Virus record (IMG/VR): IMGVR_UViG_3300033145_001018
Coordinates: 1-42,312 of that record
From: a virus
DNA: 42,312 nucleotides
Reading direction: 5' to 3' (one strand)
Shown: positions 1 through 42,312 of the stretch, in pieces
Layout of the letters: every line of letters starts with the position of its first letter
How positions within the stretch are numbered: the first letter of the stretch is position 1
The notes under the pieces: model-generated
The model's database searches: none
Told to the model about the DNA's origin: nothing
What the model saw: only the letters and a program-made list of their open reading frames with translations
Position numbers and translations under genes: made by a program

Positions 1-103
1 TTCAGCCCGTGCCACTTCAATGGCCAGTCCTGTAAATAGCTTCCTTAGATTTGATCCCGGTATATTCTTGGCGCGAAAAAACCTGTCAGCACGAAGGTAA
101 TTA
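1..103. repeat. Terminal direct repeat, left copy
   Basis: Bases 1-103 are identical to 42210-42312. Joining the two ends keeps a minus-strand gene open (start 276, stop 42177-42179), so the contig closes into a circle of about 42,209 bp. The repeat may be an assembler k-mer overlap on a circular or circularly permuted genome. A real short terminal repeat is possible but less likely, because base 1 is exactly the edge of another repeat (1-114 against 21175-21288), where an assembly graph would branch. Confidence 0.95.
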
Positions 104-114
104 ATCGTGGTTTG
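1..114 (-). repeat. 114-bp inverted repeat, copy in the early operon
   Basis: The reverse complement of 1-114 is identical to 21175-21288 inside the DUF2313-type tail gene. Base 115 mismatches and about nine further bases match, so homology runs to about 124 bp. Both copies are read in the same frame, encoding NYLRADRFFRAK through AIEVARAE. The PGSNLRKL segment looks native to the tail family, so this copy is probably the acquired one. See the findings for recombination and assembly readings. Confidence 0.95.
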
Positions 115-276
115 GGTTTCATCTTCGATTTCAATCATCACATCAGCTATATCAAGCTTCTTCTCATCTTTGTCGTAGAATGCTGGATCGTCGATCTGGT
201 CTCTTTTAATGCCCCTTTTTACGATCGCGTCTTTGATAAGTTCTTCAATTTCTATTCTGTCAAGTTGTATAAACAT
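1..276 (-). CDS. Chimeric small phage protein, N-terminal 92 codons (gene crosses the contig join)
   Basis: The start ATG (274-276) overlaps the stop of the zinc-ribbon gene as TAATG. The gene reads leftward to base 1 and continues from 42209 to a TGA at 42177-42179, giving 102 residues. Residues 1 to about 52 are acidic and helical (MFIQLDRIEIEELIKDA...) and unlike anything I recognise. From about residue 53 the sequence is an exact copy of residues 12-49 of the tail protein at 21142, followed by a unique tail GILQEIEDRI. The stop overlaps the next start as ATGA, so it looks like a working member of the leftward operon. Function is unknown. A chimeric assembly at the repeat must be excluded before the C-terminus is trusted. 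Confidence 0.75.
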   Translation of the reverse strand, partial: MFIQLDRIEIEELIKDAIVKRGIKRDQIDDPAFYDKDEKKLDIADVMIEIEDETQTTINYLRADRFFRAKNIPGSNLRKLFTGLAIEVARAE

Positions 277-413
277 TAGTCCCCCACATATGTCATTGGC
301 TCGTCAGTAAATGTCACCATTAGATCGCCGCATTCGGGGCATTCATCGGGAGCCGGTTTATTATCGTATGTTGTCCATCCGCAATTGGTGCAGAAATGTT
401 CGTTGCAAGCCAT
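276..413 (-). CDS. Small zinc-ribbon protein
   Basis: This 45-residue ORF starts at ATG 411-413. Its sequence begins MACNEHFCTNCGW and continues with DECPECGD, giving two CxxC knuckles (Cys8/Cys11 and Cys25/Cys28) typical of a rubredoxin-like zinc ribbon, plus an extra Cys3. It overlaps the upstream regulator by one base and the downstream chimeric gene by three, which implies translational coupling. Such ribbons often bind nucleic acid or protein, but nothing here fixes a target. Confidence 0.75.
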   Translation of the reverse strand: MACNEHFCTNCGWTTYDNKPAPDECPECGDLMVTFTDEPMTYVGD

Positions 414-607
414 TATAGTTTGCTTATGATTGCGGTGGTCTTCTTATATCTTTTCTTGATCTGATCAATGATCTTTTTTCTAAATCGATCTGGGATGTGC
501 TTCATTTCCCATTTCCAAACTGCCGGTTGGCTCACATCACAAATTCTAGCGATGTCCATAGGTCTGAATCCGATTGATTTAAGTTGGCTAACTGTTAATT
601 TTTTCAT
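413..607 (-). CDS. Cro/YdaS-like helix-turn-helix regulator
   Basis: This is a 64-residue protein starting MKKLTVSQLKSIGF. I chose the ATG at 605-607 because AAAGGG lies just upstream; an ATG ten codons earlier has no such site. A helix-turn-helix is visible in RPMDIARICDVSQPAVWKWE, followed by KHIPDRFRKKI, a layout typical of Cro/YdaS-type phage DNA-binding proteins. The C-terminus is very basic. It overlaps the small membrane-protein gene upstream (588-764). It probably acts as a Cro-like repressor of the divergent early or late control region, but no operator is demonstrated. Confidence 0.75.
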   Translation of the reverse strand: MKKLTVSQLKSIGFRPMDIARICDVSQPAVWKWEMKHIPDRFRKKIIDQIKKRYKKTTAIISKL

Positions 608-764
608 TCTTTTTCCCTTTGTCATCTGCTGTGCCATCCATTATTGCCATAAACAGCATCGGTAATATTACGAACCAATTATTAATTTTATCAAAGTACA
701 GGATAAAACATACGCCAATAAGAGCAATCATCTTCGAAGCTAAGCAATAATAATATTCATTCAT
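588..764 (-). CDS. Small single-pass membrane protein
   Basis: This 58-residue ORF starts at ATG 762-764, overlapping the stop of the gene upstream, and ends at TAG 588-590 inside the next gene. Residues about 11-42 are hydrophobic (KMIALIGVCFILYF, then WFVILPMLFMAIM), enough for one or two short membrane segments, followed by a polar lysine-rich tail. I do not recognise the family. It is supported by ATGA-type coupling to its neighbours on the same strand rather than by homology. Confidence 0.55.
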   Translation of the reverse strand: MNEYYYCLASKMIALIGVCFILYFDKINNWFVILPMLFMAIMDGTADDKGKKNEKINS

Positions 765-1014
765 GATCTAAGCCCTCGGCAAAAACTCTTTCTGCGTAGT
801 CTTCCAAGGATATTTCTCTTGCCTCGCTTGGTGCAATTTCATTGTCATAAATGTATCTTAGTATCTTTTGCATCCTGACAACTTTTTTTAGTGGGCTTAA
901 ATCCAATGTCGAAACTGTAGCGAGCGAGCAAAGATAATCTTCCCATTTGCCATCAGGTAATTCATGATTGAGGTCGTTTTTGCTCGTTAGTAATTCTCTT
1001 AATTTTTCATTCAT
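757..1014 (-). CDS. Hypothetical protein in the leftward operon
   Basis: This 85-residue acidic, helical protein (MNEKLRELLTSKNDLNHELPDGKWEDYLCSLAT...) has no motif I recognise. Its ATG overlaps the TGA of the XRE regulator (ATGA), and its own TGA overlaps the start of the small membrane protein, so it sits tightly in the operon. It could be an accessory partner of the regulator next to it, by position only. Confidence 0.7.
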   Translation of the reverse strand: MNEKLRELLTSKNDLNHELPDGKWEDYLCSLATVSTLDLSPLKKVVRMQKILRYIYDNEIAPSEAREISLEDYAERVFAEGLDHE

Positions 1015-1349
1015 TTTTCACCTTGTCGTATTCCATCTACGTCACCATTTTCAAAGTCGTAGAATAATATTTTATATCTCAATCCAGGGAAATGTTGATC
1101 GAGGTAATTTTTGTGATCGAGCATCATTGCTTTAAAAAGATCCATCTTTCGCATATTCAATGTTTGGCAAATCTGTTCAGCATGCTTCGGTGGTAATCCA
1201 GCTTGACCCTTTTCTATGTTTGATATTTGTTGACCACCCGTTTTCGGATTGTTGCATTTTAAACCCCTGCCGACCTTTCGCATGCTCAACCCTAAGCCCA
1301 TACGTTTATTTTTTATTAATGTGCCCACGCGAATGAATGATTTTTCCAT
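1011..1349 (-). CDS. XRE-family helix-turn-helix transcription regulator
   Basis: This 112-residue protein starts at ATG 1347-1349, chosen because GGGAG lies eight bases upstream; an earlier in-frame TTG is less likely. Residues about 5-63 form an XRE/Cro-C1 domain: RVGTLIKNKRMGLGLSMRKVG, then QQISNIEKGQAGLPPKHAEQICQTLN, which places a recognition helix and the usual IEKG turn. There is no LexA-like peptidase domain, so it is not an SOS-cleavable CI. It probably controls this operon or the promoters between 2195 and 2625. It lies between the radical SAM gene (15-bp gap) and a coupled small gene. Confidence 0.85.
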   Translation of the reverse strand: MEKSFIRVGTLIKNKRMGLGLSMRKVGRGLKCNNPKTGGQQISNIEKGQAGLPPKHAEQICQTLNMRKMDLFKAMMLDHKNYLDQHFPGLRYKILFYDFENGDVDGIRQGEK

Positions 1350-1364
1350 AATTATAACTCCCAA

Positions 1365-2195
1365 TTATGTAACGTGTAATTCTCGATACATTTTCTTTAT
1401 CACTGCTTTGAATATTGGCGGTCTTGCCCACACCCTTGAAAATTTCCGCCATTCCTTGTCTGTGTCACCCTTTTTATTCTTCCAAAGCATTGCCATTGGG
1501 TAAAACCCCGCTTCCCATGCTTGGAGCAATCGACTTTGCGCAAGTTCAAATGTATCTCCAGGTAGTCCAATAAGGACAAAGCATCTCAAATGCCTGCGAG
1601 TGAAATTAGCATACTGTAACTTTTTGCCAGCTTCCACTAGTGCCTCTAGGTCATCTGTTTTATCATAGGCAAAAAACATTTGGTCTGGTCGGAGATCCCA
1701 GAGCCATGATACATGCCTGTTGGTAAGCCTGGCAGCTTCTAGCCCGCCACTTAATTGAACAGGTTCTTTTTGCCTGCCAAGCATCTCGAACACTTTTTGT
1801 ATATGTGTATCTGAGCAAGCCAGGATGTTTGAATCAAGAAGATTCCACCCTTCTGTAATTGACAACTCCCTTAAAGGGCCTTCTCTTTTGGGAACATCAC
1901 AGAATGAGCAACTATTAGGACACCCCCTTGAGGTTATTACATACCCTTCTTTCAAATACCTTTTTGGCTTAAAGTCAGCACCTGGATGTCCATACGCTGG
2001 ACCGCCTATTTTTACTGTTCTTGTAATGGATAGCCATTTTTCTGCTAGTTGCTCCGCTTTCTCTTTGTCATATGAAAATGTGACACTCACATGCACCTGA
2101 TCGACATCTAGTGAGTCAGGTGGATCTCCAAAAAAAGCCAGCTCATCGTCCGGACTGGCCTTTGTTTTTCTTGGAAATACTTTAGCTATTCTCAT
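1365..2195 (-). CDS. Radical SAM protein of a phage-borne family
   Basis: This 276-residue protein starts MRIAKVFPRKTKASP. I chose the ATG at 2193-2195 because AGGA sits nine bases upstream and the family commonly begins near MRI.VFPRKTKA; an ATG at 2231 would add 12 residues. The 4Fe-4S site is C92-x3-C96-x2-C99 (SRGCPNSCSFCDVP), which would bind SAM and generate the 5'-deoxyadenosyl radical. Further segments (LSGGLEAARL, MFFAYD, CFVLIGLPGDTFE, ARPP) match what I recall of a family often found in phage genomes but without a known substrate. It is first in the leftward operon behind the promoter at 2276-2248. A second radical SAM gene (41992-41012) lies in the same operon across the contig join. 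Confidence 0.9.
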   Translation of the reverse strand: MRIAKVFPRKTKASPDDELAFFGDPPDSLDVDQVHVSVTFSYDKEKAEQLAEKWLSITRTVKIGGPAYGHPGADFKPKRYLKEGYVITSRGCPNSCSFCDVPKREGPLRELSITEGWNLLDSNILACSDTHIQKVFEMLGRQKEPVQLSGGLEAARLTNRHVSWLWDLRPDQMFFAYDKTDDLEALVEAGKKLQYANFTRRHLRCFVLIGLPGDTFELAQSRLLQAWEAGFYPMAMLWKNKKGDTDKEWRKFSRVWARPPIFKAVIKKMYRELHVT

Positions 2196-2212
2196 TACAT
2201 AATATCCTGTTA
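2192..2212 (-). promoter_or_regulatory. Translation-start element shared with the gene at 35294
   Basis: The start region of the radical SAM gene carries ATAACAGGATATTATG then T, then AATGA. The same 16 bases followed by C and AATGA precede the start at 35294, and a partial version (TAACAAGATATTATGA) lies at about 35003-35018. The AGGA inside it is the ribosome-binding site in the two full copies. It may be only a shared ribosome-binding context, or a site for a translational regulator. Confidence 0.4.
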
Positions 2213-2247
2213 TCGATCGGAAAACTTGCATCCGTGTTTATAATGTT

Positions 2248-2276
2248 TACATATAATAATGAGATATGAATGTCAA
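2248..2276 (-). promoter_or_regulatory. Probable promoter of the leftward operon
   Basis: On the minus strand TTGACA (2276-2271) is followed after 17 bases by TATGTA (2253-2248), within very AT-rich DNA. Transcription would start near 2241, about 46 bases before the chosen ATG of the radical SAM gene. The -35 is perfect for sigma-70 and the -10 is weaker. Confidence 0.55.
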
Positions 2277-2287
2277 CAAGAAGTTAA

Positions 2288-2518
2288 TTATTTATAACGA
2301 TACCGGGAAGGAACGAAGTCAGGATTAAGGAATAGCATAGTGCCATGACAATCATTGCAATTGTACCAGACACCGGCCCGATCTGTTCCGATTACAGTAA
2401 CATCCGTGTTGGTGATGCTTTTACCGCAATTCGGGCATGATCTGTCGATTTCTATGTTGTTGATATTCAATAGGTTGGTTTTTTCAGTGATCATTTTCCA
2501 CTTTATATTAAATGACAT
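2288..2518 (-). CDS. Zinc-ribbon hypothetical protein
   Basis: This ORF of 76 residues (68 if ATG 2492-2494 is used) contains CPNCGKS at about residues 29-35 and CNDCHG at about 54-59, two CxxC pairs of a zinc ribbon. The spacer TDRAGVWYNC is typical of small transcript- or nucleic-acid-binding ribbons. A TTGACA lies 2544-2539, so transcription may start close to or within the first codons, which favours the internal ATG. It is separated from the radical SAM gene by the latter's promoter. Function is unknown. Confidence 0.65.
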   Translation of the reverse strand: MSFNIKWKMITEKTNLLNINNIEIDRSCPNCGKSITNTDVTVIGTDRAGVWYNCNDCHGTMLFLNPDFVPSRYRYK

Positions 2519-2566
2519 TGATGGTCAATGATTTTATTTGTCAACAATTACCATAGCTTAACTATG

Positions 2567-2595
2567 TTGATCAAGCGGTTTCGGCGTACTATCAT
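2567..2595 (+). promoter_or_regulatory. Probable rightward promoter before the packaging genes
   Basis: TTGATC (2567-2572), a 17-bp spacer and TATCAT (2590-2595) point into the terminase operon. The TATCAT -10 resembles the -10 elements at 25674, 28582 and 37846 (TATCTT, TATCAT, TATCTA), so it belongs to a recurring promoter type in this genome. It lies in the gap between the leftward and rightward gene blocks (2519-2625), where phage operators are expected. Confidence 0.5.
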
Positions 2596-2625
2596 ATAAG
2601 TGCGTTCATAGACCATGGAGATAAT

Positions 2626-2715
2626 ATGAAAAATAAATGTAGTGAAATTGTCATGATCCTTTATGGTATAATATCACCGAGTTTCAGGCAGTGCAGGACG
2701 GCGAATGGACAGTGA
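2626..2715 (+). CDS. Possible 29-residue leader peptide
   Basis: An ATG at 2626 has a good ribosome-binding site (ATGGAG, five bases upstream), the same ATGGAG context seen before many genes here. The ORF ends at TGA 2713-2715, overlapping the terminase small-subunit start at 2705. The sequence MKNKCSEIVMILYG... matches nothing I know. It may serve mainly to couple translation into the terminase gene. Confidence 0.4.
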   Translation: MKNKCSEIVMILYGIISPSFRQCRTANGQ

Positions 2716-3073
2716 CGACAAGCGTCTTAAAAATTTAACAGGCCCACAGTTCTCAAGCGAGAATCAACCATCCCGTGAAGCCAAGTCCAAGGGCATGAAA
2801 AAGTCATGGGAATATCGTAAGGCCAGGGCTGAATTCTACAATGCAATGTGCGAGATTGAATTGGCTGATGGGTCTGTTGTTAATTTCTGGGATAAAGTCA
2901 AAATCAAGCTCCAAGACATGCTCTTTGATGATGAATCCGAACTAAAAGAAGAACAAAAAGCGGATCTCATGTTGAAGCTTGTCAAGGAATTGATGCCCGA
3001 AGAAAAACAAATTAAGGTTGACATGGATAAGCCGCTCATTCTGCAAATATCGGAAACAGATTCTAAATTGTGA
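2705..3073 (+). CDS. terS: Probable terminase small subunit
   Basis: This 122-residue protein has AGGA six bases before its ATG. It lies directly upstream of, and overlaps, the large terminase gene (GTG start inside its stop). The N-terminus is polar (SENQPSREAKSKGMKKSWEYRKARAEF), resembling the flexible basic start of small phage packaging proteins. The middle is an acidic helix (ELKEEQKADLMLKLVKELMPEE). I see no clear helix-turn-helix, so the call rests mainly on position and size. It would recognise phage DNA and recruit the large subunit. Confidence 0.7.
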   Translation: MDSDDKRLKNLTGPQFSSENQPSREAKSKGMKKSWEYRKARAEFYNAMCEIELADGSVVNFWDKVKIKLQDMLFDDESELKEEQKADLMLKLVKELMPEEKQIKVDMDKPLILQISETDSKL

Positions 3074-4359
3074 TCGAAACACCACCATATAAAAGAACTG
3101 CAAAGCAACATGACCTCGACCAGTTATTGATCTCAGATGCCGAAGAGATCATGGCATATGGTGGAAGTCGCTCGGGTAAAACTTTTCATTTTGTCAGGGC
3201 CATAATTATCCGTGCAATGAAATGCGAATCCAGGCATTGTATTCTCCGTAAAGTTTTCAACGATGTGAAACAGTCGGTTTGGTTGGACACCATCCCGAAG
3301 GTCATGAAGATTTGCTTTCCCGATATGTGGAAGATGAAAGACCAATTGATGAATAAAAGTGATTTTTATCTAAAGATTCCAACCCAACATGGTGGCGAAT
3401 CTGAGTTCTGGATAGGTGGATTAGACGATGCTGAAAGGGTTGAAAAGATTTTAGGCAAGGAATACTCAACAATGTATTTTAATGAGTGTTCGCAAATTTC
3501 CCTGGATTCAATAGACACCGCTACGACCAGGCTGGCACAGAAAACAGAGTTGGTTAATAAGTTTTATTACGATATGAATCCACCTTCCAAAAAGCACTGG
3601 TCATATTTCAAGTTCATCTTAGGACAAGATCCTATAACAAAACTACCGATTGACACAAGGATGCTTGCCCACATCCTGATGAATCCAGAGGACAATGTTG
3701 AAAACCTCAGTGAATCATATATGCGAATCCTTGACAGGCTTCCGGAGAGTAAGAAAAAGCGATTCATGCGAGGCGAGTTCGCCGATGATGTTGTGGGTGA
3801 TGTTTTTAGCACAAAAATGATCAAGAGAATCGCCAAGCTGCCATCTGATATAGAGAGGATGATTGTGGCACATGACCCGGCAGTAACATCTAAGATCACA
3901 AGTGATGAGCATGGGCTTATCGTTTGTGCTCGGTGCGGCGACATTGGATATGTAATAAGAGATAATTCGGGCATTTACACGCCAAAGGTTGCTGCTCAGA
4001 AGGCTATTAATCTTTTTCATGAATACGAATGTGATAGAATAATCGGTGAAGTCAATAATGGTGGAGACTATATCGAAACTGTATACCGCGACATTGATAA
4101 AAATATTTCATATCGAGCAGTTAGGGCATCACGCGGAAAAGTGAAAAGAGCGGAACCGGTTGCCAGTTTGTACGAACAGGGTAGAATTTATCATGTTGGT
4201 GACGTTGGGGATTTTCAAGACCTAGAGACAGAAATGGGCGACTTCAAGACAGATGAAAAAGAAATGACATACTCACCGAATCGAGTCGATGCTCTTGTGT
4301 GGGGTTTTACTGATCTTTTTGACCTTTATAAAGGTGATCCAATTGTGGAGATGTTATGA
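3070..4359 (+). CDS. terL: Terminase large subunit (packaging ATPase and nuclease)
   Basis: This 429-residue motor protein would translocate DNA into the procapsid and cut concatemers. Residues 31-38, GGSRSGKT, form the Walker A loop. MYFNECSQI at about 135-143 is the Walker B region, with an N-E in place of D-E. RNase-H-like nuclease residues follow: D269 in AHDPAVTS, E327 in GEVNNGG, and D407 in SPNRVDALVWG. The start is GTG, overlapping the small-subunit stop, and its stop overlaps the portal start, so translation is coupled. Length and motif spacing are normal for TerL of HK97/SPP1-like phages. Confidence 0.97.
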   Translation: MIETPPYKRTAKQHDLDQLLISDAEEIMAYGGSRSGKTFHFVRAIIIRAMKCESRHCILRKVFNDVKQSVWLDTIPKVMKICFPDMWKMKDQLMNKSDFYLKIPTQHGGESEFWIGGLDDAERVEKILGKEYSTMYFNECSQISLDSIDTATTRLAQKTELVNKFYYDMNPPSKKHWSYFKFILGQDPITKLPIDTRMLAHILMNPEDNVENLSESYMRILDRLPESKKKRFMRGEFADDVVGDVFSTKMIKRIAKLPSDIERMIVAHDPAVTSKITSDEHGLIVCARCGDIGYVIRDNSGIYTPKVAAQKAINLFHEYECDRIIGEVNNGGDYIETVYRDIDKNISYRAVRASRGKVKRAEPVASLYEQGRIYHVGDVGDFQDLETEMGDFKTDEKEMTYSPNRVDALVWGFTDLFDLYKGDPIVEML

Positions 4360-5780
4360 GATTTTTTTCAAAAGAATATTGGGGATGGAAGAAAGCTGAA
4401 AGCGAACCAATTGAGCAAAAGCAGGACATTATACGAGATTTCGTCTCGGTTATCAATGAGCTGGCACAATCTAATTCTTTGGTAGATGTCAGGTCTTTGA
4501 CGTTCGATAAAGCCATACAATATTACGAATCAGTTGGCCCATTGAAAAAAGCGATTAATATGATAGCCAAGGGCTTTGCCCAGATCGATATGGTCATGGA
4601 AGACAAGAATGGCGAGTTTATTACCGAACATCCATTACTTGATCTAATCAATTCGCCGAACGCCGACACGACAGGCCATGAATTCAAGAAGGCCATTGCT
4701 GTTTTTTATCTATTGACAGGCAATTCCTTTGTCGAGGCAACCGGCGGCGTCTCCCGTCCACCGCTTGAGATATATTCGAAGGGTCCACAATTCTTTTCAA
4801 TTGAAGCAAATTCAATCGATGGATTCGCAGAGCTATATAAATTCAGTGGCGTAACCAAGCAGATGGACTTTCTTAGAGATATTATAGACCGGCGTTTTAG
4901 ATTCTATGGCCATGAAAAAATGAATGAAATTTGGCACATGCGTGATTTCAATGCCCGAAGATCTGCGGGTAATCTTTTTGGCACAATGCCTATCACATCC
5001 ATACTCATTGACCTTGATCAGTATCAACGAAGCTCCAACCACAATCTAGCGTTGCTCACTAACGGTGCGCGGTTATCTGGAATCCTGATGAATGATGGAT
5101 CGATGAGTGAAAAGCAATATGCAGCACTAAAAGAGCAATTCAAGAGCATGCAGGGAGATAAGAATGCTGGCAAAACCATGTTTGCCCAATCAGGTGGCAA
5201 CGGAAAGCTCACCTATAAAGAGATGTCGCAGAATAATAAGGATATGGACTTCAAAGACAACAAGGCAGATGTCCGATTCGAGATATATAACAATTATGAA
5301 ATCCCTTTGCCGCTCGTAAATTCCGAACACATGACGATGGATAATTACAGTGAAGCCAGGATGGATCTTTATGATAACGCCATTCTCCCAACGACTGATA
5401 TCATCCAAGAGGAATTATCGAGGTTTTTGTTGCCAAGATATCCCGGATCAGAAGGACTGAAACTTTCGTATGATCAGCAAAGCATCACGGCACTGCTCGA
5501 AAGATCGAACCAAGATATCAAGAACAAGAAAGATTCCGGCGTCCTTAAAATCGATGAGGTTCGGCAGCTTTACGGTTATGATCCTGTTCCTGGTGGCGAC
5601 GAGGTTTATATTCCTTCAACTCTCAGAGGACTAAGCGAAGAACCGGAAGAGGTAGAACCAACGCCGGTTGCAAACGAAGAGGCAGTCAAAAAAGCTTATA
5701 GAGATATCCTGATGAAATCGGGTAAGACAGAAGAGTATATAAATCAAAAGATTAATGAGCATTTTCCAGAGACGAAATGA
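4356..5780 (+). CDS. Portal protein (HK97-type)
   Basis: This 474-residue protein follows TerL with an ATGA overlap. Its layout fits phage portal proteins: an early VGPLKKAINMIAKGFAQIDM segment, a central LLTGNSFVEA and LSGILMNDG region, and a late helical part with PLPLVNSEHMTMDNYSEARMDLYDNAILP, which matches the conserved stretch where portals read P..lv....Ytn.e.a...f....i.P. It would form the dodecameric ring through which DNA enters. The last about 60 residues are charged. Confidence 0.93.
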   Translation: MRFFSKEYWGWKKAESEPIEQKQDIIRDFVSVINELAQSNSLVDVRSLTFDKAIQYYESVGPLKKAINMIAKGFAQIDMVMEDKNGEFITEHPLLDLINSPNADTTGHEFKKAIAVFYLLTGNSFVEATGGVSRPPLEIYSKGPQFFSIEANSIDGFAELYKFSGVTKQMDFLRDIIDRRFRFYGHEKMNEIWHMRDFNARRSAGNLFGTMPITSILIDLDQYQRSSNHNLALLTNGARLSGILMNDGSMSEKQYAALKEQFKSMQGDKNAGKTMFAQSGGNGKLTYKEMSQNNKDMDFKDNKADVRFEIYNNYEIPLPLVNSEHMTMDNYSEARMDLYDNAILPTTDIIQEELSRFLLPRYPGSEGLKLSYDQQSITALLERSNQDIKNKKDSGVLKIDEVRQLYGYDPVPGGDEVYIPSTLRGLSEEPEEVEPTPVANEEAVKKAYRDILMKSGKTEEYINQKINEHFPETK

Positions 5781-5833
5781 ATTGGCTGGTCATTTGCGTG
5801 CAGGCTACGTGCGTTCGTCCGCCCTGCCAATTC
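5779..5833 (+). other. Structured intergenic segment after the portal gene
   Basis: The 149-bp gap 5781-5929 holds no gene. GAATTGGC (5779-5786) and GCCAATTC (5826-5833) are perfect 8-bp complements, and GCAGG (5800-5804) can pair with CCTGC (5823-5827), which competes in part with the outer stem. No T-run follows, so it is not an obvious terminator. It could modulate expression between portal and downstream head genes. The rest of the gap holds only the ribosome-binding site of the next gene. Confidence 0.3.
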
Positions 5834-5929
5834 AGTATCATAAAGTGGATGAATTTTCCGCGGTGTGGGGCCGGACATGTCGATAAGTAACGTAGCTACC
5901 GGTCTTAATATAAAAAAAAGGGGTGGAGT

Positions 5930-6145
5930 ATGAAAGCATATTGGATGATCGAAGCGAAGACAACAGCACAGTGGCTTACTATCGACAAGGATGGGGAACT
6001 CACATGGGCAGATTCATGGGCTGCGCTAAGATTCGAAAACAAGGAATCGGCTGAGATGGTGTTAGATATTTTCAGGGCTATGAAGATAAAAGATACCTGG
6101 AATGAATTGTCTGATGCAAGAATAACAGACCACATAGATGTATAA
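5930..6145 (+). CDS. Hypothetical head-region protein
   Basis: This 71-residue protein (MKAYWMIEAKTTAQWLTIDKDGELTWADSWAALRF...) has a strong ribosome-binding site (GGTGGAG). It reads like a small alpha/beta domain built around a phenotype-neutral motif such as ARFDSKEEAE in other phage proteins. Its TAA overlaps the next ATG (TAATG), tying it to the MuF-like gene. I do not know a function. Confidence 0.8.
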   Translation: MKAYWMIEAKTTAQWLTIDKDGELTWADSWAALRFENKESAEMVLDIFRAMKIKDTWNELSDARITDHIDV

Positions 6146-6912
6146 TGCCAACACCATTGCCAGAAGCCACCATTGTTGATCTTCCCATTAAGCTAAAGAG
6201 TGAACGCAGACTCGAAAGAAAGTTTCGATCTATTTTTAAGGAAATGGCAGATCTTAATCAAGCAGAGATGAGCACGTTCCGATCTATTCCGGATTTCTCT
6301 ATATTCACAGATGAACTTGAGGGAATTGTAAGGACGGACAGCTCTACGACTTCTCGATCTTTTCGCAAAAACCTGCGCAAAAAATTAAAGCTTGGAAATG
6401 TTGAAGCGGCTCGAATCAATCAGGAAATCGAAAATTATATCGCCGAATCATCAAGGCGACAAGCAGAATTTATTATATCGACCACTAATAGACGAGTTGA
6501 AGATGCCGTAATCACGACCTTGGCAGAGAGTGCCGAGCAGCTCGTAGAGTTAAGCGATGAGGAATTGGCCAAAGAAGTCACAAGTAAATTCAGAAAGGGG
6601 AATCGTAACAGGGCAAAAGGTATTGCTCTCACGGAAGTCCAGAGAGTATCGGAAAAAACTAAATTCATCGAGGCAGATATTCTGCAAAGATCGGGCACGA
6701 CTGCCAGTACAGAAAAAAGATGGGATGCAATACTTGATCAAAAAGTCAGGCATCCACACGCTATTGCAGATGGTCAAATAGTACCATTGAATGAACCATT
6801 TATTGTTAACGGAGAACTTTTGATGCAACCAGGCGACACAAGTCTTGGTGCATCCGTCAAAAATGTTGTTAATTGCCGGTGCTCGGTGCAATATATAACA
6901 AATGTAGCTTAA
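6145..6912 (+). CDS. Minor head protein, Mu gpF / SPP1 gp7-like
   Basis: This 255-residue protein has a long helical N-terminal part and a C-terminal MuF domain. Diagnostic segments are KRWDAILDQKVRHPHAIADGQIVPLNEPF, the following LMQPGD, and VNCRCSV near the end, matching the W....D..vR..H...dGq.v.l..pF...PgD....INCRC pattern. Such proteins associate with the portal and are needed for head morphogenesis or DNA delivery. There is no C-terminal toxin domain. Position between portal and protease is usual. Confidence 0.92.
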   Translation: MPTPLPEATIVDLPIKLKSERRLERKFRSIFKEMADLNQAEMSTFRSIPDFSIFTDELEGIVRTDSSTTSRSFRKNLRKKLKLGNVEAARINQEIENYIAESSRRQAEFIISTTNRRVEDAVITTLAESAEQLVELSDEELAKEVTSKFRKGNRNRAKGIALTEVQRVSEKTKFIEADILQRSGTTASTEKRWDAILDQKVRHPHAIADGQIVPLNEPFIVNGELLMQPGDTSLGASVKNVVNCRCSVQYITNVA

Positions 6913-6942
6913 AAAAAGTGGTACAATACTTTCGAGGTGATC

Positions 6943-7698
6943 ATGGAAAAGATAACCGTAGACATTGAAACTAAATATATCGTCACTCCATTTGAGATAG
7001 AATCTACGAAAGAAGCCGAGGTTGACGGTCAGAAATTTGGCATCGTCAAGGGTTATGGTGCTACCACCGGAAATATAGACAATGGATTCGATCGCATCAT
7101 GAAAGGTGCGTTCAAAGAAACTCTTGCAAATTATGAGGCAATGGGAAAGCAGATCCCAATGCGATATCAACATGGTCAAACAATTGGCGGTTGGCCAGTA
7201 TTCAAAGAAAATAGAAAGGGCCTATATGTTGAGGGTAATATCAATCTAGGCGTTCAGTCGGGTATGGATGCATATCTATTGGCCAAACAAGGCGTTGTCG
7301 ATAGCATGTCAATTGGTTATCGGGCAACTGATTCCGAGTGGGTAAATGAAAAAGTCGCCGAAATAGATGGCGTGGACATTACCAAATATATCAGGAATAT
7401 CAAAAAGTTAAAGCTGTTCGAAGTTTCAGTGTTAGATATTCCAATGAATGACCAGGCAGTGATATCATCGGTCAAGTCATGTGAATCAATCACTGATATT
7501 TCAAAACTTCTAAAAAGCAAAGGATTGTCAAATAAAGAGGCAAATGAAATTATTTACTTCATTAAGTCGTTGGTTCGAAATGATACCGACCCTAGTGAAG
7601 AGATGAAAGCTCGTAATGAGATATTTCGAAGAGTAGACAGTATTGCAACGGTCAATTACCTAGACCAAATAATAACCAAAATCAAAGGGAGCATTTGA
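6943..7698 (+). CDS. Prohead maturation protease (HK97 family, S78/U35-like)
   Basis: This 251-residue protein starts at ATG 6943, chosen because GAGGTG lies just upstream; an in-frame GTG at 6937 is part of that site. FGIVKGYGATTGNIDNGFDRIMKGAF is the typical start of the domain. The probable catalytic histidine is in PMRYQHGQTIGGW and the serine in VDSMSIGYRA. It would cleave the capsid N-terminal scaffold. The C-terminal about 70 residues are helical and may act as scaffold. The stop overlaps the capsid start. Confidence 0.93.
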   Translation: MEKITVDIETKYIVTPFEIESTKEAEVDGQKFGIVKGYGATTGNIDNGFDRIMKGAFKETLANYEAMGKQIPMRYQHGQTIGGWPVFKENRKGLYVEGNINLGVQSGMDAYLLAKQGVVDSMSIGYRATDSEWVNEKVAEIDGVDITKYIRNIKKLKLFEVSVLDIPMNDQAVISSVKSCESITDISKLLKSKGLSNKEANEIIYFIKSLVRNDTDPSEEMKARNEIFRRVDSIATVNYLDQIITKIKGSI

Positions 7699-8987
7699 TG
7701 GACGAAGAAACTAAGAAAAAATTGGATGAGTTGTGTGATATTGTCACAGCGATCCAAGAGAAGAACGACAGGAACGAAAAGAAGTATGACGGTCTTGATG
7801 TTCAGGTAATAAAAGAGCTTGAAATAAAAACAGGCGAAGTCACAAAAGCATTTGACACATTAAATGCCGAACGTGCCGAAGAAAAAAAGCGGATGGATGA
7901 ACTCGAAGCAATCGTTGCCCGTGGTCAGAACGGCGGTGGCGACAAGCCAAAGTCAGACATTGAAACTTATGACGAAAGTATCATGGCATATATCCGTAAT
8001 GGCATCGCAGTGCCGAGGGATGTTGCAAAGAAAGGCATTCAGTCGATGCTCCATATTCCTGGAATGACCGAAGATCAGATCGAGCGAAAGACCATGCAAG
8101 TTGGCATCGATCCTCAGGGTGGATATTGGGTACGTCCGGAAAGACTTGCGAAAGTTGTTGATCGAGAATTTGAAACTTCTCCAATTCGTTCGGTTGCCAG
8201 TGTCATTACAACTTCTGTTAATTCAGTTGAATTGATAATTGATGATGACGAAGCCGAAACCGGTGGATGGACATCTGAAGTTGCACCAAGAACCGCTACT
8301 GGCGAGCCAGATATCGGACAGCTAGAAATCTATACCCATGAGCAGTGGTGTATGCCAAAGATTACCCAAACGCTTTTGGATGATGCTGGATTTGATGTTG
8401 GGGCATGGCTACAACGCAAAGTTAATTCCAAGATCGGAAGAACTGAAAACACTGCATTTGTTGCTGGAAATGGTGCGAACAAACCAAAAGGCTTTTTGTC
8501 ATATGCCAATTATGCGGCGGCCGGAGTATATCAAAGAGATCGCATCGAACAGATTGTGTCTGGGAATGCCACTCAATTTACTGCCGACGGACTGATTGAT
8601 CTTCAGGGCGCGTTGAAAGAAGTTTATCAGGGTGGCGCAACCTGGTTGATGCAGCGTAATTCTTGGGTACAAATAATCAAGCTCAAGGAAACTGCAACCG
8701 GAGCATATTTGATTGATCCAACCATGTTGAGAAATGGTGCTGGTCAATTAGTGCTACTTGGTAAGCCAGTATTGTTTGCTGATGACATGCAAGCAGTTGG
8801 AGCAGGGGCACTGGCAGCAACCTATGGTAACTTCCGAACTGGTTATACCATTGTTGATAAGATGGGCGTTGTTTTGATTCGTGATAATATCACCGACAAA
8901 GGAAGGATCTTGTTTTATACTTCTAAGCGAACTGGTGGTGCTGTTACAAATTACGAAGCACTAAAAACCCAAGAAATTAGCCTATAA
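7698..8987 (+). CDS. Major capsid protein (HK97 fold)
   Basis: This 429-residue protein starts at ATG 7698, with AGGGAG seven bases upstream. Residues 1 to about 85 are a charged coiled coil (delta domain) that works as internal scaffold and would be removed by the protease just upstream. The HK97 core follows, with GGYWVRPERLAKVVDREFETSPIRSVASV, a WTSEVAPRTATGEP loop, MPKITQTLLDDAGFDVGAWLQRKV, and GNGANKPKGFL, all hallmarks of the family. The C-terminus includes RDNITDKGRILFYTSKRTGGAV. Cleavage probably falls near GGGDKPKSDIETYD. Confidence 0.97.
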   Translation: MDEETKKKLDELCDIVTAIQEKNDRNEKKYDGLDVQVIKELEIKTGEVTKAFDTLNAERAEEKKRMDELEAIVARGQNGGGDKPKSDIETYDESIMAYIRNGIAVPRDVAKKGIQSMLHIPGMTEDQIERKTMQVGIDPQGGYWVRPERLAKVVDREFETSPIRSVASVITTSVNSVELIIDDDEAETGGWTSEVAPRTATGEPDIGQLEIYTHEQWCMPKITQTLLDDAGFDVGAWLQRKVNSKIGRTENTAFVAGNGANKPKGFLSYANYAAAGVYQRDRIEQIVSGNATQFTADGLIDLQGALKEVYQGGATWLMQRNSWVQIIKLKETATGAYLIDPTMLRNGAGQLVLLGKPVLFADDMQAVGAGALAATYGNFRTGYTIVDKMGVVLIRDNITDKGRILFYTSKRTGGAVTNYEALKTQEISL

Positions 8988-9022
8988 TTTTTAACCACTC
9001 TTAAGAGAGAAAGGAGTTCAGC

Positions 9023-9451
9023 ATGGGAGCAAAGAGAGATATTAGAAGTGATCTTTTGCCAAATATTGCGATCGAACCTCAAGTAATAAATACTGATGTT
9101 ACGACCGTTGGCGAAATAATTGATACTGCCGATTATGATGGCGGTATCTTATTCACCCATCAAGTGGCATGGACATCTGGTCTATTCACTCCATTGATTG
9201 AAGAATCAGACAGCCAAACATTTGCCGCTGGCACCACTGTCGTTTCCGATATCAATTTGATCGGTGATGTGAAGACTGGCCAAGAAGCGGACGCGGCATT
9301 ATCAGCGGCCCAATTGATAGCATCGCTTGGTGTTGTGAATAATCTGAAAAGATATTTGCGGGCATCGGTCGTTACCTCACTTGGCGCAGATGGTGTTTAT
9401 TCAGCATCATGGCACAAGAAGGCCGAAGTTCAACCAATATCTAACCCGTAG
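9023..9451 (+). CDS. Probable structural head protein after the capsid gene
   Basis: This 142-residue protein has a strong AAGGAG site. The beta-rich pattern GEIIDTADYDGGILFTHQVAWTSGLFTPLIEESDSQTF, then LKRYLRASVV near the end, matches a common phage protein encoded just after the capsid (…G.W.DGt.tp.leEsdd...f … kRYlRv.vt…). It is probably a decoration or minor virion protein, but its role is not established. Two hairpins follow its stop codon. Confidence 0.7.
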   Translation: MGAKRDIRSDLLPNIAIEPQVINTDVTTVGEIIDTADYDGGILFTHQVAWTSGLFTPLIEESDSQTFAAGTTVVSDINLIGDVKTGQEADAALSAAQLIASLGVVNNLKRYLRASVVTSLGADGVYSASWHKKAEVQPISNP

Positions 9452-9502
9452 ACCTTGAGACTACGGACTGATAAGGCGGGTATCTCTCCATGGATGCCCG
9501 CC
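9446..9502 (+). terminator. Tandem hairpins after the capsid block (attenuator or mRNA stabiliser)
   Basis: CCGTAG (9446-9451) pairs with CTACGG (9461-9466). GGCGGGTATC (9475-9484) pairs with GATGCCCGCC (9493-9502), with one G-U and an 8-base loop. No T-run follows, so complete rho-independent termination is unlikely. Such stems after a capsid gene commonly reduce read-through or protect the abundant capsid mRNA. Confidence 0.6.
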
Positions 9503-9519
9503 CCTAACATGGAGTAAAT

Positions 9520-9723
9520 ATGAAAGTAAAAGTTTTGAAGACGTTAAGAAATTATGCATTTGATTACAGAGTTCAAAGAACATTGAAGGTTGGTGATGTG
9601 ATCGAGATTCCCAAAGGAAGGGTTCTTGATGGGTTACTACAGGGCAAATTTGTTGAAGAGGATAAGTCCAATTCAAAACTGACCTATGCTTTTGATAGCA
9701 AGGGCAAAGAGATTAAAAAGTAA
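9520..9723 (+). CDS. Small hypothetical head protein
   Basis: This 67-residue basic protein has an ATGGAG ribosome-binding site. The sequence MKVKVLKTLRNYAFDYRVQRTLKVGDVIEIPKGRV... suggests a small SH3-like beta barrel (V.vGdvieIP...v..Ll..k.ve), a form common among short proteins beside head-tail connectors. Its TAA overlaps the next ATG. No specific function is recognised. Confidence 0.75.
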   Translation: MKVKVLKTLRNYAFDYRVQRTLKVGDVIEIPKGRVLDGLLQGKFVEEDKSNSKLTYAFDSKGKEIKK

Positions 9724-10343
9724 TGATTCTGCCATCTACATATATATTAACCACCGACAATACTACAATTCCTTTTACACTGGTCGAAGTCAACGATCAT
9801 CTAAAAGAGGGATTCACAGATTTGGCAACCGAATTGTATTTAGTTGTATTAATGCAAGCAGTAAAACAATTCGGTGAAGAGTTTACGTGGAGAACCTTCC
9901 TTAATAAGGTCTTTACGGTTTATCTCAGACAATGGCCCAGGACTTGTGAAATAAGGCGATCCAAACTTATTAGTATTGCATCGGTAAAATATATAGATGT
10001 AGATGGTGCCACCCAAACCGTTGACGCTGCCGATTATGGCATTACTGTCAGTGATGAATTTGCTTCTCTATATTTTAAGGAATCTTTTTCTTATCCAAGT
10101 CTTAACACTGATGATCCTCAACCCATATTCATTGAGCTTACTGCTGGATATGGTATTGCCGAGACTGATCTACCAAGAGATATCAAACTTGCAATGCTCC
10201 AACACCTAGCAAATCTATGGAAGCACCGAGGGGATTGTCCTTCAACTTCAAAAAATTCAATGGCAGCATTTATCGAAAGACATCTGCCACCTGAATCAGA
10301 ACTAATTTACAATATGAATCGAATCATCGATATATCGATGTGA
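9723..10343 (+). CDS. Head-tail connector protein, gp6/gp15-like
   Basis: This 206-residue protein has the pattern TTIPFTLVEVNDHLKEG at the start, FTWRTFLNKVFTVYLRQWP, then ISIASVKYIDVDGATQTVDAADYGI, IELTAGYGIAETDLPRDIKLAMLQHLANLWKHRGDC. This matches the phage connector family (HK97 gp6, YqbG-like) with its Y-D-G-....y and tAGYG...lP..ik.A.l.l......R segments. It would join the portal to the tail-side adaptors. It is coupled to the preceding gene by TAATG. Confidence 0.87.
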   Translation: MILPSTYILTTDNTTIPFTLVEVNDHLKEGFTDLATELYLVVLMQAVKQFGEEFTWRTFLNKVFTVYLRQWPRTCEIRRSKLISIASVKYIDVDGATQTVDAADYGITVSDEFASLYFKESFSYPSLNTDDPQPIFIELTAGYGIAETDLPRDIKLAMLQHLANLWKHRGDCPSTSKNSMAAFIERHLPPESELIYNMNRIIDISM

Positions 10344-10350
10344 GCTATAT

Positions 10351-10740
10351 ATGGAATGCAATCCTGTAAAAATAAAAAGACAAAGGGTCTGCTTCGGTGA
10401 TCTTAACAGAAAGATCAAGATTAAAAGCCGCACCATTACCGCACCGGATGAGTCGGACGAATTTGATTATGAACAAACTTTCGGTACACCAGTAACAAAA
10501 TGGGCGGCAGTCCAGACAAGCAGCGGAAAAGACATATTCGATGGAACCAATATGATCGGCACGGCTACCCATTTTTTCTTTTTAAAATTCGTTTCGGGGT
10601 TGACATCTGAATCCATGGTAGAGTGGAGAAATGAAAACTATAGAGTATTGAGAATTGAAAACCTAGACGAGAATGACGAATACATGAAACTATATTGTGC
10701 ATTAAGAGGAGTAACAGCAAATGAGGTCAATCATCAATGA
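10351..10740 (+). CDS. Head closure / head-tail adaptor protein
   Basis: This 129-residue beta-rich protein has GDLNRKIKIKSRTITAPDESDEFDYEQTFGTPVTKWAAVQTSSGKDIFDG, then HFFFLKFVSGLTSESMVEWRNENYRVLRIENLDENDEYMKLYC. This is the typical course of the phage head-tail joining family (…L..rv.i......d..Gg....w......wA.v....g.e......R...i.w.g..y.I..v.n.d....l...c). The start has no strong ribosome-binding site. Its stop overlaps the next ATG. Confidence 0.85.
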   Translation: MECNPVKIKRQRVCFGDLNRKIKIKSRTITAPDESDEFDYEQTFGTPVTKWAAVQTSSGKDIFDGTNMIGTATHFFFLKFVSGLTSESMVEWRNENYRVLRIENLDENDEYMKLYCALRGVTANEVNHQ

Positions 10741-11183
10741 TTAAAATTATTGAAGGTGAAAACAACTATTTAGTTCGCAGGAAAGTGAGAAATATTAGCG
10801 AAGATATGCGCCGGGGTATAAGGCGAGGATTCTATTTTTCAGGTAAAAAGGTTTTACGTGATTTAAGCCAAGATATCTTAAGACGGCCCAGAGATGGACG
10901 GGTTTATCATTACCGAACATCCTCTGGGTCACGAAGGCGACATGTTGCATCGATACCAGGCGAAGCACCGGCCAATAGAACTGGAACTCTAAGAACGTCG
11001 GCAGAATTCAGGGTTCATGGATGGGATGAATTATCATTTGGCTATCGTGCCGAATACGGTAAATGGGTAGAATTTGGTACAGAAAACATGGAAGCAAGGC
11101 CAGGCATCAAGATAAATCTAGAGAAAAACCGCAAAAATATAGACAAGTTCCTAGATAGCGAAATAAAAAAGGCACTCAACTGA
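10737..11183 (+). CDS. Tail-completion / HK97 gp10-like minor protein
   Basis: This 148-residue protein is very basic in its first 90 residues (RRGIRRGFYFSGKKVLRDLSQDILRRPRDGR). Near the end it has YGKWVEFGTENMEARPGI, which corresponds to the YA.yvEfGT..m.arPfl signature of HK97 gp10-like neck proteins. It overlaps genes on both sides by ATGA/TGATG junctions. It probably acts at the head-tail interface. Confidence 0.82.
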   Translation: MIKIIEGENNYLVRRKVRNISEDMRRGIRRGFYFSGKKVLRDLSQDILRRPRDGRVYHYRTSSGSRRRHVASIPGEAPANRTGTLRTSAEFRVHGWDELSFGYRAEYGKWVEFGTENMEARPGIKINLEKNRKNIDKFLDSEIKKALN

Positions 11184-12262
11184 TGTATATTAGCGATATC
11201 ATAACCATTTTAAGATCAAATCTTCCCAAATATTCGAATAGTTTTAGTGAAAAAGTACAAATATCTAGCATCTCTTATGCTGCCGGAGTTGTTACCGTCG
11301 TAACCGTTGAGGACCATGGCCTTGAGGTAGATCAACAAATCACAATAGTTGATTGTAAGCAGTTAGTTCCTATCGCCACGATTGCAAGGGTAGATCAAAC
11401 CGCAACGCTGACAACTTCGCTTGATCATGACCAAACACTTGATTATGCAAGCTCAGACGAGCAACCAGATATCGAGATTTCTGGTTGCTCAGTAGCTGCT
11501 TATAACGGCCCTTGGGCACCAGAGGACATACCGACCAGAAGAATAGTAGGGTTCGAAGTTCCCGGGGCACCGGCCGATGCCATTGACGGTTTTCTTGTTG
11601 AAAAATCGGTCGCTGGTTATTCTGGATTAAAAACGGTAAAACTAGTAATTGGACCGAAAACCTTCACGTTTGAGACAACTAAAGTCCTTCCACCGACTGG
11701 ATTAGGTGGATATGTCCATTTAGACATTAGAATATCAGGGGCCATAGATATCGATAGAATCATTGAGGCCTATTCGAAACATACCAATGGCAATTATTGG
11801 GCGTTTGTAGTCCCAGACAACTCAACAGCAAGCAAAAGTAGGCAATCAGAGAATGATTCGACCTATACGCCAACCAAGGGTGATGAATTTAGGCAAAAGC
11901 TGATAACTCCTTTTGACATTTTCATCTTTGTTCCGAGCAAAAACGACATAAACGGCAGGGCCAGTTATGATGCTGCTGTCTTTGAGTCAGTAGGAATTTA
12001 TAAATCACTACTTGGCTATGCTGCGCCAAGTCCATATACAATCGATTCATTCAGCAAGATTATAATTGAGGGCCATGGGCCAGAAAGATACATGAAAGCT
12101 TACTATGTCCATCGTTTTGGCTTTTCCATTACCGATGAGTTGGTAATCGATGATACAATAGATATTGAAAATGACGTGGCGTTCAGAGATATTGATTTTG
12201 ATTTTCTGAACGATTTCGACGAGACTATAATAGAGAATTCATTAGAAACCGATGAGGAGTAA
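11183..12262 (+). CDS. Probable tail-terminator region protein with an inserted beta domain
   Basis: This 359-residue protein sits where Mu-like phages carry gp37 and the tail terminator, directly before the sheath gene. Residues about 26-105 form an inserted beta domain (AAGVVTVVTVEDHGLEVDQQ) that resembles two domains inside the baseplate J protein at 19589. The remainder includes SGAIDIDRIIEAYSKHTNGNYWAFVVPDN, TPFDIFIFVPSK and EGHGPERYMKAYYVHRFGFSITDEL, fitting a terminator-like fold. A second possible insert lies at about 120-185. The family assignment is inferred from context. Confidence 0.6.
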   Translation: MYISDIITILRSNLPKYSNSFSEKVQISSISYAAGVVTVVTVEDHGLEVDQQITIVDCKQLVPIATIARVDQTATLTTSLDHDQTLDYASSDEQPDIEISGCSVAAYNGPWAPEDIPTRRIVGFEVPGAPADAIDGFLVEKSVAGYSGLKTVKLVIGPKTFTFETTKVLPPTGLGGYVHLDIRISGAIDIDRIIEAYSKHTNGNYWAFVVPDNSTASKSRQSENDSTYTPTKGDEFRQKLITPFDIFIFVPSKNDINGRASYDAAVFESVGIYKSLLGYAAPSPYTIDSFSKIIIEGHGPERYMKAYYVHRFGFSITDELVIDDTIDIENDVAFRDIDFDFLNDFDETIIENSLETDEE

Positions 12263-12265
12263 AAT

Positions 12266-13816
12266 ATGGGCGAACAGATTAGTCAACCAAAGGTCACATT
12301 AAATATTTTAGGTGCCAGTGTTCCGGTCGCAAACGTGGACCAAAGAGTGCTGATTGTCCATGCCAAGACTGCCATAGGGACGGCGGTAGATGGGGCATTA
12401 AATGAAAACGTTGGGGTAAGTGATATAAATGGCCTATTTGGACTAACATCGATACTCGCTCAGGTCTGTCGATCCTTCAAAAGCATCAATGATCAAAGCC
12501 AAATGGATGTTATAGCTCTTGACGATAATGGAGCTGGTGTTGCCGCAACCGGTAGCTTTAACATTGCTGGCCCAGCAACCGAATCCGGAACGTTGTCTTT
12601 CATTGTTGGGAGTAAGCAGAATAATAAATATGATGTCGGCGTAACGGACGGAATGAGTGCAGCGCAAATAAATGCTGCGTTTGACGTTCTTGTTGCCGCC
12701 GATACAGATGCTCCTTTTTCCACTGCTGACATCGGCGACAATATTAAAATCACAGCGGAAAACGATGGAACATACGGCAATGATATAGGCTTGAAAATTG
12801 AGGGATCTGTTGCAGGGGTTACAACCTCAGTCACAAGGATGAATAGTGGTCTAAATGATCCTTCACTTGCCACCCTGTTTGATCCAATTGCATCAGAGAG
12901 ATATCAAACAATTGTTTACCCTGGATCATGGGATATTGCTACGGCAAAGACCTTGATGGGTGCTCGACTGAACGTTGATAATAAGATTCTGGATGGATTG
13001 GTTGTTATCTGCCAAGAGGGACTATCGGCTGGACTCGTTGTTGAATATGAAGGGGAAAACGTACCTCAGTTTGTTATCATCGGAAACAAAACGGTAGCTC
13101 TCACTGATTTTAAAGGTGGGTCATTGCTTGAATTGAATGATGTCATAGCCGCTCAGTTAGCAGCTATCCGATCGTTGCGGCTGACTCCCGATGTGTCGAT
13201 ATCAAATTACACTGTGGCCGGAACGAATGGAGCGCGCGATTCATTTGGCGGGGATGCTATCAGATCACTGCCATATTTCAACACTCCATTTGCATTACTT
13301 CCATTGATTCCCGTTGGAACGGGGTTTACCGATGCAGAAATTAGCGATCTGAATGATGCTGGTGTATCCGTGCTTGGAAATAATACTGCAAGGAATAGCA
13401 TAATCGCCGGGGAGATGTTCACACTATACAAGACTGATGCAGCGGGGAATCCTGATCCATCCTTCGAATTTGTGAACTTCCTGGACACAATGTCAGGCAT
13501 CCGTGAATATTATTTCAACAATCTTAAGTCCAGATTTGCACAGTCCAGATTAACTACGGGTGAAATTTTACCACGCAGAAACATGGCAAATCAGCAAGTC
13601 ATTGAAGGGTTTTGTGCCAAGCTTTACAGCGATCTCGCTGGTGAGGATTTTGTCCTAACGCAAGATGGTGAAGCGGCATTAAATTTTTATAAACAGAATT
13701 TAAGTGTCGCCCTTGATCTTGCGAACAGAAAGGTCACAATGTCTATGAAAACACCAATTGTCACGCAATTGGGTAATATAATCGGTAGTATTCAGCTTAG
13801 CTTTACAGCAAGCTAA
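12266..13816 (+). CDS. Contractile tail sheath protein, Mu gpL-like
   Basis: This 516-residue protein starts GEQISQPKVTLNILGASVPVANVDQRVLIVHAKTAIGTA, the usual beginning of the Mu gpL sheath family. The C-terminal region has NNLKSRFAQSRLTTGE, NQQVIEGFCAKLYSDLAGEDFVL and the conserved V..DLANRKVTMSMKTPIVTQLGNIIGSIQLSF end, which forms the handshake strands linking subunits. It identifies the virion as a myovirus. It is separated by only 11 bp from the tube gene. Confidence 0.96.
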   Translation: MGEQISQPKVTLNILGASVPVANVDQRVLIVHAKTAIGTAVDGALNENVGVSDINGLFGLTSILAQVCRSFKSINDQSQMDVIALDDNGAGVAATGSFNIAGPATESGTLSFIVGSKQNNKYDVGVTDGMSAAQINAAFDVLVAADTDAPFSTADIGDNIKITAENDGTYGNDIGLKIEGSVAGVTTSVTRMNSGLNDPSLATLFDPIASERYQTIVYPGSWDIATAKTLMGARLNVDNKILDGLVVICQEGLSAGLVVEYEGENVPQFVIIGNKTVALTDFKGGSLLELNDVIAAQLAAIRSLRLTPDVSISNYTVAGTNGARDSFGGDAIRSLPYFNTPFALLPLIPVGTGFTDAEISDLNDAGVSVLGNNTARNSIIAGEMFTLYKTDAAGNPDPSFEFVNFLDTMSGIREYYFNNLKSRFAQSRLTTGEILPRRNMANQQVIEGFCAKLYSDLAGEDFVLTQDGEAALNFYKQNLSVALDLANRKVTMSMKTPIVTQLGNIIGSIQLSFTAS

Positions 13817-13827
13817 AGGAGCTTGAG

Positions 13828-14211
13828 ATGGGAAAGAAGGTTTTATCAACTCCCCAAATAATAGTTAACAACATAGTTTTTCCAATTGTTCCGAACTCCC
13901 TTGTCTACACAGAGGGTTTTGGTGAATACAATATGAGGGGATCTAGCGTTGGAGCGGGGAAGACAGAAGTGGTATTCTCCGAAAATTCAGAGAATAAAAT
14001 TAGCAAAATTAATTTTGAATTGTTTCCAACTGCTGAAAATGTGGAATCAATAAGAGAGTGGAAAGCAGCTCAAAACGATAATGCTATCGAAATAGTCGAT
14101 TCGGAATTGCAAAGAACTTTTACCAATGCCGCCTTGATCAACGACTATGAAGTCAATATTGGCGCAGATACCACAATATCAGTTGAATTTGTAAGCGATC
14201 CAGCGAAGTAA
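13828..14211 (+). CDS. Tail tube protein, Mu gpM-like
   Basis: This 127-residue protein has AGGAG before its ATG. TPQIIVNNIVFPIVPNSLVYTEGFGEYNMRGSSVGAGKTEVVFSENSENKISKINFELFPTAENVESIREWKA matches the Phage_tail_tube family (i.vng....v...s..y..G......vr.....g......e....s.i...l......n...ir.w). It would build the inner tube below the sheath. Confidence 0.93.
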   Translation: MGKKVLSTPQIIVNNIVFPIVPNSLVYTEGFGEYNMRGSSVGAGKTEVVFSENSENKISKINFELFPTAENVESIREWKAAQNDNAIEIVDSELQRTFTNAALINDYEVNIGADTTISVEFVSDPAK

Positions 14212-14228
14212 CATAAAGGGTAAAAATC

Positions 14229-14660
14229 ATGGAAAAACTTAAGTACGATCTGAAGGAAAAATTTAATCTTGCAAAAAAAGGTGACATGGAAGAGGCAAAT
14301 TTTCTTGTTGTCAATGCCCCTTCAAACAAAGTCATAAACCACGTTTCATTTATCGACAGAGAGGTCAACAAGGCGATAATGACTTTCTCAAAAGATCAAA
14401 TAGTTGATTCTGCTAAAAGGCCAGATGTGCCCGAGAATCAAGAAATTTCAAGCGAAGAACTATTGATGGCTCTACAGGCTGGAAATGGCAATATGGAGAA
14501 GTGTTATGGTGCCTTAAAGCAAATACTCATCTCGTCTTGTATGGTTGATGAAACAATCCCTTTCACTTCGTCGATGTATGAAAAAATGCATTATCAGGAT
14601 ACGAAAAGCCTACTCGGGGAGTACATTAAATTTTTTTTAACTTCTTCCCTACTCAGTTAG
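14229..14660 (+). CDS. Tail assembly chaperone, short (unshifted) product
   Basis: This 143-residue product lies between tube and tape measure, the fixed position of the G-type tail chaperone. It is acidic and helical. It ends FFLTSSLLS just past a run of eight T (14631-14638), where a -1 shift gives the longer product. The last nine residues have low complexity, as expected of a frame abandoned after the shift site. It would coat the tape measure during tail assembly. Confidence 0.85.
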   Translation: MEKLKYDLKEKFNLAKKGDMEEANFLVVNAPSNKVINHVSFIDREVNKAIMTFSKDQIVDSAKRPDVPENQEISSEELLMALQAGNGNMEKCYGALKQILISSCMVDETIPFTSSMYEKMHYQDTKSLLGEYIKFFLTSSLLS

Positions 14661-14830
14661 AGCGGGAAAGAGTTGACATAAAGTACATAAAGGCGAATTT
14701 AATGGTGTTTTACAAGGGTGCCCTAACATTTAAAGACCTTAAGGAAATGCCGATATCTGATATTTTAGAGTTCAACACCATAGCAAATAAAATAAATGAT
14801 GAACTAGAGAGGGAGTCTAAGCGGAAATGA
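14229..14830 (+). CDS. Tail assembly chaperone, -1 frameshift fusion (G-T type)
   Basis: Reading TTT TTT and slipping one base back within 14631-14638 gives FNFFPTQLERERVDIKYIKA and a further about 46 codons to TGA 14828-14830. That stop overlaps the tape-measure ATG as ATGA. The extension has normal composition (KDLKEMPISDILEFNTIANKINDELERE) and resembles the T domain that binds the tape measure. No independent start with a ribosome-binding site precedes it. The arrangement matches the programmed -1 shift known in lambda G/GT and Mu-like tails. Confidence 0.85.
14628..14641 (+). promoter_or_regulatory. Programmed -1 ribosomal frameshift site
   Basis: AAA TTT TTT TTA AC in the zero frame offers a homopolymeric X-XXY-YYZ slip site made of eight T. 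Slipping allows full re-pairing of tRNA-Phe codons. The zero frame stops 20 bases later, and the -1 frame stays open for 190 bases. Confidence 0.8.
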
Positions 14831-16341
14831 CCATAGGAAGATCATTTCTATATACATTTGTGGCATATGACAGATTTACCGATGCTGCCAACAAGGTAAA
14901 TTTTGCAACTCAAAGTGTTTCCGAGAAAATAGCAACCCTTCAGGACAAGGTCAAAGATTTTGGCACTGGTATCTATAACACCAATAAAAAAATACTGACT
15001 CACTTCACTTTGCCGATGACGGGCCTTGCTGGGTTAGCATTGAAAGCATCTTCAAACGTAGAGAATTTAAAGACCTCATTTGTCGGTATACTGGGTACTA
15101 TGGCGAAGGCCGGTACTCTTACCGACCAGTTAAATAAATTCACGGCAAAAACACCCTTCCAATTGGCACAGGTTGCGCAATCAGCAAAGATGCTCTTGGC
15201 GGCCGGTATCCCGATGGGAAAAATTTCGGAAAAGCTTCAGACCATTGGTGATCTTGCGAGTGCTGCAAACGTTCCTATTAGCGAAATGGCAAAGATATTT
15301 GCTAAGTCAAAAAATAAAGGAAAGGCAATGACCGAAGAGTTGTTGCAGCTTTCAGACAGGGGCATTCCGATAATTGCCGAGCTAGCAAAGATGTCTGGAA
15401 AGTCACTAGAACAAGTTTTTAAGATGGCAGAAAAGGGAGTTATTAAGTTTAAGTTCCTACAAAAGGCATTTCAGAGAATGACAAGCAAGGGTGGCTTTGC
15501 CAATAAGGCAATGATCTTACAATCCAAAACCCTTGGCGGTCTATGGTCAACATTTAAAGACAACATAATGCTGACTGGCGCAACAATTGGTGACGTATTA
15601 TTGCCAGTGGCTAAGAGCGTTTTGTCTTTTTTAATTAAGGTTGTTCAAAAAATTGGGGATCTTTTCAAGGCCCATCCCAGGCTTGCCCAAATTGCTGCTA
15701 TAATGCTTGCCCTAGTTAGTGGATTAAGCATATTAGTTATGGCTCTATTTGCCCTTGGTTTCGCTCTTCTTCAGATTGCAGGTTTCGCAATAATAATCAA
15801 GGCCATTAGCTTGGCGTTTGGCATGTTGGTTGGGTATACCCCCGCTCTCGCAATTTTTGGCACTAAGCTTGCTCCTATTGCCGCATTCTTTGGCAAAATA
15901 TTTGCCGGTAGCTTGCTTTACACAATAGGGACCATAGGACTAGTCATTCTATTGGTTGGATTACTGATAAACTTTTTATTGAATTTACCGAAATATTGGC
16001 AAGCGGTCACGTGGTCCTTTAGAACCGGTAACTTTATCACAAGATTTTTCGATGATGTTGCGATAAAAGTAGATAAACTGATTAAAAAAATAAAAAATTT
16101 CAAAAACGCAGTTAAAGGTTACTTTGGTTTTGGCGATGAGTCAGACAAAAAAGGCCCTAGTTCAGGGATGAACAATAGATCAGCCTATGATATTCAAAGT
16201 CCATTAAGGGGGAAAGGTGACAGAGATGAGTTTTCTGGTTTTCTAGATATAAATATTTTGGATAAAAACAAAAATGCTGGTGGTGTTGCCTTTAGCGGGG
16301 CTGGACCACTTGACGTTGGTGTTAGTCGGGTAGGTGCATAA
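14827..16341 (+). CDS. Tail tape measure protein (short)
   Basis: This 504-residue protein would set tail length and help DNA entry. Residues about 80-200 carry the TP901-type core: SVGILGTM-like FVGILGTMAKAG, TPFQLAQVAQSAKMLLAAGIP, AMTEELLQLSDRGIPIIAELAKMSGKS. Hydrophobic, membrane-prone segments lie at about 285-345 and 355-390 (IAAIMLALVSGLSILVMALFALG and TIGTIGLVILLVGLLINF). The C-terminus is polar. At about 1.5 Angstrom per residue this predicts a tail near 75 nm. The start overlaps the stop of the frameshifted chaperone. Confidence 0.92.
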   Translation: MTIGRSFLYTFVAYDRFTDAANKVNFATQSVSEKIATLQDKVKDFGTGIYNTNKKILTHFTLPMTGLAGLALKASSNVENLKTSFVGILGTMAKAGTLTDQLNKFTAKTPFQLAQVAQSAKMLLAAGIPMGKISEKLQTIGDLASAANVPISEMAKIFAKSKNKGKAMTEELLQLSDRGIPIIAELAKMSGKSLEQVFKMAEKGVIKFKFLQKAFQRMTSKGGFANKAMILQSKTLGGLWSTFKDNIMLTGATIGDVLLPVAKSVLSFLIKVVQKIGDLFKAHPRLAQIAAIMLALVSGLSILVMALFALGFALLQIAGFAIIIKAISLAFGMLVGYTPALAIFGTKLAPIAAFFGKIFAGSLLYTIGTIGLVILLVGLLINFLLNLPKYWQAVTWSFRTGNFITRFFDDVAIKVDKLIKKIKNFKNAVKGYFGFGDESDKKGPSSGMNNRSAYDIQSPLRGKGDRDEFSGFLDINILDKNKNAGGVAFSGAGPLDVGVSRVGA

Positions 16342-17516
16342 TTAGCCTATATGATCAACTACATAAAGCAAGCTTTAAAGGTGCAAGATTTTTGCCCGAG
16401 GGTCAAATGGCTACCACTGGTGGCAGGAAGCTGATCAAGCACGAATACCCAAACTCAAAGCGCAGGTATATTGAAGATCTCGGCAAAAAACAAAGAGATT
16501 TTACAATTGTTGGATTAATCACCGGCCCTAATTACCTTGCAAAAAAAAGGAAGCTCATAAACGCTCTGGAATCAGAGGGTGCGGGCATCCTGGTTCATCC
16601 ATTTTGGGGAAGAATATCGGTTACTGCAAATCCTTATAATTTGATAGAGGATATGCGAGGCATAGGAAGCGGCAGAGTCGAAATGAGCTTTTCCGTTCCT
16701 AGCGAAAACATATTCCCAACTAGTAAGGGCTTGTTTAATATCCCAAGTCTTTCAATTGATCTCAACATATCAATTAAAGATTTTATTGATCTCAGTTTTC
16801 TAGATACATTTTCTGATGTCTTGCTGTTGGCAGACGATGCTCTAAACGCTGTCTATAACGTGTTCGATGACGTTACAAGGTTATCGGCTGGACTATCGGA
16901 TAATTTATCTTCACTCAAGAGAACCATCTCAGACGCAAAAGCAAATATCCCAGCATCGTTGCAGGATTTCGAAAAAATATATGATTCATTTAATGATACA
17001 TTTGATGGGATAACAAATCTATTCGACAGTCCTAAAGATACCGTCAATTTGATTGCCGATAATTTTTTTGGTCGCAACATAGTCGTTGATACCATCGATC
17101 CAACTACCCAGGTGAGAACGGACACCAAAAGCAACAACGATGTTATCAATCAATCCGTAAACACGCTGGCATTATCATATGCATATGCAAATGCCAGTCA
17201 GATAGATTACGATAACGATCAAAATCTGATCACGCTGCTAGATGCCTTAGAGGATCAATATCTATTTATCATTGAGGATGCAGACGATACTGTAGCTGCT
17301 TCAATAAATGCATTGAGAAATGATTTCAGATCATTCACCGATAATCTGATCATATCTCTTGACAGGGTTACGGAAGTAGACACAAAACCTGTACCAATGC
17401 TAATGTTGGCATTTCAAGAGTACGGATCAACAGAAAAATATGAAGAACTAATCGATTTAAATGATACGCTTAACCCCTCGGAAGTATCTGGGAACATCAA
17501 AGTATTGACGGCATGA
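16341..17516 (+). CDS. Mu gpN-like baseplate protein ('DNA circularisation' family), ATT start
   Basis: The family begins near s.yd.l..asFrGv.F.v......GGRr...HeYP.rd..yvEDlG. The matching sequence here, SLYDQLHKASFKGARFLPEG then GGRKLIKHEYPNSKRRYIEDLG, needs a start at or before 16344. No ATG, GTG or TTG exists there. The in-frame ATT at 16341 follows AGGTG by four bases and overlaps the tape-measure TAA, so I place the start there, giving 391 residues. A TTG at 16392 would remove the conserved segment. LVHPFWGRISV is another family mark. It forms part of the baseplate hub; despite its database name it does not circularise DNA in virion studies of Mu. Confidence 0.85.
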   Translation: MSLYDQLHKASFKGARFLPEGQMATTGGRKLIKHEYPNSKRRYIEDLGKKQRDFTIVGLITGPNYLAKKRKLINALESEGAGILVHPFWGRISVTANPYNLIEDMRGIGSGRVEMSFSVPSENIFPTSKGLFNIPSLSIDLNISIKDFIDLSFLDTFSDVLLLADDALNAVYNVFDDVTRLSAGLSDNLSSLKRTISDAKANIPASLQDFEKIYDSFNDTFDGITNLFDSPKDTVNLIADNFFGRNIVVDTIDPTTQVRTDTKSNNDVINQSVNTLALSYAYANASQIDYDNDQNLITLLDALEDQYLFIIEDADDTVAASINALRNDFRSFTDNLIISLDRVTEVDTKPVPMLMLAFQEYGSTEKYEELIDLNDTLNPSEVSGNIKVLTA

Positions 17517-17519
17517 TAT

Positions 17520-18605
17520 ATGATAATAATGGAAATAAACGGCATAAGATACCAAGGATTCACATCGGCGAATGTTACAAAATCCATGATAAATGTTGCC
17601 GACTCCTTTATCTTTCAATCAACAAGCGACGTAGTTAATTTACAAGATATTTATCCTATCTTAAATATTTCTGAGGTTGATATCTATATTGATACAAATA
17701 AAATACTAACCGGGCACGTTGACGTTATTAATCCATACTGGGATAATGACCGCCATTCCATAGAATCAATGGGAAGATCCAAAACCGCGATATTAGTTGA
17801 TTCTAGCGTTTGGGAAACGAGAACGTTCAACCGGCCCGCAATCTTTGCCGCCATTGCTAATAAGGTCGTTTCTGATCTTGGGGCAGATATACGAGTAATT
17901 AATAAGTTTGGGATAATTAAAATCTTCGACAAAGAGATAAGCGCACATCCTGGTGAAAAGGCCTTTGAATTTCTGGAAAGATTGGCCAGGGAAAGGCAAA
18001 TACTATTAACCACGGATGTTTTTGGTAATTTGGTTCTAACTAGGTCTAGCACTGACAGAATAGACACTATCCTACTTCACCAGAAAAGAAATTTAGAGAA
18101 CAACGTCCTGGGTGGAGCGATGTCTTACGATTTCACAAAAAGATATCGAGAATACAAAATCTTGGGCCAATCGACACCTGGTTCTTTCTTTTCTAGTGAA
18201 TCACAAGCCAGCATCAACGGACATGCAACCGACAAGGATGCGTTGGAATTTAAAAAGCTCGCCATGGTAGCCGACCAGGAAATGGATCTTGAGACATCGA
18301 ACAATTATGCAAAATGGGAATCAAACATCCGAAGAGCAAATTCACAGTCTTACAACTGCCGAGTTCAAGGGCATTACCATAAAGATGGGTTGTGGGATAC
18401 GAATGTTTTAACCAGAGTGGTTGATGAATATTCTGCACTTGATACTGACATGCTTATAAAAGAGATAACATTTCTTGAAAGCTCCCATGGTTCATTTACT
18501 GACATGATTCTAGTTCCACCGGATGCCTTCACTTTAGAGTTGGAGAGATCTCTCTTTGATACAAAAAAAGACGATATTGGGGATGGTTTCTATGCAATTA
18601 CATAA
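17520..18605 (+). CDS. Baseplate hub protein, Mu gpP / T4 gp27-like
   Basis: This 361-residue protein starts EINGIRYQGFTSANVTKSMINVADSFIFQST, the usual beginning of the gpP/gpD family, with ILTGHVDVINPYWDNDRHSIESMGRSKTAILVDSS then EKAFEFLERLARERQILLTTDVFGNLVLTRSS. This is the hub fold that supports the spike. A second ATG at 17529 is possible. It follows gpN and precedes the spike gene, the order seen in Mu. Confidence 0.92.
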   Translation: MIIMEINGIRYQGFTSANVTKSMINVADSFIFQSTSDVVNLQDIYPILNISEVDIYIDTNKILTGHVDVINPYWDNDRHSIESMGRSKTAILVDSSVWETRTFNRPAIFAAIANKVVSDLGADIRVINKFGIIKIFDKEISAHPGEKAFEFLERLARERQILLTTDVFGNLVLTRSSTDRIDTILLHQKRNLENNVLGGAMSYDFTKRYREYKILGQSTPGSFFSSESQASINGHATDKDALEFKKLAMVADQEMDLETSNNYAKWESNIRRANSQSYNCRVQGHYHKDGLWDTNVLTRVVDEYSALDTDMLIKEITFLESSHGSFTDMILVPPDAFTLELERSLFDTKKDDIGDGFYAIT

Positions 18606-19128
18606 TTTGATTAAAAATCTAATTAAGAGGGCGTTGATAACCGCTGATAGAACAGACGAATTTGGTCAATGTAGCTATTATGGATTACCGAAGAAATACC
18701 AGGCGATGTATCCATATGGTACTTATGCCATACCAAAGGCATCCGACAAGCCGATTGCTTTGATTCTGAACGTTGGGGCATCGGAATCAAACCAAGTTGG
18801 CATCGAGAATGACACAAAGAAGTATCCCGTAGGTGGTGCAAGCGGGGATGCATTCCTCTATAGCCCAGTTAGCGGGTCAATGTTTCGTGCTCAGGGCAAT
18901 GGCAAAGTGGCCATCGGAAATAAAACAACTGAATTATTGCAGAAAATTGTTGATGAATTATCGGAGATGTCAGATACATTAGATGGGATTGTCGCACATA
19001 CCCATACGGCAATCGGGATCGGGATACCTACAAGCCCGCCATTAAACGCTGCCGCTTTCACTGCAATCAAAGTCAAGGTCAATGCGATCAAAACCTTGAT
19101 TGATGCACTAAAAGGTACGATAATATGA
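18592..19128 (+). CDS. Baseplate spike protein, Mu gp45 / gpV-like
   Basis: This 178-residue protein starts at ATG 18592, which GGGGATGG precedes; it overlaps the hub gene by 14 bases. LIKRALITADRTDEFGQCSYYGLPKKYQAMYPYGTYAIPKASDKPIALIL is the OB-fold part of gp45-type spikes. The C-terminal segment has HTHTA (an HxH pair at about residues 141-143) and IGIGIPTSPPLNAAAFTAIKVKV, consistent with a short beta-helical tip that can bind metal. Confidence 0.9.
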   Translation: MQLHNLIKNLIKRALITADRTDEFGQCSYYGLPKKYQAMYPYGTYAIPKASDKPIALILNVGASESNQVGIENDTKKYPVGGASGDAFLYSPVSGSMFRAQGNGKVAIGNKTTELLQKIVDELSEMSDTLDGIVAHTHTAIGIGIPTSPPLNAAAFTAIKVKVNAIKTLIDALKGTII

Positions 19129-19140
19129 CAAAGGGCAATA

Positions 19141-19587
19141 ATGGCTGACATATTACTCGAAAAAAATTCAAGTGGTTATTATGATATCAATTTCACCGAC
19201 GAAGGTGATTTTGTCACCACCGAGGGATTCGAAACAGCGATATTAATGTCCTTGCTGGGTGAAAAAAGAGCAAACGAAAGTGAAGTTGTTGAACCTCAAT
19301 TCAGGCGTGGCGATTGGTCAAACGAGCTGAATGATGTTCCTGATTACGAAGTAGGTTCTAAGCTATGGTTATTATATGTAGCAAGGGCCAATACAGAATC
19401 AATGAACTCGGGAATCGATTCCATAAAAGATGGTCTACAGTGGATGATTGATGATAATCTAATCAAGGATGCTAATGCGGAAGGTACAATATCATATCGT
19501 GGCATTACATTTAAAGCATTAGTTACACAAGAAAATAATAAAGTTGATAAATATTTGGTGGATGACTTTATAGCAACGGGAACCTAA
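19141..19587 (+). CDS. Baseplate wedge protein, Mu gp46 / T4 gp25-like
   Basis: This 148-residue protein has DFVTTEGFETAILMSLLGEKRANESEVVEPQFRRGDWSNELND, closely matching Mu gp46 (…dG.d...t.dgl.tav..sL.tdrra......p..r.GwWgd...). It would nucleate sheath assembly from the baseplate. It lies 1 bp before the J-type gene. Confidence 0.93.
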   Translation: MADILLEKNSSGYYDINFTDEGDFVTTEGFETAILMSLLGEKRANESEVVEPQFRRGDWSNELNDVPDYEVGSKLWLLYVARANTESMNSGIDSIKDGLQWMIDDNLIKDANAEGTISYRGITFKALVTQENNKVDKYLVDDFIATGT

Positions 19588-19588
19588 T

Positions 19589-21145
19589 ATGTCAGATTTG
19601 AATTTTCCATCAAGCAGAACTGAAGTAGCCAACAGGCTCAAGGCTGATGTTAAGGGCCAGCTTCCAGATTCGAATCCATTTTTAAGGAATTCATTTTTAC
19701 AAGCATTGATTTTTGGAATCGCTGGCAGGATATTCGATCTGTTCACATTGGCCAATCGTTTGTTGCTGCAATTATTTTGGGATACGGCAACGGGCGTGTA
19801 TCTAAATAGATGGACGGCAATATTTGGCCTTGAGAGAAATCCTGCAACGGAAGCAATCGGAAATATCACGGCAACTGGTATTGCTGGTACATCTATCCCG
19901 ATTGGATCTCAATTACAGGGAAGTGATGGCGAAACTTATGAAACACAGGGAACTGTCACGCTGGCAGAAAACCTAATTATTCTTACGTCGATAACTCAAG
20001 CCGCTGGCGTTGCACTCGCAATATCTCCAAGTGATCATGGTTATGCCGCAGGAAGAACAGTAACAATCGCCAATGCAAACGAATCTGAATATAATGGTGA
20101 TTTTGTTATTTTAACCACTCCAACTAGTAAAACTTTTACATATGCAATCGATCCCGGTGCGGCAAGCCCAGCGACAGGGGCTGTCACATCGTCAATGATT
20201 GTAGCTACATTGGGCCTTATATCAGTCAATGAAGGACAGGCAACAAATAGAGATAGCGGTGATCAATTAACTTTTACTAGTCCGATCGCTGGTGTTGACG
20301 ATAATGCCAATGCTCAATGGGATGGAATAACGGGTGGAACAGATCTCGAATCTGATACAGATTTTAGGGTTCGATTTCTTTTCAGGGTGCAGAATCCAGT
20401 TGCACTATTCAATGATCCGGCAATAATCAATCAGGCCAAAGAAGTATCCGGTGTTACTCGTGTATGGGTATTCGGAATAGATACCACTCAAGGAAACTTA
20501 AATGCTACGTCATTAACCCAACTTGGCAATGAGGTAGCAGTTTTTAATTTAGTTGCCCATGGTCTACAGGATGGTCAAAAAGTAACGGTAACTGGTGCCA
20601 ATGAAGCTGAATATAATGTGCCAGGCAAAAAGACCATAAGGATCGATGCCGATAATTTCGCATACGCGATAGCAGGAAATCCCGCAACGCCAGCAACAGG
20701 AACGCCAGTCGCAGCATATAGTCTTGTTGAGGAGGGTCAAGTATTAATTTATTTCGCACGCGATAATGATGCTAGTTCGGTGCCATCCGCTGCTGAAGTT
20801 GCTACCGTTAAGGCAAAGATTTTAGAAATCAAACCAGCGCATATTAGTGATGACGACGTTATTGTCCTTGCGTTCACACCCGTATCAACAAATTTCATAT
20901 TTAATTCTATAACCCCGGACACATCAACAATGAGAACGGCAGTCGAAGCCAATATTGAAGCATTCTTTGCAGACAAAGCGGAGCTTGGTGAAGATATTAC
21001 AGAGGATTCATACAGAGCAGCTATTGCTAATACTGTAGATCCCGAAACGAATCAAGCGTTAACTGGATTTGATTTGACTGCCCCGGCGGCTGACATAAGC
21101 GTTGAGAGGGGAGGATTGGCAACAGCAGGATCGGTGACATTTTGA
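19589..21145 (+). CDS. Baseplate J protein, Mu gp47-like, with two inserted beta domains
   Basis: This 518-residue protein is longer than a typical Mu gp47 (near 380). The J core is visible at both ends: VYLNRWTAIFGLERNPATEAIGNITATGIAGTSIPIGSQLQ, then GGTDLESDTDFRVRFLFRVQNP and GVTRVWVFG, and DDDVIVLAFTPVSTNFIFNSITPD. Two related domains of about 70 residues interrupt it, at about 131-201 and 304-378. Each has an HG turn, then VT[IV].[GN]ANE.EYN and F.YAI...PATG. They account for the extra length and probably stick out of the baseplate. Its TGA overlaps the next start as TTGA. Confidence 0.92.
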   Translation: MSDLNFPSSRTEVANRLKADVKGQLPDSNPFLRNSFLQALIFGIAGRIFDLFTLANRLLLQLFWDTATGVYLNRWTAIFGLERNPATEAIGNITATGIAGTSIPIGSQLQGSDGETYETQGTVTLAENLIILTSITQAAGVALAISPSDHGYAAGRTVTIANANESEYNGDFVILTTPTSKTFTYAIDPGAASPATGAVTSSMIVATLGLISVNEGQATNRDSGDQLTFTSPIAGVDDNANAQWDGITGGTDLESDTDFRVRFLFRVQNPVALFNDPAIINQAKEVSGVTRVWVFGIDTTQGNLNATSLTQLGNEVAVFNLVAHGLQDGQKVTVTGANEAEYNVPGKKTIRIDADNFAYAIAGNPATPATGTPVAAYSLVEEGQVLIYFARDNDASSVPSAAEVATVKAKILEIKPAHISDDDVIVLAFTPVSTNFIFNSITPDTSTMRTAVEANIEAFFADKAELGEDITEDSYRAAIANTVDPETNQALTGFDLTAPAADISVERGGLATAGSVTF

Positions 21146-21708
21146 CGATTAAGATTACCAACTCAGATGAAACTCAAACCACGATTAATTACCTTCGTGC
21201 TGACAGGTTTTTTCGCGCCAAGAATATACCGGGATCAAATCTAAGGAAGCTATTTACAGGACTGGCCATTGAAGTGGCACGGGCTGAATTTGATCCCAGG
21301 TTTACAGTAAAATTATTGGAAGAATGGGAAAAAGCACTTGGAATCCCTGATGATTGTATTCCCTTGCAAAAAGATATCGATGAACGAAGAAATAATGTTT
21401 TATTGAAATTGACAGCACTTGGAGTCAGCACCAAGGAAGGGTTTGAAGCACTTGGTGCAATTCTGGGATTCAATATCACGGTTTTGCCAGGCAAAGATTT
21501 CTTGGTATTTCCCTATACATTTCCTTTAATTCTGAATAATGTAGGTGCTCGATGGGTGATGTATGTTGAAGCACCGGCAGCGGTTGCAACTTCTCAATTT
21601 ACATACACATTTCCGTTTTTATTTGGAGAAGATACTACCAAGGTATTGGTAAACCTTTTTAAAAAGTTGGTACCATCTCCGGTACATGTTATATTTAATT
21701 TCGTATAG
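21142..21708 (+). CDS. Baseplate/tail protein, Mu gp48-like (DUF2313 / YmfQ)
   Basis: This 188-residue protein starts at TTG 21142, overlapping the J stop. DPRFTVKLLEEWEKALGIPDDCIP and KLTALGVSTKEGFEALGAILGFNITV are the signature of the gp48 family. Residues 12-49 (nucleotides 21175-21288) recur exactly in the minus-strand gene at the contig join. The stretch between AIEVARAE and DPRF is about five residues shorter than in family members I recall. The other copy carries GILQEIEDR at precisely this point. A small deletion here, or a local assembly error, should be considered. Confidence 0.88.
   Translation: MTIKITNSDETQTTINYLRADRFFRAKNIPGSNLRKLFTGLAIEVARAEFDPRFTVKLLEEWEKALGIPDDCIPLQKDIDERRNNVLLKLTALGVSTKEGFEALGAILGFNITVLPGKDFLVFPYTFPLILNNVGARWVMYVEAPAAVATSQFTYTFPFLFGEDTTKVLVNLFKKLVPSPVHVIFNFV
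21175..21288 (+). repeat. 114-bp inverted repeat, copy in the tail gene
   Basis: Identical to the reverse complement of 1-114. It begins at CAAACCACG and ends at GGGCTGAA, after which this copy reads TTTGATCC and the other GGTATCC. Because the two copies are inverted, homologous exchange would flip the 21 kb between them. In the reading given here both flanking operons stay intact, which supports the present orientation. Confidence 0.95.
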
Positions 21709-21717
21709 GAGTTTTTT

Positions 21718-23355
21718 ATGGATATTAGCACTAAGACCACGGGAAGCCAGCTAACAGCATCGGAATTTATGCAGGCAGTGACAGAGCTTGAGGCATTAAT
21801 CGAAAGTGCTGGTATAGCCCTTGCGGCAGGAACGCTTGATCAACTCAAGAAATCAGTTTCAGATTATTCAGCCGGTGGAAATTTCGGAACAGATAGCGGC
21901 ATTGCCGATGCTTATGTATTATCACCAATAGGAAGCAAAGAGGGCCAAACTTCCTATGCTGACGGTTTGCAGTGCAAATTTAAGGTTGGGGCAACCAACA
22001 CGGGAGCTTCAACAGTCAACGTTAACGGTCTTGGATTGAAGAATATTCTAGCGATAGATGATAGTGTATTGCTGGCAGGGTCTCTTGAAATTAATGATCT
22101 TGTAACAATAATTTATGATAGTGGTGCTGGATATTTCAGATTGATTGATTCAAAATTTCTCAGAAGTACACTGTCGCCGAACAAGATTCCACCCAACATA
22201 TTATTGACTAGTGCAAATTTTATCAATGTTACCGATTTATATGGATGGCACAATAACGGATCGGCTGATTATGATGATGGTGACTGGGTTGGCGCAAAAG
22301 CGTTAACCGAAAACGGAACAGGCTTGTCAACTTCATCAAACCAGCTTGGGCTTACTGCATTTTGTAATTTTAACGGTGTTGATGATTTTCTTAGCAGTAT
22401 AGATGCGGTATTTGATGGAACTGACTCATTCAGGTGCGGCGGATGGATCAGGCCAGACGATCAAACCGGAGAACAAAGTTTGATTTCAAAATATAATACG
22501 GCCACCACAAAGCGATCGTTCGATCTCAGATTAAGCACTACGTCTATTGACTTCGAAGTATGGTATGGAGACAACACATCGGTAACGCTATCCACTGTTC
22601 CATCTTTAGAGATTCTCGATGGTAATTATCACCATGTGGAAGGGATATACAATCAAACAGATAATTCTTTGAGTATTTCAGTCGATGGCAAGGTATCTGG
22701 ATATGTGATAAATGCAAACCTGGCGGCAAGACAAAACAGCGCGGATGCCGATCTTAATTTCGGAGCAAGGGCAAACGCAGCAACTGACCAGTTTTACGCT
22801 GGCGACCTTACCGAGTTTTATTATCAAGATTTGTCTGATGATACCTTGGCGTGGATTAACAATTCAAGAAAAGTTTACGCTGCCGGATCTGGAAAACTTT
22901 GCACAGAAGACATTAACGATGTAGTTAGAATATTGGATGGCCGGACATATATTAATGATTACATGATCTTTATATTGGCTACATATAATATTGAGACAGA
23001 CGGAACATCTAATTTAGCAACTGGTTATCAACTTCCAATAGTCGAAGATGGCTATTATGAACTATTAATATTTTTCAACGGTAGCCATGCCGATCCTGAC
23101 TCGCTAACGCAAAGTATTTATTACAAAGTACATGATGGTGCTGCCGACCTGGAAGGATCATTTGGATGGACATCTTTAGCGGCTGACGCAAACGCAGAGG
23201 AAATGCGTAATGTCGTATATCTTACAATTGCAGGTTACTTTATCAAAGGAACAGTTCTTTCATTGTATGCGGCATCAGATAATGGTGATGCCTGTGCATT
23301 GTCATATTCTGACGGTGTACGAGAGCCTTACATGAGACTAAAACAACTAAACTAG
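21718..23355 (+). CDS. Tail fibre protein with a LamG/concanavalin-like domain
   Basis: This 545-residue protein has an N-terminal helical and collar-like part (TASEFMQAVTELEALIESAGIAL, then GSKEGQTSYADGLQCKFKVGATNTGASTVNVNGLG, a repeat seen in phage fibres). Residues about 190-390 look like a LamG jelly roll: CNFNGVDDFLSS, SFRCGGWIRPDDQTGEQSLISKY, GNYHHVEGIYNQTDNSLSISVDGK. The C-terminus is a beta-rich domain. LamG-type folds bind sugars, so it is the best candidate for receptor recognition. It has AGGAG before its ATG. Confidence 0.82.
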   Translation: MDISTKTTGSQLTASEFMQAVTELEALIESAGIALAAGTLDQLKKSVSDYSAGGNFGTDSGIADAYVLSPIGSKEGQTSYADGLQCKFKVGATNTGASTVNVNGLGLKNILAIDDSVLLAGSLEINDLVTIIYDSGAGYFRLIDSKFLRSTLSPNKIPPNILLTSANFINVTDLYGWHNNGSADYDDGDWVGAKALTENGTGLSTSSNQLGLTAFCNFNGVDDFLSSIDAVFDGTDSFRCGGWIRPDDQTGEQSLISKYNTATTKRSFDLRLSTTSIDFEVWYGDNTSVTLSTVPSLEILDGNYHHVEGIYNQTDNSLSISVDGKVSGYVINANLAARQNSADADLNFGARANAATDQFYAGDLTEFYYQDLSDDTLAWINNSRKVYAAGSGKLCTEDINDVVRILDGRTYINDYMIFILATYNIETDGTSNLATGYQLPIVEDGYYELLIFFNGSHADPDSLTQSIYYKVHDGAADLEGSFGWTSLAADANAEEMRNVVYLTIAGYFIKGTVLSLYAASDNGDACALSYSDGVREPYMRLKQLN

Positions 23356-23363
23356 GGGCACAC

Positions 23364-23705
23364 ATGAAATATTTTGTAAATTTTGTAGACGGTAAAGTTA
23401 ATTGCTCATGGGAACGGAGCGCAGACAATGTTATTCACCCATCCTATATACCAGATGGTGACATCGTAGAGGTTACGCCGGATCAGTACGAAAACACTAG
23501 ATATCTGGTTTTGAAAGATGGGGTTGTTGAGCTTAATGGAAAATATCTTAAGATGAAAAGAAGGAAACGCTTAGACAAGTTAAAAAAGAGAGAAGAGAAA
23601 AAACGCGCAAAGGCAGACTGGCAAGCGATCAGATCGGAGCTTTCAGATGTCGATGAAATCGCCGATGTCGATGAAATATTAACGAACATAGATGACGAGG
23701 TTTAA
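23364..23705 (+). CDS. Hypothetical tail-region protein
   Basis: This 113-residue protein is made of an N-terminal beta part (KYFVNFVDGKVNCSWERSADN...DIVEVTPDQYENTRYLVLKDGVVELNGKYLK) and a very basic helix (MKRRKRLDKLKKREEKKRAKADW), ending in a small acidic duplication (DVDEIADVDEI). Layout and position after the fibre resemble short fibre-associated or fibre-assembly proteins. No family is recognised with certainty. Confidence 0.7.
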   Translation: MKYFVNFVDGKVNCSWERSADNVIHPSYIPDGDIVEVTPDQYENTRYLVLKDGVVELNGKYLKMKRRKRLDKLKKREEKKRAKADWQAIRSELSDVDEIADVDEILTNIDDEV

Positions 23706-23706
23706 T

Positions 23707-24012
23707 ATGGCATTACCAGTAGACGGGCAACAATTTAAAAATAGAATCGAAGAAGGTGAAATGGCATTTGGCGCAGTAACAGCTGGCTTTCTTCCTTTTG
23801 TAAATTTCAGCGATGATATTTTGTTTAATCATTTATCAATTCAATGCACATTCGATCAGCAGGTTGAGTTAAGATTTAATAATGTTGATACGATAACGAT
23901 TGAACCTAACGAGGCAGTCGCCATGGATGGTTTTGTTCACGGTTGGGAAATTGATATTAGACATTCTGGTGTTGCCCCGACAGTCGGATATCTGAAAACT
24001 CGATCATGGTAA
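23707..24012 (+). CDS. Hypothetical virion protein in the fibre block
   Basis: This 101-residue beta-rich protein starts at ATG 23707 with GAGG eight bases upstream; an in-frame ATG at 23692 lies inside the previous gene. LSIQCTFDQQVELRFNNVDTITIEPNEAVAMDGFVHGWEIDIRHSG reads like a small jelly-roll or decoration domain (ends with YLKTRSW). It sits one base after its neighbour in the tail-fibre operon, so a structural role is likely. Confidence 0.7.
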   Translation: MALPVDGQQFKNRIEEGEMAFGAVTAGFLPFVNFSDDILFNHLSIQCTFDQQVELRFNNVDTITIEPNEAVAMDGFVHGWEIDIRHSGVAPTVGYLKTRSW

Positions 24013-24021
24013 GGAGCGATT

Positions 24022-24576
24022 ATGTCAAGCACGAATAACCCGGCAATTGCTGATACTGTCGAATCAACCAATGGCATTGTCACTGGCAACTCTGACGATA
24101 TTGATGATCTAAAGAATCATATATTCTCAATAGAGAGATGGCTCGGCGTTGCTACTGCACCAGTTGGTGAAACCCATAGGGCCGATATAATTGGTCCATC
24201 AGTGGTAGAATTTACGGTGATATCTGGAAATAATGATTGGGGTGCATGGGTTCAAATTCTGGGATCAAACGACACTCCGATTTATGCCGGGAACACTTTT
24301 TTCCATCCATCCAGGGCGCAGATAAGAAATGCAGAGACCACATCAACTTATTTGATTCAAATGGCTGCTGGTGAATCCGTTGATCTTGCTGCGAAAATAG
24401 CAGCTGGTACATTTATGGAATTTCCCTATATTGGCGCAGCATTAAATAATTCTGGTGGTATAACCGATGCCATTGGAATGGACGTTGCCGCCGGTCAAAA
24501 ACTCTGGGCAAGATGTATTACACCGGCAAGGAATGTTAAGAATATCAAATTTATGCTTGGTATTCACGAATTTTAA
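24022..24576 (+). CDS. Probable tail-fibre/adhesin protein, paralogue of the next gene
   Basis: This 184-residue protein shares its body with the C-terminal half of the protein at 24586: IERWLGVA..P.GE.HRAD, then WVQILGS.DTP, QMAAGES/QIATGES, FPYI and WARC near the end, finishing LGIHEF against LGLHEY. The two genes are a tandem duplication nine bases apart. Strong sites (AAGGAGCG) precede both. Neither matches a named family, but the repeated domain is probably an exchangeable receptor-binding or capping module. Confidence 0.72.
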   Translation: MSSTNNPAIADTVESTNGIVTGNSDDIDDLKNHIFSIERWLGVATAPVGETHRADIIGPSVVEFTVISGNNDWGAWVQILGSNDTPIYAGNTFFHPSRAQIRNAETTSTYLIQMAAGESVDLAAKIAAGTFMEFPYIGAALNNSGGITDAIGMDVAAGQKLWARCITPARNVKNIKFMLGIHEF

Positions 24577-24585
24577 GGAGCGTCT

Positions 24586-25545
24586 ATGTCATCAACAAAT
24601 TCACTAGGCGCAAGTGCCGATGTAGCAGCGATAAAAGCGAAAACCGATAATCTTCCAGCATCACCGGGAGACGAAGTAACTAATGCTGCCATTGATGCTA
24701 AAACAACCAATCTACCCGCGACACCGGGAGATGAGTCAACCAATGTGGCTATTAAAGCAAAAACGGATAACTTGCCGCCTGATCCTGCAGATGCAAGTGT
24801 AATAACCGGACAGCATACAAATCTAGAAAATGATCATACTGCATTGGCCGGAATGATCGCCGTACTTACCGGTTATCATGGTCTCCCTGGCGTTGACGAT
24901 GTAACCAATGCGCTAATCAGGGACGTTATAGGAAACAAAACTGATACCGTTGCTGGCACTTCACTGATGGCATTGATCAAATTGCTTTCGGCTTACGGTA
25001 TAAAGATAGACAATGCAGCAACGCTAGGTCTATTGGGAACATCCAACAGTCTTGGTTATCGCACTGAAGAAATTGAAAAACATTTTCATAACCAAGAAAA
25101 GTGGTTTGGGCTTGCCGGAACTCCAAATGGAGAGATTCACCGAGCTGACTTAATGGATGGATTAATTCAACCGTTTGCATTATTGTCGGGTGCAAGTGCA
25201 TTCGGCAATTGGGTTCAGATTCTTGGTTCTTCAGATACTCCATTTAAAGCAGCACAAGTAAAATATGACTTACATCGAGCAATGATAACAACTACCAACA
25301 GCACTAATGCTTTTATAATTCAAATCGCGACAGGCGAATCGGCTGGACTTGCGACGAAAATTACAGCAAAAGATTATTCTAGCTTCCCATATATTGCATC
25401 AACGAACCAATCGGACAGCGGCATATCGGATATTATCGACCCAAGAGAAGGAAGTGGTGAAAAACACTGGGCACGATGTGCATGCGTAGGAGCAAGTGCG
25501 AAAACTATCAATTGTTATTTTGGATTACATGAATACGTTGGATAA
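24586..25545 (+). CDS. Probable tail-fibre/adhesin protein with an N-terminal shaft repeat
   Basis: This 319-residue protein carries near its start three copies of about 19 residues of the type AIKAKTDNLPASPGDEVTN, a low-complexity repeat common in trimeric phage fibre shafts. A helical spacer follows. The C-terminal about 155 residues repeat the domain of the previous gene. A shaft plus the same terminal domain suggests two versions of one tip, a short and a long form. It ends the structural operon before a strong terminator. Confidence 0.75.
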   Translation: MSSTNSLGASADVAAIKAKTDNLPASPGDEVTNAAIDAKTTNLPATPGDESTNVAIKAKTDNLPPDPADASVITGQHTNLENDHTALAGMIAVLTGYHGLPGVDDVTNALIRDVIGNKTDTVAGTSLMALIKLLSAYGIKIDNAATLGLLGTSNSLGYRTEEIEKHFHNQEKWFGLAGTPNGEIHRADLMDGLIQPFALLSGASAFGNWVQILGSSDTPFKAAQVKYDLHRAMITTTNSTNAFIIQIATGESAGLATKITAKDYSSFPYIASTNQSDSGISDIIDPREGSGEKHWARCACVGASAKTINCYFGLHEYVG

Positions 25546-25623
25546 TAATATCAACAACCAACATAGGAGATATATGATAAAATAGCTAATACTAATCACA
25601 CAAACTTAGACCTTTCGTGGATT

Positions 25624-25645
25624 CCCCGCTTTTAGCGGGGTTTTT
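25624..25645 (+). terminator. Rho-independent terminator of the structural operon
   Basis: CCCCGCT (25624-25630), loop TTT, AGCGGGG (25634-25640), then TTTTT. This is a compact 7-bp GC stem with a T-run, about 80 bases after the last fibre gene and just before the promoter of the replication block. The surrounding gap 25546-25705 contains nothing else apart from that promoter and a three-codon ATG ATA AAA TAG behind a GGAG site. Confidence 0.93.
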
Positions 25646-25650
25646 ATTTG

Positions 25651-25679
25651 TTGACAATCAATATCTAGTTATATATCTT
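25651..25679 (+). promoter_or_regulatory. Promoter of the recombination/replication block
   Basis: TTGACA (25651-25656), 17 bp, TATCTT (25674-25679), placed six bases after the T-run of the terminator and about 25 bases before the ribosome-binding site of the gene at 25706. It belongs to the same -10 type as 28582 and 37846. Confidence 0.7.
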
Positions 25680-25705
25680 ACACCATCATTCAACATGGAG
25701 AAATT

Positions 25706-26092
25706 ATGAACATAAAGGAAAGTAATATTACCATAGCTAAATTTATGGGCTGTACAGATATAGAATGGAAAGTGCATGGAGATGGTGGCAATCATGTATT
25801 AATGGCAATCTGTCCAGTCGAAGCAGCCAGTATTACTCGCAGCTTTAGAAGTAATACTCTGTTAATGATAAAAAGATTTGACAGGTCACTTGATACCCTT
25901 GTTCATGTGTGGAAAAAACTAGAAGATTATGATTCTGGAGATTTCTTTTGTGAAAAAATGGAAGATGACACATATAGGGTTACAGTTAATTCCTTTGATA
26001 AAAAAGGAGAATGTAGAATGTCTGTTCACTACGGTAAAATAATCCAAGAAGCCGCCGCAATAGCAACAGCAACAGCAATAGAGGAATTATGA
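25706..26092 (+). CDS. Hypothetical protein, first gene of the recombination operon
   Basis: This 128-residue protein has an ATGGAG ribosome-binding site. NIKESNITIAKFMGCTDIEWKVHGDGGNHVLMAICPVEAASITRSFRSNTLLMIKRFDRSLDTLVHVWKKLE contains the IA.FMG segment often found in small phage proteins of unknown function (DUF551/IAF-type openings). Its stop overlaps the exonuclease start (ATGA), so it is co-expressed with the recombination genes. Confidence 0.75.
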   Translation: MNIKESNITIAKFMGCTDIEWKVHGDGGNHVLMAICPVEAASITRSFRSNTLLMIKRFDRSLDTLVHVWKKLEDYDSGDFFCEKMEDDTYRVTVNSFDKKGECRMSVHYGKIIQEAAAIATATAIEEL

Positions 26093-27087
26093 TCACATCG
26101 GAAACCCGTGGATTGATCTACGGTCTCGACAATGAAGAATACCACGACGACAGGCATTTCATATCATCGTCATGCGGAAAATTAATCCTGGAAAAAAGCC
26201 CTGCCGATTACAAGTATAAATACATCGACAAAAATCCTTCGAAAAGCACAGCTTCGAAATCAACTGGCTCGGCTTCGCATTCTCATTTGTTGGAAAATTT
26301 CAAGTTTTGGAATGAGTATTATGTGGGGCTTAGTAAACATACTTTCATTCCCGGTGCTCTTTATAAGGCTGAAGACATGAAAGAGTTATTGGGTGCATCT
26401 GGATTAAAAAAGAGCGGAAAAAAGGAAGATCTATTAAAAAGGATTAAAGATAATTTTTCAGGATCTTCTCGTGCTGGATCACTTCTTGAATCATGGAATG
26501 AATTATCTTCACGGCATGATCGGGCCAATTATGGCAAACTTTGCATATCCCCTGACCAAATGGAAATCATCGATGGTATAAATGATAGCATTGGTCGCAA
26601 TTCCAGAGCAATGGAGATCCTTGGCGCATCAAAAAAGGAAGTATCCATATTTGGTCAAGGCTCTATATATCCTGAATTATTGAAAAAGGGCAGATTTGAC
26701 ATCCTTCCCGATGATGGATTCCACGATTTTAAGACTGCAAAAATTGCCTCATTGGAATATTTTCAAAAGTCTGTTACTAATTTCAATTATGATCTACAGT
26801 TCGCCTGGTATGCAGATTTATATCGTGAGCACTTCGGTCGTTGGCCCAAGGAAATATGCGCGATCGTTGCCGAAACGGAACCGCCATATAATGTATCTGT
26901 ATTCGATGTGGATGAGGATATCATGTACTATGGCCAATGCAAATATGAGGATGCAATGGAGCGGATTGCCAATTGTATGAAATGGAATTTCTGGCCTGAC
27001 TATCAAGGATCTGATAAGAGCATTAAATTGAATTATAACGGTTGGCAATACCGCCAGCTTGAAGAACGATACGGAAGCATGGAGTAA
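26089..27087 (+). CDS. RecE-like PD-(D/E)XK exonuclease with an embedded SAP domain
   Basis: This 332-residue protein opens LDNEEYHDDRHFISSSCGKLILEKSPADYKYK, with a conserved His region SASHSHLLE at about 61-69, as in the DUF3799/RecE nuclease family. The active site is D204 (GRFDIL), D213-x-K215 (HDFKTAK) and Q237 (YDLQFAWY). Residues about 92-123, KAEDMKELLGASGLKKSGKKEDLLKRI, are a SAP DNA-binding helix pair, set in the loop where relatives have only a linker. It would resect duplex ends for the annealing protein at 27656. Confidence 0.85.
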   Translation: MITSETRGLIYGLDNEEYHDDRHFISSSCGKLILEKSPADYKYKYIDKNPSKSTASKSTGSASHSHLLENFKFWNEYYVGLSKHTFIPGALYKAEDMKELLGASGLKKSGKKEDLLKRIKDNFSGSSRAGSLLESWNELSSRHDRANYGKLCISPDQMEIIDGINDSIGRNSRAMEILGASKKEVSIFGQGSIYPELLKKGRFDILPDDGFHDFKTAKIASLEYFQKSVTNFNYDLQFAWYADLYREHFGRWPKEICAIVAETEPPYNVSVFDVDEDIMYYGQCKYEDAMERIANCMKWNFWPDYQGSDKSIKLNYNGWQYRQLEERYGSME

Positions 27088-27089
27088 CT

Positions 27090-27659
27090 ATGAGCTATGA
27101 CGATTATGACGAATATGAAGAGCGCGAGCCTGAAATAGTTGAAGGACTAGAGGACGCTATCAAGATCAGCACGGTAATCGATGTTGATGTGACAAGTATA
27201 GAAATTCGACTGCGCAAATATGTTGAAAAAGTTATCCTGTCAAAGCTTCAATCTATGATACAGACAGAAGTTGTTAAATGCATAACTGACTCCTATCAAT
27301 CAAAAGCAAGATTTAAAGATGCCATTGAAACGGTAATGAGAGAGAAATTCACGGAAACATATCCCGACGCCGTTGAAAATAAAATCAACGAGATGGAAAA
27401 GAAATTAAAAGAATTCTCGTTTGAGTGGGGAAGAGATTCATGGGGTGGAACAAAGGGCACTCCCGCCATGACAATAAAAGAAGCAGCAAAGAAGAGGGTT
27501 GAAGGCTATATCGAGAATGAGTTAGCCGAATCCGTCAAGATATCAAAGGAATATATCGAACAGTTTGCAAAAAATTATTTTGCCAATAATCTCTTCCGTG
27601 CTATGGGAATGATGGATAAGATGTTACCCCAGACAGAAAACATGGAGATTGAAAAATGA
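27090..27659 (+). CDS. Hypothetical coiled-coil protein between exonuclease and annealing protein
   Basis: This 189-residue acidic helical protein (YDDYDEYEEREPEIVEGLEDAIK, later IETVMREKFTETYPDAVENKINEMEKKLKEF) has a long amphipathic stretch and no catalytic motif that I see. It overlaps the next gene by ATGA. Its place inside a RecE/RecT-type cassette suggests an accessory or nuclease-inhibitor role, but that is position only. Confidence 0.7.
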   Translation: MSYDDYDEYEEREPEIVEGLEDAIKISTVIDVDVTSIEIRLRKYVEKVILSKLQSMIQTEVVKCITDSYQSKARFKDAIETVMREKFTETYPDAVENKINEMEKKLKEFSFEWGRDSWGGTKGTPAMTIKEAAKKRVEGYIENELAESVKISKEYIEQFAKNYFANNLFRAMGMMDKMLPQTENMEIEK

Positions 27660-28552
27660 ACGACGAAAACAAACAAGTAGCAGCATTTAATCCGAGGGAT
27701 ATCCAGGTTGGAAGCGGTGGGGTCATAACTCGCAACCTTGATGAGATGTGGGTTGTCGCATCGAAATTTTGGAAATCAAAAACGTTACCGACACATTATG
27801 ATTCAGCCGAAAAGGTATTTGCTGGTATGCAAGTCTGCCATGAGCTTGGACTTCCACTCATCACAGGCATGTCCAAGCTATATATCGTCAATGGTGTTCC
27901 GAATCTTTGGGGTGACATGCCATTGGCAATATGTAGGAATCGAGACATCCTTGCATACTTCGAAGAGTATCCCATAGACGAAAAAGGGAAAAGGATATCT
28001 GAGGCTAATGGAAACATCATGGCAGAATGCATTGGCTATGTTTGCAAGGCCCAGCGAAAGGGATCTGATATAGTCACGGAGCAATCATTCACCAAGCAGG
28101 ACGCGACGAGAGCGCAGTTGTTTGGTAAAAAGGGTGATCTTTACAAGAAATTTCCAAAGTCAATGTATAAGTACAAAGCAAGAGCACTTGTCCTGAAGGA
28201 AGTTGGTGCGGATGTGTTGGCAGGAATTGACATCTTGGAACATCGACATCATATCAATCCGGACATCACTCCGGAAAAAATCTTGAGAGTCGTCGAGAAT
28301 GAACAGATTGTGGATTTTACTGATGCTGAAAAAAGATTAAAAGATGCCAAGGACAATGATGAGCTTCGCGATATATATATTTCATTGACAAATGAAGAAC
28401 GCTCTCATTGTGAAAATCTGTCAAAAGAACTGATGGATGAATTTATGAAGGATATAACGCCAATGGACCCAATTGTCGATGACGATGGGCTTCCGGATGT
28501 TGGTCAATATATTGACGGTAAATGCGACACAAAAATTGACGAGACTCCTTAA
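27656..28552 (+). CDS. RecT-like single-strand annealing protein
   Basis: This 298-residue protein has GMQVCHELGLPLITGMSKLYIVNGVPNLWGDMPLAICRN, then a C-rich beta part, SFTKQDATRAQLFGKKGDLYKKFPKSMYKYKARALVLKEVGADVLAGI. This order (ING.p.lwGD.plal, then F...dA..A.lw.k......p..M...Ra....r......dvl.Gl) is that of a widespread phage RecT-type family. The last about 70 residues are acidic. Together with the nuclease at 26089 it makes a recombination pair for replication and repair of phage ends. Confidence 0.75.
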   Translation: MNDENKQVAAFNPRDIQVGSGGVITRNLDEMWVVASKFWKSKTLPTHYDSAEKVFAGMQVCHELGLPLITGMSKLYIVNGVPNLWGDMPLAICRNRDILAYFEEYPIDEKGKRISEANGNIMAECIGYVCKAQRKGSDIVTEQSFTKQDATRAQLFGKKGDLYKKFPKSMYKYKARALVLKEVGADVLAGIDILEHRHHINPDITPEKILRVVENEQIVDFTDAEKRLKDAKDNDELRDIYISLTNEERSHCENLSKELMDEFMKDITPMDPIVDDDGLPDVGQYIDGKCDTKIDETP

Positions 28553-28559
28553 AACTTTA

Positions 28560-28587
28560 TTGACATCATGTTTTGTGTTGATATCAT
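28560..28587 (+). promoter_or_regulatory. Promoter before the ribbon-helix-helix gene
   Basis: TTGACA (28560-28565), 16 bp, TATCAT (28582-28587), preceded by GTTGA directly upstream of the -10. The same TTGATATC context occurs at 37842-37849. It would drive 28647 onward and possibly the glycan cluster, since no other promoter of this type is seen before 37823. Confidence 0.65.
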
Positions 28588-28646
28588 TTTAACAATTTGC
28601 AAGCCAATGATTGAATTGCGGATATTAACACACACATGGAGACACT

Positions 28647-28835
28647 ATGGAAACCAAAACAAAAAAGAAAACTACCAGAAGAAAAACTAGAAAAGTTACC
28701 ACTAATGATGTGTTCTTTTTTAGAGCTACTCCCGAGATGACTAAAAAGATAATCACGCTACAAAAGAGCGAAGGCCATATCAATCGATCGGAAACTTGCC
28801 GTAAGATTGTGAAGGGATATTTCGACGCTAACTAG
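28647..28835 (+). CDS. Ribbon-helix-helix DNA-binding protein
   Basis: This 62-residue protein has a 20-residue Lys/Arg/Thr-rich arm (TKKKTTRRKTRKVTTN) followed by VFFFRATPEMTKKIITLQKSEGHINRSETCRKIVKGYF. The latter fits the Arc/CopG ribbon-helix-helix fold: one beta strand, helix A, then N-R-S-E at the start of helix B. It has an ATGGAG site and lies just downstream of the promoter at 28560, so it may act on that promoter. Confidence 0.8.
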   Translation: METKTKKKTTRRKTRKVTTNDVFFFRATPEMTKKIITLQKSEGHINRSETCRKIVKGYFDAN

Positions 28836-28903
28836 CAAATCTATAAACGCTATTTATTTATCCTGATTAACTTAATCAGATTAATGAAATGGAGATTTGC
28901 GCC

Positions 28904-29713
28904 ATGGCTAGCGGAAAGAAGAATTACTTCAGACACTCATTTTTTGCTAGAAATGATATAAAGATGAGACTGCTTCGTGATCAAGTTGGGATAGGATTTT
29001 ACTTCTATTTTTTCAGCTTGCTTGAACAATGCGGAGAGTCATGCTGCGACGAGTTTAATGAAACATTTGTCTTCCATAATTCAATAATTCGAAGTTTGTG
29101 GGGCGTTAATTTGAAAAAGAGCGAACGAGTAGCGAACGAAATGCATGCTGTCGGACTGCTGTTTTTTGAAAAAGTCGAAAATACTTTTGAGTTCACGATA
29201 CCTAACTTCGCGAAATATTTAGGCAAGTATACAAACAAAAAGGAACCAAATAGGCCTAATAAAAAGAAAAGAAAAGAAATAAAAAGAAAAGAAATAAAAA
29301 AAGAAAAAGTTGAGATTGATATTTTTGATTTTGAAGAAGTTTACAAATCATTTCCGCGCAAGGTCGGAAAAAGTAAGGGCCTAGAAATTTGCAGAAAAAA
29401 AATCGGCACAGAATCGGATTTCCTGGATCTCAAAAAAGCTGTGGATAATTACGCGAAGCAATGCAAAACAATGGGAACAGAGCAGCAATATATCAAACAT
29501 TTTTCAACTTTCATGAATTGCTGGTCAGATTACATTGAAATCGACACCCAAGATTGCAGACTTGACCGCCATTTGATTTATTCGGTGATTTGTGGAAATG
29601 AACCCATTAAGAATCTTAACGCAGCGGAGAGCGACCTTTTAACGTCTCTGGGTGGAAAAGACAGATTAGGAAAAAGCAACGAATTTCAAGTGAGAAAATT
29701 ATTAAATATCTAA
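28904..29713 (+). CDS. DnaD/O-like replication initiation protein (DUF4373 N-terminus)
   Basis: This 269-residue protein starts at ATG 28904 with GGAG nine bases upstream; an ATG at 28889 overlaps that site. The N-terminal domain, YFRHSFFARNDIKMRLLRDQVGIGFYFYFFSLLEQCGE, is the winged-helix DUF4373/Lin1244-type of phage replisome organisers. A run of Lys/Arg (residues about 112-132) links to the C-terminal part FEEVYKSFPRKVGKSKGLEICRKKI...QQYIKHFSTFMNCW, as in O/DnaD-like proteins that load the host helicase. It may bind the replication origin. Confidence 0.82.
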   Translation: MASGKKNYFRHSFFARNDIKMRLLRDQVGIGFYFYFFSLLEQCGESCCDEFNETFVFHNSIIRSLWGVNLKKSERVANEMHAVGLLFFEKVENTFEFTIPNFAKYLGKYTNKKEPNRPNKKKRKEIKRKEIKKEKVEIDIFDFEEVYKSFPRKVGKSKGLEICRKKIGTESDFLDLKKAVDNYAKQCKTMGTEQQYIKHFSTFMNCWSDYIEIDTQDCRLDRHLIYSVICGNEPIKNLNAAESDLLTSLGGKDRLGKSNEFQVRKLLNI

Positions 29714-29726
29714 CATGGAGTGCTAA

Positions 29727-30074
29727 ATGATTAATACACTGAAAGAACTAAGGAAAAAGACTATTGAAAAATATCGTATTGAAAAATCAGTACGTGATAT
29801 CAAAAAAGAAAATACCAAGTTAAGGGAAAAGTGTACCGAAGACAAAGAACATAATGCCCAAGGATTTCGGGAAGGGTGTTTTGAAGAGATATTTAAAGCT
29901 ATGCAGGGTGAGCACTATAATCCCTATTCATTTTTTGATGCATCAGAAGGTGCTGATCTGTGCGAGCATTGTGAAAAGTATATGAAAAATCGTGATGTCT
30001 TAATGGCGAACAGGGAGAAACTAGGGAAAATCAAAAGAGAAATAACTAATTATGCAAAAAAGGAACTGCTATGA
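29727..30074 (+). CDS. Hypothetical coiled-coil protein
   Basis: This 115-residue charged, mainly helical protein (LKELRKKTIEKYRIEKSVRDIKKENTKLREKC) has a CEHCEKYMKN motif at about 92-101 that may bind metal together with other cysteines. It has an ATGGAG site and its stop overlaps the start of the GT2-GT9 gene. No family is recognised. Confidence 0.75.
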   Translation: MINTLKELRKKTIEKYRIEKSVRDIKKENTKLREKCTEDKEHNAQGFREGCFEEIFKAMQGEHYNPYSFFDASEGADLCEHCEKYMKNRDVLMANREKLGKIKREITNYAKKELL

Positions 30075-31774
30075 AAATTGATTTTATTATCCCAACCTAC
30101 GGAATGAAAGGTAATGACCTAACATTGGCATGCGTGAAGACCATCAGAAAGCATATGGGTAATGACAATAAGATAATTATTATTGTTGATGGTAATGACC
30201 ATAATGTTTGTATTGACCTTGACTATAGACTTAGGGAATTTGTAAACACTTTTGGATTTTCAAAAAAAGACGAATGCAATGGATTTGCCAAAACGTGCAA
30301 TCTTGGAATGAGTTATTCGGATGCGGATGTAATGGTTCTGATCAACAACGATGTCCTATTTTTTGAAGATGTTCGGCCAGCGATAATTGAATCATTCAAT
30401 CACGACGATCAAATCGGAATTGTTGGCGCACGGCTTTATTATCCGAATGGAACAATTCAGCACGGCGGAATGGTGCGAGTTGATAAGCATGTTTTCTATC
30501 ATGACGATTGGCACAAAGACTCAGAGTCGGCATATAGTTCCAACTTGAAAAAATATATAATCGGTGTTACGGGTGCATTTTTCTGCATCAGTCGCAATTG
30601 CTATGAATCGATTGGCGAATTATCAACTGAGTATTTCAATGGATTCGAGGATACCGAATATTGTCTGAGAGCTTGGTCGAAAAATTTCGAAGTATTTTAC
30701 AATCCAGATATCAGAGCGATGCACATCGAGGGTGCTACCCGTGGAAAAAACGACATAGAAAAGCAATCGATTGATCCTGGAAATTTCAAAAAAGAAAAAG
30801 AAAGTGAACGAAAGTTCATTAAATATTTTGAGAGCGTAGATATTCACGAAATCGAAAGAACGATTGATTCCCTAAACGCCCCATTCAAATCGAAATGGAT
30901 GGAATATTACAACGAAGAGGGCATCGATCTTGGTATCCGTCGATCTGGTGCGATAGGTGATTGCGTTCTTGTTACTGGAATAATAGACTACATCGCGAAA
31001 AATTATCCATATATCGAGATCCATGTTTTAACCGGATGTCCTAAAGTATTTAAGGGGAATCCGAATATAAGACGCGTCACAAGTGATCCGGTAACATTTC
31101 GATGTGATGTTTTGATTGATCTCGACATGGAATATGAAAAATACCCCAACGTGAGCATTGCGGAATCATATTTCAACAAAATTTTTGGATCTAAAACAAA
31201 CACGCTTCCTATCCTTTATTCGGATGAACTTGTAAATTATCCGATCATTCCCAATGATGGTGAGAAAATATTTGCACTTCACATGGCAGTTAGCTGGCCG
31301 TCCAGAACTTTGAATATCGGGCGATGGAATGAAGTGATTAAGCATATATTGTCATTGGGTCATCAGATTTTAATTCTTGGAACTGATAACGATATGGGAT
31401 CAATGATTGATGATGATCAAATTAAAGACCTCAGAGGACAGACAACAATCATGGAATGCCATCAATTGATCAAACATTCCGATTGCTTCATTTCAACAGA
31501 CTCATCTTTGTTTCATGTAGCATCGGCAACGGACACGCCTATCATTGAAATTTTTAGCTGCGTATCACCTCATACCAGGATATCGAGAACCATAAATGTG
31601 AAAGCTGTCGTTCCCCCTGAAAATGTATGCCGATATAAATTAAGTGAAGAAAAAGAGGTTGTGACTTATCACGAATGTCAATTCGACGATGAGAGGCAAT
31701 TTGAATGCATTAAATCAATAACGGCTGAAAGTATAATCAAGCCCATTAACTATTTATTGGAGAATGAATTATGA
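30071..31774 (+). CDS. Bifunctional glycosyltransferase: GT2 plus GT9-like domain
   Basis: Of this 567-residue protein, residues 1 to about 260 are a GT2 domain: IDFIIPTYG, IIIIVDGND, DADVMVLINNDVLFF (the D-x-D equivalent), then a GAFFCISRNCYESIG and FNGFEDTEYCLRAW segment as in rhamnosyltransferase-type enzymes. Residues about 285-567 are heptosyltransferase-like (GT9): LGIRRSGAIGDCVLVTG, AVSWPSRTL, DLRGQTTIMECHQLIKHSDCFISTDSSLFHVASATDTPIIEIF. Two sugar transfers in one chain are expected, in the host cytoplasm. It overlaps genes at both ends and opens the glycan cluster. Confidence 0.9.
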   Translation: MKIDFIIPTYGMKGNDLTLACVKTIRKHMGNDNKIIIIVDGNDHNVCIDLDYRLREFVNTFGFSKKDECNGFAKTCNLGMSYSDADVMVLINNDVLFFEDVRPAIIESFNHDDQIGIVGARLYYPNGTIQHGGMVRVDKHVFYHDDWHKDSESAYSSNLKKYIIGVTGAFFCISRNCYESIGELSTEYFNGFEDTEYCLRAWSKNFEVFYNPDIRAMHIEGATRGKNDIEKQSIDPGNFKKEKESERKFIKYFESVDIHEIERTIDSLNAPFKSKWMEYYNEEGIDLGIRRSGAIGDCVLVTGIIDYIAKNYPYIEIHVLTGCPKVFKGNPNIRRVTSDPVTFRCDVLIDLDMEYEKYPNVSIAESYFNKIFGSKTNTLPILYSDELVNYPIIPNDGEKIFALHMAVSWPSRTLNIGRWNEVIKHILSLGHQILILGTDNDMGSMIDDDQIKDLRGQTTIMECHQLIKHSDCFISTDSSLFHVASATDTPIIEIFSCVSPHTRISRTINVKAVVPPENVCRYKLSEEKEVVTYHECQFDDERQFECIKSITAESIIKPINYLLENEL

Positions 31775-32778
31775 AAATATTATGTGTTTACCCCGACATG
31801 ATGGACGCGACAAGCTGGTATCGAGGTGCCGGTGTAATGGGAAGCTTGCATAAGCAAGGCGATGTCGATTGCATTGCTACTCAAGCAGTACACTGGACAG
31901 TGCTGAAGGGAATTGACGTCCTTTTTATGCAGCGACCATTTCTTGATGTGCATATTGAATGCATTAAGATAGCAAAAAATTTGAACATTCCGGTTTGGAT
32001 TGATTACGATGATCTGGTGACTGATATACCAAAGGGAAATCCCTTTTTAAAAGCGATCAAGCATCAATACAACATGACGAAAGATCACCTAAATAAAAAT
32101 ATAATCAAATGCTTGAATCTTTCGGATGCAGTAACGGTATCCACAAATGCACTTAGAGAAGCATTCAGGGAATATTCAAATCATATCGTAGTTGTCCATA
32201 ATGCCCACGATGATTATATGTTTCCGGCAGAGAGAAGATATCAAGGCGACCCTGACAATGTAATTCTTTGGCGTGGAAGCCAATCACACAAGAACGACCT
32301 GATTGATTATGAGCGTGAAATTAGAACATTGATATCAAAGCATAAAGATCATCGATTTTATTTCATGGGTTATAACCCAAAGATAATTACCAACAGGCAT
32401 TCAAATGCGACATACATCGAGCCGACTGATGTCTATCATTACTTCATGAAACTCAAAGAGCTAAGGCCCAAGGTTATTATTACTCCATTGAAAGATAATC
32501 CTTTCAACAGAGCAAAATCAAACATAGCAGCACTTGAAGCATCGTATTTTGGAGCTGTATGCATATCGCCCGAATTTCCAGAATGGAAATCTGTATCTAC
32601 GACATGTAAGAAGTCCGATTTTACTGAGATGGCATCACTTCTAATTGAAGATGAGGAAAAGCGAAAACTGTGTCGTGAATCATGTTGGGGTGAAATTGCA
32701 GAAATGCATTTATTGTCAGCAGAGAATTATCGTCGATATGAAATGTTAACAAAGATGAAAGGGGGAATCAATGTCTGA
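31771..32778 (+). CDS. Glycosyltransferase (GT-B, GT4-like)
   Basis: This 335-residue protein has an N-terminal Rossmann half (KILCVYPDMMDATSWYRG, DVLFMQRPF, NIPVWIDYDDLV, DAVTVSTNALREAF, VVVHNAHDDYMF) and a C-terminal half (ILWRGSQSHKNDLIDYE, HRFYFMGYNP, FNRAKSNIAALEASYFGAVCISPEF). The last segment matches the E-x-gA-x-g-.P-v nucleotide-sugar part of GT4-type enzymes encoded by other phages. ATGA overlaps link it to the GT2-GT9 gene and to the methyltransferase downstream. Confidence 0.85.
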   Translation: MKILCVYPDMMDATSWYRGAGVMGSLHKQGDVDCIATQAVHWTVLKGIDVLFMQRPFLDVHIECIKIAKNLNIPVWIDYDDLVTDIPKGNPFLKAIKHQYNMTKDHLNKNIIKCLNLSDAVTVSTNALREAFREYSNHIVVVHNAHDDYMFPAERRYQGDPDNVILWRGSQSHKNDLIDYEREIRTLISKHKDHRFYFMGYNPKIITNRHSNATYIEPTDVYHYFMKLKELRPKVIITPLKDNPFNRAKSNIAALEASYFGAVCISPEFPEWKSVSTTCKKSDFTEMASLLIEDEEKRKLCRESCWGEIAEMHLLSAENYRRYEMLTKMKGGINV

Positions 32779-33253
32779 ATCTGCAAAAATTTATCCATTA
32801 ATCAAAAAATATCTACATGGCAGAATCGTCGATATCGGATGCGGCGATCAAAAAATAGTGCCACAAGCGATTGGCGTTGATATTAGAAAAACCGATCCAA
32901 TTGATATCTTGATGGATTCAATTGATCGCGTTTATGATCTATATTCCATTGGAACATTGAGACATGCCGACATCGTGTTTGCTTCACATTTCCTTGAACA
33001 CATACTAAGTCCCGAAAAGTTCATTAACGAGTGTCATTTGATCCTGGCAGAGTCAGGAAAGTTAATCTTATATTTGCCATCTGCACAGCATTATGATAAT
33101 CGCAGCAATCCAGAACATTTTCATAGTTTCGAATATGAGGTTTTCATGAGGTGGTTCCATGAATTGTATAAAGACATGTTTGAAATTATCGAGCATGGTC
33201 CACATTATGGGGATGGGTGCTATAGCTTTTATATTGTTGCCATGAAGAAATGA
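32771..33253 (+). CDS. Class I SAM-dependent methyltransferase
   Basis: This 160-residue protein has motif I at 19-26 (IVDIGCGD), motif II AIGVDIRK, and a motif IV-V part DIVFASHFLEHILSPEKFINECHLILAESGKLILYLPS. This matches the small Methyltransf_11-like enzymes found next to glycosyltransferases, which usually methylate sugars. It overlaps the previous gene by eight bases. Confidence 0.85.
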   Translation: MSESAKIYPLIKKYLHGRIVDIGCGDQKIVPQAIGVDIRKTDPIDILMDSIDRVYDLYSIGTLRHADIVFASHFLEHILSPEKFINECHLILAESGKLILYLPSAQHYDNRSNPEHFHSFEYEVFMRWFHELYKDMFEIIEHGPHYGDGCYSFYIVAMKK

Positions 33254-33282
33254 TCATTAACAATAGGTTAAGGGGATGAGAG

Positions 33283-33849
33283 ATGAAAAGCGAGATAATA
33301 GAATTTCACAAATGCGGTGCGTGTGGGATAGTCCACAGAGACAAAGAGAGAGCCGACGATTGTTGTATCTGTATCTATTGCGGCAAACCCAAGGGTCACA
33401 CGATGGGCAACGCTGACTGTGAAGATTGCAGAATGAAGATGTGGGCAAAACGTGACCACGAAAGAATGGAAAAAAGGGAGCTTGTTGAATACGACGGAAC
33501 TCAAGTATTGAACAACGACAGCGATGGTTATTATTTCGATGATGACGACGTGTATTGCTATCTTGAAGATTTGGAGCTTGATGAGATGCCAGAGTTTCTT
33601 ATTGTCTGCACTTCGATGGCGGTAGATATCGACCCTGACGGAATACTTGAGAACGAGATGGAAAGTCATTATGAGGACGCCACTGACCACTTAGTAGACA
33701 TTGATGGGTTTAGAAAGTACATCAATGAATGGTGCAAGAAGCAAACACTTCAGTCATGGATAGGCGGGGGCAAAAAAGTAAGCGTTGCCCAGATTAGGAA
33801 ATTTCTAAAGATGGATGAGCCTACAAATAGAACAAAGAGTAGTAAATGA
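33283..33849 (+). CDS. Hypothetical protein with an N-terminal zinc-finger part
   Basis: This 188-residue protein has three CxxC-type pairs in the first 50 residues: CGAC, CCICIYCGK and CEDC. A histidine-rich basic helix follows (KRDHERMEKREL). The middle is very acidic (YFDDDDVYCYLEDLELDEMPE) and the end is basic with a possible helix-turn-helix (VSVAQIRKFLKMDEP). It looks like a DNA- or protein-binding adaptor. Its stop overlaps the HNH gene. Confidence 0.65.
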   Translation: MKSEIIEFHKCGACGIVHRDKERADDCCICIYCGKPKGHTMGNADCEDCRMKMWAKRDHERMEKRELVEYDGTQVLNNDSDGYYFDDDDVYCYLEDLELDEMPEFLIVCTSMAVDIDPDGILENEMESHYEDATDHLVDIDGFRKYINEWCKKQTLQSWIGGGKKVSVAQIRKFLKMDEPTNRTKSSK

Positions 33850-34373
33850 CATGGAAACCAGTGGAAGGATTTGAGGGACTTTACAAAATCAATCGAGATG
33901 GAACGATAATATCTCTGCCTCGGCATGGAACGAAAGGTGGCCCAATGAAATGGCAGAAGGACGGTCGTGGCTATTGGAATATCAAACTTTTTAAAAACGG
34001 ACGTGGGTATAATCTAAAAATCCATCGACTGAAAATGATCCATTTTTCAAAGAGGCCAGACAATTACAAAGACCTGGAAATAAATCATAAAAATGGAATA
34101 AAGACAGATCTCGATTATGATAATATGGAATGGGCGACACATGGACAGAACCTAAGACATGCATTCACTACGGGGTTAAGAGTGTTGCCCTTTGGTGAAA
34201 ATAACCATAATTCGAAATTAACAGACGAAAAAGTAATTGAAATATTAAGAGAGGTTCGAACGGGGTTAAAATCAGGAAGGCAAATTGCAAGAGAATTTGG
34301 ATTTGCTCAACACACAATACAAAGGATTGCTGCCGGAACAGGATGGAAGCATATAGATAGATCAAAAATATAG
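33846..34373 (+). CDS. HNH homing-type endonuclease (NUMOD4-HNH)
   Basis: This 175-residue protein has the NUMOD4 opening (WKPVEGFEGLYKINRDGTIISLP), an HNH core (IHRLKMIHF, LEINHKNGIKTDLDYDNMEWAT) and a C-terminal repeat plus helix-turn-helix (ENNHNSKLTDEKVIEILREV, SGRQIAREFGFAQHTIQRIAAG). Free-standing HNH enzymes spread by cutting alleles that lack them. It sits inside the glycan cluster and may have arrived with, or moved next to, its neighbours. Confidence 0.92.
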   Translation: MTWKPVEGFEGLYKINRDGTIISLPRHGTKGGPMKWQKDGRGYWNIKLFKNGRGYNLKIHRLKMIHFSKRPDNYKDLEINHKNGIKTDLDYDNMEWATHGQNLRHAFTTGLRVLPFGENNHNSKLTDEKVIEILREVRTGLKSGRQIAREFGFAQHTIQRIAAGTGWKHIDRSKI

Positions 34374-34380
34374 GAGCGTT

Positions 34381-34989
34381 ATGACACTATTAATCACGGG
34401 ACTACCAAGATCTGGAACATCGTTTTTGTTACAAATGATGAATGAAGAATGGAACAATTTCAATCCGAAAATATACACCAATTATCATCTAATCGAACCA
34501 GATGCGGATCTACTCTTTAACCTGAATGAGCCGCAAATATTATCACAGGCATTAAGACATGGAGATCACGCAACGCCGATCATGGATAAAATTAAAGAGC
34601 ATTATTCAGATTGTGAAGGCGAATTATTGTTGAAGTTGCCGCAGATGATAGCATGCAGCGCGGATACTCTGGAAATGAATTTCGAAAAGATAATCATTTG
34701 TTTTCGTCAAAGGGAAGGATGGGAGAAATCCGCTATTGAACATGGCATCGAGGGATATCTTGACGAGCGGCCAGAATGGTTGCCCGATCACGTTAAGACG
34801 GTTGCTGAGATATATAGTTATTTCTGGGCGCGTTGTCATTATATGATGCAAAGACTTTCTAGGATCACGGTCAAATATAATTTTTGTGATGATCAATCGC
34901 TTGATAGCGTTATGAAGTTTTTGGGGTATAATCGTGAAGGCGTGAAGCACTCAGATTTTGAATATTGGAGAGGGTCAAGACATGAATAG
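34381..34989 (+). CDS. Sulfotransferase family protein (PAPS-dependent)
   Basis: This 202-residue protein has the 5'-phosphosulfate loop at 7-14 (GLPRSGTS), the strongest mark of the family. A downstream segment KIIICFRQREGWEKSAIEHG places R109 and S117 where 3'-phosphate-binding Arg and Ser are expected. It would move sulfate from PAPS to a sugar or other hydroxyl. The APS kinase at 36383 makes that donor, so the two probably work together. It has an AGGAG site and 7-bp spacing from the HNH gene. Confidence 0.85.
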   Translation: MTLLITGLPRSGTSFLLQMMNEEWNNFNPKIYTNYHLIEPDADLLFNLNEPQILSQALRHGDHATPIMDKIKEHYSDCEGELLLKLPQMIACSADTLEMNFEKIIICFRQREGWEKSAIEHGIEGYLDERPEWLPDHVKTVAEIYSYFWARCHYMMQRLSRITVKYNFCDDQSLDSVMKFLGYNREGVKHSDFEYWRGSRHE

Positions 34990-35028
34990 CGCGTACGCGC
35001 ATTAACAAGATATTATGAGAGGTAAAAA

Positions 35029-35184
35029 ATGAAAGTAGAAGAATTAGTCAAAGAACTGTCAAAGATGAATCCAAATTCAGAGGTTATAATCCAGCATGAT
35101 GAACATGGTTGGCATGGCACCGATGAAGTCAGGGAAGTAAAAGACGGCAAGGAAGTCATGGTAAGTATCAACTGGCACGAATAA
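35029..35184 (+). CDS. Small acidic hypothetical protein
   Basis: This 51-residue protein (MKVEELVKELSKMNPNSEVIIQHDEHGWHGTDEV...) has AGAGGT upstream of ATG 35029. V.ELV..L....n.eV.i....... belongs to a very common small phage type (often DUF4926/YpjP-like 'L...p.d..V.....' proteins) without known function. The 109-bp gap after it (35185-35293) holds a GC-rich stretch with possible short stems and the ATAACAGG start element, but no gene. Confidence 0.65.
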   Translation: MKVEELVKELSKMNPNSEVIIQHDEHGWHGTDEVREVKDGKEVMVSINWHE

Positions 35185-35276
35185 CAATTCTCTGAGCGAT
35201 CAGGGTTTCTATGATAAACGGGGCCGGTTATTAAGTGAGGTTTTATACTGACACCGAAAGCCGGTCTTTGGCCGCA

Positions 35277-35297
35277 TAACAGGATATTATGCAATGA
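35277..35297 (+). promoter_or_regulatory. Translation-start element, second full copy
   Basis: ATAACAGGATATTATG, then C and AATGA, matches the element overlapping the start of the radical SAM gene (2212-2192, minus strand) over 16 consecutive bases plus AATGA. Here AGGA lies nine bases before the ATG at 35294. Confidence 0.4.
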
Positions 35298-35617
35298 ATG
35301 ACAAAACAGATAGCGAAAAAGATATAATATCAGGTAGAAGTTATTGGCGCGGACACTCTATAATTTGGTTAAAAAATGAGCAAAAATGGGTATTCGAAAA
35401 TGATCACTCAGACATTATGGCAAATGGTGGCGAAATTCGTCCATGTGTTAAATGCGGTAAGATTTTCAATGGTTCAAACAAGGGTAAGCCCGATGCCTGT
35501 ATTGGTACTTTACCTGGCGTTGATAATGCTTGTTGTGGTCATGGCATAATTAGCGATGCTTACATCAGGTTTACAAATGGTGTCGTTATTAAAAATTTTA
35601 CAATAGAGGTTTTATGA
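35294..35617 (+). CDS. Conserved phage zinc-binding protein of unknown function
   Basis: This 107-residue protein has CVKCGKIFNG and KPDACIGTLPGVDNACCGHGIISDAYIRFTNG. The P.pClG.LPGV..aCCGHG....Yi.f.nG pattern is one I associate with many phage and prophage proteins of unknown role. The cysteines suggest a zinc site. It overlaps the next gene by ATGA. Confidence 0.75.
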   Translation: MNDKTDSEKDIISGRSYWRGHSIIWLKNEQKWVFENDHSDIMANGGEIRPCVKCGKIFNGSNKGKPDACIGTLPGVDNACCGHGIISDAYIRFTNGVVIKNFTIEVL

Positions 35618-36390
35618 ATGATTTAACGGGCACAGTCTACATTCACAATGCAATCAAATATGATTTCTGTATTGAAGAATCTATCAGGTCGATTGCTCCG
35701 ATTTGCAAGGAAGTCATTTGCCTTGAATGTGATTCGGATGATGGAACTGATCATCTACTGCTAAGTCTCAAGGATGAGATCCCAAATCTTAGAATTATAT
35801 CAACCAAATGGGATATCGGTATCAAGCATGACAGATTAAGGATGCTCTCAGATATCGCACGGGCCGAAGTGAAAACACCATGGCGAATTCATATTCAAGC
35901 CGATGAGGTATTACACGAAAGTTCTTTTGTACCAATAACCATGGCAATCAATCAAGCCAAAGATATTGACGAGGCTTTTACACTCAGACGCATCAATCTT
36001 TTTGGAAACTTCGATAGCTATATCCCAACTACAATGCCAAAGGCTCCATGTGGAACAGAGATAATAAGGATTGCAAGGTCAACGATTGGATCGATGGGAG
36101 ATGATCAGTCATTAAATGCCAGGATGCTAGATACAAGGTTCAGCAATGAGATAATATTTTTTCATTATTCCTATCTCAGAAAACATAGAGAACTTGTGGA
36201 AAAAAGTATCTATATGCAGACATGGTTTTTCAATAATCCCAATGCTGTAGATAACAGGATTTTGGATGCTAAGAAAAATGGATTTGATCCGTATCTATTT
36301 ATACCAAAGGAAAAACTTTCCAAACTTGATATAACCCATCCTGTCGTAGCTCGGGAATGGGTAAAAGAACGAAGGGGATTGTATGTCTAA
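35614..36390 (+). CDS. Glycosyltransferase, GT2-like
   Basis: This 258-residue protein opens TGTVYIHNAIKYDFCIEESIRSIAPICKEVICLECDSDDGTDHLL, the usual GT2 start with S.DgT, and HIQADEVLHE in place of the D-x-D. The rest, EAFTLRRINLFGNFDSYIP and EIIFFHYSYLRKHRELVEKS, resembles the Glyco_tranf_2_4 type. It overlaps the APS kinase gene by eight bases, so sugar transfer and sulfate activation are expressed together. Confidence 0.82.
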   Translation: MNDLTGTVYIHNAIKYDFCIEESIRSIAPICKEVICLECDSDDGTDHLLLSLKDEIPNLRIISTKWDIGIKHDRLRMLSDIARAEVKTPWRIHIQADEVLHESSFVPITMAINQAKDIDEAFTLRRINLFGNFDSYIPTTMPKAPCGTEIIRIARSTIGSMGDDQSLNARMLDTRFSNEIIFFHYSYLRKHRELVEKSIYMQTWFFNNPNAVDNRILDAKKNGFDPYLFIPKEKLSKLDITHPVVAREWVKERRGLYV

Positions 36391-36892
36391 ATGCATTTGG
36401 TTGACCGGCATTAGTGGAGCAGGAAAAACGACAATCGCAAAAGAATTGATGAAACTATTTGAGGTTGCGCATTTGCTCGATGGTGACGAGGTTAGAAATT
36501 CACCGCTAGGGTTCAATGTCGGATTTGATGAAACATCAAGAATGAATCATATATTGAGAATGGGCCAGGTCGCAAAAATACTAGTTGATCATGATGTCGT
36601 TGCGATATGTGCTTTTGTTTCCCCTGATCGAAAACCAAGGGATGTCGTGCGCAGCATGTTCAAGAAGGGTGATTTTATCGAAGTTCATGTCAATGTCAGA
36701 CGTAGCGACGCAATAAAAAGAGATACCAAGGGTCTTTATAAACAATGTATAAAAGGCGAAATTTCAGATCTGGCAGGATTTGATTATGATTTTGAAAATC
36801 CATTGAATAATGAAATAACCGTGGACACTTCCAAGATGACAGTTAAGCAATGCGTAGACAAAATAGTGGCTTATCTAAAAACACTGAGGTAA
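36383..36892 (+). CDS. cysC: Adenylyl-sulfate (APS) kinase
   Basis: This 169-residue protein would catalyse APS + ATP to PAPS + ADP. P-loop GISGAGKTT is at 9-17, LDGDEVRNS (with D35 and R38) is the APS-binding part, and AFVSPDRKPRD, RRSDAIKRDTKGLYKQCIKGEISDLAGFDYDFENP match the lid and substrate segments of CysC. It is slightly shorter than cellular CysC (near 200), lacking the N-terminal arm. No ATP sulfurylase is present, so APS must come from the host. Its partner is probably the sulfotransferase at 34381. Confidence 0.96.
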   Translation: MSKCIWLTGISGAGKTTIAKELMKLFEVAHLLDGDEVRNSPLGFNVGFDETSRMNHILRMGQVAKILVDHDVVAICAFVSPDRKPRDVVRSMFKKGDFIEVHVNVRRSDAIKRDTKGLYKQCIKGEISDLAGFDYDFENPLNNEITVDTSKMTVKQCVDKIVAYLKTLR

Positions 36893-36895
36893 AAA

Positions 36896-37528
36896 ATGAT
36901 TGATCAATACGAAGCTGAAGACATTCATAAATTCTTTTTTGAGGTACTTCCATCTGTTCAGGGTGCAACCGTAGTAAGCCCAGATAGATTGCTCGTTATT
37001 TATAATATAATCAAAAAGATGAATCAATATAAAGACTCTCTGAAGGTGGTAGAGGTTGGAGTATATAAGGGTGGAACCGCTAAGCTGATGTTAATGGCGG
37101 CAAAAGAATTTGGTGATAATTTTGAATTGCTACTCTTTGATACTTTCGATGGACTGCCTTATCATGATAAAAAAGAGGATCTGCATGTGACAGGTCAATT
37201 TGATGACACATCGTTTGAAGCCGTATCGGAATTTCTAGAAGACTTCACCACTCATGAAATATACAAGGGAGTTTTCCCTGCGTCATGCCCAGAAGATGTA
37301 AAAGGCAAGACCTTTGATTTCGTTCACTTAGATGTCGATATGTATCAAGCCTATAAGGAATCCCTTGATTTTTTTCATTCCAGAATGAATACTGGTAGTA
37401 TGATGCTGTTTGATGATTATGCATTTCCATCATGTCCAGGTGCTAAAAAAGCAATCGACGAATTTTATGCTGACAAAAAACAAAGGGTCATCCAATTGGC
37501 AACGAATCAAGCAATAGTCCATTATTGA
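36896..37528 (+). CDS. TylF-type sugar O-methyltransferase
   Basis: This 210-residue protein has motif I at 51-61 (VVEVGVYKGGT), then LLLFDTFDGLPYHDKKED, KGVFPASCPE, FDFVHLDVDMYQAYKESLDFF and MMLFDDYAFPSCPGAKKAIDEF. These are the hallmarks of macrocin O-methyltransferase-like enzymes, including the acidic residues that bind Mg. Members methylate hydroxyls of deoxysugars in glycans and antibiotics. It ends the glycan cluster, four bases after the APS kinase. Confidence 0.92.
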   Translation: MIDQYEAEDIHKFFFEVLPSVQGATVVSPDRLLVIYNIIKKMNQYKDSLKVVEVGVYKGGTAKLMLMAAKEFGDNFELLLFDTFDGLPYHDKKEDLHVTGQFDDTSFEAVSEFLEDFTTHEIYKGVFPASCPEDVKGKTFDFVHLDVDMYQAYKESLDFFHSRMNTGSMMLFDDYAFPSCPGAKKAIDEFYADKKQRVIQLATNQAIVHY

Positions 37529-37544
37529 CCAAAGCGGAGTGCTG

Positions 37545-37808
37545 ATGAAACAAGTAATTAAGCAAAGCCCATGGATGATAGCATTTTTTAGTTGCTTGGC
37601 GGTGCTCTTTGCCGGTTTTGTTGTCGCTTCCGTTAGGACGGCTATTCAGATTCCGGTGATAAACACGACACTCAAAAGTCATGCAAGGGCCATCAATGCG
37701 CTGGAAGGTCAGAATAATTACACCGAGATCAAAAAAATAGGCATTCGCCTAGATCATCACAAGGAAATATTGATTAATATTCGCCAAGAAATTAAGAATT
37801 TAAAATAA
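37545..37808 (+). CDS. Small membrane-anchored coiled-coil protein
   Basis: This 87-residue protein starts at ATG 37545 (GGAG just upstream). Residues about 10-30 (MIAFFSCLAVLFAGFVVASV) form one transmembrane segment. The rest is a helix with a coiled-coil pattern (INALEGQNNYTEIKKIGIRLDHHKEILINIRQEI). The shape suits an inner-membrane spanin or holin accessory (XhlA-like), but the evidence is topology only. Confidence 0.7.
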   Translation: MKQVIKQSPWMIAFFSCLAVLFAGFVVASVRTAIQIPVINTTLKSHARAINALEGQNNYTEIKKIGIRLDHHKEILINIRQEIKNLK

Positions 37809-37822
37809 TACCATATTATTTG

Positions 37823-37851
37823 TTGACAATTGCAAATGGGATTGATATCTA
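37823..37851 (+). promoter_or_regulatory. Promoter upstream of the structured leader and lysis genes
   Basis: TTGACA (37823-37828), 17 bp, TATCTA (37846-37851), with TTGATATC across the -10 as at 28578. Transcription would start near 37858, giving a 240-base leader before the gene at 38101. Confidence 0.7.
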
Positions 37852-37857
37852 TATTTC

Positions 37858-38090
37858 ACTTAATCTTGAATTGACTCATCAAAGTCAGCGGTCCAAGTAG
37901 CTCTTGGGTTTGTCCGTCCTTGTAAACTATGATTCGGCATTTTTACCATGGACTGTTTGCTAGATATTAAAACGACCCGTGGACATGGAACCACGACAAT
38001 TTGTGGTTAACAGTGGGCGATTCATGACCGCCAGTCATGTGGTCTTTGCGCCTTAAGCGATGACAGCTCGGAAAGACGAGCATCTAAAAA
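37858..38090 (+). ncRNA. Candidate structured leader RNA or small RNA
   Basis: The gap 37809-38100 has no supported gene. Downstream of the promoter lie several stems: CCAAG/CTTGG (37893-37907), CGTGG/CCACG (37978-37995), AACCAC/GTGGTT (37989-38008), CATGA/TCATG (38023-38039) and GCTCG/CGAGC (38066-38081). The second and third share CCAC and cannot form together, which is how a switching leader would look. The last stem lies just before the ATGGAG site of the gene at 38101. No T-run follows any stem. Confidence 0.4.
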
Positions 38091-38100
38091 TGGAGATGAA

Positions 38101-38283
38101 ATGGATTTTTTAGTTATTATCTTATTTGTCGCAGTAGTCGTGTGGTCATGGGTGATAGTTTTTTTTGTTCGCCGGATTAGAGATGTGGAAGAATTAGTTA
38201 TTGAAAATTGGAAAGATCAAAAAGAACTACAACGCCTAAATGAAAAAGAGTTCCAAATGATATGGGACAGGGATAAAAAATGA
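38101..38283 (+). CDS. Small membrane protein
   Basis: This 60-residue protein has a transmembrane segment at residues about 3-23 (FLVIILFVAVVVWSWVIVFFV) followed by basic RRI and an acidic, helical tail. It has an ATGGAG site and overlaps the next gene by ATGA. It may be part of the holin or antiholin set; no family is recognised. Confidence 0.65.
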   Translation: MDFLVIILFVAVVVWSWVIVFFVRRIRDVEELVIENWKDQKELQRLNEKEFQMIWDRDKK

Positions 38284-38672
38284 ATAAAGAAAATATTACA
38301 CAGATTACAAATTATTTAGATAGCCTGGGGCAAAAATTAGGAGTAGGCGCAGATTATATATGGCCACACATCATAGAGCAACAAGTGATTTCTTTCTATA
38401 TTGCTGCTTCTGTTGCTGTCATATGTTTGGCGTTACTCCTTTTTAGTGTGGCGGCATGGTGGAAAGTTACGATAAGAGACATAGATAGCGAAAAAAAGGA
38501 TCGCTGGGGCGGAATATATAGATCAGATATACAAATGTTCTTCGCTGGAAGTATGATAGTAACGGGAGTCATGCTATTTATTGCTCTCATCGCTGTAATC
38601 GCCCACTCACCGGGATATCTAAATCCTGAATATGGAGCATTTAAAGATATTTCAAGGATGACGATCAAATGA
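38280..38672 (+). CDS. Two-span membrane protein, possible holin
   Basis: This 130-residue protein has hydrophobic spans at about 39-60 (ISFYIAASVAVICLALLLFSVAAWW) and 85-108 (MFFAGSMIVTGVMLFIALIAVIAH), with a charged loop (RDIDSEKKDRWGG) between. Size, span number and place shortly before the lysin fit a holin-like role, but there is no sequence match I can name. Confidence 0.6.
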   Translation: MNKENITQITNYLDSLGQKLGVGADYIWPHIIEQQVISFYIAASVAVICLALLLFSVAAWWKVTIRDIDSEKKDRWGGIYRSDIQMFFAGSMIVTGVMLFIALIAVIAHSPGYLNPEYGAFKDISRMTIK

Positions 38673-39184
38673 CTGCAATATATGGTGTTACAATTCCAGA
38701 TTCGATTATGGATGAATTAAAATGTAAATATGGTGATGGTCTTCGTGAGGGTCATATGATTGCATGGCTTTTTGAAAAGGAATTGGCCAGGGGCAATCTT
38801 GCAGAAATGGCATCACATCTCTTGCAGCATATCAGCAGGGATTGCAACTTAACGGAACCGACAATGTTTCCCGTCCGAAAAGATACCACCCAGGATACAT
38901 ACAAGGGTAGCGGAGATGTCGCCGATCTTCCATGTGCTATAATCGATGGCGTTACTTATTCAATATGGAAAGAATCATCAATCCAAAAGCGAATTGATTT
39001 TCTGTTAAATGGTGAGATTACATTAGTAATTTATTGCAAGCCGATACCGCCGGTATCGATAGCAACAGGTGATATATTAATAAAGTCAACAGGAGAAAAC
39101 TATGACAGCCAAGAAGACTGCCAAAAAGAAGACCGTGAAAAAGAAAACAGCAAAGAAAAAGACAATGAAGAAGAAAGTAGTTAA
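38669..39184 (+). CDS. Hypothetical protein whose 3' end overlaps the polylysine gene
   Basis: This 171-residue protein has a compact part MTAIYGVTIPDSIMDELKCKYGDGLREGHMIAWLFEKELARGN and later beta-rich ISIWKESS-like and EITLVIYCKPIPP segments. Its last about 28 residues (SQEDCQKEDREKENSKEKDNEEESS) are the out-of-frame reading of the polylysine gene at 39102, so this acidic tail is probably a by-product of overlap. Function is unknown. Confidence 0.7.
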   Translation: MTAIYGVTIPDSIMDELKCKYGDGLREGHMIAWLFEKELARGNLAEMASHLLQHISRDCNLTEPTMFPVRKDTTQDTYKGSGDVADLPCAIIDGVTYSIWKESSIQKRIDFLLNGEITLVIYCKPIPPVSIATGDILIKSTGENYDSQEDCQKEDREKENSKEKDNEEESS

Positions 39185-39260
39185 AAAGGCAACTAAAAAG
39201 AAAACATCAAAGAAGATATCAAAGAAAAAAGCCAAGAAAACAACAAGTAAAACCAAGTAG
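39102..39260 (+). CDS. Lysine-rich histone H1-like DNA-binding protein
   Basis: This 52-residue protein is built of TAKKK/TVKKK/TSKKI units, and about half its residues are lysine. It starts at ATG 39102 with a strong AGGAG six bases upstream and runs through the end of the 38669 gene in another frame (83 bases shared). Its composition matches the C-terminal arm of bacterial and phage histone H1-like proteins, which bind and condense DNA. A role in DNA compaction, packaging, or binding of a negatively charged surface is plausible. Confidence 0.8.
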   Translation: MTAKKTAKKKTVKKKTAKKKTMKKKVVKKATKKKTSKKISKKKAKKTTSKTK

Positions 39261-39306
39261 TTGCCCACAATTTGCCACGGGGAACAGATTTTTATAAGAT
39301 TAACTC

Positions 39307-39783
39307 ATGAATATCCTGACACTGTTTTTCGTGGCATCTCAATACCTCAATGTCCCTTATCAGTGGGGTGCCAATGGCCCATTCTTTTTCGATTGCAGCT
39401 CGTTTGCAATTACTTCGGCCAATGAATATATAAAAATGATAGGCGGAACAATGGAAATAATGGATATGACCGGTCAAAGATTACACGATAATCTAGTGGG
39501 TCTTGGATTAAGAAGTGGGCCACCGGGAGATGGTGCCTTTTTATTTCATGGAAAATCTATTGATGAAATTATTCACGTTAGGATTTGCGGGCCGAATGGT
39601 ATCTGCATCGAAGCTGGTGGAGCTGGTAGATATACTGCAAAACTGAAGGGTGAAAAATTGCTAGAATATTGCACAAGGAAGGATGCCAGAGTAAGATACA
39701 AGAAATTAACGCATAGGACTGATATTGTTAGTTCTATTCCGTTTGAATACCGCCGTGAGTTTGACGGCAAAATCTTAAAATAG
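39307..39783 (+). CDS. NlpC/P60-like cysteine peptidase, probable endolysin
   Basis: This 158-residue protein has NVPYQWGANGPFFFDCSSF, the NlpC/P60 nucleophile motif with C30. DEIIHVRIC gives H90 and the following GPNGICIEAGGAG the third part, so the core (Cys, His, polar) is complete, and the length is close to a single catalytic domain. It would cut peptide stems of peptidoglycan. There is no signal peptide, so it needs a holin. The ribosome-binding site is weak. Confidence 0.87.
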   Translation: MNILTLFFVASQYLNVPYQWGANGPFFFDCSSFAITSANEYIKMIGGTMEIMDMTGQRLHDNLVGLGLRSGPPGDGAFLFHGKSIDEIIHVRICGPNGICIEAGGAGRYTAKLKGEKLLEYCTRKDARVRYKKLTHRTDIVSSIPFEYRREFDGKILK

Positions 39784-39791
39784 GAGTAATC

Positions 39792-40121
39792 ATGGAATTA
39801 AGAAAAAGAGAAACCACCGTAACACCAGAAGCCAATGACATCGGCGAAGCCGTAAAAAAGATTCTCGTGAACATTGATCAGGCGTTAGATGACGATGGAC
39901 AAATAACGGCAGACGAATATGGCACGATAGTATTGACTGCGTTGGGCGAATTACAGACAGCGGTTAAGGACATCAAGGAAGTAAAAACAGAGGCACAGAA
40001 AGCACCATTTGCGTTGGCAAGGGGAATTATAGACCCAATTACCGAAGGTGTCGAGCAATTGCTTGACAAAACTGGCACTGAGATCGCCGAGCTTGATAGT
40101 GAAGGCACTCCGGTTGCATGA
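39792..40121 (+). CDS. Hypothetical acidic protein after the lysin
   Basis: This 109-residue acidic protein (ANDIGEAVKKILVNIDQALDDDGQITADEYGTIVLTALGELQTAVKDI...) contains DDDGQITADEYGTI, which is close to an EF-hand-like or dockerin-like loop (D-x-D-G-x-I-x-x-x-E). It reads as a helical protein that may bind calcium. It has an AGGAG site. Function is unknown. Confidence 0.65.
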   Translation: MELRKRETTVTPEANDIGEAVKKILVNIDQALDDDGQITADEYGTIVLTALGELQTAVKDIKEVKTEAQKAPFALARGIIDPITEGVEQLLDKTGTEIAELDSEGTPVA

Positions 40122-40138
40122 TAAGGAATTAATCTGAT

Positions 40139-40342
40139 ATGCTAAAATTACCCGGAGAGGAAAAAAAGTGGTGGATAGAATCACGGACGATTCAATTCAA
40201 TATTGTTTTCTTTCTCTTCGGGTGTTTTTGTCCAGGGTTATCAGATGTCGTTAGAGGCATTATTATCACACCAACACTCGGGAATATATTACTGAGAATC
40301 AAAACACAAAAGAAAATTGACAGAGGTGACTATGGCAACTGA
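40139..40342 (+). CDS. Small protein with one hydrophobic segment
   Basis: This 67-residue protein has a charged start (KLPGEEKKWWIESRTIQF) and one hydrophobic segment (NIVFFLFGCFCPGLSDVVRGIIITPTLGNILL). The ribosome-binding site is weak. Its position among lysis genes suggests a holin-related membrane role, but the family is not recognised. Confidence 0.5.
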   Translation: MLKLPGEEKKWWIESRTIQFNIVFFLFGCFCPGLSDVVRGIIITPTLGNILLRIKTQKKIDRGDYGN

Positions 40343-40610
40343 AGTTTACGCAATAGCAGCAACGGAAACAGCGAAGATGATCAATAGCTTTATTCAAGCA
40401 CTCCCAAAATTCAATGAAAAGCAAAAAAAGAAGATGGAAAAAGAGACAAATAAATTGATCAAACTCGATAAACTATATAGAGATGCCGAGGTGGCATATG
40501 GGGTTGGCTCTATATCTAATGAGTTGCTCGGGATCGTGGATGCCTACAATGATCAAGAGGAAAAACTTAAAATGTTATACAAGACATATGAAAAGGAGCT
40601 TAAATCATGA
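40332..40610 (+). CDS. Hypothetical helical protein
   Basis: This 92-residue protein starts at ATG 40332 with GAGGTG immediately upstream. It is mainly helical and very basic (QALPKFNEKQKKKMEKETNKLIKLDKLYRDAEVAYG), and the late part is acidic. It overlaps the previous gene by 11 bases and the lipoprotein-like gene by four. The pair with a downstream lipoprotein recalls Rz-type gene order, but no membrane anchor is visible. Confidence 0.65.
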   Translation: MATEVYAIAATETAKMINSFIQALPKFNEKQKKKMEKETNKLIKLDKLYRDAEVAYGVGSISNELLGIVDAYNDQEEKLKMLYKTYEKELKS

Positions 40611-40921
40611 AATGGTTTATCTTGGGTATGATGACGGCAATAGCAATCGGCGCATGTGGATGGGGATCTCCAAGTCCTGACTATAATAAATTTCCCGACA
40701 GATCAAATGACAATTCTATATGGGCAAAATGTCCTGATAATTACGAGCAGCTCTGTCAGTGGGTTTGTGTTAAGGGTGACAAAAAGAAGGCGTATGATAG
40801 AAAAAACAAATGCAAGGGTGGCCATAAAAAAATAGTCCGAATCGATATGAAAAAGTCGCTGGATGCAGAATATCAGTGTATTTCGAAATCTTTCCTCATG
40901 AAACTGCTTCGCAGGAAATAA
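40607..40921 (+). CDS. Probable small secreted or lipid-anchored protein
   Basis: This 104-residue protein has an N-terminal signal-like segment MKWFILGMMTAIAIGAC, and IGAC fits a lipobox, so C17 may be lipidated and the protein anchored in a membrane. The mature part is rich in cysteine (KCPDNYEQLCQWVCVKG, NKCKGG, YQC) and lysine. This would suit an outer-membrane spanin-like (Rz1) role or a phage-encoded surface protein. It ends the rightward block. The 90 bases to the convergent radical SAM gene contain no clear terminator. Confidence 0.6.
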   Translation: MKWFILGMMTAIAIGACGWGSPSPDYNKFPDRSNDNSIWAKCPDNYEQLCQWVCVKGDKKKAYDRKNKCKGGHKKIVRIDMKKSLDAEYQCISKSFLMKLLRRK

Positions 40922-41011
40922 TTCACTCGTTTACGAATAATCAAATACTTACTTGATGCTCAGATTGGACGAGGTGCGAGTCTGGGAGAAAATGCGATGG
41001 ATTGCATGGGC

Positions 41012-41992
41012 CTAATCAACATCTAGATTGCTACCAGACAGTATAGCATTTCCGCAAGTAATTCTACTGAGATCTTCTTCTTCTGAGGCAATAAAAACCA
41101 ATACATCATAGCCAGCTTTTTTGAGAGCTTCTTCATGCTCTTTGTAGGGATGCATTGTTGTGTAATCACCATGAGTTCTCACATCATTTTTAATGGCTTC
41201 GTGAGTTTTATGCATTGGTGTGAGCTTTATGATGTAATCATCGGGACTAAATCTTGTTAACAGCTTTTCAGGACTTATTTCCCAATCAGCTATTGCAAAA
41301 TTTAAAGTTATCTTTCTACCTTTTGGCTTCGGCAAAGACTTCATTATATTGGCTATTCCAGATAAAGAATATGCTTTGCGATTAAATATATTGTCGCGCT
41401 CTCTTTGATTAGTAGAATTAATGCTCAACTGTAAACCTGCATCGCCAGCCATTACCTCGTTTTTTATATACATCCATTCAAGTAAAAACTTTTGAAGTAT
41501 GGAATTTTTCAATGGCATCATTGTAGATATCACAGGATGAAATCCCCACATGGTTCTTGCAAACTGACCTGCTAGAAAATATGTTGACCTAATCACATCA
41601 AAATTAAACGTCGGTTCACCCATCCTGGCATAGTGCAGATTTAATCTTTCGGTATAAGTCACTTCTTGATGGAGCCACATTGCTATTCTGACTTGGCTTA
41701 TCATATCTTTAAATGATGCATTCTTGCCTCGACCTACTTGTGGAACATCACAAAAGTTACACCCAACAGAACATCCATATTGTGTAGATATAGTGATAAC
41801 CCATTTCTTTTCGAGTGGCAGCATCTGTTGATGCTGTACTTTATCGATATCACCAGTAAGCCCCATTGCATCACATTTTAGATTTACGTCTTTTCCATAA
41901 TCACCAATTGACAGGAATTCTAAATTGCCGTATTCACCATCGGCAACAATGATATTGCCTGTCGGAACGCTTATATTTTTTAATATTTTCAT
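41012..41992 (-). CDS. RlmN/Cfr-like radical SAM protein with altered active site
   Basis: This 326-residue protein follows RlmN in order: STQYGCSVGCNFCDVPQ (C74-x3-C78-x2-C81, the 4Fe-4S site), HYARMGEPTFN (like MGMGEPLLN), LQLSINSTNQRERD (like LHAPNDEIRD), and a C-terminal EEEDLSRITCGNAIL (like GDDIDAACGQLA). C313 lines up with the methyl-carrying Cys355 of E. coli RlmN. The partner Cys118, seven residues before the first cluster Cys, is replaced by T67. The N-terminal RNA-binding domain of RlmN is absent. It may therefore methylate another substrate, or use another resolving residue. It is the last gene of the leftward operon. Confidence 0.85.
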   Translation of the reverse strand: MKILKNISVPTGNIIVADGEYGNLEFLSIGDYGKDVNLKCDAMGLTGDIDKVQHQQMLPLEKKWVITISTQYGCSVGCNFCDVPQVGRGKNASFKDMISQVRIAMWLHQEVTYTERLNLHYARMGEPTFNFDVIRSTYFLAGQFARTMWGFHPVISTMMPLKNSILQKFLLEWMYIKNEVMAGDAGLQLSINSTNQRERDNIFNRKAYSLSGIANIMKSLPKPKGRKITLNFAIADWEISPEKLLTRFSPDDYIIKLTPMHKTHEAIKNDVRTHGDYTTMHPYKEHEEALKKAGYDVLVFIASEEEDLSRITCGNAILSGSNLDVD

Positions 41993-42180
41993 GAAAATAT
42001 CCTATTATGTTCGATCAATACCGTTACCATTTTATCGAAGTCATCAAGTTGAGGTAGGGATAAGTGCTCTACTATATCCACCACCCTTTCATAGCGATCA
42101 ATGTCATGGCCCAATAGCTTAGTTAGATTCTCTTTTATGCGATCTATTTTCTCTAACTTCCAACTCCAATTTTTACTCAT
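41989..42180 (-). CDS. Hypothetical protein upstream of the RlmN-like gene
   Basis: This 63-residue helical protein (SKNWSWKLEKIDRIKENLTKLLGHDIDRYERVVDIVEHLSLPQLDDFDKMVTVLIEHNR) has no motif I can name. Its start overlaps the stop of the chimeric gene, and its stop overlaps the start of the radical SAM gene, both as ATGA. It may be a small partner of the radical SAM protein by coupling alone. Confidence 0.7.
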   Translation of the reverse strand: MSKNWSWKLEKIDRIKENLTKLLGHDIDRYERVVDIVEHLSLPQLDDFDKMVTVLIEHNRIFS

Positions 42181-42312
42181 ATACGATCCTCTATTTCCTG
42201 AAGGATACCTTCAGCCCGTGCCACTTCAATGGCCAGTCCTGTAAATAGCTTCCTTAGATTTGATCCCGGTATATTCTTGGCGCGAAAAAACCTGTCAGCA
42301 CGAAGGTAATTA
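42177..42312 (-). CDS. Chimeric small phage protein, C-terminal part (continues at 276-1)
   Basis: This is the right-hand end of the gene that starts at 276. Because 42210-42312 repeats 1-103, the unique part here is only 42177-42209, encoding GILQEIEDRI and TGA. The rest is the 114-bp copy of the tail gene. The stop overlaps the start of the gene at 42180. Confidence 0.75.
   Translation of the reverse strand, partial: NYLRADRFFRAKNIPGSNLRKLFTGLAIEVARAEGILQEIEDRI
42198..42214. repeat. Perfect palindrome at the edge of the repeat
   Basis: CTGAAGG, ATA, CCTTCAG: a 7-bp perfect inverted repeat with a 3-base loop. The 114-bp copy begins inside its right arm (42210). A hairpin at the breakpoint could favour template switching during replication, or disturb assembly. 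Confidence 0.7.
42210..42312. repeat. Terminal direct repeat, right copy
   Basis: Identical to 1-103 and part of the 114-bp inverted-repeat family. The right end of the contig stops 11 bases before that repeat ends, as a fixed overlap length would give. Confidence 0.95.

Follow-up and report, generated by a model that had tools for sequence, protein, structure and literature searches.

Part of a Mu gp48-like tail gene is present a second time, inverted and in frame, in a small early gene of an assembled viral contig whose tail gene is nine codons short

Phage G-segment inversion and diversity-generating retroelements involve repeats that touch tail genes, and in templated inverted insertions, i.e., partial gene duplications with fusion, a distant segment is placed in inverted orientation at a short common word, giving a chimeric reading frame. 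The gene family of concern here is that of Mu gp48, the baseplate wedge protein 3 (PF10076; PMC11915804). On a smaller scale, mutations by template switching at quasipalindromes occur in E. coli; according to PMC7202029, yeast CYC1 and phage T4 rIIB provided the first examples. Such mutations arise at short inverted repeats and leave a more perfect one (PMC7202029, PMC8604942). Direct terminal repeats of odd length are also carried by circularised contigs from k-mer assemblies, where, according to the legend to Extended Data Fig. 3 of PMC8116208, the length is likely to be the assembler's k and the position of the break is random. We analyzed a stretch of 42,312 bases, namely positions 1 to 42,312 of the IMG/VR virus record IMGVR_UViG_3300033145_001018 (hereafter the window), in which part of a gp48-like gene recurs within a small early gene. 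No templated inverted insertion of this kind in a phage appeared among the titles and abstract openings of the papers listed in the literature search; unlike the known kind, this one spans 21 kb in a phage, and its donor lacks sequence that the copy appears to retain.

A repeat search revealed two inverted arms of 124 nt, 1-124 (minus strand) and 21165-21288 (plus strand), that are 99% complementary with one mismatch. The exact part comprises 114 nt, positions 1-114 being the reverse complement of 21175-21288, and the sole mismatch, at 115/21174 (C/T on the coding strand), is followed by nine further matching bases (115-124 in the copy, a stretch that includes the GATGA common with the presumed target), just as the preliminary description of this DNA had stated. 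A chance origin is excluded, since 20 Markov-1 simulations, run at the circularised length with the base-to-base transition frequencies of the window, gave longest inverted repeats of 15-19 nt. Both copies are read in the same frame, which had also been claimed, and the exact repeat corresponds to codons 12-49 of the tail gene (counted from 21142). Its 38 codons show 0 differences at about 29 synonymous sites, and this lack of divergence supports a recent exchange, one of the explanations listed earlier.

The tail gene (21142-21708, plus strand) scored 45.1 bits against PF10076 (Phage_Mu_Gp48) in the Pfam scan, above the cut-off of 37.4, and matched phrog_203 (baseplate wedge) with an E value of 3.8e-21. 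It lies directly after a gpJ/gp47-like gene (19589-21145, PF04865), whose stop its start overlaps, and before a fibre-like gene, and the order gpJ - gp48 - fibre was found in 12/12 relatives' records where all three genes were matched (the fibre gene was unmatched in 3 further whole records, G023, G041 and G042). In the tail-gene relatives, it is the N-terminal part that aligns with the copied protein segment. The tail gene thus belongs with the Mu Gp48 baseplate-wedge proteins, and the segment is native to it, in line with the family assignment made earlier; the gene resembles Mu gp48 by Pfam, by PHROG and by its place between gpJ/gp47-like and fibre genes. Unlike that family, it is without nine residues of the N-terminal helix.

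The second copy forms the end of a small gene on the minus strand that crosses the contig ends. On a circular molecule, it runs from its ATG at 276 to 1 (1-276 in the list of open reading frames) and then from 42209 to 42177, and the fused frame is open and encodes 102 aa, as expected from the in-frame fusion proposed before. After the repeat it has nine codons, GILQEIEDR (42183-42209), then ATA TGA, so that its last codons and stop, GILQEIEDRI plus TGA, occupy 42177-42209, right before a 103-nt overlap of the contig ends. Its start overlaps the stop of an upstream zinc-ribbon ORF (413-276, TAATG), and its stop overlaps the start at 42180 (ATGA) of the next early-operon gene (41989-42180, minus strand), which encodes 63 aa and has no assigned function. 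The small gene had no Pfam match at E 1 and one PHROG match, at E 0.13; its first part weakly matched phrog_29967 (E 0.17, residues 8-56 to 29-77 of 78), too weakly for use. Because relatives of the tail gene align through the segment, while the small gene has no Pfam match and its PHROG match is at chance level, the small gene is supported as the recipient, which had been its proposed role.

Relatives of the small gene were found neither in viral contigs, genome contigs and the records of the tail-gene relatives, nor in phage records (best E 7), and, no relative having been found, the empty site, i.e., a small gene without the segment, has never been observed in nature. A 30-base pattern from the repeat was absent from the viral contigs searched, and megablast of 18000-24000 against phage records gave no match, both sets being ones that may omit records near the window. 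A tblastn search (E 0.001) with seven early-strand proteins (109-276, 413-637, 588-764, 757-1014, 1011-1364, 2288-2518 and 41989-42180, the zinc-ribbon ORF not being among them) was negative in all 28 records or pieces, of which L017 forms part of another, G012. No small gene was reached through relatives of the terminase, the capsid or two radical-SAM genes. The latter encode radical-SAM-like proteins that flank the small gene on the same strand: that of 41012-41992 matched phrog_24834 (E 1.1e-106, function unknown) and had relatives at 58-64% in four IMG/VR contigs, and that of 1365-2231 had relatives at 55-67% in six contigs.

The length of the tail gene was then compared with its family. 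A scan with the tail proteins of the window and of G012 yielded 56 IMG/VR relatives, up to 47% identical in the best segment and comprising 51 distinct protein strings. As a criterion of this work, not a curated one, we counted the residues between the conserved R that closes the copied segment and the W of LLxxWE. This spacing was 24 residues in 54/55 alignable IMG/VR relatives (L077, with too short an extracted frame, was set aside) and 22 in the remaining one, L082. The same spacing of 24 was found in 10/10 further homologues, namely nine from named phage records and G012, a set that contains the close pairs L034/L042 and L035/L038 and of which G012 also figures among the first relatives as L092 (L020 is the same gene as L092). 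In the window the spacing is 15, i.e., nine codons fewer, and 0/55 aligned relatives were so short. The alignment places the missing codons (27 nt net) at 21288-21289 on the plus strand, exactly at the edge of the exact repeat. At the corresponding place the small gene reads RAEGILQEIEDR, where the closest relatives read RAEGKQNEIICEHFP and others NAEGLIKQYQDEYAP.

Since both number and place agree exactly, we take GILQEIEDR as the counterpart of the missing codons, a correspondence that, judged from the sequences, is well supported, if short of proof. The copy thus seems to keep nine codons that the tail gene has lost, and the copied block would comprise about 151 nt (124 + 27), with a net loss of 27 nt from the donor. 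Accordingly, the claim of a 114-bp copied piece holds for the exact match, but not for the extent of the block, as the 114-nt limit is the edge of the tail-gene loss. AlphaFold2 predicted a helix over residues 33-57 in the relative L047 (mean pLDDT 85.2) and over residues 33-47 in the tail protein of the window (mean pLDDT 75.7; 64 over residues 41-50). The deletion falls in an otherwise near-invariant-length helix of a baseplate wedge protein, and so may be harmful.

The copy, the open fused frame and the nine-codon shortfall of the donor against its family are what any explanation has to cover. We regard as probable, with modest confidence, a real and recent structural mutation, that is, an inverted templated insertion into the small early gene together with a template-switch-like deletion in the donor. 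We infer a 53-codon ancestor and the following course of events: (i) from 21 kb away, some 151 nt that encode an N-terminal portion of the gp48-like protein would have been copied in inverted orientation; (ii) they would have been inserted at the 3' end of the 53-codon early gene, at the short common word (G)ATGA, most simply via a template switch or single-strand annealing during replication; and (iii) the donor gene would have lost nine codons net just past codon 49, either separately or in a linked step. When the flanks were joined in silico at the common ATGA, an intact 53-codon gene resulted, with a TAA that overlaps the next start, and the insert was 151 nt. The loss in the donor could stem from template switching at a quasipalindrome, which would have left the perfect 10-nt inverted repeat seen there (21231-21297, plus strand; arms 21231-21240 and 21288-21297), the right arm of which sits at the deletion site; the net 27 nt would be equally consistent with a somewhat larger deletion partly offset by a gain of a few bases. 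The window has 15 such repeats (arms of at least 9, loop of up to 80), this one included, and the DNA fold of 21225-21305 had a z of -3.87, with 0/200 shuffles equally stable. With its deletion in a perfect 10-nt arm, the site may be compared with quasipalindrome-associated mutations, from which it differs in its net loss of 27 nt; that the repeat became more perfect is, like the switch itself, putative. No direct repeat was seen at the deletion ends.

Short-homology annealing is plausible, since the window encodes a RecT-like annealing protein and a PDDEXK DUF3799 protein. The former (27656-28552, plus strand) narrowly misses the Pfam cut-off of 24, with 20.9 bits and E 0.00029. The region 26089-28552 holds the PDDEXK DUF3799 protein with a SAP domain, then 27090-27659, then the RecT-like protein, i.e., a RecET-like pair. 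What weighs against the proposed mutation is that two rare recent events are needed on one 151-nt stretch, together with the potential harm of the helix deletion, the lack of a direct repeat at its ends, the modest profile score of GILQEIEDR, the failure to find an empty site and the location of the contig ends inside the repeat. The fusion is most likely neutral and probably functionless. If the assembly is right, the locus presents a fresh phage gene chimera, with a sequence that still reveals the donor, the direction of copying, the boundaries and the damage to the donor. Such a chance to see how new C-termini may be acquired by small early phage genes would be rare.

Among the rival explanations, the one that survives best is an artefact of assembly or library, i.e., chimeric molecules or a wrong join, the true genome having a normal gp48 and/or a small gene free of the segment. 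We consider it possible, yet rather unlikely. It draws on the contig ends: the window closes with a 103-nt direct terminal repeat (42210-42312, minus strand; repeat search) that is identical to 1-103 and lies wholly within the copied segment, and contig base 1 falls exactly on the edge of the exact repeat and of the deletion. In the whole contigs of 15 relatives, terminal repeats of 127 nt were found four times and one of 114 nt once, ten contigs had no exact one, and none had one of 103 nt (0/15). Moreover, amplification chimeras are often inverted, and the tail gene is without what the right end of the contig seems to carry, a spacing so short being found in no relative. On the other hand, a mismatch followed by nine matching bases past the exact repeat would not be expected from a k-mer join, and the copy is right in strand and in both its entry and exit frames (which, by our estimate, chance would give about once in 18 cases), with a stop that overlaps the next start.

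The start of the contig at the repeat edge, taken together with the 103-nt overlap, is also what a k-mer assembler with a k of 103 would give if both junctions were present in the reads. A branch of the graph at base 1 would be expected if k were 103 (below 114) and the reads held both R/TTT (tail gene) and R/GGT (small gene). With the 27 nt retained in both true genes, the two would have a longer stretch in common and the graph would branch elsewhere than at base 1, so that the position of the branch, under this guessed k, favours both junctions being real. A collapsed assembly repeat, which the preliminary description had listed among its explanations, would fit poorly, since the start of the contig on the edge suggests that both junctions were in the assembly graph; ongoing gene conversion, another of those explanations, was not adopted. 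The odd length of the overlap is like that of contigs circularised in k-mer assemblies (PMC8116208); unlike there, the edge of an internal repeat, not a random unique position, marks the break, and the overlap contains nothing but repeat. As the 103-nt overlap consists entirely of repeat, it does not prove closure, and the closure of the circle is not independently proven. The practical lesson is that a phage genome should not be regarded as closed on the strength of an end overlap that consists only of an internal repeat.

It is very unlikely, in our judgment, that the fusion has been selected, such that an early-made N-terminal gp48 fragment hampers related phages in assembling their baseplates while a change in the phage's own gp48 protects it from poisoning. 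Such a role would agree with the copy seeming to keep the full helix, which the donor does not, and with its position in a tightly coupled operon, and a block of tail assembly by a prophage-coded protein, Tab, is known (PMC10884400), its target being the tape measure protein according to a section heading of that paper. However, with divergence near zero, no trace of selection is visible, searches for relatives of the fusion were negative, and an N-terminal fragment alone may not fold or bind. Still harder to credit, and extremely unlikely, is that capture and donor deletion form one adaptive unit, in which an early gp48 N-terminal decoy with the full wedge helix would poison related superinfecting phages while the phage's own shortened gp48 escapes; if true, this would be a self-made tail-assembly blocker and self-immunity from one gene.

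We also find it highly improbable that GILQEIEDRI is the small gene's own old C-terminus, that the short helix of the tail gene is natural variation and that only 114-124 nt were exchanged. The residues themselves allow this reading some room. Against a profile of 42 distinct 24-mers, GILQEIEDR scored 2.85 bits in the expected register, a score equalled by 206/11,796 9-mers of the window (about 1.7%; this null set may hold a few stop-free 9-mers from a wrong frame, 281-412), by 1/106 C-terminal 9-mers and by 4.6% of shuffles, whereas the relatives' own 9-mers, which were not left out of the profile, had a median of 10.4. The residue evidence, taken by itself, is therefore modest. Furthermore, no match of the Phage_Mu_Gp48 family extending beyond the copied segment was found in the small protein with Pfam, PHROG or our own ten-homologue profile, the last of which gave a weak match (0.8 bits, residues 74-93) that stops at residue 93, one residue past the repeat, and the relative L082 is itself 2 residues short. 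Against an old C-terminus stand the following observations: (i) the tail gene is short by nine codons, and just as many stand between the repeat and the last codon and stop of the small gene; (ii) the expected register scored highest among 16, and the leading G agrees with many relatives (17/42 distinct 24-mers have G at position 3); and (iii) the spacing in the tail gene of the window is shorter than in any of the 55 aligned relatives.

An inversion switch, in which site-specific or homologous recombination between the copies would invert 21 kb and swap the C-terminal parts of two proteins, seems scarcely credible. The two near-identical 124-nt arms are inverted and in the same frame, as a switch would have them, and an assembly graph with k below 114 could not separate the two isomers; against this, no invertase, integrase or reverse transcriptase was recognised among 57 Pfam-scanned proteins (some short ORFs lay outside the scan), nor was a recombinase gene near a candidate invertible segment, and the order gpJ - gp48 - fibre, kept in 12/12 records, means that the present isomer keeps the tail operon whole. 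The 21-kb inversion suggested earlier is possible in principle, as a side effect of homologous recombination by host or phage enzymes. The locus differs from G-segment systems, as its repeat holds no fibre gene sequence, and from diversity-generating retroelements, as no adenine-specific differences between template and variable copy exist (114/114 identical, the one outer mismatch being C/T). Exchange by a retroelement or an invertase was rejected, such enzymes not having been recognised, and so was antisense regulation between the copies, both being read in the same sense.

Exact inverted repeats of at least 25 nt were present in 2/15 relatives' contigs, G037 and G025. G037 (L113-L115) has pairs of 101 nt (13329 and 24234) and 83 nt (16357 and 27624), the former resembling, by eye, a duplicated tRNA gene with its flanks and the latter having no explanation. 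In G025 (L119), the contig end 1-144 is repeated, inverted, at 1065-1208, near the 3' end of a fibre-like gene, and may be either a contig-end artefact or an invertible fibre end. G012 (L022-L024) has a 2.5-kb terminal direct repeat (1-2516 and 52809-55324) with one base different. Elsewhere in the window, 33846-34373 encodes an HNH/NUMOD4 protein, probably a free-standing homing endonuclease, and 30071-37528 is a sugar and sulfur gene cluster with glycosyltransferases, methyltransferases, a sulfotransferase-like protein, a TylF-like methyltransferase and an adenylylsulphate kinase (36383-36892, E 1.9e-40).

Follow-up and report, generated by a model that had tools for sequence, protein, structure and literature searches.

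In rhizobia, the NodP/NodQ–NodH/NoeE system combines the supply of PAPS, ATP sulfurylase included, with a sulfotransferase acting on an oligosaccharide. In viruses, sulfotransferases and cysC have been reported separately, the former in OM43 phages and in S-SRM01, where their function was called unclear by the authors (PMC10580990), and the latter as an auxiliary metabolic gene of sulfate assimilation (PMC9789665). Clusters of several glycosyltransferases and O-methyltransferases, regarded as LPS-type, are carried by P-SSM2-type cyanophages and jumbo phages (PMC7824862), glycosylation of mycobacteriophage virions is among the work cited in PMC12619734, and PMC10829341 cites proposals of nucleotide sulfation in phages (Iyer 2013) and of glycosyltransferase- and sulfotransferase-based nucleotide modification (its reference 88). 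Furthermore, the Campylobacter kinase Cj1415, long annotated as CysC, is a CDP-diphosphoramidate kinase (reference 48 of PMC6429109). The locus described here carries both a CysC-type kinase and a putative sulfotransferase within a single run of phage glycan genes.

The window analysed, i.e., the whole of IMG/VR record IMGVR_UViG_3300033145_001018 (42,312 bases, linear), belongs to an uncultured contractile-tailed phage and encodes terminase, portal, protease, major head protein, contractile sheath, tape measure, hub and baseplate as well as Mu-like Gp46/Gp48 proteins. The structural genes are followed by RecE/RecT-like and replication-initiation genes, then by the glycan cassette and finally by small membrane-protein-like ORFs and a weak NlpC/P60-like protein; since it is flanked by these phage genes, the cassette is internal to the phage genome and away from the contig edge, its position being between replication and lysis genes at ~4.5 kb from the tail genes. 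The GC content is even along the record and the codon usage of the glycan genes is the native one of the core genes, with the exception of the ORF at 33283-33849 (z −3.7). No close kin of the whole phage was found in the collections searched; the terminase has its best match in a cyanophage (43%) and the radical SAM protein at 41012-41992 resembles a protein of a Bacteroides phage (52%).

Profile scans of the ORFs (Pfam, NCBIfam and PHROGs) recovered within 30071-37528 all the enzymes named in the initial annotation, the genes of which begin with ATG and for the most part have a good ribosome-binding site. The run comprises, on the + strand throughout, a GT2-GT9 fusion glycosyltransferase (30071-31774, 567 aa; Pfam GT9 45 bits, GT2_3 37.7 bits), a GT4-like glycosyltransferase (31771-32778, 335 aa) that is without a Pfam match, is recognised by the glycosyltransferase profile phrog_7162 (85 bits, 8.7e-24) and has distant matches in 122 phage records, a small SAM methyltransferase (32771-33253, 160 aa; Methyltransf_23 31.8 bits), the candidate sulfotransferase (34381-34989), a GT2-like glycosyltransferase (35614-36390, 258 aa) whose Glyco_tranf_2_4 score of 18.4 bits is below the cut-off, the CysC-type kinase (36383-36892) and a TylF-type O-methyltransferase (36896-37528, 210 aa; PF05711 55.5 bits, cut-off 23), the PDB matches of which are O-methyltransferases including NovP.

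These genes had been described as mostly overlapping. Overlaps do exist, but they fall into several blocks (30071-33253, 33283-34373 and 35294-36892), and interposed on the same strand are an ORF without assigned function (33283-33849, 188 aa; phrog_11053, of unknown function, 2e-5), an HNH/NUMOD4 homing endonuclease (33846-34373; NUMOD4 and HNH_3 over cut-off, phrog_59 1e-37) that is probably outside the pathway, and a 107-aa ORF with a Zn-ribbon-like CxxC (35294-35617; Zn_ribbon_5 at 13.5 bits only), to which a short ORF at 35029-35184 has to be added. The sulfotransferase gene stands alone, 7 bases 3′ of the endonuclease gene; the CysC gene overlaps the preceding glycosyltransferase gene and the TylF gene starts 3 bases after it. 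The blocks and the gaps indicate that the cassette is a loose gene run with a mobile insertion and not one tight operon. The absence of ATP sulfurylase, also noted initially, is borne out among the record ORFs scanned with Pfam and PHROG profiles, and no sugar-activation or lipid-carrier genes were found in the record.

The 169-aa product of 36383-36892 is strongly supported by its sequence as a CysC-type adenylylsulfate (APS) kinase. The protein is full length and scores 138.8 bits with PF01583 (cut-off 21.1) and 151.1 bits with TIGR00455 (cut-off 138.7), its closest solved structures are APS kinases (PDB E 5e-33) and the motifs by which it had been called a complete CysC are in place (P-loop 9-17, DGDEVR 33-38, RDTKGLYK 113-120). 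Apart from two pocket residues discussed below, the catalytic and APS-contact positions are retained (R38, R53, R59, R86, R113, K116 and Y119), as are all conserved arginines and the RDxKGLY lid.

The 202-aa product of 34381-34989 is probably a compact, very divergent PAPS-type sulfotransferase, weak by profile: the Sulfotransfer_3 match (20.3 bits) is below the cut-off of 27 and concerns only residues 4-61, i.e., the N-terminal 58 residues. The GLPRSGTS motif on which the initial assignment was based is found at 7-14 near the N-terminus, where by sequence it corresponds to the 5′-phosphosulfate loop (5′-PSB), and its lack of lysine distinguishes it from a kinase P-loop. To this motif a second PAPS-binding block can now be added, since residues 84-117, from LKLP (84-87) to R109-x7-S117 (LKLP ... 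KIIICFRQREGWEKS), match that of the sulfotransferase family with canonical spacing, a comparable block being LKCPDHV ... ARIVFLHRDPLKVLPS in sulfotransferase L190. The pattern (LKxP, hydrophobic strand, R-x7-S), composed after inspecting family members and hence not a blind test, occurs in one of 2523 other ORFs and in 43 of 200,000 shuffles; it is specific but not sensitive, matching 8 of the 35 sulfotransferases collected. The single-sequence AlphaFold2 prediction has a pLDDT of 36 and the MAFFT alignments of the C-terminal half are unstable. Neither single-sequence nor profile-seeded scans found a close homologue, and no relatives emerged from ~800 bacterial genomes in a scan run without positive control.

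A single-sequence scan with CysC did not find relatives, and a profile scan of IMG/VR yielded at least 119 CysC-encoding viral stretches. Sulfotransfer_3 is over cut-off in 13 of 50 CysC-bearing viral records and in none of 50 control records chosen solely by a DNA polymerase motif (Fisher p = 1e-4), a comparison in which the DNA totals are unequal (4.9 Mb and 3.0 Mb, respectively) and which includes records related to one another and, possibly, bacterial fragments among the IMG/VR entries. In nine of the 13 paired records the sulfotransferase is within 8 kb of CysC, invariably on the same strand (9 versus 0, p = 0.003), and the distance is within 500 bases in four records. The recurrent CysC–sulfotransferase pairing across many unrelated phages is the main new fact to emerge from this analysis. 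On the other hand, TylF is over cut-off in only 2 of the 50 CysC phage records, so that the neighbourhood made of CysC, sulfotransferase and TylF, for which a search had been suggested, is not a conserved unit even if its first two members recur. The PAPS module had also been considered rarely described; in the open-access literature searched, CysC and sulfotransferase were nowhere presented together as a phage module, a silence that does not establish novelty, whereas in IMG/VR the two genes are frequently paired. Two matches encountered in the searches were set aside, namely “Pseudomonas phage Y4” (H1), rejected as phage evidence as it resembles a bacterial surface-polysaccharide region, and a PDB match to a designed repeat protein, whose E-value is an artefact of repeated weak matches.

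The reading that we prefer, and to which we would assign a probability of about 45%, is that the cassette directs the synthesis of a short glycan, sulfated and O-methylated, whose likeliest acceptor is a phage structural protein, e.g., a fibre. In a step order that we infer, soluble glycosyltransferases would assemble the glycan from host nucleotide sugars, CysC, if specific for APS, would phosphorylate the host-made compound to PAPS, the compact sulfotransferase would use PAPS to sulfate one hydroxyl of a sugar, and a second hydroxyl would be methylated by the TylF-type enzyme; the benefit could be a tuning of adhesion or masking. Speaking against this reading are the weak profile score of the sulfotransferase and its lack of close homologues in the scans, the long branch of CysC, the distance of the cassette from the tail genes and the absence of sugar-activation and lipid-carrier genes noted above. 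That the phage makes PAPS and builds a sulfated, methylated glycan had been proposed initially; a PAPS-supplying and a PAPS-using enzyme are supported by gene assignments, PAPS-site motifs and their recurrent association in phages, but the glycan remains a plausible product.

As to the acceptor, for which a host envelope glycan would be a close second, the only evidence on the target comes from the genes surrounding related phage enzymes. A GT9-like enzyme is present in 17 phage loci of the sulfotransferase/CysC type and in none of 80 control loci. The GT9 domain of the record is related to this enzyme, whose family profile, run against all ORFs of the record, picks the GT2-GT9 protein only (E 5e-9). 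In four loci the trio formed by GT9-like enzyme, sulfotransferase and CysC-type kinase adjoins YadA-repeat or fibre-like genes, the label “fibre-like” denoting repeat patterns judged by eye, without family match. One of these loci (L049) has GT9-like enzyme, sulfotransferase and CysC, in this order, between two fibre-like repeat proteins, and in the other three (L321, L323 and L339) repeat-rich fibre-like proteins and glycosyltransferase-like ORFs are found with GT9-like enzyme, sulfotransferase, kinase and nucleotidyltransferase, followed by large repeat-containing proteins. This arrangement hints that virion proteins are decorated in the phages having the trio near fibre-like genes, and by analogy the target might be the same in the phage studied here. 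The same chemistry could instead be directed to LPS, capsule or teichoic acid of the host, where a cap would alter the receptor and block superinfection. This explanation has been applied to the glycosyltransferase clusters of jumbo phages and cyanophages (PMC7824862) and is consistent with GT9 and GT2 being typical of LPS enzymes and with the CysC–sulfotransferase pairs of Helicobacter (L134) and Paenibacillus (L188); it is nonetheless somewhat less likely than the preferred reading, given that scans of the record recognised no flippase, polymerase, lipid-carrier enzyme or membrane enzyme of the GtrA/B type and that the related phage trios adjoin fibre-like genes.

Many phage kinases have an additional neighbour. 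A small HxGH nucleotidyltransferase gene lies near the CysC-type kinase gene, mostly abutting it, in 28 of 84 CysC loci; conversely, loci anchored on the nucleotidyltransferase contain a CysC-type kinase in 75 of 80 cases, usually adjacent, and a sulfotransferase in 23 of 80, CysC being found in 0 of 80 control loci. Kinase and nucleotidyltransferase are spanned by a single profile (phrog_10255), many of the kinases so linked are without the RDxKGLY/FTG lid, and the predicted fold of the nucleotidyltransferase (pLDDT 89) is similar to that of archaeal NMN adenylyltransferase (TM about 0.65). In Bhz60, an isolated Stenotrophomonas phage, a NADAR gene adjoins the kinase-nucleotidyltransferase gene and an annotated sulfotransferase is absent from the 8 kb shown, so that an NAD role competes seriously with the making of APS; this NadM-like enzyme may be donor-making or NAD-related. 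Its gene is absent from the record studied here. A broader proposal, namely that GT9-like enzyme, sulfotransferase and CysC-type kinase constitute a widespread and hitherto undescribed phage sulfation module, of which the present cassette would be one form and which would decorate virion fibres with sulfated glycan, and that in many phages the NadM-like enzyme replaces ATP sulfurylase in making the adenylylated precursor, rendering the module self-sufficient, seems to us unlikely to hold in full.

The CysC homologue could also, like Campylobacter Cj1415, 3′-phosphorylate another nucleotide, in which case the sulfotransferase-like protein would move a different group. Two residues of the APS pocket that hardly vary in the family, an Asn and a Phe, are replaced in CysC by H56 and L130, the alignment of 85 sequences showing N in 80 and F in 73 at the respective positions; these departures, at positions where some other members vary too, make its APS specificity less certain. 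The two substitutions, the long branch (1.63) formed by CysC in a tree of 175 sequences and the aforementioned coupling of many phage kinases to a nucleotidyltransferase all argue in this direction, yet the idea is improbable, since the TIGR00455 score is over cut-off, the paired transferase carries PAPS motifs, the A. pernix APS kinase homologue 2yvu likewise has H at the position of H56, and no phosphoramidate-pathway gene was recognised, the Campylobacter-type partners sought with Pfam and PHROG in the cassette and the remaining ORFs being glutamine kinase, amidotransferase and cytidylyltransferase. Moreover, in the same tree CysC groups, with weak support, with a phage kinase (L037) and the Paenibacillus kinase, both near sulfotransferase genes (Sulfotransfer_1 59 bits and Sulfotransfer_2 43 bits, respectively), a circumstance that favours PAPS supply without proving it.

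CysC might also be an auxiliary gene aiding host sulfate reduction, unconnected to the glycan genes; an assimilatory role is the usual report for viral cysC (PMC9789665). Here this is very improbable, considering that cysH, cysD/N and sat were not recognised, that the CysC gene shares bases with a glycosyltransferase gene and is all but contiguous with TylF, and that it is associated with sulfotransferases in phages. Hypermodification of phage DNA bases, akin to the hiding of phage DNA initially envisaged and to the proposals cited at the outset, is hardly credible, because no thymidylate synthase/hydroxymethylase homologue, TET/JBP or pyrophosphorylase, i.e., no base-modifying or modified-nucleotide-making enzyme, was recognised in the scanned ORFs, TylF and GT9 being, to our knowledge, not DNA-modifying families.

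We know of no established role for phage sulfation. The recurrence of phage sulfotransferases with their own PAPS-making kinase offers a testable pathway, and donor supply for sulfation could account for part of the viral cysC genes at present regarded as assimilatory; if virions bear sulfated sugars, this would have a bearing on phage adhesion, host range and immune recognition. Compared with the rhizobial system, which likewise joins PAPS supply to a sulfotransferase, the cassette has the kinase step only. With the P-SSM2-type clusters it shares the character of a phage multi-glycosyltransferase cluster with O-methyltransferases, but it is without sugar-nucleotide synthesis genes and has both a sulfotransferase and an APS kinase, neither of which is named in the text on those clusters (PMC7824862). 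The OM43 and S-SRM01 genes are similarly of the Sulfotransfer_3 type, whereas the present enzyme is short, very divergent and accompanied by its own APS kinase; the viral cysC auxiliary genes are likewise APS kinase genes in viral contigs, whereas the present one is paired with sulfotransferase and glycan genes. The likeness to Cj1415 lies in a CysC-family kinase within a glycan cluster. The cassette extends the known phage glycan-modification cassettes, and the recurrent CysC–sulfotransferase pairing is new.

Many CysC-type kinases of phages were seen to be immediately adjoined by a gene for a small NadM-like HxGH nucleotidyltransferase, a sulfotransferase being frequently present too; this gene lies at 8542–9012 in the comparison locus L029, at 6001–6465 in L321 and at 6001–6459 in L320, these three and ~75 more loci making up the nucleotidyltransferase set (alignment A11), and a single profile, phrog_10255, spans both nucleotidyltransferase and kinase. 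The phage nucleotidyltransferase could serve in the making of APS-like precursors or have a role in NAD metabolism. The RDxKGLY/FTG lid is absent from short CysC-like kinases of 142–165 amino acids (L321:5546–6004, L366:1780–2229, L388:5550–6008 and others), of which 40 distinct sequences, each adjoining a nucleotidyltransferase, were found; their substrate is probably other than APS.

A candidate phage pathway for a sulfated sialic-acid-like glycan is encoded at L347:921–6935, where genes for a NeuA-like cytidylyltransferase, NeuB, a GT2-like protein, a sulfotransferase, a sugar epimerase-like protein, a nucleotidyltransferase and CysC occur together. On the phage contig L006 (5646–8504), a CTP_transf_3 (NeuA-like) gene and CysC accompany two ORFs having sulfotransferase-like N-termini, one with HIPKTGG and both without a Pfam match, and a terminase-like gene follows downstream. 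The record L002 (OQ572406.1, Pseudomonas phage Y4, flagged UNVERIFIED) has the look of a polysaccharide region from a bacterium, not of a phage: besides CysC it contains several long genes of glycan type and one that is sulfotransferase-like.

Within the glycan cassette of the window an HNH/NUMOD4 homing endonuclease gene is inserted (33846–34373), and a 188-amino acid ORF (33283–33849) of atypical codon usage (z −3.7; GC3 0.48) is perhaps a recent arrival. Radical SAM proteins are encoded on the minus strand close to either end of the record (1365–2231 and 41012–41992), the latter being 52% identical to one from Bacteroides phage Versailles.
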